In this document: piece after piece, positions 1 through 40,845 of the stretch
How positions within the stretch are numbered: position 1 is the stretch's first letter
Layout of the letters: the number at the start of each line of letters is the position of its first letter
Origin: an uncultured Clostridia bacterium
GTDB taxonomy: Bacteria; Bacillota; Peptococcia; Peptococcales; Peptococcaceae
Assembly (NCBI GenBank): GCA_944391285.1
Contig: CALXSY010000016.1
Coordinates: 1-40,845 of the forward strand
DNA length: 40,845 nucleotides
Reading direction: 5' to 3'
Position numbers and translations under genes: made by a program
Notes under the pieces: model-generated
Database searches by the model: none
What the model was told of the DNA's origin: nothing
Seen by the model: only the letters and a program-made list of their open reading frames with translations

Positions 1-119
1 AAAGCTCAAAAACTTTGCGTGCGGTTATTTTTTTCCTGCCAGCTGTTTGCCGAAAATTATCATGCTTTTTCTCAGCAATCTTGTGCCTGATCTGCTTATC
101 TAAAAACTGCTTTACATAA

Positions 120-148
120 AAAAAGCAGACATTTTATGTCTGCTTTTT
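120..148 (-). terminator. Rho-independent terminator of the first permease operon
   Basis: Perfect 12-bp inverted repeat (AAAAAGCAGACA / TGTCTGCTTTTT) around a 5-nt loop, with A and T tracts on both sides, so it can work in either direction. It lies just past the stop of the minus-strand permease gene and ends that operon. Confidence 0.85.
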
Positions 149-186
149 GCACCGTCTCAAATTATTATCTGACTCCTTCTTGAGCA

Positions 187-1647
187 TCAGCCGCTAATCA
201 AAGTATAAGGAATCGTAACAGCTAATAGAAGGATTAACGCATAAATCAATAATGGCCAAGTCCATTTATAAATGGTTGCAGCAGTCAATGATTTGTCACC
301 ATGCATCAGAGCACCGGGCAAAGAAGCTGCCGGAGTCAAAAAAGCTACATAGACTGAGGTAAGACTGATAATAATTGCTGCCGCTGTAATATTAACAGTA
401 AAGCCGTTAAGATACATCGAGCAAACTATATTAATCATAACGAAGCACAAAGCAATGTTATTGGAAAAATTAGTCAAAACAGCTGTTACTATCGCTAAGA
501 CAATCAAGAAAACCAAAGGACTGGTTTTTGAGAAAATTGGTCCCAGAATTCCGGCGATCCATGCACTTATGCCCGTTTCTTCAGCAGTCAGCGCACTGGA
601 AATAAATAAAGCTACTGCGATCAGCATTAACATATCCCAGGAAAATCCGCCTGCTGCTGCCCGCATATCTAATACTGGTTTGCCCTCAACTTTAAAAACA
701 GCCACAAATACCCATAAAATAGTCATTAATCCTAAAACACCCATCTGAGTGTTGAGCCAACCCAATACTTTTACATAAGTGCCCAACATGCTTGCTAATA
801 CTACCGCAATAACAAAAATAACAACCGACCAGATAGCTAAAGACTGTCTTTTTGTCAATTTAGCATCCGCTTTAACATTGGGAAAAGCTTCTTCCATATT
901 AACATTGCCCAGCTTTTCAAAACTGCAGCCGCAAATTTTCATTAACAGCGGATAAGTAACTAATATTAAAATGTCAAGAACAGCCATCACTGCCATAAAC
1001 TCATTATAAGAAATCATTGTTTGGCTGATCTGCATCATCGTACCGGTTGTCATTAAACTCCAGCCCAAAAATGGGAAAAAACTCATGCCCATTTGACCAT
1101 ACATCAAACATCCTGCCAAAAAGAAATAATTAAACTTATCTCCTTTTTGATAACCGCATTTCAAAAGCATATCACTGATAAGCGGCATAAGAGCAAAATA
1201 TAAAAACCAAACTATACCACAAATATTGCCTAAGAAGAAAATAACCAAAAAGATTTCCAGAATAAGTACCGGGCTTTTTTTAGCCAGTTTACTGTTTAAT
1301 AGTTTAGCAACCATCCAATCGCCTGCTCCTGACTGCTCTACTGCCATAAATGCCAGTATACCAATCAGCATCATCAATACTGTACTATTGCTAAACATGG
1401 CAATAAAAACATTCTGCACCGGACCATAGGAGGTTGTGCCCATTATTACTGCGCCAAATAAGCTCGGTCCTAACAAGCCTAAAAAAGTCCAGCCATAAAT
1501 TAAGCTCACAAATATCCCTAATACTGCCATACCGTAAGGTGTAACCGTTCCGGGGCAAGGCAAAAATCTAAAACCGAAAGCTATGATAAACATAACTATC
1601 CAGTGGATTAAATACCTGTCTTTTTTTGTGCTTGTTTGTGTTGCCAT
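187..1647 (-). CDS. SLC13/DASS-like anion permease (module 1, distal copy)
   Basis: Polytopic membrane protein of about 486 aa with some 11-12 hydrophobic segments. It resembles the divalent anion:Na+ symporter (DASS/SLC13) group. Two Ser-Asn motifs sit in the two halves: FSNSTVLMM near residue 90 and TNFSNNIAL near residue 400, the places where DASS carriers bind Na+ and the substrate carboxylate. The start is the ATG at 1647, with AAAGG 9 nt upstream; an in-frame ATG three codons earlier touches the Shine-Dalgarno and is less likely. It is the last gene of an apparent operon (hydrolase, permease 2, VOC protein, this gene), which suggests uptake of the hydrolase's substrate. Family is fairly sure; substrate unknown. 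Confidence 0.8.
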   Translation of the reverse strand: MATQTSTKKDRYLIHWIVMFIIAFGFRFLPCPGTVTPYGMAVLGIFVSLIYGWTFLGLLGPSLFGAVIMGTTSYGPVQNVFIAMFSNSTVLMMLIGILAFMAVEQSGAGDWMVAKLLNSKLAKKSPVLILEIFLVIFFLGNICGIVWFLYFALMPLISDMLLKCGYQKGDKFNYFFLAGCLMYGQMGMSFFPFLGWSLMTTGTMMQISQTMISYNEFMAVMAVLDILILVTYPLLMKICGCSFEKLGNVNMEEAFPNVKADAKLTKRQSLAIWSVVIFVIAVVLASMLGTYVKVLGWLNTQMGVLGLMTILWVFVAVFKVEGKPVLDMRAAAGGFSWDMLMLIAVALFISSALTAEETGISAWIAGILGPIFSKTSPLVFLIVLAIVTAVLTNFSNNIALCFVMINIVCSMYLNGFTVNITAAAIIISLTSVYVAFLTPAASLPGALMHGDKSLTAATIYKWTWPLLIYALILLLAVTIPYTLISG

Positions 1648-1702
1648 AAAGATCATCCTTTCTTTATCAAGACCTTTTTAAACATATTTATTGCTATCCA
1701 AG

Positions 1703-2185
1703 TTATTTGTTATTCATTTTCAGATCACGCAGACCATCATTGTACATTTCAAACACAATCCCCATGCTTTCACGCATATCTAAATATTTATAGCTGAAAT
1801 CTCCCTGACCGCCATCGTTTATTACTTTTCCTCCCATGGCACTCATCTTGTCTGCCATATCTTGATAATCCGCTACATCAATACAAATATGGTGAATACC
1901 TGAGCCGTGCTTTTCCAGATAATCTTTGTGATAATTAGTGTCGCCGCTATAATGCTGAACAAACTCAAATTCAACCCCTGCCACATTTACCATTGCGATA
2001 ACCATTGCGGCTAAAGTCTCTTTTCCATTATACAGCATCGGAATCGGCTCTTCATCTCTGCCGTCAATAATCTGGATTTCTTTTTCATCGATATCAAATA
2101 AGCGGCAAAAATTTTCTGCAGCCGCTATGGCATCAGGCACCGCGATACCGATTTGAAACATGCGCTTTAATTTAGATTCCATCAT
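1703..2185 (-). CDS. VOC-superfamily (glyoxalase/epimerase-like) protein
   Basis: Small soluble protein, 161 aa from this start. It begins with KRMFQIGIAVPDA, the usual opening strand of a vicinal-oxygen-chelate module, and later has HHICIDVADY and GIVFEMYND, which supply typical VOC metal ligands (His, Glu). Methylmalonyl-CoA epimerase and glyoxalase I share this fold. The start chosen is the ATG at 2185 preceded by AGAAGG; an in-frame TTG at 2260 would add 25 residues and overlap the upstream permease gene by 8 nt. Being sandwiched between two permease genes suggests that it acts on the imported compound or its hydrolysis product. The exact reaction cannot be told from sequence. Confidence 0.72.
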   Translation of the reverse strand: MMESKLKRMFQIGIAVPDAIAAAENFCRLFDIDEKEIQIIDGRDEEPIPMLYNGKETLAAMVIAMVNVAGVEFEFVQHYSGDTNYHKDYLEKHGSGIHHICIDVADYQDMADKMSAMGGKVINDGGQGDFSYKYLDMRESMGIVFEMYNDGLRDLKMNNK

Positions 2186-2252
2186 ATATACCTTCTTTGC
2201 TTTTTTGTCAATTAAGATATAATTATCCGCATTTTCCCAAAGGGTTAGATTT

Positions 2253-3722
2253 TTAGCCAAAAATCAACCCGCCGGCTATAAATAAAAATGCGCACAGAAT
2301 CAAAAAGTATATGAGAATAAGCGGCATAATCTGGTAGATTGCTTTAGGTGTTAAAACTTCACAGGCATGAAGCATTGCACCGGGCATTGAAGATGCCGGA
2401 GTTAAAAATGCTAAAACTGAAAAGACAGAGATAATCAGCGATGCTGCCAAAATATTAACCGGCAGACCATTCAGATACATCGCCGCAGTAACATTCATCA
2501 TAATATAGCAAATAGCAATATTATTAGCGAAATTGGTTAATATTAATGTCAAAAGCGCCAGGAAAATTAAAAATACCACCGGAGATCTGCCGGCAAAAAT
2601 CGGTCCTAATAACGAACTGATCCACATTGAAATGCCGGTCTCGGTACTGGTTAAAACACTGGAAATCAATAATGCGATTGCAACCAGCAGCAGCATATCC
2701 CAAGCAAACATTGTACTTGCTTCACGCAAATTAAGCAGCGGTTTGCCATCAATTTTAATTACTGTCATGACAATCCAAAATAAAATCATCATGCCGATTA
2801 CGCTGATCTTTAAATAAAAAGTATTAAGCGCTCCCAGCTTACTGCCGGCGACGCTGAAAACAATTACTATAAATAAAAATACACCCATGGAAAATAAAAC
2901 TATTTTTTGGGTAAGATTTAACTTTTGCTTTGTATCTATACCAAAGGCTTGGGCAATATCTACATCCGCCAACCTTTTAAAATCACACCCTACCAGCTTC
3001 ATGAAAAATGGGTAGCTGACCGTGACTGCAATATCCACTACTGCCATAATAATCATCCAGCCGCCATAAGAAATCTGGCTTTGGGTCAATTGCATCATCG
3101 TTCCCACTGTCATAATTCCCCAGCCTACGAAAGGTCTAAAGCACATTCCTAATTGGATGCAAGCCATAAATCCGGTTAAAAACATAACACTGAATCTATC
3201 ACCAATCGGATAGCCTACTTTTTTTAACGTGCTGACCATGATCGGAAAAATTCCAAAATAAAATACCATCTGTCCGCCGAAGTTATTAATAAGCAAAGTA
3301 GCTCCAAAAATAATCATCACCGTATACATAGGGCTTTTTTTGGCTAGATTGCTGCCTATGATTTTTGCCATTATATAATCCGCCGCTTTGCTCTGCATAA
3401 GCACCATAAAGCATAAGCTACCAAACATCATCATCAAGATACTCGAATTGCTGAACATCGCTATGGTAACCTGTTCTACTGTACCATAACCGGTCAGCGC
3501 CAAACCAAATATGCCTAATAAGGTCGGAAACATTAAACCGACAAAACTCCAGCCATAAATTAAACCTAAAAATACTCCTAACACTGCCATGCCATATTCA
3601 GTTACTGTGCTAAAAGTCGGAAGAAAGCGAAAACAAAACATAAACAAACACATAATTGCCACATGTACAATGGTTTTAATACTGACATCAATTGTTCCAG
3701 ATACTTTTGTTTCTGTAGACAT
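2253..3722 (-). CDS. SLC13/DASS-like anion permease (module 1, proximal copy)
   Basis: Polytopic membrane protein of 489 aa, clearly paralogous to the permease at 187-1647: shared YGMAVLGVF, GLIYGWSFVGL, MFSNSSILMMM and TNFANNIAI blocks. The paired Ser/Ala-Asn-Asn motifs mark the DASS-type ion/substrate sites. The start is the ATG at 3722 behind GGAGGTGTGAGA; an upstream in-frame ATG eight codons earlier lacks a ribosome site. It lies 71 nt downstream of the hydrolase gene, across a strong hairpin. Two permeases in one operon may take different substrates or export a product; this is inference. Confidence 0.8.
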   Translation of the reverse strand: MSTETKVSGTIDVSIKTIVHVAIMCLFMFCFRFLPTFSTVTEYGMAVLGVFLGLIYGWSFVGLMFPTLLGIFGLALTGYGTVEQVTIAMFSNSSILMMMFGSLCFMVLMQSKAADYIMAKIIGSNLAKKSPMYTVMIIFGATLLINNFGGQMVFYFGIFPIMVSTLKKVGYPIGDRFSVMFLTGFMACIQLGMCFRPFVGWGIMTVGTMMQLTQSQISYGGWMIIMAVVDIAVTVSYPFFMKLVGCDFKRLADVDIAQAFGIDTKQKLNLTQKIVLFSMGVFLFIVIVFSVAGSKLGALNTFYLKISVIGMMILFWIVMTVIKIDGKPLLNLREASTMFAWDMLLLVAIALLISSVLTSTETGISMWISSLLGPIFAGRSPVVFLIFLALLTLILTNFANNIAICYIMMNVTAAMYLNGLPVNILAASLIISVFSVLAFLTPASSMPGAMLHACEVLTPKAIYQIMPLILIYFLILCAFLFIAGGLIFG

Positions 3723-3748
3723 TCTCACACCTCCATAAAAACACATTC

Positions 3749-3788
3749 ATTGCTATCGGCAGCTGCAAATACAGCCGCCGATAGCAAT
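3749..3788 (-). repeat. Inverted repeat between hydrolase and permease genes (module 1)
   Basis: ATTGCTATCGGC at 3749-3760 pairs perfectly with GCCGATAGCAAT at 3777-3788. An inner GCTG/CAGC stem follows after one mismatch. No T tract follows on the minus strand, so it is not a standard terminator. It may be an operator or an mRNA processing/stability hairpin. The half-site ATTGCTATC recurs at 1690-1698, before the distal permease gene. Confidence 0.7.
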
Positions 3789-3793
3789 CACCA

Positions 3794-5875
3794 TTAATAC
3801 TCTTCTTCTAATATTTGATAAATTGGTGCGCCTTCGCACTGTGCAGGCATTCTGCAGCCTAAAAGCACGCAAACAGTAGGTGCTAAATCTACCTGACGAA
3901 TCCAACGATCTGTTTCAAAGTTCTTCTTCAAACCTTTACCGGCACCAATAAAGATTGGAGAAGAGGAGGTTCCTTGATCACCAAATGTAGTAGAAAGGGA
4001 ATCAGTATGGTCATAGTTATAACCTTCAGCAACCCAGAAACAAATATCGCCTGCTGTAGGTCCGCCATAGCCCAACAAAATAGCATCTTTGTTGCGCAAA
4101 GCCATAGCAATAACTCTCTTGCCGCTATCAGGGTGTTTGTAGCTATATAAATCGGTCATAATTTGTTCTTCCAATTCATACTGATCGGCTGGATCGACAA
4201 TACCATGAGGCTCTCTGCCTTTCAAATTGATAAAGATGTCGTTGCCCTGAGAAGCAATAGCTCTGGTCTTACTCCAATCGATAACTTTTTTGCCTTTATC
4301 ATTTACTTTTAAGACCGTATAGCCTAATTCTTCTAACAAGTCAGCATTAACACCGCACATATCGCCGATTCCCGGAGGTTTATATTTAGGCGAAACTTGA
4401 GCATGGTCGGCAGTAATCATAATTGTCCAGCCATCATCTAAATAATGCATCAATGCTCCAACATAGCGGTCTACTTGTTTATACAGATTTCTCATTAAGC
4501 CGTCATAAACTTCCGGATCATGTTCAGAGAAGCCGATGCCGCCTTTTTTATCCTGCATGTAGCGGATGAATGTATGCTCTACAAAGTCTACTGAATGTAA
4601 ATGTGAGAAAATTACTTCAATACCTTCATTCTCAATCAAATATTCAAAGGATTTAATATACCAATCAACAACATAATCCCAAACAGACAGCATGCAAGCT
4701 TGCATATTTAGATCCTGTGTATACATTTGAGATTGTGGTGGGAACGGACCAGCATTTTCTACCAATGCCTTTGCCAATCTCTTAGGATGGATTACTGTGT
4801 CGCATTGGGTATCCATTGCTGCGGAAATATATAAGCTTAATTGGCTGCCATCTTCAGCTAAGGTCATTACTTTATAGTGACGGTTAGCAATATAGGTTTT
4901 ATCATCATCAATAACTTCATCGATAACATTGTAGACCATTTCCCCTAATGGGCAGGTAACTAACGGAGTAGAATCTTTTTTGCTCTTATAAATAGCTACT
5001 GTATCATAAATTCCTTTTTCATTTTTCAAAATTAAACCAACCCGGCGAATAATGCCTTTGCAAAGGAAAATGGTAAATTCTTTGGCACCTTCCGGAGCAC
5101 TGGCCCAATTGGAAGCCTCTTTGATCGGTGAAATACAAGTATTGACTGCTTGCGGGAAGGAGCCGGCTCTGGTACCAAAACCTTGTTCTTCACCAGAAAC
5201 GATATTGATTGTATCAACACCAGCACTAGATAACTTATCAGTCATTTCTTCAGTCATCTGCTGTACCATCTGCATGCCTTTAGCAGTATCACTAGCTTGT
5301 AATGTTTGTTCAGGCAATTTATTAATAACACACGGAGCTACAGCATCATCAACCATACGAGTAATGAACTTAACTTCCGGAATATCGACAGAAGCGCCTA
5401 CCAATAATTCAGTATCTCTTTGCATAGCAGCTGAACCAACAGAGCCGGGAGCAGAACCGTCTACAACAAACAAGTTTTCGCTGTCAGTGGTTGGAGGCCA
5501 TGCTCCACCGGGCCAATGGAATACTACGGTTTTATATCCTGCTTCTGTTGTACAATTCCAAACCGGTTCAGCTTTAACTAAACGGCTGTCAACATTGTAT
5601 CCTGATTGATTGATTTTTCCCGGAACAACTCGGCTGAACTGAGTAATTCCATGCACGCAAGGATTGGCACCTACTGCCAAAGTAGTCCATTGCGGAGGTG
5701 TAACGGTAGGCTGTGCACCTAACATAACCAAATCATGACGCTGTGCGCCCATTTCTGCTAATTTTTTCATGTTTGGCAGATGTCCTTCATCGATATAGCG
5801 CCGAGTTAAACGAGGGTCTAAACCATCAACGCCTAAGACCATTATTTTGTCTGCCAATTTTTTTGTTCTTAACAT
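3794..5875 (-). CDS. Alkaline-phosphatase-superfamily hydrolase (type I phosphodiesterase-like), module 1
   Basis: Soluble protein of 693 aa with no signal peptide, so cytoplasmic. It carries the metal-site pattern of the alkaline phosphatase superfamily (type I phosphodiesterase/nucleotide pyrophosphatase branch). Asp17 and Asp20 lie in VLGVDGLDP, the likely nucleophile Thr59 in PTVTPPQWTT, and then come HSVDFVEH, TADHAQVS and YDHTDS, which give the remaining Asp/His ligands. The absence of a C/S-x-P-x-R motif argues against a formylglycine sulfatase. It is longer than usual for the family, with a large middle insert. The start is the ATG at 5875, 8 nt after AAAGGAG; two earlier in-frame ATGs are badly spaced. 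It heads the operon with two permeases and a VOC protein. A paralogue lies at 37160-39175. Confidence 0.8.
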   Translation of the reverse strand: MLRTKKLADKIMVLGVDGLDPRLTRRYIDEGHLPNMKKLAEMGAQRHDLVMLGAQPTVTPPQWTTLAVGANPCVHGITQFSRVVPGKINQSGYNVDSRLVKAEPVWNCTTEAGYKTVVFHWPGGAWPPTTDSENLFVVDGSAPGSVGSAAMQRDTELLVGASVDIPEVKFITRMVDDAVAPCVINKLPEQTLQASDTAKGMQMVQQMTEEMTDKLSSAGVDTINIVSGEEQGFGTRAGSFPQAVNTCISPIKEASNWASAPEGAKEFTIFLCKGIIRRVGLILKNEKGIYDTVAIYKSKKDSTPLVTCPLGEMVYNVIDEVIDDDKTYIANRHYKVMTLAEDGSQLSLYISAAMDTQCDTVIHPKRLAKALVENAGPFPPQSQMYTQDLNMQACMLSVWDYVVDWYIKSFEYLIENEGIEVIFSHLHSVDFVEHTFIRYMQDKKGGIGFSEHDPEVYDGLMRNLYKQVDRYVGALMHYLDDGWTIMITADHAQVSPKYKPPGIGDMCGVNADLLEELGYTVLKVNDKGKKVIDWSKTRAIASQGNDIFINLKGREPHGIVDPADQYELEEQIMTDLYSYKHPDSGKRVIAMALRNKDAILLGYGGPTAGDICFWVAEGYNYDHTDSLSTTFGDQGTSSSPIFIGAGKGLKKNFETDRWIRQVDLAPTVCVLLGCRMPAQCEGAPIYQILEEEY

Positions 5876-6108
5876 GAGCATCTCTCCTTTTTTTGATTGA
5901 ATCATTGTTTTTTCTTAATAGTCAGATGATTATTGCGCTATCTAAAGCTTTGCAATTAATATCTATTAGCTGATTGCTTTTGCTTTGATAATGCTCTCAA
6001 CTCATGTGACTAATTAACCATATCTTTATAATATACATTTTTTGCTTTTATGCATAGTATTTGTTTTAGATTATCCCTTTTCAAAAAAATGAACACTTTC
6101 CGCATAAA

Positions 6109-6137
6109 AAAAGATATCCATAAAAGGATATCTTTTT
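6109..6137 (-). terminator. Terminator of LysR gene 1
   Basis: AAAAAGATATCC and GGATATCTTTTT form a 12-bp stem with a 6-nt loop. The arm overlaps the stop codon of the minus-strand LysR gene and separates it from the hydrolase operon downstream. Confidence 0.85.
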
Positions 6138-7077
6138 AAGATGCATTCACTGTTTGTTTAATACAGCGCAATATTTCATTGGCATATTCTTTATTCATTT
6201 TTTTGTTGCAGATAAGCCACAACGACATTTTCTCGCCTTTTTCTATAGGAATAAATCTTAACTGTTTGCGGTCGGAATTGCCGAACAAAATAGGCATTTT
6301 CAACATGCGCCCGACTCCGAAATCATTTAAAATAGCCTGAAAATATACGGTGTTGTTATCCGTACTTAAAACATAATTGCCTTCTTCATATATACCGGAA
6401 AATTTGCTGTTTTTAAATTGTTCTTCTCTGTTGTCCCAAGCTCCATTCAGCCGAACTTGGGGGATATCTTTCAGCTCTTCCTCTGTCAGCTCAGTGACAT
6501 TGAGCGGAATATATTTAGAATATTTCGAGGAGACAACCGCCAATTCAAAGGTGTCAATTTTATAATAATTTACCCCGCCATACATGTCACTATCAATATT
6601 TTCTTTGCAAATAACTTCATCTTCATAATAAATAAAAATGCCGATATTATTGATATCCTCCCGCACTTTATCAAATATTCCTTTAAAAGCCATACTCTGG
6701 GAAGAAATATAAGTATTGGGAAATGTTTTTTTCAAGCCGACCAATATCGGCGGAAAAATAGAGCTGGCAAAATTGCTCTCCATAAAGACATTTAACTCAC
6801 GACCTTTGTCAGTGTATCTCAAACAATCATTCTTCATCCCATTTATTATATTAAAAATTAAATTTGCCCTCTCTACTACATTTTCGCCAGCTTCGGTTAA
6901 GGTTACTCCATGTACTGAGCGTTCCAATAACGGCACGCCAAACTCGTTTTCCAAGTTTTTTATCGCCGTTGACAGTGCTGACTTAGAAATAAAAAGTGAT
7001 TCGGCAGCTTTGTTGATTGACTTAGTTTTAGCTATTTCCTGCAAATATCGCAATGACTCTAAACGTACCACTTCCAT
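6136..7077 (-). CDS. LysR-family transcriptional regulator (module 1)
   Basis: 313 aa, normal LysR length. The N-terminal winged helix-turn-helix (residues about 4-62) shows SINKAAESLFISKSALS and FGVPLLERSVHGVTLTEAG. The rest is the effector-binding domain typical of LysR proteins. The start ATG follows GAAGGAGGG. It lies directly upstream of the hydrolase/permease operon, on the same strand but with its own terminator, and is the obvious candidate to control that operon in response to the imported compound. It is also divergent from the zinc-ribbon/ABC genes, which it might influence. The effector is unknown. Confidence 0.88.
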   Translation of the reverse strand: MEVVRLESLRYLQEIAKTKSINKAAESLFISKSALSTAIKNLENEFGVPLLERSVHGVTLTEAGENVVERANLIFNIINGMKNDCLRYTDKGRELNVFMESNFASSIFPPILVGLKKTFPNTYISSQSMAFKGIFDKVREDINNIGIFIYYEDEVICKENIDSDMYGGVNYYKIDTFELAVVSSKYSKYIPLNVTELTEEELKDIPQVRLNGAWDNREEQFKNSKFSGIYEEGNYVLSTDNNTVYFQAILNDFGVGRMLKMPILFGNSDRKQLRFIPIEKGEKMSLWLICNKKMNKEYANEILRCIKQTVNAS

Positions 7078-7457
7078 TTCCCTCCTTCAAATCCTACTTT
7101 TTGAAAGCTAAATAATTACATGTTTTTCAGGCAATAATTAATAAAAATCAGCGAAAAAAATAGTCATTTTCTAGAGCAAATGTCGTTATTATACCACTAT
7201 ATTCCATTTTTTGTTATTCTCAAAAAATAGGTCATATTATTTATTTATATTATTATAAAACTTTTTCTATTATCTGTCAATAAACAAATTTTTTATCATA
7301 AATGTTCTATTAAACCGACCTACTCCTTATTTTTTTTAGACTACCCGCTGCCGGTTATCTCTGCTATAATTAATATATATTTTAATAATATTTTGCTACT
7401 AATCTTTTAGCTGTCTAACAGCCCTTGAACGCTAAAAACTATAAGGAGTGATTTTCT
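7078..7457. promoter_or_regulatory. Divergent AT-rich promoter region (LysR 1 / zinc-ribbon operon)
   Basis: No gene is seen here. On the plus strand an extended -10 (TGCTATAAT, 7362-7370) precedes the zinc-ribbon operon by about 90 nt without a good -35. On the minus strand TATAAT (ATTATA at 7188-7193) fits the LysR gene, again with a weak -35. The stretch is otherwise AT-rich and without clear repeats. Confidence 0.5.
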
Positions 7458-7925
7458 ATGTCTAATCAAACTTTGGCATCGGTGGATATTAATTTTCGTG
7501 AGCAAAAAGAACAAAGTGTTCGCCTGCAGGAGCTGCGGCAAAGAGCCGCCCGTTGTCGCTGCCGTTATTGCGGCAATCCTTTAACCTTGCGCAAGATCAC
7601 TTATGCCGCTTATGATGAAGCTAAAATTGAGCTTTACTGCGAGCATTGCGACCGCATCGAATCCGGCGTCGAACCGGAAATTTATAAAATTGCTGCCTAT
7701 TATGTGGATGAAATGAAGTATGATCATTATCCAAATTTAGATAATTCTGTCCGCAAACGCAGAATGAACATCGCTCTTGTTTGCGATATCCTTTCCTGGG
7801 GATTCAAAAACAGCGGTCTTTTAGCCAAAGACGGTTTTAATGTTCCTCTGCAATTAGATGAGGACTTAATGGGTGAAGCATTCACTATTTCTGACAGCTA
7901 TTTGAATTCATTAGATAAGGAGTGA
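7458..7925 (+). CDS. Zinc-ribbon protein of unknown function (copy A)
   Basis: 155-aa soluble protein. Two CxxC knuckles (Cys35/Cys38 in CRYCG and Cys61/Cys64 in LYCEHCD) predict a four-cysteine zinc ribbon; an extra Cys33 precedes them. It shares the pattern CR[YF]CG...LYCxHC[DN][RK]IExGxEPEIYK with the protein at 14291-14647, so the two are paralogues. The Shine-Dalgarno is AAGGAG, 9-10 nt before the ATG. It is the first gene of a three-gene unit; the ABC ATPase gene begins 4 nt after its stop. I do not recognise a named family. The tight pairing with an ABC ATPase, repeated elsewhere in the window, implies a shared job. Confidence 0.75.
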   Translation: MSNQTLASVDINFREQKEQSVRLQELRQRAARCRCRYCGNPLTLRKITYAAYDEAKIELYCEHCDRIESGVEPEIYKIAAYYVDEMKYDHYPNLDNSVRKRRMNIALVCDILSWGFKNSGLLAKDGFNVPLQLDEDLMGEAFTISDSYLNSLDKE

Positions 7926-7929
7926 TTTT

Positions 7930-8772
7930 ATGTCTGCCGACATCGTTATTAAAACTAACAAACTCTCCTGTCTCTCCGGCTCGCAATTTCTGCTCAACAG
8001 TATTTCCTGGCAAGTCGAAAAAGGTGATCAGTGGGTAGTCTTTGGCCGCAATGGCTGCGGCAAAACTACTCTTTTATCCATTATCGCCGGCTACAAAAGT
8101 TATACCTCCGGCGAATTGGAAGTGTTTGGGCAAAAATACGACGCCAATAACATCCTGGCAATCCGCAAAAAAATCGGCTGGGTCTCTGCCTCTTTCTTTG
8201 ACAAATATTATAAACAAGAATCCGTTTTGGATATTGTTCTTTCTGCCTTATCCGGCACATTAGGTGTTCCTTTTGAAATAAGCAACGCCCAAATTGTCAA
8301 AGCTAAGCAACTGCTGACAGACTTAGGCTTAAAAGAAAAAATTCATTCCCCTTTTGATTTGCTCTCTAAAGGCGAAAGGCAGCATGTTTTGATTGCCAGA
8401 GCTTTCATGACCGATCCGGAAATTCTCATTCTTGACGAACCGGGAACAGGTTTAGATGTTTTAGCCAGAGAACGGCTTTTGGTAACCATCAAAGAATTAG
8501 CTCTCGCTCATGATACAACTATTATTTTTGTCACCCATTATCCCGAAGAAATTTTACCTTTTTTCACCAAAGCTTTGCTTCTACGCAATGGTGCCGTTTA
8601 CAAAATCGGTCCTACCGCCGAATTGTTTACCTCGGAAGTAATGTCTGATTTCTTTAGTTATCCGGTTGCTATCAATTACGCCAACGAGCGCTACAATTTT
8701 TCTATTCGCTCAGATGCTTTGCAGCTGTCTGAGGCGCAGTCAAAGAGAAAGGATGGTGACAGCAATGAGTAA
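7930..8772 (+). CDS. Stand-alone ABC ATPase, YlmA-like (copy A)
   Basis: 280 aa with one complete nucleotide-binding domain: Walker A GRNGCGKT (residues 39-46), signature LSKGE (145-149), Walker B LILDEP (Asp169, Glu170) and switch His203 in VTHYPEEI. It has no membrane segments and no permease gene is next to it. The overall pattern (GWVSASFF, GERQHVLIARA, THYPEEILPFFT) resembles B. subtilis YlmA-type ATPases, whose role is not established. The start is supported by GGAG 9 nt upstream, overlapping the end of the zinc-ribbon gene. The 3' end overlaps the next gene by 8 nt, indicating translational coupling. Confidence 0.88.
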   Translation: MSADIVIKTNKLSCLSGSQFLLNSISWQVEKGDQWVVFGRNGCGKTTLLSIIAGYKSYTSGELEVFGQKYDANNILAIRKKIGWVSASFFDKYYKQESVLDIVLSALSGTLGVPFEISNAQIVKAKQLLTDLGLKEKIHSPFDLLSKGERQHVLIARAFMTDPEILILDEPGTGLDVLARERLLVTIKELALAHDTTIIFVTHYPEEILPFFTKALLLRNGAVYKIGPTAELFTSEVMSDFFSYPVAINYANERYNFSIRSDALQLSEAQSKRKDGDSNE

Positions 8773-9784
8773 AGCCATCAGCAGTACAGAAATTTTAAAC
8801 GAAGAAGACATTCAAGTCATCGATTATGATCTCGGTCCCGAAGAAGGCATCGCCGATCACGACCAAGTGTGCGTATCGCAAGCCAACAAGCTGTTGCAGA
8901 TTGGTTACTTAGAGTATGAAACTGCTGTCTACGGCAGCGCTTATTGCAGCAGAGACGGCGAAATCAATTATTATATTTCTGCCAAAGAGGATACTATGGA
9001 TAAATTTCTCTGCAACTGCTACCAGCAAAATATTTATCCTACTCCGGCTAAATATTTCTTTAAACGCTATGATCTTGTAAATGATACCGAAGAAGAAATT
9101 AAAACCCGTTTTCGTTTGGAAACTGCCCGCAAATTAAAGGCAGCTTATCCGCCTATTGTCTTTGAAGCCTTGCAGGCTTTAACTGCCAACGACTGCGCCA
9201 ACAATGCATTCCCTATTATGCAGGAGTTAACCGAACAATTAGACAGCTGTTTTGACTTAAATCAGCTCCATTTATTTGGTAACTTAACGGAAATGCTCTT
9301 CCGCGGTCGGCTGCTGACTAAAGAAAGTTATATTTTGCTCAATCAATGGTTGGCTAAAGAATATGAAAAAATTTCCGTTGAGCCTATTGCTTCCGGTGAT
9401 TATCGCCGTACTTACTCCGGATTTGCATATAAGAAAAATGACGGTCAAATTAAATACTTTATTGACGCCTTTCCTTATATGGCCAAGGAAAAACAGGTTC
9501 ATTTTATTTCCCAGGGCTATATCGTTACCCCGATTTTGTCCATTACTTATTATGCCGACAGTTTTAATAATCTGCAAAAAAGTTCCCGGGATGTTTTCCA
9601 AGAAGAAATGCAGAAATACATTGGCGAAACATACATTAAACTAATGGCTTTGCTGCGCCAACTGCCGCCCGGAGTCAACAATGATTTATTCCTTTCTTAT
9701 TATGAAAAAATTAAGGCTACCGGCAGCAAACAAGCTATAGAGACATTCCTTTACTACGGATATTTGTGGAATGTAACATTCTAA
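8765..9784 (+). CDS. Unknown protein, third gene of zinc-ribbon/ABC unit
   Basis: 339 aa from the ATG at 8765, which overlaps the ABC gene by 8 nt and lies about 10 nt after AAAGG. A longer in-frame reading begins inside the ABC gene but has no ribosome site. The protein is soluble, acidic at its N terminus, has no signal peptide or membrane segment, and is rich in Tyr, Phe and Leu. I recognise no domain or catalytic motif. Translational coupling to the ABC ATPase suggests that it belongs to the same complex or pathway. It has no counterpart beside the second zinc-ribbon/ABC pair. Confidence 0.75.
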   Translation: MSKAISSTEILNEEDIQVIDYDLGPEEGIADHDQVCVSQANKLLQIGYLEYETAVYGSAYCSRDGEINYYISAKEDTMDKFLCNCYQQNIYPTPAKYFFKRYDLVNDTEEEIKTRFRLETARKLKAAYPPIVFEALQALTANDCANNAFPIMQELTEQLDSCFDLNQLHLFGNLTEMLFRGRLLTKESYILLNQWLAKEYEKISVEPIASGDYRRTYSGFAYKKNDGQIKYFIDAFPYMAKEKQVHFISQGYIVTPILSITYYADSFNNLQKSSRDVFQEEMQKYIGETYIKLMALLRQLPPGVNNDLFLSYYEKIKATGSKQAIETFLYYGYLWNVTF

Positions 9785-9790
9785 TCCCCA

Positions 9791-9830
9791 AAAAAGCTAT
9801 TGTTAGTGACAATTTTTACAATAGCTTTTT
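9791..9830 (+). terminator. Terminator after zinc-ribbon/ABC unit A
   Basis: AAAAAGCTATTGT pairs with ACAATAGCTTTTT around a 14-nt loop and is followed by T residues. It closes the three-gene unit and separates it from the next operon. Confidence 0.85.
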
Positions 9831-9899
9831 TGTACATATTGCATGATGCCGGTCTTTAAGATTTGCATCATCTTATATTTCCAGAAAGGAGCAATCTTT

Positions 9900-11138
9900 A
9901 TGAGCAAAAAAATTGATGAAAGACTGCCCAAGAACAGTGGTCAAGGGGTAGTAACGGAGTATCCCGCTATTCGATCACCTTGGGGCAAACTGGTAAGCTT
10001 TCAAGAAGCCATGCATTATGTTTCCCGCTATGATGCGGTTATGAGTGCAGTTGTGATGCAAGCTTTTCGAATCCTTTTACCGGATTATGAGCAGCGTGCG
10101 CAAAAAATGTGTGTTTCTGCCTACAACAGACTGGAGCAGATCCAAAAAATGTATGGAAAATACAGTATGGTAGAACACAATGTTCATCCATTTTGCCGCG
10201 GCAATTTTGTCGGCGCCTTAACAGGCGACTCCGGAGACGATGCCCTTTTAATGTGCGGCAGAGTCCAAGATTTCGGAACATACCGCGCCGAAAAAGAATT
10301 GGATGTCTGCGACTGGGATATTGTCGGCTCTGATTTATGCAGAGCAACTACCCAATCCCTGCAAGCCTGCGCCGATGTTTGGGCAACTAATCTGCGTCCG
10401 AGCAAATCTCATTTGGAATACCACATGGTTGAAGCTAAAGGCTGCGGCGATCTCCATTGCCGTATTGTTGCCGAAAGCCGGGAAAAATATCCCATGCCCC
10501 CTCACCAGCAGTGGGAATGCTTCGGTCCGGTTGCTACCGCAGAGCAAATTAAATTCACCCCGGAAGAAGAATGCATCAAAGAATCCATGGTTTTCCGCGA
10601 GGAATGTGATTACACCTTTGCCAACGGCACCAACTGGGAAAGGGATTCTTCCAGCGTGGCTATGGTGCGCATGACCAATGCTGCTTCCGGTTATATTTTC
10701 CCGACTATGATGGAATTAATCCAAGACGGTACACTGGATGAAAAATTCACCGATCATGTCCTGCACTGCTTGTTTGAAGCCGCCGGCAAAGCAGCTTTCG
10801 GCGAAGCTTATGCCAAAAAAGGCTTGCTGCAATGGCTGGGTGTACCTGCCGGTATTGATGACGGCAGAATTATGGGCGGACATATTGAGATGTATTTGCA
10901 GGCTTTGGGCTGTGAATACGAGATTGAAGCTTTTAATGAAAAAGAAGTTATTTACGTTATTGACCGCAAAGCACTCTCCTTTGGCTTTGATAAATTTGTC
11001 ACTGCTCATGTTTCTTATTGGTACGGCATGACTAAAACCTTAGTTAACGCTCAGTGGTCTTTGTGGGAAGAAAGCCAAGATACCCCTGCTGATAAATTAA
11101 GAATCAAAATCGCCAAAAAAATAGACAAATTCTGCTAA
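9900..11138 (+). CDS. Cys-rich protein of unknown function, GcvT partner
   Basis: 412 aa from the ATG at 9900, behind AGAAAGGAG; an upstream in-frame ATG at 9843 has no ribosome site. No signal peptide. The centre holds conserved-looking Cys/His/Asp blocks: VCDWDIVGSDLCRA, EAKGCGDLHCRIV and WECFGPV. The sDLC... and GcGDlHCR arrangement recalls the L-2-amino-thiazoline-4-carboxylic-acid hydrolase-like fold, but only weakly, so no function is assigned. The GcvT-fold gene follows 20 nt downstream in the same direction, suggesting a two-component methyl-transfer or demethylation system in which this protein handles the substrate. Confidence 0.68.
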   Translation: MSKKIDERLPKNSGQGVVTEYPAIRSPWGKLVSFQEAMHYVSRYDAVMSAVVMQAFRILLPDYEQRAQKMCVSAYNRLEQIQKMYGKYSMVEHNVHPFCRGNFVGALTGDSGDDALLMCGRVQDFGTYRAEKELDVCDWDIVGSDLCRATTQSLQACADVWATNLRPSKSHLEYHMVEAKGCGDLHCRIVAESREKYPMPPHQQWECFGPVATAEQIKFTPEEECIKESMVFREECDYTFANGTNWERDSSSVAMVRMTNAASGYIFPTMMELIQDGTLDEKFTDHVLHCLFEAAGKAAFGEAYAKKGLLQWLGVPAGIDDGRIMGGHIEMYLQALGCEYEIEAFNEKEVIYVIDRKALSFGFDKFVTAHVSYWYGMTKTLVNAQWSLWEESQDTPADKLRIKIAKKIDKFC

Positions 11139-11158
11139 GTCGGAAAGGAGCTGAGAAA

Positions 11159-12178
11159 ATGTATTATCAGAATATCTATAAATACGATGATATGAAGCGC
11201 AGCGAACACATGGCTGTTCGCCAAAATGTCGGCTGGTATTTGTGGACTCACCAGCTGATCGAGGTCACCGGCAATGATGCCGCCGCTTTCTTGGATTTGC
11301 TTTTTACCAAACCTATCGGCACCCTCAAAATCGGCAAAGAACGCTACACTACTATGCTTGATGAACAAGCTGAAATTATTGACGATGTGGTAGTCTTTCG
11401 TTTAGCGGAAAATACTTTTTGGATTTCCACCTTATTTGCTCCCTATATGCTGAACTGGATGAATATGCATAAAGGTGATTTTCAAGTCGCATATCAAGAT
11501 ATTACGGAAAAATATCATATGTATGCCGTTCAAGGACCATTAGCCAAAGATATGCTGAATAAGCTGGTTAAAAATAATATCGATGAGCAAAAATTCTTTT
11601 CCATCGCCGACAACGAGATCAATAATATCCCGGTCAAAATCAACCGTGCCGGCTTTACCGGTGAGAAATGGGGCTATGAAATTTATGTGCCCGCCGAACA
11701 AGCAGATGCTATGGAAGAAATTCTGCGCACTGCCGGTGCTGAGTTTAACGCCAAAGAAGTTACCGAATTTCAAATTATGGCTTGGACCTTGCCTACAGAA
11801 GCCGGATTTTATTATATGCGCGACTTAAGACATACCAATCCCTTGGAAGTAGGCTTGGAAAAAGGCATTGACTGGGAAAAAGATTTTATCGGCAAAGAAG
11901 CTTTGCTCAAAATTAAAGAAACCGGTCCCCAGCGTGAAATGCTGGGATTCACCATCGATGAAGCAGATATTTTTATTAAAGGCCGGCACTACGGCGGTCC
12001 CGGCGAGGCTGTATATGTTAACGATGAAGAAATCGGACGCGTTTACAAAATAGTTTACAGCTATGTTTTAGAAAAAAATATCGGCTATATCCTGGCTAAA
12101 AAAGGTGTTTTAAATATAGGTGATCATATCGATATTCACGGTCATGAAGCCGTTATTGTCGAAAAACCGTTTATCTGA
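11159..12178 (+). CDS. GcvT-fold tetrahydrofolate-dependent methyl/aminomethyl transferase-like protein
   Basis: 339 aa with the glycine-cleavage T-protein fold: RYTTMLDEQAEIIDDVVVF, containing the Asp75/Asp76 pair equivalent to the folate-site Asp of GcvT; AGFTGEKWGYEIYVP; LRHTNPLEVGLEKGIDW; DFIGKEALLKIK; and a C-terminal barrel ending in DIHGHEAVIVEKPF. No gcvH or gcvP is nearby, and the usual EAGLRLYGND block is replaced by EAGFYYMRDLRH. A standard glycine-cleavage role is therefore unlikely. Relatives with the same fold demethylate DMSP, vanillate or methylated amines using tetrahydrofolate. The start follows GGAAAGGAG. Co-transcribed with the preceding Cys-rich gene. Confidence 0.8.
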   Translation: MYYQNIYKYDDMKRSEHMAVRQNVGWYLWTHQLIEVTGNDAAAFLDLLFTKPIGTLKIGKERYTTMLDEQAEIIDDVVVFRLAENTFWISTLFAPYMLNWMNMHKGDFQVAYQDITEKYHMYAVQGPLAKDMLNKLVKNNIDEQKFFSIADNEINNIPVKINRAGFTGEKWGYEIYVPAEQADAMEEILRTAGAEFNAKEVTEFQIMAWTLPTEAGFYYMRDLRHTNPLEVGLEKGIDWEKDFIGKEALLKIKETGPQREMLGFTIDEADIFIKGRHYGGPGEAVYVNDEEIGRVYKIVYSYVLEKNIGYILAKKGVLNIGDHIDIHGHEAVIVEKPFI

Positions 12179-12180
12179 TA

Positions 12181-12224
12181 GACATAAAAAACTTCGCATC
12201 TCAGATGCGAAGTTTTTTTATGTC
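12181..12224. terminator. Bidirectional terminator between GcvT-like and SDR genes
   Basis: Long palindrome: GACATAAAAAACTTCGCATC pairs with GATGCGAAGTTTTTTTATGTC, leaving a very small loop. A and T tracts flank the stem on both strands, so it serves both convergent genes. Confidence 0.88.
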
Positions 12225-12227
12225 TTC

Positions 12228-13073
12228 TTACATTAATGATGCAGGCGATGCAGCCGGCCAAATACAAGCTCCGCTGACTGCAATCGTTTGTCCGCTGATA
12301 AACTGGGCTGCGTCCGAAGCCAAAAAGATAAATGCATTTATCTCCTCATCGGGATGGGAAGAAAAAGTGCCCATCGGCGCGAAGTTCATAGCAATTTTAT
12401 ATATTTCTCCCATCTTGGCTTTTACCTCATCATCCATGGGAATATCATAATCTATCGGTTTGCCGTTAATATCAGTTTTCAGCATTCCTGCCGGAGCTAC
12501 GGCATTGACCCGGATTTTATACTTGCCCAATTCCCGGGCTAAACCAACTGTCAAACCTTCAACGGCAAATTTGGAAGCAGTATAGCCAATATTTTTCATA
12601 GCACCGGCTATGCCCGCCATTGAACTCGTATTGATAATCGAGCCGCCCTTTTCATTCTTTTTCATAATAGCCGTCGCTCTTTGCGTCAGCACAAATACTC
12701 CGGTAACATTTAAAGCAAACACTTTTTCAAACAATTCCTTTGGATACTCTTCAAATTCTTTGCTGGGATAAATACCGGCATTGTTAATCAAGACATCGAT
12801 GCCGCCCCAATGTGCAGCAACATCATCCAGCATATTCTGCACCTGCACCTCATCTGTTAATTCCGGACGATAGCCTAAAACTTCAAAGCTTGGATCGATA
12901 GCTTTTAAATCTGCGACAACCGGATCAATCTCCTCAAAAGGCGCACTCATTACAGCGACTTTTGCACCGCATTCCAAAAATCTCCTTGCCATCAATAAGC
13001 CCAGCCCACTGCTGGAACCGCTGATAACTACTCGTTTTCCTTCCAGTATCCTGCCAAAAAATTTGTGTTCCAT
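12228..13073 (-). CDS. Short-chain dehydrogenase/reductase (SDR)
   Basis: 281 aa classical SDR. The NAD(P) motif GSSSGLG lies at residues 19-25, NNAG at 97-100, and the catalytic Ser150/151, Tyr164 and Lys168 lie in NTSSMAG and YTASK. The C terminus has the family's usual FLASDAAQFISGQTIAVSGA. The substrate cannot be read; the shape is typical of ketoacyl reductases and sugar or steroid dehydrogenases. The ATG follows GGGGTGA. It is convergent with the GcvT-like gene and has its own promoter, so a shared pathway is possible but not shown. Confidence 0.88.
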   Translation of the reverse strand: MEHKFFGRILEGKRVVISGSSSGLGLLMARRFLECGAKVAVMSAPFEEIDPVVADLKAIDPSFEVLGYRPELTDEVQVQNMLDDVAAHWGGIDVLINNAGIYPSKEFEEYPKELFEKVFALNVTGVFVLTQRATAIMKKNEKGGSIINTSSMAGIAGAMKNIGYTASKFAVEGLTVGLARELGKYKIRVNAVAPAGMLKTDINGKPIDYDIPMDDEVKAKMGEIYKIAMNFAPMGTFSSHPDEEINAFIFLASDAAQFISGQTIAVSGACIWPAASPASLM

Positions 13074-13107
13074 AAAATCACCCCATAGTATTTTATTTGC
13101 TAGCTAT

Positions 13108-13136
13108 ATTATATCAATAACATGTTTTTATGCAAA
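13108..13136 (-). promoter_or_regulatory. Sigma-A-type promoter of SDR gene
   Basis: On the minus strand TTTGCA, 17 nt, TATAAT. It lies about 35 nt upstream of the SDR start codon. Confidence 0.6.
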
Positions 13137-13276
13137 GGCGGCTTTTTATGACACCGTTTTCTATTAATCAGAACATTACAGATTTTGCTCACTTTGTCTG
13201 CATGAAATTCGCTGTATTTGTTATTAGCGAGCTCATATTGTCCCCTGATAGAGCTTCGGTAAAACGAAACTTAAAA

Positions 13277-13310
13277 ATAGGCAGCTGCCAAAAACCAGAC
13301 CGCTGCCTAT
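13277..13310 (-). terminator. Probable terminator of zinc-ribbon/ABC unit B
   Basis: ATAGGCAGC and GCTGCCTAT form a 9-bp stem, followed on the minus strand by TTTTTAAG. It lies about 145 nt past the stop of the minus-strand ABC gene, the only transcript likely to reach it. Confidence 0.6.
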
Positions 13311-13453
13311 AATCTTATTTGCTTAAAATTTATTTCATTTATACATCCTTTTACCTATTTAAACGCCGCCAAACTGCAACCGATTAATTGCCGATAAGGT
13401 ACATAATTAATACTATCACACAAAGACAAATCCTACCAAATGATAAACTTCTT

Positions 13454-14266
13454 TTAAATTTCTTTCTTATAAAACTCAGCCAATGATTGCTTGTTAATTT
13501 TTATATCCATACCAAAATGCCCATCCTGCCAAGTCACGTCAACCGAACATTGAAAATAATTGCTTAAAACAGCAGAAGTCATTGTTTCTTTCAATAATCC
13601 CCGGGCAAATACTTTGCCCTTTTTTAAAAGCAATATGTGAGTATATTCATCAGTAATATTTTCTACTTCGTGAGTAACCATGATCGTTCCTACATTTTCT
13701 TCTGTGCAAATATCTTTTAAACTGTCCGCTACATATTTTTTCATCACAGCATCCAAACCGGAGTATATTTCATCCAATAAAAGCAGTTTTGGCTTATTAA
13801 GCAAAGCCCTGGCAATCAGCACACACTGCTGCTGCCCTTTGGATAAATAGCAAAAGGGATGGGAATAACGATTTTTTAACCCCAAAGCTGCCAGCAAATG
13901 TTTGGCTCTGACCACCTTTTGCGGAATAATTTTATCTCCCAGCCCTAAGCCTGATTCGCCCCCGCTTAGAACTATTTCCAATAAAGTTTCGTTGTGATAA
14001 TAATTATTGAAAAAGGAACTGCTGACTAAGGCAATATTTTTTTTAATCTTCGGCAGCAATTCCTCTGAATAAGCTTCGCCGTCTAAGAATATTGTTCCTT
14101 TTTTAATGCTGTGATAACCGGCAACCAAAGAAAGCAGCGTCGTTTTGCCGCTGCCGTTTTCGCCGAAAAGCACCCAATGCTCCCCTTGAGACAATTTCCA
14201 GGCAATATTTTGACAAATAAAAACTTTGCCCGATTTATAGCTCACATCTTCCAAACAAATCTCCAT
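13454..14266 (-). CDS. Stand-alone ABC ATPase, YlmA-like (copy B)
   Basis: 270-aa single nucleotide-binding domain: Walker A GENGSGKT (residues 35-42), signature LSKGQ (141-145), Walker B LLLLDE (Asp165, Glu166) and His199 in MVTHEVENI. The residue after the catalytic Glu is Ile rather than the usual Pro. Paralogous to the ATPase at 7930-8772 (shared VSSSFF/VSASFF block and HPF/SPF...LSKG). No permease gene is nearby and no membrane segment is present. The ATG follows GAAGGAGG, 24 nt after the zinc-ribbon gene, so the two form an operon. The role is unknown. Confidence 0.88.
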   Translation of the reverse strand: MEICLEDVSYKSGKVFICQNIAWKLSQGEHWVLFGENGSGKTTLLSLVAGYHSIKKGTIFLDGEAYSEELLPKIKKNIALVSSSFFNNYYHNETLLEIVLSGGESGLGLGDKIIPQKVVRAKHLLAALGLKNRYSHPFCYLSKGQQQCVLIARALLNKPKLLLLDEIYSGLDAVMKKYVADSLKDICTEENVGTIMVTHEVENITDEYTHILLLKKGKVFARGLLKETMTSAVLSNYFQCSVDVTWQDGHFGMDIKINKQSLAEFYKKEI

Positions 14267-14290
14267 AGCGCTGCCTCCTTCTTTGATTAT

Positions 14291-14647
14291 TTATAGATTA
14301 TCTTCATGAAAATAAATGGCTTCATCCAGCCCTTTATCCGAAGCAATACCCCAGCGCCGGGCAGAATAAGTTAAAATTTCACAGACCTTGGCAATATTTA
14401 GCTCATAGGTTTTTTGATCCTCCGGCAAATCCATATAATAGTTGAACTCGTATTCATCAACAAAGGATTTCGCAGTTTTATATATTTCCGGCTCTGCGCC
14501 ATACTCGATTTTATTGCAATGTCCGCAATATAACTCAGCTCCGGCTCCTCCGTATTCGTTGAAAATAACGCACCTTACATCAAGATCTCCGCCGCAGAAA
14601 CGACATACACAACGTTTCTGGCGAGCCAGCATAGTTTTAGTCAGCAT
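14291..14647 (-). CDS. Zinc-ribbon protein of unknown function (copy B)
   Basis: 118 aa from the ATG at 14647, placed 8 nt after GGAGG. The longer reading starts with a TTG that overlaps this ribosome site. Cys15/Cys18 (CRFCGG) and Cys41/Cys44 (LYCGHCN) form a predicted zinc ribbon, with extra Cys13 as in the paralogue at 7458-7925. The shared C-terminal part (EPEIYK, then VDE, then NIAKVCEIL against NIALVCDIL) shows that homology extends beyond the ribbon. First gene of a two-gene operon with an ABC ATPase. Confidence 0.75.
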   Translation of the reverse strand: MLTKTMLARQKRCVCRFCGGDLDVRCVIFNEYGGAGAELYCGHCNKIEYGAEPEIYKTAKSFVDEYEFNYYMDLPEDQKTYELNIAKVCEILTYSARRWGIASDKGLDEAIYFHEDNL

Positions 14648-14987
14648 TTTTTCCGCCTCCAAAATAAATCAAAAAAACATTTGTGTTTTCATCTTAATAA
14701 ATATTATAAGCTTTATTATATCTTATGTAAATCAATTATTCTTTTATCATATATTTTCAAACAATTTTCCATTGATGCAAAATATGCGTGGAAATACGAT
14801 AAAAAAACAAAAGTGACTAAAATCACCTTAACAGTTTACATGATAATTATCTTTCAAAATTTTACTAAATTATATTGCAAATTCTGTCAATATGTGTTAA
14901 ACTTTTTTTAGATATACTTTTTGTGGGCAAACCCGGCTGCAAAAGGGAATAATAAACTAAAAAGGGTAAAAAAAGGAGGAGTTCGAA
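14648..14987. other. Divergent intergenic region before surface-protein gene
   Basis: 340 AT-rich bases without a gene. It contains the minus-strand promoter of zinc-ribbon unit B. On the plus strand a TATACT (14913-14918) could be the -10 of the surface-protein gene, but no fair -35 is seen. GGAGGAG lies just before the plus-strand ATG. Confidence 0.45.
14703..14731 (-). promoter_or_regulatory. Sigma-A-type promoter of zinc-ribbon/ABC unit B
   Basis: Minus strand TTTACA, exactly 17 nt, TATAAT, about 56 nt upstream of the zinc-ribbon start codon. It is close to consensus. Confidence 0.72.
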
Positions 14988-16049
14988 ATGAACAAAAGAA
15001 AATGGCTGGCCATCGTGCTGGCTCTGGCTATGGTCTTAACCATGATGCCGGCTATGGCTTTGGCTGATGAAACAGTAAATGATGCTAGTAGCTTAATAGC
15101 AAAAATTAACGCAGCCAATGATGGTGATACCATTGTATTGGATGGGAATATCACCTTAACGGACACTGTAACTATTGAAAAAAATATTACTTTGGACTTG
15201 AATGGAAATACCATCACTTACACTGGTTCAGGCACTTACGCAATCGAGATTAATAATGCAAACTTAGAAATCAAAGATAGTGCGAATGGCGGTAAAATTA
15301 GTGCACCAAATCGTGTAATCAAGGTTGGTAATGCTACCATAAAAACTACCGGAAACCCTGCATCTTTGGTTTTAAATGGTGGTACATTAGAATCAACTAA
15401 CAACAAAGAAAATTGTGCAGTTGCAATCTATGCTAATAATACTACAGGCCATGGTGATGGGAATGCAGTAGCATGCACTGCTACTATCAACAATGCAACC
15501 ACAAAAGGTGGTATATATCTCTTTGGTCAAGGCGCTAAAGTAACTGTAAATGAGGGCGCTACTATTGATGTTAATGGATATTACGGAATAAGCGGTAATG
15601 GTTCGAAGAATGCCACTCAAGATAATGGTGGAACTGTTATAGAAATCAATGGCGGTACTATTACCCAAACCGGTGCTGGTGGTGGTGCAATTTATCATCC
15701 ACAAGCTGGCACTTTAACTATTTCTGGAAATCCGGTAATTACTGGTGACAGTGGTATTCAGATGTGCTCAGGAGAAAGTTCTATTGTAAATATAACAAGT
15801 GGAACATTCACTGCAACCGGAGCTGACCAAAGAGAAGGCAAAACTGGCGATGGTTTTATTCCTGACGGTGCAGCTATATCTGTAGTAGATCGTGATTATC
15901 CAGGCGGAACACCACAGATGACTATTTCTGGCGGTGAATTTGTTTCTGAACAAAGTGGCGCAGTAATGGCGTATACTTGGAAAGATAACCAGGCTACTGA
16001 ATGGGCTGGTGCAAAAGATTATATCTCTATCACCGGCGGTACCTTCTAA
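14988..16049 (+). CDS. N-terminal half of the surface protein (truncated product)
   Basis: 353 aa, and the only part that would be made if the TAA is real. The signal peptide has a Lys/Arg head, a hydrophobic core and an AMALAD cleavage site near residue 27. Then come repeated beta-strand turns rich in Asn, Gly and Thr (LDLNGNTITYTG, INGGTITQTGAGGG, ISGGEFVSEQSGAVMAY) typical of right-handed beta-helix or Ig-like surface proteins. Without the C-terminal domains it would be secreted but probably not held at the wall. AAAGGAGGAG precedes the ATG. Confidence 0.65.
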   Translation: MNKRKWLAIVLALAMVLTMMPAMALADETVNDASSLIAKINAANDGDTIVLDGNITLTDTVTIEKNITLDLNGNTITYTGSGTYAIEINNANLEIKDSANGGKISAPNRVIKVGNATIKTTGNPASLVLNGGTLESTNNKENCAVAIYANNTTGHGDGNAVACTATINNATTKGGIYLFGQGAKVTVNEGATIDVNGYYGISGNGSKNATQDNGGTVIEINGGTITQTGAGGGAIYHPQAGTLTISGNPVITGDSGIQMCSGESSIVNITSGTFTATGADQREGKTGDGFIPDGAAISVVDRDYPGGTPQMTISGGEFVSEQSGAVMAYTWKDNQATEWAGAKDYISITGGTF

Positions 16050-16316
16050 AGCGAACCCAATGAAGCATACATTGCTGACGACTATGCAGCAGTAGAAGTT
16101 GATGGCAATTTTATCGTAGGTACTAAAGCTCAAGATACTGTTAATGGCAAAGATGTAACAGTAGGCTCAGCAGCTGATCCTTCTCTTAGTGAAGACAAGC
16201 AAGCGCAGGCAGAAGCTATTGCAGAAGAAATCACTGCCGATATTATTTCCGGTGATGGCTTAGCAAATATTATTGAAACAACCATTAAAGTTGACGTAGT
16301 AGTTACTGCTGTAGAT

Positions 16317-17198
16317 ATGGAAAATGATACTTTTACGGTATCTATCACACCTAAAGATGAAAACGGAAACGAAGTAACGGTTACAGGAACAGTTACAGTA
16401 AAATTGCCTTTGCCTCAAAATTTCCCTGAGAAAAATCTCTATGTAAAACATACTAAAGGTAACGGAGATGTATTTAAATATAAAGCTACTGTAGATAGTG
16501 GTTTTATTACTTTCACTAACCCCAACGGCTTCTCTGACTTTGAAATTTATGTAGGTTCTTCCTCTAACGGCTATGTTCCGCAAAGAACCTTAACCTTTGA
16601 TACCAACGGCGGAGGCAAGATTGACGCTGTAACCGCTAACTACGGCAAAACCATCGTTTTGGCTGACTACACCCCCAAACGCAGCGGCTATGATTTCGTT
16701 GGCTGGTACAAAGATGAAAAATTGACCGAAAAAATCGAGTATGCTATCTTAGACTACGACATGACTGTTTATGCTAAATGGACTGCCAACGGCGAACCTA
16801 CCGAGGACGCTGATGTCGAAACCAAAATCGTTTTAGTTATCAATGACAAAACTGCTGTTGTTGACGGCAAAGCTGTTAGTAACGACGTTGCTCCTTTGAT
16901 CGTAAACTCCCGCACCTACACTCCGGCTCGGTTCGTAGCAGAATCTTTAGGCGCTAAAGTAGTATGGAACGAACCTACCAGAACTGTTACCATCACCAAA
17001 GGTGACACCAGCATTGTTTTGATTGTTGATACTACTACTGCATACGTTAACGGTGAAGCAGTTAAAATGGATGCTTCTGCTTTCATTGCTGACGGCAGAA
17101 CCTTCACTCCCTGCCGCTTTGTAGCTGAACAATTAGGCGCTAATGTTGAGTGGGATGAAGCTACCAGATCGATTACCATTATTCAGTACGCTGAATAA
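16317..17198 (+). CDS. C-terminal remnant of the surface protein
   Basis: 293 codons in the same frame as the N-terminal half, beginning at an internal ATG that has no Shine-Dalgarno; independent translation is therefore doubtful. Residues about 91-157 form an Flg_new/InlB B-type repeat. Residues about 168-290 form a copper-amine-oxidase N-terminal-like domain, often used for surface attachment or wall association in Clostridia and Negativicutes. Listed separately because annotation pipelines may call it as a gene. Confidence 0.4.
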   Translation: MENDTFTVSITPKDENGNEVTVTGTVTVKLPLPQNFPEKNLYVKHTKGNGDVFKYKATVDSGFITFTNPNGFSDFEIYVGSSSNGYVPQRTLTFDTNGGGKIDAVTANYGKTIVLADYTPKRSGYDFVGWYKDEKLTEKIEYAILDYDMTVYAKWTANGEPTEDADVETKIVLVINDKTAVVDGKAVSNDVAPLIVNSRTYTPARFVAESLGAKVVWNEPTRTVTITKGDTSIVLIVDTTTAYVNGEAVKMDASAFIADGRTFTPCRFVAEQLGANVEWDEATRSITIIQYAE

Positions 17199-17214
17199 TA
17201 TATCACCCCCAAAT

Positions 17215-17250
17215 AAAAAAACGATGAGAATTAATTTCTCATCGTTTTTT
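17215..17250 (+). terminator. Terminator between surface-protein gene and bioY
   Basis: AAAAAACGATGAGAA pairs with TTCTCATCGTTTTTT. The T tract overlaps the stop codon of the convergent bioY gene, and the symmetry lets it serve both strands. Confidence 0.85.
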
Positions 17251-17792
17251 TATACCGTTTCGCTATAGCGCAGCTGTCTGGCTATCTTAGGACAAATAAC
17301 CGCCGCTACAGCAATTTTCAAAAAATCCCCCGGCAGATATACAAGCATGCCGTAAATGATTACATAGCTTACGCTTAAAGCTTTGCCCAAATAAAGATTG
17401 GCAAGCAAATACATATAAGGCAAACCGATAAGATAAAGTATTGCCAAGCCCAATAAAGAAGCCGCAGCTATTTTGACCCCTCCTGGTTTATGCCCGCAAA
17501 TCATCCCTATCACATAAGCCATGGGTATCAATCCAACCAAAAAGCCAAAGGACGGCTGCAATACATAAGTAAAACCCCCGCCTAAAGTAAAGACCGGAAA
17601 ACCTACCAACCCTACCAAGACATAAACTATTTGGGACAATGCTCCGTCCTTTGCTCCCAAAAGCACTCCTGCCATGATGGTGAAAAACACCTGCAAAGTT
17701 AAACTATTGAACCCAAAAGGTATCCTGATAAAAGCTCCCACCGCTGTCAAAGCGGCAAAGATTGCGATAAAAATCATTCTCTTAGCTTGCAT
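17250..17792 (-). CDS. bioY: BioY-family biotin transporter S component
   Basis: 180 aa integral membrane protein with about six segments and BioY-type blocks: RIPFGFNSLTLQVFFTIMAG, LGAKDGALSQIVYVLVGLVG, FPVFTLGGGFTYVLQPSFG and YLPGDFLKIAVA. It is the substrate-binding S component of an ECF-type biotin uptake system; the energising EcfAAT genes are not in the window, so it would use the shared module or act alone. The start is the ATG at 17792 with AAAGGAG upstream; a longer reading adds 14 residues without a ribosome site. Confidence 0.9.
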   Translation of the reverse strand: MQAKRMIFIAIFAALTAVGAFIRIPFGFNSLTLQVFFTIMAGVLLGAKDGALSQIVYVLVGLVGFPVFTLGGGFTYVLQPSFGFLVGLIPMAYVIGMICGHKPGGVKIAAASLLGLAILYLIGLPYMYLLANLYLGKALSVSYVIIYGMLVYLPGDFLKIAVAAVICPKIARQLRYSETV

Positions 17793-17822
17793 AATCCCTC
17801 TCCTTTTTCTAAAATCTTTGTC

Positions 17823-17851
17823 AGTATAGCACAAAAGAACATTATTAGCAA
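17823..17851 (-). promoter_or_regulatory. Sigma-A-type promoter of bioY
   Basis: Minus strand TTGCTA, 17 nt, TATACT, about 30 nt before the bioY ATG. No clear BirA operator could be made out. Confidence 0.6.
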
Positions 17852-17899
17852 GAATTACTTTTCACTTTTAAAAGGAATCATTTATTTTTGCACAAAACA

Positions 17900-17928
17900 T
17901 TGACATTATCCTTATTTTGGCGTAAAAT
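17900..17928 (+). promoter_or_regulatory. Sigma-A-type promoter of serA-like/serS operon
   Basis: TTGACA, 17 nt, TAAAAT: a perfect -35 and near-perfect -10, about 40 nt before the start codon. No T-box leader is visible upstream of either gene. Confidence 0.78.
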
Positions 17929-17966
17929 AAATTAGAATATATCCTCAAAAAGGAGCGTCTGTTGCT

Positions 17967-19538
17967 TTGAAAATTCTCTTTTGCAATGATCCTTCTTTAG
18001 AAGTCATAGATGAATTTAGTGCTCAAAATTGGCAGATTGACGTTTTAAAAAAACTGGGCAAGCCTTTGGACGAGGTTATCGCTGATTACCAGGGATTGGT
18101 CATCGGTGAGGAAAATGCTCTGGATTTTTCTCTTTTGAAAAAAGCCGAACGCTTAAAGGTTATCGGCATTTTGAGCAAAGATATTTTAAATATTGACCAA
18201 GAAGCAGCTACCTCTTTAGGCATCACTATTGTCAATATTTCCCGCAGCATAGCGCCGTCTATCGCCGAATACACCATCGGGCAGATATTATATCTGGCAC
18301 GCTTGCGCCGCAAGTGGCAGCACTGGGAATTAGAGGGCAAGGTTTTGGGTATCATTGGCTTTGGACAAGCCGGAGCCGCTTTGGCAAAAAAGGCTCACGC
18401 CTTAGGCATGGAAATCAAGGTTTACGATCCTTCATTGAGCGAGGCGAGAGCCAAGGCCTACAAGATTCAAAGCGTTTCGCTGGTGGATATTCTGATTGCG
18501 GCAGATGTGGTGAGTATTCATGTGCCGCTGAAGGAAAACACCTGCCATTTATTAAACGCCGAACTGTTAAAGCTCTGCCGAAAAAAATGCCTGCTTATCA
18601 ATAATTCCCTGCCGGAAATTTTGGGCAAGGAAGCTATTTTAAGCTTTTTAAATTCCTCTAAGGAGCATTTGTGCGCCTTTGATTATCCGCACAGCCATCA
18701 GGCTTATTATGCGGAGTTAAAAAATCATCCGCAGGTGATGCTCACCGAAAACAAAGCCACCGACACTTCCGAAGCCAGCAAGCGCAGCGCTGAGGAATTG
18801 GCTGAGGAAATGAAGGCAGTTATTTTAACGGGTATGAGTGAAAACGCTATCAATGTTCCCACCATTGCGCCGAAAAAAATGCCTTACTATGCGCCTTATT
18901 TGAAAATGGCAGCTTTGCTGGGCTTCTTTTTGGGACAATATATTAAAGATGAATTGTCAGAAATAGTTCTTTATGATTACGAGCAGACTATCAGTGATAC
19001 AGCGCCTGTCCTACAGCATTTATTGCAGTATTTGCTGAGCGCTATGGGCTATGAGGATGTAAACTATGTCAATGCTCTTTCCCGGGTATTTAAACTCAAA
19101 ATAGCGGTGCACAGCAACAAAGACAAGCACGGCAAAGGCTTAGGCTTAAGAGTACGGCTCAAAAGCGGCAAGGAAAATTATCTTCATGTAGTCTTAAGCG
19201 ACGGCAAGGTTAGATTGACCGGCATTGACCGGCATCAGCTGGATTTTGAGCTTAAAGAGCACATGCTTTTGATTTATCACGCCGACAAGCCCGGTGTCGT
19301 AGGCTTGGTAGGCAGTATGCTGGGTGCCTGCAGTATCAATATTATCGGCATGACTTTGGACAACAGCTTATCGCCTAAAGAAAATGCCTTGATGTTAGTC
19401 ACTTTGGATTCCAAGATTGACGATGATTTTATCAAGGTTGTTTCCAAGTATGACAATGTTTATGAAGTATATTATATCAACCTGCCTGCGGAGATTTATC
19501 AAAAATTCGACGAAGGCGCCAAGGCTGATTTAAGTTAA
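17967..19538 (+). CDS. SerA-like protein lacking catalytic residues
   Basis: 523 aa with the full layout of long phosphoglycerate dehydrogenases: substrate/NAD Rossmann domains (NAD motif GFGQAG, residues 131-136), an intervening ASB-like domain (about 298-430) and a C-terminal ACT domain (about 432-505; [10 protein letters not shown], with Asp440 and Asn458 at the usual serine-contact places). The catalytic triad is missing. The Arg of NxxRG is Leu215 (NNSLPEI), the Glu of DVFxxEP is lost (FDYPHSHQ) and the His of TPHxGAST is Asn262 (TENKATDT). It is probably not a working dehydrogenase; a serine- or NAD-responsive regulator is my inference. TTG start behind AAAGGAG. serS follows 37 nt later, likely co-transcribed. 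Confidence 0.85.
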
Positions 19539-19575
19539 TAATATCCGCATTATATTAAAAAAGAAGGGTGAAAAT

Positions 19576-20838
19576 ATGTTAGACATCAAATTTATTCGCT
19601 CCAATCCGGACGAAGTCACAGCGGCAATGAAAAAAAGAGGCATGGATTTAGATTTAAGCGAATTTTTATCTTTAGATGAAAACCGCCGCAAAATCCTTTC
19701 CGAAGTAGAGCAATTAAAAAGCAAACGCAACAGCGTTTCCAAAGAAATCGGCATCATGAAGAAAAACGGTGAAAATGCCGACCAGTTAGTTCAGGAAATG
19801 GGCGAAGTAGGCGAAAAAATTAAAGAATTGGATGAGCAGGTCAAAAATATTGACACTCGCTTGAAAGATATCATTTTAACTATCCCCAATATTCCTCACG
19901 AAAGCCTGCCGGTAGGCGGAGAAAGCGATTATCGTGTGGAGCGCACTTGGGGCGAGCCGACCAAATTTGCCTTTGATCCTCAGGCTCACTGGGATATCGG
20001 CGAAAAATTAGGTATCTTAGATTTTGAGAGAGCTACCAAAGTCACCGGTGCCCGTTTCACTTTTTACCGTGGTTTAGGCGCTCGTTTGGAAAGAGCAGTT
20101 ATTTCTTTGATGCTTGACATTCACACTTCGGAAAACGGCTATGAGGAGCTGATTCCTCCTTACATGGCAAACAAAGATTCTATGACCGGCACCGGTCAAT
20201 TGCCCAAATTTGCCGAGGATATGTTTAAATTAGAAGGCTTGGATTATTATTTAATTCCTACCGCCGAAGTTCCGGTAACCAACTATTACCGCGATGAAAT
20301 TTTAAATGAGAAGGATTTGCCTATCAAACACTGTGCCTTTTCTCCCTGCTTCCGTTCCGAAGCCGGCAGCTACGGCAGAGACACCAGAGGCATTATCCGT
20401 CAGCATCAGTTCCACAAGGTGGAATTAGTTAAATTTGCCAATCCGGAAAATTCCTTTGAAGAGTTAGAGAAGCTTACCAACGATGCGGAGAAGGTTCTCC
20501 AGCGTTTAAATCTTCCTTACCGGGTTATCACTTTAGCTACCGGCGATATCGGTTTTTCGTCGGCTAAGACTTACGATATCGAGGTTTGGCTGCCCAGCTT
20601 TAAAACTTACCGGGAAATTTCCTCTTGCAGTAATTTCTTAGATTTCCAAGCAAGACGTGCCAATATCCGCTATCGTGACAAGCAAGGCAAGGTGCAGTTT
20701 GTGCATACCTTAAACGGTTCCGGCTTAGCAGTAGGACGTACTGTCGCTGCTATTTTGGAAAATTATCAGCAAGCTGACGGCAGTGTTATCGTGCCGGAAG
20801 CATTGCGCCCCTTTATGGGAGTAGACGTGATTAAATAA
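19576..20838 (+). CDS. serS: Seryl-tRNA synthetase
   Basis: 420 aa, normal bacterial length. The N-terminal antiparallel coiled-coil arm spans about residues 25-105 ([18 protein letters not shown]). The class II catalytic core shows [15 protein letters not shown], motif 2 ([20 protein letters not shown]) and motif 3 ([15 protein letters not shown]). It charges tRNA-Ser and tRNA-Sec with serine in the cytoplasm. The ATG follows AAGAAGGG. It sits directly upstream of the replication origin, where dnaA would be expected, and reads towards the origin. Confidence 0.97.
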
Positions 20839-20849
20839 GCAAAATATCC

Positions 20850-20882
20850 ACCGCAGGCCCCGGAAAAGTCTGCGGTCTTTTT
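20850..20882 (+). terminator. serS terminator
   Basis: ACCGCAG at 20850-20856 pairs with CTGCGGT at 20870-20876 and is followed by CTTTTTCTC. It ends the serA-like/serS transcript before the origin. Confidence 0.78.
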
Positions 20883-20981
20883 CTCAAAAATAAGCGAAAA
20901 ACGGTCGATTTTTGAGCGAAAATGGTTCAAAAGTTTAAAAAAGGCTATAAAAACGGCACTTATCAACTAAAAATAAGGCAG

Positions 20982-21180
20982 TTATAAACAATTTGTGGAT
21001 AACTTGTGGATAATTAGAGATATCTTGTTGATAAAATGTGTATACTTTTTTTGGCTGTTAATTTGTGGACAACTATTTATTATCTTCCACATGCTTATAA
21101 ACATTAGGAAATATGCATAAAATTTACTTTCTCTTTACTTTTCAACATATCCACATCCCCTACTACTTCTACTACTTTAC
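20982..21180 (+). other. oriC: Chromosomal replication origin (oriC)
   Basis: The gene-free 457-nt gap between serS and dnaN holds a dense DnaA-box cluster. TGTGGATAA (perfect, minus-strand TTATCCACA) occurs at 20994-21002 and 21005-21013. One-mismatch boxes lie at 20982-20990 (TTATAAACA), 21026-21034 (TGTTGATAA), 21037-21045 (TGTGTATAC), 21064-21072 (TGTGGACAA), 21095-21103 (TTATAAACA) and 21147-21155 (ATATCCACA). The last box is followed by a GC cluster and DnaA-trios. The flanking sequence is AT-rich. Position directly upstream of dnaN matches the unwinding region of the B. subtilis dnaA-dnaN interval. Confidence 0.88.
21147..21178 (-). promoter_or_regulatory. Basal unwinding element: DnaA box, GC cluster and DnaA-trios
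   Basis: ATATCCACA (21147-21155) is followed by T and CCCC (21157-21160). The minus strand, read 3' to 5' from 21160, is then GAT GAT GAA GAT GAT GAA: six successive DnaA-trio units. Box, GC spacer, trios is the order described for B. subtilis, where DnaA loads on single-stranded DNA. Confidence 0.8.
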
Positions 21181-21295
21181 ACCTTAAATTGTAGAAGAAG
21201 AAGCAAAAAAAATTTGTGCAAAACTTCTGCCTAATAAACTATCTACCTGTAACCTGCACTTGATTACAAAACATGTATCTAAGGAGGATTTAACT

Positions 21296-22405
21296 ATGAA
21301 ATTTTCTGCACCTAAAGAAAATCTGCTTTATGGCATTAATGCCGTACAACGGGCTATTTCCGTTAAAAATACTGTGCCAATTCTTTCAGGCATCTATCTT
21401 AAAGCTAAAGATAAACATCTTGTTTTTGCCGCTACCGATTTGGAAATAGCTATCGAATGCACGGTGCCGGCATTGGTCATTGACGAAGGCGAAATCGTTC
21501 TTCCTGGACGTTATTTGGCAGAATTAACCCGCCGTTTGCCTGACGGCGAAATAATTTTTGAGTATCAGCCCGAAAGCGTTTCTATGAAAATTACCTATGA
21601 AAATGCTGAAAGCTCCATTAAAGGCTGGCTTGGAGAGGAATTTCCCACTATCAGCCAGATTAACGGCGAAAAGGAATTTTCCATTATTCCCAGTGACTTT
21701 ATTTCCTTAGTTAAGCAAACCTCTTTCTGCGCCAATAAAGATGATATTCGTCCCGTATTTACCGGCGCTTTAATCGAAGTTAACAACAATACTTTAAATA
21801 TGGTCACTACCGACAGCTACCGGCTGAGCTTTAAGCAAATCAATATTCAAAATCCCCAGGGCTGTCAGTTTAATAAGGTTGTTCCCGTGAAAGCTTTGGA
21901 GGAATTAAGCCGCATTTTAAAGGACGATGACGACGATTTATTAACCGTCACCTACAATCAAAATCAAATGTCCTTTTCCAACAGCGAAATGCGCTTTATC
22001 ACCCGTTTAATCGACAGCACATTCCCTGATTACAATCGGGTAATACCGAAAAATTATCAAACTTTAATTAAATTTAAAAAGCGCAATCTGCAAAATACCA
22101 TTGACCGCGCTACCTTGTTTATCTCCGACCGTGACGGCAGCAATGTCATCAAGATGAATATTGATAACGATAATATTAATATCACCTCTCAGTCCGATTA
22201 CGGCAAAATCGACGAAAACCTGCCTATCTATCAGGAAGGCGACAATCTATCCATCGCTTTTAATGCCCGCTATCTGACCGATGCCTTTAAAAATATGGAT
22301 TACGAAGATTTAGAAGCGACTTTCAGCGGTTCATTGGGCGCTGCCGTCTTCCGCGGGCTCAATGACAATAAATATCTTTATCTCATCTTACCTTTAAGGA
22401 GTTAA
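21296..22405 (+). CDS. dnaN: DNA polymerase III beta sliding clamp
   Basis: 369 aa from the ATG at 21296, behind AAGGAGG; an in-frame ATG at 21260 lacks a ribosome site. Three-domain clamp pattern: KNTVPILSGIYLKA in domain 1, TDSYRLSFKQI in domain 2 and a C terminus ending YLYLILPLRS. It forms the ring that tethers the replicative polymerase to DNA. It heads the dnaN-recF-gyrB-gyrA block immediately beside the origin. recF begins 5 nt after its stop, with its Shine-Dalgarno inside the end of dnaN. Confidence 0.97.
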   Translation: MKFSAPKENLLYGINAVQRAISVKNTVPILSGIYLKAKDKHLVFAATDLEIAIECTVPALVIDEGEIVLPGRYLAELTRRLPDGEIIFEYQPESVSMKITYENAESSIKGWLGEEFPTISQINGEKEFSIIPSDFISLVKQTSFCANKDDIRPVFTGALIEVNNNTLNMVTTDSYRLSFKQINIQNPQGCQFNKVVPVKALEELSRILKDDDDDLLTVTYNQNQMSFSNSEMRFITRLIDSTFPDYNRVIPKNYQTLIKFKKRNLQNTIDRATLFISDRDGSNVIKMNIDNDNINITSQSDYGKIDENLPIYQEGDNLSIAFNARYLTDAFKNMDYEDLEATFSGSLGAAVFRGLNDNKYLYLILPLRS

Positions 22406-22410
22406 GAAAA

Positions 22411-23520
22411 ATGTACCTCGAAAAGCTTACCTTGGAAAATTACCGCAACTATCTAAATGAAGAAATTGTCTTTGATAAAGGGATCAACCTTTTATTAGGA
22501 CAAAACGGCCAAGGTAAGACTAACCTTTTGGAGGCTGTTTATTACCTCTCCTGTGCCAATACCTTTCGGGGCGGCAAAAAGATTGAGGAATTAATCAATA
22601 TCGAAAAGGATTATTTTCATCTTTCCGCTGTCTTGATTAAAAACCGCACCTTTGAGTTAGAAATTTCCGCCAACCGCCAAAAAAAGCGGCAGATTAAAAT
22701 TAACAATGTCCCTTATAAACGAGGCATCGACCTTTTGGGTTATCTAAAGGTCGTCCTCTTTTCTCCGGACGATCTCAAAACCGTGAAAGGTTCACCCCAG
22801 GAAAGACGGCGCTATTTAGACCTTTCTTTGTCCCAGTACGACAAAAGCTACGGACAAGTTTTGCAGAAATATCAAAAGGTTCTCTTGCAGCGCAACAGCC
22901 TATTAAAGGATAAATCATTACCCTTAAACGAAAGCTCTCTTTCCATCTGGGACGAACAGCTGGTTAACTACGGCAGCGAAATTATCCTTAAACGCTTGAA
23001 CTATCTAAAAAAAATTGTTCCTACTGCCCGCAAAATCCACGCTGAGTTAAGCCAAAACAAAGAAAGATTAAATATTACCTACCAGTCAAGCTTAGGCAAG
23101 ATTGGCGATGTTTCCTTGGCAGAAATGAAAAATTTATTCTTTGATACTCTTATAAAAAAACGAAAAGAAGAATTTTTCCGCACAACCAGCCTTTTCGGTC
23201 CTCATCGGGACGATTTGATTTTTTATTTAAACGATCTGCCGCTTAGGATCTACGGCTCTCAAGGACAGCAAAGGAGCTTTATTTTAGCATTAAAAATGGC
23301 TGAAGCCCGAATTTTTTGCTCTGACGGCGATAAGCCGTTAATGCTTTTAGATGATGTTTTAAGCGAGCTGGATGATTTAAGGCGCAAGTTTCTTCTGGAC
23401 GAGATTAAAAATGAGCAAATGCAGACCATCATCACTGCTGCAAACATGGAGTTTAAAGAGGGAAATTTGCCTTATAATCAAGCGTACGAAGTTTCAAAGG
23501 GAAAAATCATTAAAATTTAA
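22411..23520 (+). CDS. recF: DNA repair/replication protein RecF
   Basis: 369 aa SMC-like ATPase. Walker A GQNGQGKT is at residues 30-37, with LSLSQYDKSYGQ and SQGQQRSFILALKMAEA in the signature region and Walker B MLLDDVLSELDDLRR. It loads RecA with RecO and RecR at single-strand gaps. The ATG follows AAGGAG at the dnaN 3' end, so translation is probably coupled. The small S4-domain gene (rlbA/yaaA) that often lies between dnaN and recF is absent, and so is remB (DUF370) between recF and gyrB. Confidence 0.96.
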   Translation: MYLEKLTLENYRNYLNEEIVFDKGINLLLGQNGQGKTNLLEAVYYLSCANTFRGGKKIEELINIEKDYFHLSAVLIKNRTFELEISANRQKKRQIKINNVPYKRGIDLLGYLKVVLFSPDDLKTVKGSPQERRRYLDLSLSQYDKSYGQVLQKYQKVLLQRNSLLKDKSLPLNESSLSIWDEQLVNYGSEIILKRLNYLKKIVPTARKIHAELSQNKERLNITYQSSLGKIGDVSLAEMKNLFFDTLIKKRKEEFFRTTSLFGPHRDDLIFYLNDLPLRIYGSQGQQRSFILALKMAEARIFCSDGDKPLMLLDDVLSELDDLRRKFLLDEIKNEQMQTIITAANMEFKEGNLPYNQAYEVSKGKIIKI

Positions 23521-25605
<2,085 letters not shown>

Positions 25606-25619
25606 TTAATGGAGGAAAT

Positions 25620-28058
25620 ATGGATAATTTTACACATGGAAAGATTTTGCCCATTGTGATGGAGGACGAACTGCAAAACTCCTTTATCGATTATGCGATG
25701 AGTGTTATCACCAGCCGTGCTTTGCCTGATGTTCGCGACGGCTTAAAACCGGTGCATCGCCGTATCCTTTTTTCGATGTATAAAACGGGTATGTATCCCG
25801 ATAAACCTCATAAAAAATCAGCCCACATAGTCGGCGACGTGCTGGCTAAATATCATCCTCACGGCGACAGATCCGTTTACGATGCTATGGTGCGTCTGGC
25901 GCAGGATTTCAATATCCGCTATCCGTTAATCGACGGTCAGGGCAACTTTGGTTCGGTGGACGGCGACAGCGCTGCGGCTATGCGTTATACCGAAGCCCGC
26001 ATGACCAAGCTGGCTTTGGAAATGCTCACCGATATTGAAAAAGAAACTATCGATTATATGAAAAACTACGACGAGTCCTTGGAGGAGCCGACTGTTTTGC
26101 CCAGCAGATTTCCCAATCTTTTGGTTAACGGCTCATCCGGTATCGCCGTTGGTATGGCAACCAATATCCCACCTCATAACTTAGGCGAAGCTATTGATGC
26201 CGTAATTGCTTTAATCGATGATCCGGAAATGCCCGATGAGAAATTATTAAAAATCGTCAAAGGTCCCGACTTCCCCACCGGCGGCACCATCATGGGCTTA
26301 AAAGGCATTCGTGATGCTTATCTGACCGGGCGCGGTTCTATTAAGGTTCGGGCTAAATCCACCATCGAAAAGATGAGCAACGGCAAATGCCGTATTTTGA
26401 TTCACGAAATACCCTATCAGGTCAATAAAGCCCGCCTAATCGAGCGTATAGCTGATTTGGTCAAAGAAAAGAAAATTGAAGGTATCAGCGATCTCCGTGA
26501 CGAATCCGACCGCAAAGGTATGCGCATCGTCATTGAGCTCAAGCGGGATGCTAATCCGCAAATCGTGCTCAATCATCTGTATAAAAATACCCAGCTGCAG
26601 GACAATTTCGGCGTTATCAACCTAGCTTTGGTCAACGGTATGCCGCAGATTTTGACCTTAAAGCAGATGCTGAAATATTATATTGCTCACCAGGAAGACG
26701 TCATCGTTCGCAGAACCAAGTTTGATTTGCGCAAAGCGGAAGAACGGGCGCACATCGTCGAAGGCTTAAAAATTGCGGTGGATAATATTGATTTGGTTGT
26801 TAAAATCATTCGTTCCTCCCGCACCGATGAGGAATCCAAGCAAAAACTGCATGATGCCTTAGGCTTAACTGATAAACAAGCTCAAGCCGTTATCGATATG
26901 CAGCTTAAGCGTTTAAATGGTTTGGCTATCGAAAAGTTAATCGAAGAGTTAGACGAACTGCGCAAACGCATCGCTTATTACAAGCAAGTCTTGGCTGATG
27001 AAGCAAAAGTTTTAAATATCATCAAAGAGGAAATCACCGTTATCCGCCAGAAATATGCCGATCCCCGCCGCACCGAAATTGCTTTGGACGAGGACGAGCT
27101 GGAAATGGAAGATTTAATCGCCGATGAAGATGTAGTTATCACCATTAGCCACAGCGGCTATATCAAACGGGTGCCCATGGATACCTACAAGAGCCAGAAA
27201 CGCGGCGGCAAAGGCATTACCGGCATGACTACCAAAGAAGAGGATTTTGTCGAGCAGTTATTTATCACCTCGACTCACAATTATCTGATGTTCTTTACCA
27301 ATACCGGCAAATGCTACCGCTTAAAGGTTTACGATATTCCCGAAACCAGCCGCACCGCCAAAGGTACAGCTATGGTTAACCTCATCAATATCAATAACGA
27401 GGAAAAAATCACCGCCGTTATTTCCGTCAAAGATTTCAGCGAGGAAAAATATCTCTTGGCTGCGACCCGTCACGGCTATGTCAAAAAGACTGTTTTAAGC
27501 GAGTATGATTCCTCCCGCAAGGACGGCTTAATCGCTATCAATTTAGAGGAAGGCGACGAACTGGTTAAAGTAGTCTTAACCGACGGCAAGCAGGAATTGA
27601 TTTTGGTTACTGCTCAAGGCATGTCGATTCGCTTCAGCGAAGAAGAGGTTCGTCCGATCGGACGCACCGGACAAGGTGTTCACGGCATCAAACTGACCAA
27701 AGGCGATCATGTTCAGGCGATGGATATGGTCAGAAGCGATGCTCAGGTTTTGGTTATCACCGAAAACGGCTACGGCAAGCGCACTTCTATCGATGAATAC
27801 CGCTCGCAAAGCCGCGGCGGCAAAGGTATTCAAACTATCAAAGAAAGCAAACGCAACGGCGATATTGTCGATATGCTGATTGTAAAAAATGGCGAGGAAA
27901 TCATGGTCGTTACTACTGAAGGCATCATCATTCGCCTGGAAGTAAGCGGCATTACCTCCTCCGGCAGAGCAACTATGGGTGTTATGCTCATGCGCTTAAA
28001 TGAAAACGATAGGGTCATCGCTATGGCCAAAGTCATCAACGACAATAATGTTAATTAA
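25620..28058 (+). CDS. gyrA: DNA gyrase subunit A
   Basis: 812 aa. The breakage-reunion domain has catalytic Tyr123 in [10 protein letters not shown]. The C-terminal beta-pinwheel carries the gyrase-specific box QKRGGKG, which separates it from ParC. The ATG follows GGAGGAAAT. In the quinolone-resistance region the sequence is [14 protein letters not shown]: Arg84 (AGA) stands where E. coli has Ser83 and S. aureus Ser84, while Asp88 (E. coli Asp87) is kept. Serine or alanine is the common residue here, so this protein may be naturally less sensitive to fluoroquinolones. Confidence 0.97.
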
Positions 28059-28084
28059 AAAGCAGGCATAAGCCTGCTTTTTTT
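28057..28084 (+). terminator. gyrA terminator
   Basis: GCAGGC-ATAA-GCCTGC hairpin with A-rich and T-rich flanks (7 T residues), directly after the gyrA stop. Confidence 0.88.
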
Positions 28085-28200
28085 ACTGTTTTGTTTATAT
28101 TTTTACGGTAAGTAATTGTTTATTTTTGCAGGAAAAAAATTTTCCTTTGGCGAAATATATTTATAGAGAGTTTATAATTTTGATGTAAGGAGGAAAACCG

Positions 28201-28695
28201 ATGAAAATGCAAAAATTTACTGCTTTAACCTGTGGTCTGGTTTTGTGCCTGGGACTCAGTGCTTGCGGTGAAGAAAACAATAGTTTGCCTGATGAATTGT
28301 CAACTCTTTCTTTAGTTGCTTATGACGCTGAAAAAGACAGTGATTATACTATTGACTATAAAGTAAACGATGAAATGACTGTTAATCCTTTTGATGTGGC
28401 TTATGCCTATGAAGATGCCGTAGTGATAGAAGCTTATGGCAAAGAAGCTATTATCCAAAACATGACTGTTGACACTTCCGGCAAAATAACTATTGATTTC
28501 AAAAAAGATGCAGTGACTGATTTATCTTTAGGCTCCGGTGCAGAGGCGGCAGTCTTTGAAAATTTAGCTGAATCCATCGTTTTAAACTGCCCGCAGATTA
28601 CCTCTATCTATTATACCATGGACGGCGGCAATTTTGAAACGGGACATTTATCCTTTGATGCTGACAAAGCTATTTGGACGAAAGCGCAGGATTAG
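28201..28695 (+). CDS. Lipoprotein with GerMN-like domain
   Basis: 164 aa. The N terminus is a lipoprotein signal (KMQKFTAL, hydrophobic core, lipobox LSAC with Cys22), so it is anchored outside the cytoplasmic membrane. The rest (ITIDFKKDAVTD, LGSGAEAAVFENLAESIVLN, ITSIYYTMDGGNFETGHLSF) resembles the GerMN domain of sporulation/germination protein GerM and related lipoproteins; this match is by pattern and moderate. The Shine-Dalgarno AAGGAGG is strong and TATAAT lies at 28173-28178. Its stop is 1 nt before trmO, suggesting one transcript. Confidence 0.68.
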   Translation: MKMQKFTALTCGLVLCLGLSACGEENNSLPDELSTLSLVAYDAEKDSDYTIDYKVNDEMTVNPFDVAYAYEDAVVIEAYGKEAIIQNMTVDTSGKITIDFKKDAVTDLSLGSGAEAAVFENLAESIVLNCPQITSIYYTMDGGNFETGHLSFDADKAIWTKAQD

Positions 28696-28696
28696 G

Positions 28697-29392
28697 ATGC
28701 ATGAATTAACCATAAAGCCTATCGCTTATATCGAAAACGATTTTAACGAAAAATTTGGGATCCCCCGCCAGGGCGGTTTGATCAAAGAGATAACCGGTAA
28801 AATAACGTTTACCGAAAAATATCGCAATCCGGACGCTTTGCGCGGCTTAGAAGGCTACAGCCATCTGTGGCTTGTCTGGGGATTTTCCGAAAATAAAGAT
28901 TACGACTTTCACCCAACGGTGCGCCCCCCCTTACTGGGGGGCAATATCCGGATGGGTGTTTTTGCGACCCGTTCACCCTATCGCCCCAATCCTTTGGGGC
29001 TGTCGGTGGTGCGCTTGGAAAAAATAGTTTTGAACGAAAAGGACGGTCCCGCTCTTTATATTTCCGGCGCTGATTTGTTAAACGGCACGCCTATTTATGA
29101 TATTAAACCCTATTTGGCTTATGTGGACAGCTATCCCGAAGCCTTGGGCGGCTTTACCGATAATTTGGATCTGGAAAAAAGAGAACTGCAAGTGCAGATA
29201 ACGGAGGAATTATTAAATAAAATTCCCCAAGATAAACACCCGTCCCTTTTAAAGGTCTTGGCTTTAGATCCTCGTCCGGGATACCAAAAGGACGAAAGAG
29301 TTTATGGTCTTTCCTTCGCCGGTTTTAATATTTCCTTTATGGTTGCTGATAAAACTCTGATTGTGCAAAATATTGACAAAATAGATACTTAA
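28697..29392 (+). CDS. trmO: tRNA (N6-threonylcarbamoyladenosine37-N6)-methyltransferase, TsaA/TrmO family
   Basis: 231 aa from the ATG at 28697, preceded by GGATTAGG; a longer reading would overlap the lipoprotein gene by 62 nt. Family motifs are clear: GIPRQGGL, ATRSPYRPNPLGLSVV, GTPIYDIKPYLAYVDS and, in the C-terminal domain, LDPRPGYQKDERVYG. The E. coli enzyme uses S-adenosylmethionine to methylate t6A37 of certain threonine tRNAs. Length fits (E. coli 235 aa). Confidence 0.92.
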   Translation: MHELTIKPIAYIENDFNEKFGIPRQGGLIKEITGKITFTEKYRNPDALRGLEGYSHLWLVWGFSENKDYDFHPTVRPPLLGGNIRMGVFATRSPYRPNPLGLSVVRLEKIVLNEKDGPALYISGADLLNGTPIYDIKPYLAYVDSYPEALGGFTDNLDLEKRELQVQITEELLNKIPQDKHPSLLKVLALDPRPGYQKDERVYGLSFAGFNISFMVADKTLIVQNIDKIDT

Positions 29393-29401
29393 AGGTATAA
29401 T
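29373..29401 (+). promoter_or_regulatory. Consensus promoter of azlCD
   Basis: TTGACA, exactly 17 nt, TATAAT: a perfect sigma-A consensus. It overlaps the last codons and stop of trmO and lies 30 nt before the azlC ATG. Confidence 0.85.
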
Positions 29402-29431
29402 AGAAAAAAATATCAGGAAAGAGTTTTCGCT

Positions 29432-30148
29432 ATGACCAAGAAAAAAAAGGAAATAATTTTAAAAGCCCTGAAAGCTGCTTTTCCCCATACAGTGCCGATT
29501 TTAGCAGGGTTTTTATTTTTAGGAATTACCTATGGCATTTATATGAATATTTCCGGCTTCAGCTTTATTTATCCGCTGCTGATGAGCCTGCTGGTCTTTG
29601 CCGGCTCGGTGGAATTTGTGGCTGTCAATATGCTCTTGGGCGCCTTCAATCCCTTGCAGGCGCTTTTTTTGACCTTAATGATCAATGCCCGCCACCTTTT
29701 TTACGGTATTGCCATGCTGGATAAATATCAAAATGTCGGTCTGAAAAAGTTTTATCTCATCTTCGGCATGTGCGATGAGAGTTTCTCCATCAATTATTCC
29801 GCCCATGTGCCTTATGATGTGGACAAGGGCTGGTTTATGTTTTTTGTGACCCTTCTCAATCATCTTTATTGGGTTATCGGTGCGACTTTGGGCGGCATCT
29901 TCGGCTCCTTTATCACCTTTAATACCCAAGGCTTGGAGTTTGTCATGCCAGCCTTGTTTGTGGTAATCTTTTTGGAGCAGTGGCTCAAAGAAAAAGACCA
30001 TACCTCCTCTGTCTTAGGCATCTTGCTTTCTATAATCGCTTTAGCCCTATTCGGCGAGGATAATTTCATCATTCCTTCGATGATTGCTATTTTAATCACC
30101 TTAACTATTTTGAGAAAGCAGATTGAAAAGCGAGGTGGCTGGTCATGA
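29432..30148 (+). CDS. azlC: AzlC-family branched-chain amino acid exporter, large subunit
   Basis: 238 aa membrane protein with the AzlC pattern: [51 protein letters not shown] and ICDES-like [10 protein letters not shown]. With AzlD it exports branched-chain amino acids and toxic analogues. The ATG follows GGAAAGAG. The last 4 nt (ATGA) overlap the azlD start, a sign of coupled translation of the two subunits. Confidence 0.93.
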
Positions 30149-30471
30149 GCATCACCCAACAAATTATTACCATCGCTATGGTTGTTTTAGGCACGGTGTT
30201 AACTCGTTTTCTGCCCTTTCTCATCTTTCCCAAAGGCAAGGAAACGCCGCCGTATGTCAAATATTTAGGGCTTGCTCTGCCGGGAGCAATCTTTGGCATG
30301 CTGGTGGTTTACAGCTTAAAATCCATTGATTTAACTATCGCCCCTTACGGCGCTGCGGAATTTTTAGGAGTCCTGGCAGTAGTGCTCCTGCATTTGTGGA
30401 AACGGCAAATGCTTGTTTCTATCGCCGGCGGCACCATAGTTTATATGATTTTGGTGCAGATGGTTTTCTAA
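30145..30471 (+). CDS. azlD: AzlD-family branched-chain amino acid transport subunit
   Basis: 108 aa small membrane protein with three or four segments ([34 protein letters not shown]). The TRFLPF opening and length are typical of AzlD. Starts within the azlC stop codon (4-nt overlap) behind GAGGTGG, so the pair is made together. Confidence 0.92.
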
Positions 30472-30473
30472 AC

Positions 30474-30506
30474 AAAAAGGCGATTGCTTAAGCAATCGCC
30501 TTTTTT
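30474..30506. terminator. Bidirectional terminator between azlD and PTS-EIIC-like gene
   Basis: Perfect palindrome AAAAAGGCGATTGCTT / AAGCAATCGCCTTTTT flanked by A and T tracts, serving the two convergent genes. Confidence 0.9.
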
Positions 30507-30507
30507 A

Positions 30508-31566
30508 TTATAAATCCAGTTTCATGTCGCCGTCTTTGATCCAGCCGATTTTGCGGAAAAATTTAGCGAAAATCAGCGAAAATACTGCCGGCAAAACAAA
30601 GCAAATGAGAATTAGCCCAATCCAGTCCATGGGCGTGATTGCCGCCTTAGTGCCGGCAGCAATGTCACTGAGCCAGCCGGTGTAAACGCCGATTTGTCCA
30701 ACCAAGCCGCAGGTGCCCATGCCGCTGGAAATCGCCGGTCCGTTCATCTCCAAATGAAAGATACAGGTGGCAATAGGTCCGGTGATAGCTGAAGCCAAAG
30801 TGGCCGGCAGCCAAATGCGGGGATTGCGGACGATATTGCCCATTTGCAGCATGCTGGTGCCCAAGCCTTGCGAAACTAATCCGCCCCAGCGGTTTTCTTT
30901 AAAGCTGATAACTGCAAAGCCGATCATCTGCGCACAGCAGCCGGCAACTGCTGCTCCTCCTGCCAAACCGCTGATAGCAAAAGCCTGACAAATAGCCGCT
31001 GAGCTGATAGGCAAAGTTAAGGCAATGCCTACTAAAACCGAAACGATGATTCCCATTAAGAAAGGATGCAAAACGGTGGTCGCATTGATGAGCATGCCGA
31101 AGTCCATAGCCAAAGTACCGATAGGCGGTGCTAAGAAGTAAGAAAGCACAGCGCCAACCATAATAGTTACCAAAGGTGTGACCAAAATATCCACCTTGGT
31201 CTCTCCGCTCACCAATTTACCGCATTCGCTTGAGATGATAGCGATAACCAACACTGCCAAAGGACCGCCTGCTCCCCCTAAATCATTGGCAGCCTGTCCC
31301 ACAGCCAGCATGGAAAACATGACTAACGGCGGCGCCTGCAAAGCAAAGGCGATGGAAATAGCCATAGCCGGTCCGGCTACTGCTTTGGCGTAATTGCCGG
31401 CAGTATTAAAGATGCTCATGCCGCTTAAATCGCCGATGGTGCAGAGGATAGTGCCGATTAAAAGCGAAGCAAACAAGCCCTGCGCCATAGCGCTTAATGC
31501 GTCGATACCATAGCGTTTAGCGGAAAAAACGACATTTTTCCGCACAAAAAATTTCGGTGTACTCAC
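30508..31566 (-). CDS. PTS EIIC-type (PTS_EIIC_2-like) membrane protein
   Basis: 352 aa membrane protein with about ten segments and many small residues. The pattern (KYGIDALSAMAQGLF-like start, PPLVMFSMLAVGQAANDLGG, LPISSAAICQAFAISGLAGGAA, TLASAITGPIATCIFHLEM) matches the PTS_EIIC_2 group often annotated as a PTS sugar transporter subunit IIC. No EIIA or EIIB gene is near, so phosphotransferase function is uncertain. Starts at a GTG at 31566, behind AAGGAGG. Confidence 0.8.
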   Translation of the reverse strand: MSTPKFFVRKNVVFSAKRYGIDALSAMAQGLFASLLIGTILCTIGDLSGMSIFNTAGNYAKAVAGPAMAISIAFALQAPPLVMFSMLAVGQAANDLGGAGGPLAVLVIAIISSECGKLVSGETKVDILVTPLVTIMVGAVLSYFLAPPIGTLAMDFGMLINATTVLHPFLMGIIVSVLVGIALTLPISSAAICQAFAISGLAGGAAVAGCCAQMIGFAVISFKENRWGGLVSQGLGTSMLQMGNIVRNPRIWLPATLASAITGPIATCIFHLEMNGPAISSGMGTCGLVGQIGVYTGWLSDIAAGTKAAITPMDWIGLILICFVLPAVFSLIFAKFFRKIGWIKDGDMKLDL

Positions 31567-31791
31567 GATAAAACCTCCTTAAACAGCGAAAAGTCTAAAT
31601 TGTGCTAAAATAAAGATAAAGAATCTTTGCAATAAAAATATATTAGATCAATTTTATGCCATTTTTCCCAAAAAGTCAACCCTTTAAGCTTAAACATCGC
31701 TTTTTGGATGTATATAAATTTTACATACTATCAATTTTCCATTTAACAGTTCTTTTGCCAGCACTCTCCTAATGAATTTTTGCCCTATTTT

Positions 31792-31800
31792 TGCTATAAT
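31792..31800 (+). promoter_or_regulatory. Extended -10 element before LysM/SleB hydrolase gene
   Basis: TTGCTATAAT contains the extended -10 TGnTATAAT, about 44 nt before the start codon. No good -35 hexamer is visible at 16-18 nt. Confidence 0.5.
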
Positions 31801-31843
31801 GGCAAAGACATTCAGCAAAAAATTTATTTTGGAGGATAGTTTT

Positions 31844-32602
31844 ATGAAAGCAACTAAAAAAATAGCGACTATAATTTTGGGCGCCTCTTTATTGGCGCAG
31901 CCGGCTCAGGCAGCTAATTATCAGGTTCAATCCGGCGACAGCCTTTATAAAATTGCCCAAAAATATAATGTTACTGTACAAGAAATTAAAGATGCTAACA
32001 ACATGAGTGCAGATGTGATTTATCAAAATCAGTACCTGTATATTCCTGATAAAAAACAGACCGACAGTATAACTCACACTGTCGTGAAAGGTGATACTTT
32101 GTCGGCTTTGGCCAAAAAATATAAGATCGAGATCAATCGTCTGAAAGCTGCCAACGGCTTGGATAGTGATATGATTTATATTGGTCAGCAGCTGCTTATC
32201 CCTAAGGCTGACGCCAATCTCTCTTCCCGCGGAGAAGATTTAACTTTAACCACCAGCCAAATTGAGCTGATGGCGCGCATCGTTTACGGTGAGAGCCGCG
32301 GTGAGCCTTTTGAAGGACAGGTAGCAGTGGCGGCAGTAGTTTTAAACCGCCTTTTCTCCGACGAATTTCCCTCAACTATCGAAGGCGTTATTTATCAAAA
32401 TTTAGCCTTTACTGCTGTAGCTGACGGACAATACAACCTTACTCCCAATGCTCAAGCTTATCAGGCAGTGCGTATTGCTTTAGAAGGATATGACCCTACT
32501 TACGGTGCCACTTATTATTGGAATCCGGCTACTGCTACCAGTCAGTGGGTTTGGTCTAGAGAAATAACCTTAAAAATCGGCAAGCACGTCTTTGCCCATT
32601 AG
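31844..32602 (+). CDS. LysM-domain cell wall hydrolase, SleB/CwlJ type
   Basis: 252 aa from the ATG at 31844 (GGAGG upstream); the longer reading from 31772 runs through the promoter. Order: signal peptide ending AQAA (about 24), LysM 1 (YQVQSGDSLYKIAQKYNV, 26-68), LysM 2 (HTVVKGDTLSALAKKYKI, 78-121), then a hydrolase_2 domain (about 138-252) with ARIVYGESRGE holding the likely catalytic Glu150 and the typical ending WSREITLKIGKHVF. Relatives digest spore cortex or vegetative peptidoglycan. Its last 33 nt overlap the convergent glycosyltransferase gene. Confidence 0.9.
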   Translation: MKATKKIATIILGASLLAQPAQAANYQVQSGDSLYKIAQKYNVTVQEIKDANNMSADVIYQNQYLYIPDKKQTDSITHTVVKGDTLSALAKKYKIEINRLKAANGLDSDMIYIGQQLLIPKADANLSSRGEDLTLTTSQIELMARIVYGESRGEPFEGQVAVAAVVLNRLFSDEFPSTIEGVIYQNLAFTAVADGQYNLTPNAQAYQAVRIALEGYDPTYGATYYWNPATATSQWVWSREITLKIGKHVFAH

Positions 32603-33367
32603 CTTTTGTAAAGCGGCAAAATCTCTGGAAGGATGATAGCCTAAATGCCCTTCCCGGTCTAAACTTTGGTAGAGAAAATAATTTTCTGCCGCTTTACAAT
32701 CGCCGATGATAGTTTCGGAAATCAGTTTATTATGCTCATCGGTGCGGGGTGAACCGTACCATTCTTTGCCCTCTAAAATGGCTGCTACTTTGATTTTGCC
32801 TTTGTTTTGACAGGCTTTGGCTAAAAAAAGAGGCGGAATGGCTAAAGAAGTAAGCCCGCATTTTTCAATTATTGCCTTGGAAGCGCATAAAGGTCCGTGA
32901 GAAGGCGATGCCAGACCTAAATCATGAAACAGACCTAAGGTGCGGTTTAAATCAGCCCGGGCTTTTAAAACTTCCTCGGCTTGAGGGAAGCGCTTGGTGG
33001 GGTGCGAGTAACAGTTGGTCAATGCCAAATCGGTATGTTCAAAAAGCACTGCATAAGCCAAGCGCTTTAAATTTTGGTGGATATCATCATTGATATCGCC
33101 GTCTAAAAAAAGCACCCCTCTAACAGATTTTTGGAGGGCATAATAAGCGCCGATGGCTCGGGGAATATCGACCCCCAATTTTTGGGCATATTGGATGATG
33201 TTTTTTTGAAATGTTACTTTGGCGTTTTTAATGATTTCGTAACTTTCGTCGGTGCAGCCGTTTAAAACAAAGCAGACATAGCTTAAAGAAGGAATCTGGT
33301 GCAGATTTTTCAGCACATTTTCTAAAGATGACGCTTCATTAAAAATGGGAATGACAGCAGCAAGCAT
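32570..33367 (-). CDS. Glycosyltransferase family 2-like protein
   Basis: 265 aa soluble protein. The opening AAVIPIFNEASSLENVL and the metal/nucleotide-sugar motif FLDGDIND (DxD) mark a GT-A fold. Other segments (ALTNCYSHPTKRFPQAEEVL, SPSHGPLCASKAI) do not identify the acceptor. No membrane anchor is seen. Possible products are a surface or spore glycan; this is not shown. The ATG follows AAAGGAGG. Its 3' end overlaps the LysM hydrolase gene by 33 nt tail to tail. Confidence 0.82.
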   Translation of the reverse strand: MLAAVIPIFNEASSLENVLKNLHQIPSLSYVCFVLNGCTDESYEIIKNAKVTFQKNIIQYAQKLGVDIPRAIGAYYALQKSVRGVLFLDGDINDDIHQNLKRLAYAVLFEHTDLALTNCYSHPTKRFPQAEEVLKARADLNRTLGLFHDLGLASPSHGPLCASKAIIEKCGLTSLAIPPLFLAKACQNKGKIKVAAILEGKEWYGSPRTDEHNKLISETIIGDCKAAENYFLYQSLDREGHLGYHPSRDFAALQKLMGKDVLADF

Positions 33368-33395
33368 TTTTTTACCTCCTTTGGCAAGATGATTT

Positions 33396-33424
33396 CACTT
33401 TTGCTTTTAAATAAACATATGCTA
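33396..33424 (+). promoter_or_regulatory. Sigma-K-like promoter of yabG
   Basis: CAC (33396-33398), 17 nt, then CATATGCTA (33416-33424), which fits the mother-cell sigma-K pattern AC-N16/17-CATAnnnTA. It lies about 40 nt before the yabG ATG. B. subtilis yabG is known to be sigma-K-controlled. Confidence 0.6.
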
Positions 33425-33464
33425 ATATAAGTTTAAAAGTTATATTACCTAAGGAGGAAACATC

Positions 33465-34337
33465 ATGAGCTTAAAAGTAGGTGATTTAGTTGGTCGCAAA
33501 AGTCATAATTGCGACGTGATGTTTAAAATAGAGAGCTTTTCTGCTGACGGCAAAACTGTTTATTTAAAAGGTTCCGATTTCCGGCTTTTAGCCGACGCAC
33601 CTTATGAAGATTTGGAGCTTTTAAGTAACGGTGAAGTAAACCGCTATCGTCAAAAGTATATTCGCAAAAGCAGTGAAATATTAACCAAACTGCAAAATCA
33701 CCGCCAAAATAATGTGGATACCTTTTTAAGCCGCGCTAAAATCAATTACAAAAAGAATCTGCGCGAGCCGGAGGTTTTTGAAATGCCCGGAAGTATCCTG
33801 CATTTGGACGGTGATAAGGAATATCTGGATTTGTGCATGAATACCTACCGCCAGTTAAATATTAAAGCCAACGGCTTTTGTGTGCCGGAAAGGGAGCAGG
33901 CAGATAAGGTCAAGGATTATCTTTTGGAGTATGCGCCGGATATTTTGATTTTGACCGGTCACGACGGCATCTTAAGAGGGCGCAAAAATCTCTCTAACTT
34001 GGAGAGCTACCGCAATTCCAATCATTTTGTGCGGGCAGTGCGCAAAGCTCGGGAGCTGATTGCCGGCAGAGATGATTTGATTATCTTCGCCGGAGCCTGC
34101 CAGTCCCATTATGAATCCTTGATTCAGGCGGGAGCCAATTTTGCCTCTTCTCCCCGAAGAGTTTTGATTCATGCTTATGACCCGGTCTTTATTGCAGAAA
34201 AAGTGGCTTATACCCCTTTTTATCAGATGGTTAATATTAAAGAAGCTATCAATGACACCATTACCGGCACTGACGGTGTCGGCGGCATCGAAACCCACGG
34301 CCGCCTGCGTTTAGGCTATCCTAAGTCGCCTTATTAA
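33465..34337 (+). CDS. yabG: Sporulation-specific protease YabG
   Basis: 290 aa, the normal length for YabG (peptidase family U57). Family blocks: KVGDLVGRKSHNCDVMFKI at the start, PGSILHLDGDKEYLDLC, LILTGHDGILRG, FAGACQSHYESLIQAGANFA, SSPRRVLIHAYDPV and a C terminus with GVGGIETHGRLRLGYP. In B. subtilis it processes spore coat proteins before cross-linking. AAGGAGG lies 8 nt before the ATG. Its presence points to a spore-forming organism, or a recent descendant of one. Confidence 0.95.
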   Translation: MSLKVGDLVGRKSHNCDVMFKIESFSADGKTVYLKGSDFRLLADAPYEDLELLSNGEVNRYRQKYIRKSSEILTKLQNHRQNNVDTFLSRAKINYKKNLREPEVFEMPGSILHLDGDKEYLDLCMNTYRQLNIKANGFCVPEREQADKVKDYLLEYAPDILILTGHDGILRGRKNLSNLESYRNSNHFVRAVRKARELIAGRDDLIIFAGACQSHYESLIQAGANFASSPRRVLIHAYDPVFIAEKVAYTPFYQMVNIKEAINDTITGTDGVGGIETHGRLRLGYPKSPY

Positions 34338-34338
34338 T

Positions 34339-34371
34339 AAAAATCCTCCTTGAATCCAAGGAGGATTTTTA
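34339..34371. terminator. Bidirectional terminator between yabG and OYE gene
   Basis: AAAAATCCTCCTTG pairs with CAAGGAGGATTTTT around a 4-nt loop, with A and T tracts on either side. Confidence 0.88.
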
Positions 34372-34384
34372 TTGTATAAATTAT

Positions 34385-35416
34385 TTAAAGATCCATAAAG
34401 CATTTGCCATTTGACGGAATATAGCATCTATTGCAGGAAATACAGCGTGAAGGACGAGTGTCGCCGCTTTGCCAGCGGTTAGGTAAATTTGGTTCGGAGA
34501 TAAGCGGTCTGGAAAGGGACAGGGCGTCAATATTATTATTTTGCAGAAGCTTATTCATCTCGGATATGCTGCGATGACCGCCAACTAAAATAACCGGCGT
34601 ATCAATTAACTTTTTCAGCTCAATCGCCGCATTTTTAAAATAGGCTTCATTGACTCCCGGCACAATACCTTTTCTGGAGGTTTCATTGCCGCTGATTTCG
34701 ATCGAATCAATCCCAGCCCGGGAAAGCTCACAGCAATATTTAATACACCCTTCTTCAGTCAGCCCGCCTTTTTCAAAGTCCTGACAGTTGATTTTTATTG
34801 AAACATGGAATTCATCGCTAACCTTTTCTCTTATCCCCCAAAGCATTTCTTTAACTATAAGAAGCGGATTTTCTCCGTAGCGGTCTTGGCGGTGGTTGTA
34901 TTTGGGGCTTAAAAAGCGGCTTAAAAGAAGTCCGTGGGCAGCATGAATCTGAACGCCGTCAAATCCGGCTTTTTCAGCATATTCTGCTCCTTTGATGTGC
35001 GCATTAATAACAATATCTATTTCCTCTCGGCTCATTTCATCAATAGGGCAAGGTCTGAATTTTCCGCTTGAATCCTTATGTTCAAAATCATCAATCATGA
35101 TTTGCTGCCAAATACGCACATTATATTTTTTGACAACGTCTGCAAGAGCTTTTAATGGCTTTACACATTCTTCGCTGTCAAGGCGCAGCAAAAAGTTATC
35201 TGATTCTGCATCACCGAAGGATAAAACCTGAGCTGCACCGACAACAATAGTGCCTACTCCTCCTTTGGCTAAATTTTCATACAGTCGGATCAAATCTTCT
35301 GTGGGGCAACCATTCTGATCAGTCATAAATTCGCCGGTGGCTGAGCGGACTAAACGGTTTTTAGCATGAAAGCGTTTCTTTTCAATAGGTGTAAAAATGT
35401 TTGTTTCCTCAAGCAT
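34385..35416 (-). CDS. Old Yellow Enzyme-type NADH:flavin oxidoreductase
   Basis: 343 aa FMN-dependent TIM barrel: RLVRSATGEFM near the N terminus, GFDGVQIHAAHGLLLSRFLS with the paired His-Ala-Ala-His, NHRQDRYGENPL, and PVILVGGHRSISE at the phosphate site. The C terminus has CISCNRCYIPSNGKC, which could bind an iron-sulfur cluster as in 2,4-dienoyl-CoA reductase/BaiCD relatives. The protein stops there and lacks the FAD/NAD domains of those longer enzymes, so it needs a separate electron donor. Substrates in the family are enoates and enones. The ATG follows GGAGGG. Confidence 0.88.
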   Translation of the reverse strand: MLEETNIFTPIEKKRFHAKNRLVRSATGEFMTDQNGCPTEDLIRLYENLAKGGVGTIVVGAAQVLSFGDAESDNFLLRLDSEECVKPLKALADVVKKYNVRIWQQIMIDDFEHKDSSGKFRPCPIDEMSREEIDIVINAHIKGAEYAEKAGFDGVQIHAAHGLLLSRFLSPKYNHRQDRYGENPLLIVKEMLWGIREKVSDEFHVSIKINCQDFEKGGLTEEGCIKYCCELSRAGIDSIEISGNETSRKGIVPGVNEAYFKNAAIELKKLIDTPVILVGGHRSISEMNKLLQNNNIDALSLSRPLISEPNLPNRWQSGDTRPSRCISCNRCYIPSNGKCFMDL

Positions 35417-35490
35417 GGCAATCCCTCCGGTTGTTTAGTATTTAAAATATTATAACATAAATATTGTATTTTGCCAATAACGCTATATAA

Positions 35491-35540
35491 AAAAGCACCC
35501 TCCGAAGGTCGGTTTCCCGGCAGCTTCAAAGGGTGCTTTT
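35491..35540 (-). terminator. Terminator of module 2 permease gene
   Basis: AAAAGCACCCT (35491-35501) pairs with AGGGTGCTTTT (35530-35540); on the minus strand the stem ends in a TTTT run. It lies just after the permease stop and separates it from the OYE gene. Confidence 0.82.
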
Positions 35541-35552
35541 GTTGGTTAATTC

Positions 35553-37004
35553 TTAATAATTAAAGAAAATGTTACATAAAGGAATACCTACGCCCAAAAG
35601 GATTACAGTACTGCAAATAATAACTGGAACAGCATATTTGATCCATTGTTTCTCATCAACTAACGGCAAAGCGAAGAGCATTGCAACAGTTGCACAAGAG
35701 GAAGGAAGTAAGTAAGCAATCAAAACTGCATAGAGCAACAAGGTAACTACTGCCTGCAAATTGATAGCTACAGTTGCAGACAATGCTACAGCGATAGGCA
35801 ACATAACGAAGCAAACAACCAAGTTGTTGCCGATATTGGTTAAAATTACGGCTAAGACTAAAATAGCAATTAGGAAGACTAAGGGGCTCATGCCGGTGAA
35901 GATTGGAGACAGCCAGTTGGAAACCAAAGTTTTGATACCGGTAGCATCGCTCATTAAAATGTCGGAAACACCGATAGCAGAGCCTAACAAAATAGGCATA
36001 TCCCAGTAAATATTTTTGGAAACTTCAGAGAAGACCAACCCACTTTTGCCGTTGAACTGCAAAATAGATAGTAAAACGAAGTAGCACATCATAATGCCGA
36101 CTACGCCTAATTTAGAGTTAAGCTGACCTAAGAAGCTGGTTTTAGGCATGAAGGACAAAACGATAATAGTGCCGATGAATACTAATAAGTAAGTAAGCAT
36201 GAATTTTTGTTTGGAATCCATCGGAGGTAAATCTTTTTTAAAGTCACTGGCGTTAATATTAGCCAAATTTGTAACATCACAGCGCATGATAAAACGCATA
36301 AACAAGGTATAGCCAACAACATAAGCAACTGATAAAGGAATGGAAACCAGCATATAATCCGAATATGCTAATTCGATGGATACCATGTTTTTCAAGGTGC
36401 TGATAACGAATAAGGGCATATTTTTGAACGGTAAAATATTAGCAGCCATCATACCGGTAACCATAGTTCCCATGTAAAGCAGCATGATGTATTTATCGCC
36501 TTTTTTATAGCCAAATTTAGCGGCGATTTCTTCGATCATAGCCCAGAAAAGGAAGAAGCCGATTAGATAGTTAACTAAGCAGCAGAATATCATACATGCG
36601 CCTAAAAAGACTCCGGTAAAGACCCAGGGACGACCATTGATAATCTTGTTACCCATCATCGCAGAAACGATGTAATCATTTAAGCCAACACTGGTGATAG
36701 CGCCGACAATAGCCATGGAGAAGATACACATCCAAACTACGTCATCACCTAAGCATAATGCCAAGGCTCCGGGGATATTAGTATATCCGGTCAGACCGAT
36801 GCCGCAGATCAGCATCATACTGGGCCAAACCATTTCAACAGTACTCCACAGCCAGCAAGCACCGATAAACAAGCCTAAAATTTTCATACCGACTTCGGTG
36901 ATAGGTTCATAGGGAGGTAAATTCCAAAAAATAGCAACGATTGCAAGACCAATAATAGCATTAATATAATATTTCGCATCTTTTTTGCTGTTATAAAGCA
37001 ACAT
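35553..37004 (-). CDS. SLC13/DASS-like anion permease (module 2)
   Basis: 483 aa polytopic membrane protein homologous to the two module 1 permeases (EVGMKILGLFIG, GYKKGDKYIM, SNWLSPIFTGMSPLVFLI, TNIGNNLVVCFVML). It differs at a key spot: where module 1 copies have FSN-S-[TS] in the first half, this protein has CLGDDVVWM. In the second half it has GNN instead of [SA]NN. The Na+/substrate site may thus be changed. The ATG follows GTGAGGGG. It lies downstream of the second AP-superfamily hydrolase, separated by 155 nt containing a strong inverted repeat and a possible promoter. Confidence 0.8.
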   Translation of the reverse strand: MLLYNSKKDAKYYINAIIGLAIVAIFWNLPPYEPITEVGMKILGLFIGACWLWSTVEMVWPSMMLICGIGLTGYTNIPGALALCLGDDVVWMCIFSMAIVGAITSVGLNDYIVSAMMGNKIINGRPWVFTGVFLGACMIFCCLVNYLIGFFLFWAMIEEIAAKFGYKKGDKYIMLLYMGTMVTGMMAANILPFKNMPLFVISTLKNMVSIELAYSDYMLVSIPLSVAYVVGYTLFMRFIMRCDVTNLANINASDFKKDLPPMDSKQKFMLTYLLVFIGTIIVLSFMPKTSFLGQLNSKLGVVGIMMCYFVLLSILQFNGKSGLVFSEVSKNIYWDMPILLGSAIGVSDILMSDATGIKTLVSNWLSPIFTGMSPLVFLIAILVLAVILTNIGNNLVVCFVMLPIAVALSATVAINLQAVVTLLLYAVLIAYLLPSSCATVAMLFALPLVDEKQWIKYAVPVIICSTVILLGVGIPLCNIFFNY

Positions 37005-37052
37005 TTTATTCCCCTCACTTTATAAATTAATAGTAAAAATGAATTAAAACAT

Positions 37053-37095
37053 ATTATAGCAGTTTACTATACGCTGCATTAACAGCGTATAGTAA
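37053..37095 (-). promoter_or_regulatory. Perfect inverted repeat and -10 element before module 2 permease
   Basis: TTACTATACGCTG (37064-37076) and CAGCGTATAGTAA (37083-37095) form a perfect 13-bp repeat with a 6-nt spacer. On the minus strand an extended -10, TGCTATAAT (37053-37061), follows. The repeat covers the -35 position, as an operator would. No T tract follows on the minus strand. Confidence 0.65.
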
Positions 37096-37159
37096 TTTTA
37101 TGAAGCAATTTGAGATTTTGTTGCAAAAAACTTTTGAAAATAAATTTTCTATCGAAACA

Positions 37160-39175
37160 TTAATAAACTTGCTCTAAGATCTGATAAGCAGGAGCACCTT
37201 CGCATTGATGCGGCATACGAACACCGAGCATAGCAGCAATAGTAGGAGTAACGTCTACCTGGCGAATGATGCGGTCGGTTTCAAAGCCGGATTTTAAGCC
37301 GGTACCGGCTGCCATGAAGATAGGAGATACGGAGGTGCCGCCATAGCCATAAGTGGTAGCTAAGGAGTCGCAGTGATCATAGTTGTAACCTTCAGCAGTC
37401 CAGTAAATAATGTCACCGCATTCCGGTCCGCCCATGCCTAAGAGATAAGCATCTTTGTTGCGCAAAGCGCAGGCAACGATACGCATACCGGTTTTCTTGT
37501 CATGATAGCCGTATAAAGCAGTCATGATTTCTTCTTCCAATTGATATTTGTCTTCCGGCTCAACGATACCATGAGGATCTCTGCCTTTTAAGTTAATGTA
37601 GATGTGGTTACCGCGGTTAGCAACTGCTTTGGTTCTTTCCCAATCGATTTCATGAAGCTCGTTGCCGTTTTCGTCGTATTTGATGTGGGTAAAGCCCAAT
37701 TCTTCCATAACACGTAAATTTACACCGGCATCGTCGCCTAAATAAGGAGCGTCATGTTCCGGGCAAACTTGAGCATGGTCAGATACGATAAATACAGTCC
37801 AACCCTCATCCAGAAAATGCAAGAAATGGCTGATATACTTATCAGTTTGGATATATACTCTTTCCATCAAGGCTGCATACTCGGACTCAGGCAATTTATT
37901 GTCGCCATGGTCTTTCATACGGCGGACAATCATATGACCCTGCAAGTCGATATTGTGGAAATGAGAGAATACTACATCATAGTTTTCTTCTTCAATTAAA
38001 GTATGGAGAGCAGTAGCATACCACTCAGCCTTAGCATCCCAGTTGGAAATCATGCATTTCCACAATAATGCTCTGTCAACACCGCCGATCATGCAGAAGG
38101 GATGGCAATGTCCGGCTTTTTCGATTACTTGCTTGTAAAGGCGTTTAGGATGCCACATGATGTCGCTTTCGGTATCCATGCCGGCAGAAACCCACATTTT
38201 AACATGAGTGCCGTCTTCAGCTAATTCTAAGATACGCATATTTCTGCTGACCGGACGACGGGTTACACGGTCTTTTCTGCTGATAGCTTCGTCTACAACA
38301 TCGGTAGTGAAGACATCTTTTTCCAAAACAACGATAGGTTCGGTTTCTTTTTTGGATTTATAAATAGCTATTTTATCATAAATGCCTTGTTCATTTTTCA
38401 AGATTAAGCCGACTCTGCGCAATAAACCTTTGGAGCACAATAAAGTGATTTCTTTTGCACCTTCCGGAGCATTAGCCCAGCCATGAGCATCTTGGATAGT
38501 AGAATATGCTAAGTCAAAAGGAGCTTCGGAATAGCAGTTAGTGCCGTCTTTTTGGTCTAAGATAATGTTGGTGTTATCTTCTTTGGAATAGTGATCACGG
38601 GAATCTCTGGCAACAACTTCTTCTAAGTCATTGATAACGCAAGGTACGTTGCTGTCAGCAGCAGCTTTTTCTTTGTAGGTAATAGCTTCGGTTTTTACGT
38701 CAGCGATTAAAACAAACTCATCATCAATAGTAGCAACAGACATATTAACACAAGCCGGTTGGCTGCCGTCGACAACATGCAAGTTTTCACTGTCAGAGCT
38801 TGGAGGCCAAGAAGAACCGGGCCAGTGGAAGACTAATGTTTTTAATCCGCTTTCAGCAGTTACATTCCACAATTGCTCAGCTTTGCAAAGACGGGAATCC
38901 AAATTGTAATCCATTTTATCTAAATCCTTACCTTGGCGGTTAAAGCAGGTAATACCGTGAGTGCAGGCATAAGCACCGGTTGCCAATGTAGTCCACATCG
39001 GCGGAGTTACAGTTGGGTGACCGCCTAAAAGAACTAAATCGTGTCTTTGAGCACCTCTTTCGATAAATTTCTTGGTGTTGGGCATTTTTCCTTCGTCAAC
39101 GTATCTTCTGGTTAAACGAGGATCCATACCATCGATACCTAAAACCAAAACTTTTTTTGTTACAGCTTCTTTCAT
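37160..39175 (-). CDS. Alkaline-phosphatase-superfamily hydrolase (type I phosphodiesterase-like), module 2
   Basis: 671 aa, paralogous over its whole length to the hydrolase at 3794-5875 (shared GIDGMDPRLTRRYVDEGK against GVDGLDPRLTRRYIDEGH, PTVTPPMWTTLATGA, HWPGSSWPP, VSDHAQVCPEH, YDHCDSLATTYG, IRQVDVTPTIAAMLG). Metal-site Asp15 and Asp18, likely nucleophile Thr57, then the D..H, DH and H ligands are all present. No signal peptide, so cytoplasmic. The ATG follows GAAAGGAG. It lies between a permease gene and a divergent LysR gene. Substrate unknown; a phosphoester or phosphonate is inferred from the family. Confidence 0.82.
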   Translation of the reverse strand: MKEAVTKKVLVLGIDGMDPRLTRRYVDEGKMPNTKKFIERGAQRHDLVLLGGHPTVTPPMWTTLATGAYACTHGITCFNRQGKDLDKMDYNLDSRLCKAEQLWNVTAESGLKTLVFHWPGSSWPPSSDSENLHVVDGSQPACVNMSVATIDDEFVLIADVKTEAITYKEKAAADSNVPCVINDLEEVVARDSRDHYSKEDNTNIILDQKDGTNCYSEAPFDLAYSTIQDAHGWANAPEGAKEITLLCSKGLLRRVGLILKNEQGIYDKIAIYKSKKETEPIVVLEKDVFTTDVVDEAISRKDRVTRRPVSRNMRILELAEDGTHVKMWVSAGMDTESDIMWHPKRLYKQVIEKAGHCHPFCMIGGVDRALLWKCMISNWDAKAEWYATALHTLIEEENYDVVFSHFHNIDLQGHMIVRRMKDHGDNKLPESEYAALMERVYIQTDKYISHFLHFLDEGWTVFIVSDHAQVCPEHDAPYLGDDAGVNLRVMEELGFTHIKYDENGNELHEIDWERTKAVANRGNHIYINLKGRDPHGIVEPEDKYQLEEEIMTALYGYHDKKTGMRIVACALRNKDAYLLGMGGPECGDIIYWTAEGYNYDHCDSLATTYGYGGTSVSPIFMAAGTGLKSGFETDRIIRQVDVTPTIAAMLGVRMPHQCEGAPAYQILEQVY

Positions 39176-39593
39176 TTTTATAAACTCCTTTCGATATTTA
39201 AATTACTTATTTAACTTACAATTAGATTATACTTAGTTATCATATACATTTGAATAATCTATATGTTACATAGCAATACTTTGTGCCAAATAGTTGCAGC
39301 AGAAAAAAAGTATATTTTTTATATAAGAAAAAACAGCATAATTATCGCATTTTATATAAGCAATAATTTTTTCGAAAACAAAAATAAATAAATATGTTTT
39401 TTATAAACAAGATAATTGCAAAAAAAATATTTTAAAAATTATAATATATATTTTTTCTACGCTATAATGTTTAAAAAAGAATTGTTGCCAAAACAAAGGC
39501 TTTGCTTTATAATTGTACATGACTGATGTATAAAAATTTTGCAAGTATTCCAACTTTATTTGATTAAAATTAAAATTTAAGGAGGAACTTATT
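39176..39593. promoter_or_regulatory. Divergent AT-rich control region (hydrolase 2 / LysR 2)
   Basis: 418 bases without a gene. It has a minus-strand promoter at 39226-39254, and TTTTATATAAG occurs twice (about 39317-39327 and 39350-39360), a possible LysR-type binding pair. The region between a divergent LysR gene and its target is the usual operator site. The stretch is extremely AT-rich, so chance repeats are possible. Confidence 0.5.
39226..39254 (-). promoter_or_regulatory. Sigma-A-type promoter of hydrolase 2
   Basis: Minus strand TTCAAA, 17 nt, TATAAT, about 50 nt upstream of the hydrolase ATG. Confidence 0.6.
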
Positions 39594-40538
39594 TTGCGCA
39601 TTGAACAATTATACGCTATAGTTGAAGTTGGCCAATCATCATCTATGTCTGAAGCTGCACAAAAACTCCACACTTCCAGTCAAAATGTCAGCAAAACTAT
39701 TAGTCAGTTAGAAAAAGAGCTCAATACTATTCTTTTTACGCGCTCCAGCCAAGGAGTTTTTCTTACTCCGGAGGGCAAAGCCATCTATGAGTATGCTTGC
39801 GATATCGTTAAAAAAATTGATATGCTCAAGCAGTACACCAATATTTTGCCGAAGCAGAGCACATCGCTGGCAGGAAGCTTGCACATCACTGCTAATATTT
39901 CTTTATCCTCTTTGATGGTGGATCTTTTGGAGAAAATGCGTTTCTTTTATCCTAATATCCGCATTTCTTTAGATTCTACCGCTGCGATGCCGACTGTCGA
40001 AAATTTTGCCAGCGGCAAATGCCAAGCCTCCTTTATTTCTTTGCCGGAAGAAAGCTGCGATTTCTTAAAAAATTATCAAAAAGAAGTAGATATTTTTTTC
40101 TTTGAGGAAGAAAACCTCAAGGTTTTTATGAATAAAAACTCGCCTTATATTAACCAAAATCATTTTTCTCTGAAAACTCTCTCTAAACTTCCCTTTATTG
40201 ATTATCTTGGTGAGTTTAATTCTTCGTCTTTTGCTCAGCAAGTATTTGCCCGCTATGGCTTAGCGCCAAATATTATTTTCAGCTGCAATAATTCCCAGTT
40301 AACCTTAGATTATATTTCTAAAAATGATGCCTACTGCTTTGGCACTAATGATATCTTGAAGGCTTCTTCGGTGGTTAAGCAATTGCCGTTAGTTATAAAA
40401 CCACTCAAGGAACGCATCAATATTATGCGTTTTCTTTTAGTCAGTAAAAACCGCAAAAAATACGCTAAAGAAATAGATGCTTTAGTAAAAGTATTTTCTC
40501 AGCATGTGGCAGAAAGATATGAAAAAATAGTCTTTTAG
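39594..40538 (+). CDS. LysR-family transcriptional regulator (module 2)
   Basis: 314 aa. The N-terminal helix-turn-helix is clear (SMSEAAQKLHTSSQNVSKTI, LNTILFTRSSQGVFLTPEG); the effector domain follows from about residue 90. Begins with TTG at 39594 behind AAGGAGG. Divergent from the hydrolase/permease genes of module 2, the classic LysR layout, so it likely controls them. It is only distantly similar to the LysR of module 1, which suggests different inducers for the two modules. Confidence 0.9.
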   Translation: MRIEQLYAIVEVGQSSSMSEAAQKLHTSSQNVSKTISQLEKELNTILFTRSSQGVFLTPEGKAIYEYACDIVKKIDMLKQYTNILPKQSTSLAGSLHITANISLSSLMVDLLEKMRFFYPNIRISLDSTAAMPTVENFASGKCQASFISLPEESCDFLKNYQKEVDIFFFEEENLKVFMNKNSPYINQNHFSLKTLSKLPFIDYLGEFNSSSFAQQVFARYGLAPNIIFSCNNSQLTLDYISKNDAYCFGTNDILKASSVVKQLPLVIKPLKERINIMRFLLVSKNRKKYAKEIDALVKVFSQHVAERYEKIVF

Positions 40539-40845
40539 CCAAAAAAAATATCCTCCCAAAATGGCAGAGGAGCATAAAGAAGTATTACGAAAATACTAAC
40601 CTATGCCAAGTGAACGGGAAATAAGAAACCTCTATGTGAATGGACGAACCATTTGTATAGAGGTTTTCTTTTGCTTCTTAAAATTTTTCAGCGTCCGCAG
40701 GACGCGCAGCCGTCACCGAATGGGGACGATCTTGGGGGCTTGGGGGGGATCCCTCAACAAGCATTTTGGCCGGTGCAATCCGGCTAAAATCGCAAAACAT
40801 GTATATGTTTGCATTGCTTGCCAATCTGTGAAAATAATAAAGTTG
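40539..40845. other. Gene-free right edge with hairpins and a G-rich tract
   Basis: No ORF of note. Elements in order: a short AGTATT/AATACT hairpin near 40580-40600, a terminator-like hairpin (40626-40666), GCGTCC-GCA-GGACGC near 40691-40705, a G-rich tract (CTTGGGGGCTTGGGGGGG, about 40731-40748), and TTTTGGCCGG/CCGGCTAAAA (40764-40773 with 40780-40789, one G-T pair). The base make-up changes abruptly from AT-rich to GC-rich at about 40690. This may be the end, or an origin-of-transfer-like part, of a mobile element beyond the window; no coding evidence is available. Confidence 0.4.
40626..40670 (+). terminator. Terminator-like hairpin downstream of LysR 2
   Basis: AAACCTCTAT pairs with ATAGAGGTTT; an inner AATGG/CCATT stem extends it; TTCTTTT follows. 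It lies about 90 nt after the LysR stop, so it could end that transcript or a small RNA between them. Confidence 0.6.

Follow-up and report, generated by a model that had tools for sequence, protein, structure and literature searches.

A DnaA-box and DnaA-trio unwinding element retained beside dnaN and separated from dnaA in a Peptococcaceae genome

Introduction

In Bacillota, dnaA, oriC and dnaN nearly always follow one another in this order, and cooperation between the two origin halves is assumed. The locus considered here, in which an origin element of the expected type lies directly upstream of dnaN while serS takes the place usually held by dnaA, raises the question of whether such an element can still be the chromosomal origin when the initiator gene has been moved elsewhere. 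To answer this, the architecture of the element, its counterparts in related genomes, the present surroundings of dnaA and genome-wide strand composition were considered.

Results

The window, namely, the whole stretch of DNA that was analysed, is the entire contig C16 (40,845 bp) of a draft genome of 1.70 Mb in 36 contigs (completeness, 100%; contamination, 0.14%). In this contig, the order serA-serS-[origin element]-dnaN-recF-gyrB-gyrA is seen. On the plus strand, serS (19576-20838; TIGR00414, 572.6 bits) precedes the element and dnaN (21296-22405; TIGR00663) follows it, succeeded by recF, gyrB and gyrA (22411-28058, plus strand). The latter three comprise the ancestral origin-flanking cluster and appear in the same order in G003 and G006, two relatives that, like all those named here, are metagenome assemblies of gut Peptococcaceae. 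A sequence-only reading of the window had reported serS in the usual place of dnaA and no dnaA within some 20 kb on either side; both statements are exact, the second covering contig C16 to its ends. An intact, single-copy dnaA is found on contig C4 (105,476 bp) at positions 57160-58581, behind rpmH and rnpA, with dnaN also being single-copy. Given the lengths of C4 and C16, the shortest possible distance between dnaA and the element is about 66 kb, supporting the earlier claim that the element is separated from its initiator gene. The ends of C16 matched no other contig by overlap, such that joining C16 to C4 in this manner failed. Elsewhere in these contigs, paralogous clusters encoding a citrate-type transporter, a large protein of ~670-700 aa and a LysR regulator are repeated at window positions 187-7077 and 34385-40538 and at C4:4-24 kb.

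A search for DnaA boxes revealed two perfect copies of TTATCCACA on the minus strand (20994-21002 and 21005-21013) and three boxes with one mismatch, at 21026 (TTATCAACA, minus strand), 21064 (TTGTCCACA, minus strand) and 21147-21155 (ATATCCACA, plus strand), i.e., five boxes with at most one mismatch in 162 bp (20994-21155). The two perfect boxes of the sequence-only reading were thus recovered, although its six near-perfect boxes are reached only if two mismatches are allowed. The four minus-strand boxes make up a distal group (20994-21072) that falls within the top-scoring box window of the genome. Beside the trios lie the tandem boxes TTTTCAACA/ATATCCACA (21139-21155, plus strand), the equivalent of B. 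subtilis boxes 6 and 7 and the same as in G003 at 17 of 17 bases. These are followed by a C-rich spacer, TCCC (21156-21159, plus strand), and by six DnaA-trios on the bottom strand (21160-21177), reading 3'-GAT GAT GAA GAT GAT GAA-5' (CTA CTA CTT CTA CTA CTT on the plus strand). Opposite the trios, the top strand presents repeated TnnT motifs, the motif of the DnaD recognition element (PMC10201434). The published search for such a box-plus-trio unwinding element (BUS) calls for a box with no more than two mismatches, a spacer of up to 16 bp and at least three trios (PMC8287927). Here, a cluster of DnaA boxes is present, and the tandem boxes are followed by six trios across a 4-bp spacer, where three or more with a central A are called for within 16 bp.

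Across the genome, the weighted box score of the element (18.0) ranked first of 33,848 windows of 300 bp, the 99.99th percentile being 15.3. In a box-plus-trio scan, the element obtained a net score of 14; the next-best site reached 8, and none in five simulated genomes exceeded 7. A direct search for its pattern in all contigs found a single copy. Window positions 20994-21177 are, as such, the sole convincing box-plus-trio unwinding element of this genome, and the earlier description of boxes and trios next to dnaN in the B. subtilis unwinding order was borne out by the exact box, the TCCC spacer, the six trios and their uniqueness.

The same scan listed, as a plus-oriented entry, a mirror trio array of minus-strand sequence CTTCTTCTTCTA (21192-21203), accompanied by a two-mismatch box, TTTTGCACA, at 21215-21223. 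Together (21192-21223), these face the main trios across ~14 bp and rank fifth in the genome-wide BUS scan. The two trio arrays are able to pair as a hairpin (z -2.4), and the mirror array could possibly represent a second side for helicase loading. A GAAGA-type motif, the counterpart of the mirror element, follows the trios in other family members.

The second-strongest cluster of DnaA boxes, comprising five boxes of which two are perfect, lies on contig C7 (36963-37046), directly upstream of a YigZ/IMPACT-like gene. Where other family members possess this gene, four to nine boxes precede it in most cases, yet such a cluster is absent from the order-level relatives examined, making the cluster a candidate site of DnaA titration or reactivation. 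As an origin, this site was rejected, since C7 is uniform in composition; the box-plus-trio scan found no trio element there.

In a set of 60 genomes, dnaA and dnaN are neighbors in all 53 other genomes in which both were found. Accordingly, the split, with serS upstream of the element and dnaA on C4, is derived and, within the compared set, is seen in the present genome only. The dnaA-dnaN spacers of family members share the layout of the element. When the element was aligned with five such spacers, the tandem boxes and the TACTACT trio core proved to be nearly invariant, while the flanks were not; the core TTTTCAACATATCCACA is identical in the element and in G003, CTACTACT recurs twice, and the flanks are poorly conserved. 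The element is orthologous to the spacer between dnaA and dnaN in the relatives and is the ancestral spacer origin. In G003 and G006, dnaA is of lagging type and the genes from dnaN onward are of leading type, with the switch falling exactly between dnaA and dnaN; therefore, replication starts in that spacer in these relatives.

The origin-proximal regions of the present genome are visibly scrambled. No exact repeat of more than 15 bases was found at the rearrangement junctions. A small gene immediately after dnaA (C4:58645-59184), with no Pfam match, shares 26% identity with the gene upstream of serS in G006 and may possibly be a decayed pdxT and a footprint of the rearrangement. A single simple event, namely, the block interchange or excision of a segment reaching from a pdxT-like gene as far as dnaA, would account for the two new junctions; given that the pdxT match is only 26%, this was left as a sketch.

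Examination of the dnaA locus revealed five DnaA boxes, one of them perfect, upstream of the gene (C4:56887-57058), where relatives carry two to nine. The loss of local DnaA autoregulation put forward in the sequence-only reading is hence not supported. A terminator-like hairpin of its own lies directly 3' of dnaA. Perfect parS sites occur just twice in the genome, at C4:52420 and C4:52459, and these, together with parAB (named by synteny with the parS-flanked pair of the relatives), are 5-7 kb from dnaA. By comparison, 19 parS sites are found on one 128-kb contig of G006. C4 also carries a noc-like parB, dnaX, recR and an mnmG orthologue, the last named by synteny. The box-plus-trio scan detected no trio element on C4, be it near dnaA or at the composition switch described below. 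Because C4 and C16 each hold genes whose G006 counterparts are no more than ~65 kb from the origin, dnaA is probably still origin-proximal. As such, the changed dnaA dosage that had been proposed finds no support, with dnaA also lying beside parS, and a large change is unlikely.

The direction in which these genes have been replicated was addressed using a classifier of composition that takes gene orientation into account, trained on uniformly skewed contigs and distinguishing leading from lagging genes with an AUC of 0.98. The log-odds for leading were -6.8 for dnaN, -4.7 for recF, -1.9 for gyrB and -2.1 for gyrA, giving a mean of about -3.4; among 879 sets of four successive leading genes elsewhere, the lowest mean is -1.4. 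serS also obtained a lagging-strand score. In a comparison of orthologues, dnaN-gyrA had moved toward lagging by ~0.15 on average, as opposed to ~0.05 for most other genes. High expression was rejected as the cause of the lagging-like codons, since most of the leading expression genes identified by motif, among them rpoB, rpoC, secA and atpD, still score as leading, with rpsL being the exception; recA likewise scores as leading. Since any gene that immediately follows a bidirectional origin is on the leading strand, the lagging scores of dnaN-gyrA indicate that forks mostly came from the gyrA side.

In a two-state model, every contig except C4 and C16 belongs wholly or almost wholly to one replichore, the deviation in C24 and C25 being a single odd terminal gene. 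The sole strong left-to-right switch in composition is on C4, at 72.7-73.9 kb (72.7-73.3 kb by the two-state model) and at least 51 kb from the element; no DnaA-box cluster was found within 15 kb of this switch. C16 shows only a weak change, over five genes, near 32.6 kb, such that the element does not occupy the leading/lagging switch at which a BUS-type oriC is expected. Cumulative GC skew falls to a deep minimum at C4:73,855, whereas the window has but a shallow minimum, at position 23,206, with a flat profile beyond. The raw skew of the window alone (minimum at 23.2 kb) had been considered as support for the element but was replaced by the classifier, as it is flat afterwards and tracks gene orientation. 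Elsewhere in the genome, C15:20-41 kb and C33 show extreme GC skew, from -0.25 to -0.41, ~3 times the genome norm. Strand composition thus disagrees with a replication origin at the element. A GC-skew minimum elsewhere is largely the outcome that the sequence-only reading had named as speaking against its assignment, and, together with the lagging character of dnaN-gyrA, it places that assignment of the present chromosomal origin in doubt.

Discussion

The reading that we favor, if by a modest degree of belief, is that the element is a conserved site of DnaA-dependent unwinding, supplied with DnaA from a distant gene, and that it is probably still an origin. Within this lineage, a rearrangement broke the junction just upstream of the ancestral Bacillota-type unwinding region (incC/BUS). 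This region remained beside dnaN-recF-gyrB-gyrA, with serS now preceding it, and dnaA came to lie in another stretch, at least 66 kb away, along with rnpA-rpmH, a box cluster of its own and parABS. DnaA from this distant locus may bind the distal boxes, assemble on the tandem boxes, spread onto the trios and open the DNA, as in B. subtilis. In reaching this view, sequence constraint and uniqueness were weighed slightly above composition, because the origin-proximal regions are visibly scrambled. The doubt that attaches to it arises because a long-standing origin at the element would make dnaN-gyrA leading-strand genes.

The same doubt lends considerable, if lesser, plausibility to the idea that the main origin is now near dnaA on C4, either at the box cluster at 56.9 kb or at the switch near 73 kb, with forks running head-on from gyrA to dnaN. 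The element would then be a former origin that was displaced and has been retained either as a start site of secondary or conditional use or to control the dnaN operon in response to DnaA. Such an origin would account for dnaN-recF-gyrB-gyrA being lagging here and leading in relatives, as well as for the deep skew minimum and strong switch seen on C4 alone, the contig that also holds parS, parAB, the noc-like parB, dnaX and recR. However, C4 lacks a trio element, no box cluster lies within 15 kb of its switch and the cluster beside dnaA includes but a single perfect box. Moreover, by the time synonymous sites had been reset, a disused BUS should have decayed, whereas the core of this one is intact. 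It is also conceivable, though we consider it unlikely, that a bipartite origin has come apart, with a half comprising the BUS and dnaN and a half comprising the DnaA boxes, dnaA and parS both being maintained at least 66 kb from each other. Forks would mostly start on the dnaA side without a BUS, the BUS serving as a secondary or conditional start.

That the element is a non-functional relic of an old origin, with decay still to come, is highly improbable: its position off the composition switch would fit, yet, between divergent flanks, the boxes and trios at its core show the same conservation as those of working relatives, even though the synonymous sites of dnaN have already been reset. 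Equally improbable is an artefact of assembly or binning, in which a chimeric junction in C16 or C4 conceals an unbroken dnaA-oriC-dnaN; although the genome is a draft in 36 contigs, with 77-base overlaps among their ends, two matching chimeras would be required, the junctions hold no repeat able to cause one, dnaA has a terminator-like hairpin of its own directly behind it, a rearrangement of long standing agrees with the lagging-type dnaN-gyrA, and the completeness and contamination values and single copies of dnaN and dnaA argue against it.

If the element is indeed an unwinding site served from afar, how does it compare with known origins? The bipartite oriC of B. subtilis has its unwinding region between dnaA and dnaN (PMC6669920, PMC5295017) and shares with the element the distal boxes, tandem proximal boxes, short spacer, trios toward dnaN and TnnT opposite the trios (PMC6669920, PMC8287927, PMC10201434). 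Unlike in B. subtilis, serS rather than dnaA is upstream here, the origin halves are at least 66 kb apart and the element is off the composition switch. In E. coli, oriC is likewise away from dnaA, at 44 kb (PMC5295017). In the present genome, however, the cluster broke between dnaA and the origin, which stayed with dnaN; rather than lying outside the dnaA-dnaN-recF-gyrB cluster and near mnmG, as does a displaced origin of the E. coli type, the element adjoins dnaN, and C4 holds the mnmG orthologue. Cyanobacteria carry dnaA apart from dnaN, and the Synechococcus elongatus origin is near dnaN at the GC-skew shift (PMC7198777). There, as here, the origin is beside dnaN with dnaA elsewhere, although the element is not at such a shift and the event is an independent one, in a different phylum. 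The present case would thus resemble B. subtilis in mechanism and E. coli and cyanobacteria in separation, while its position off the composition switch is unlike all three; this comparison draws on a small literature search, and a published case in Bacillota may exist.

Because the origin halves have been parted in a natural genome, one can test which of them sets the start of replication and whether initiation needs a nearby dnaA. At the same time, the disagreement of strand composition with a conserved unwinding element offers a direct and cheap test of how far origin prediction based on GC skew and on motifs can be trusted.
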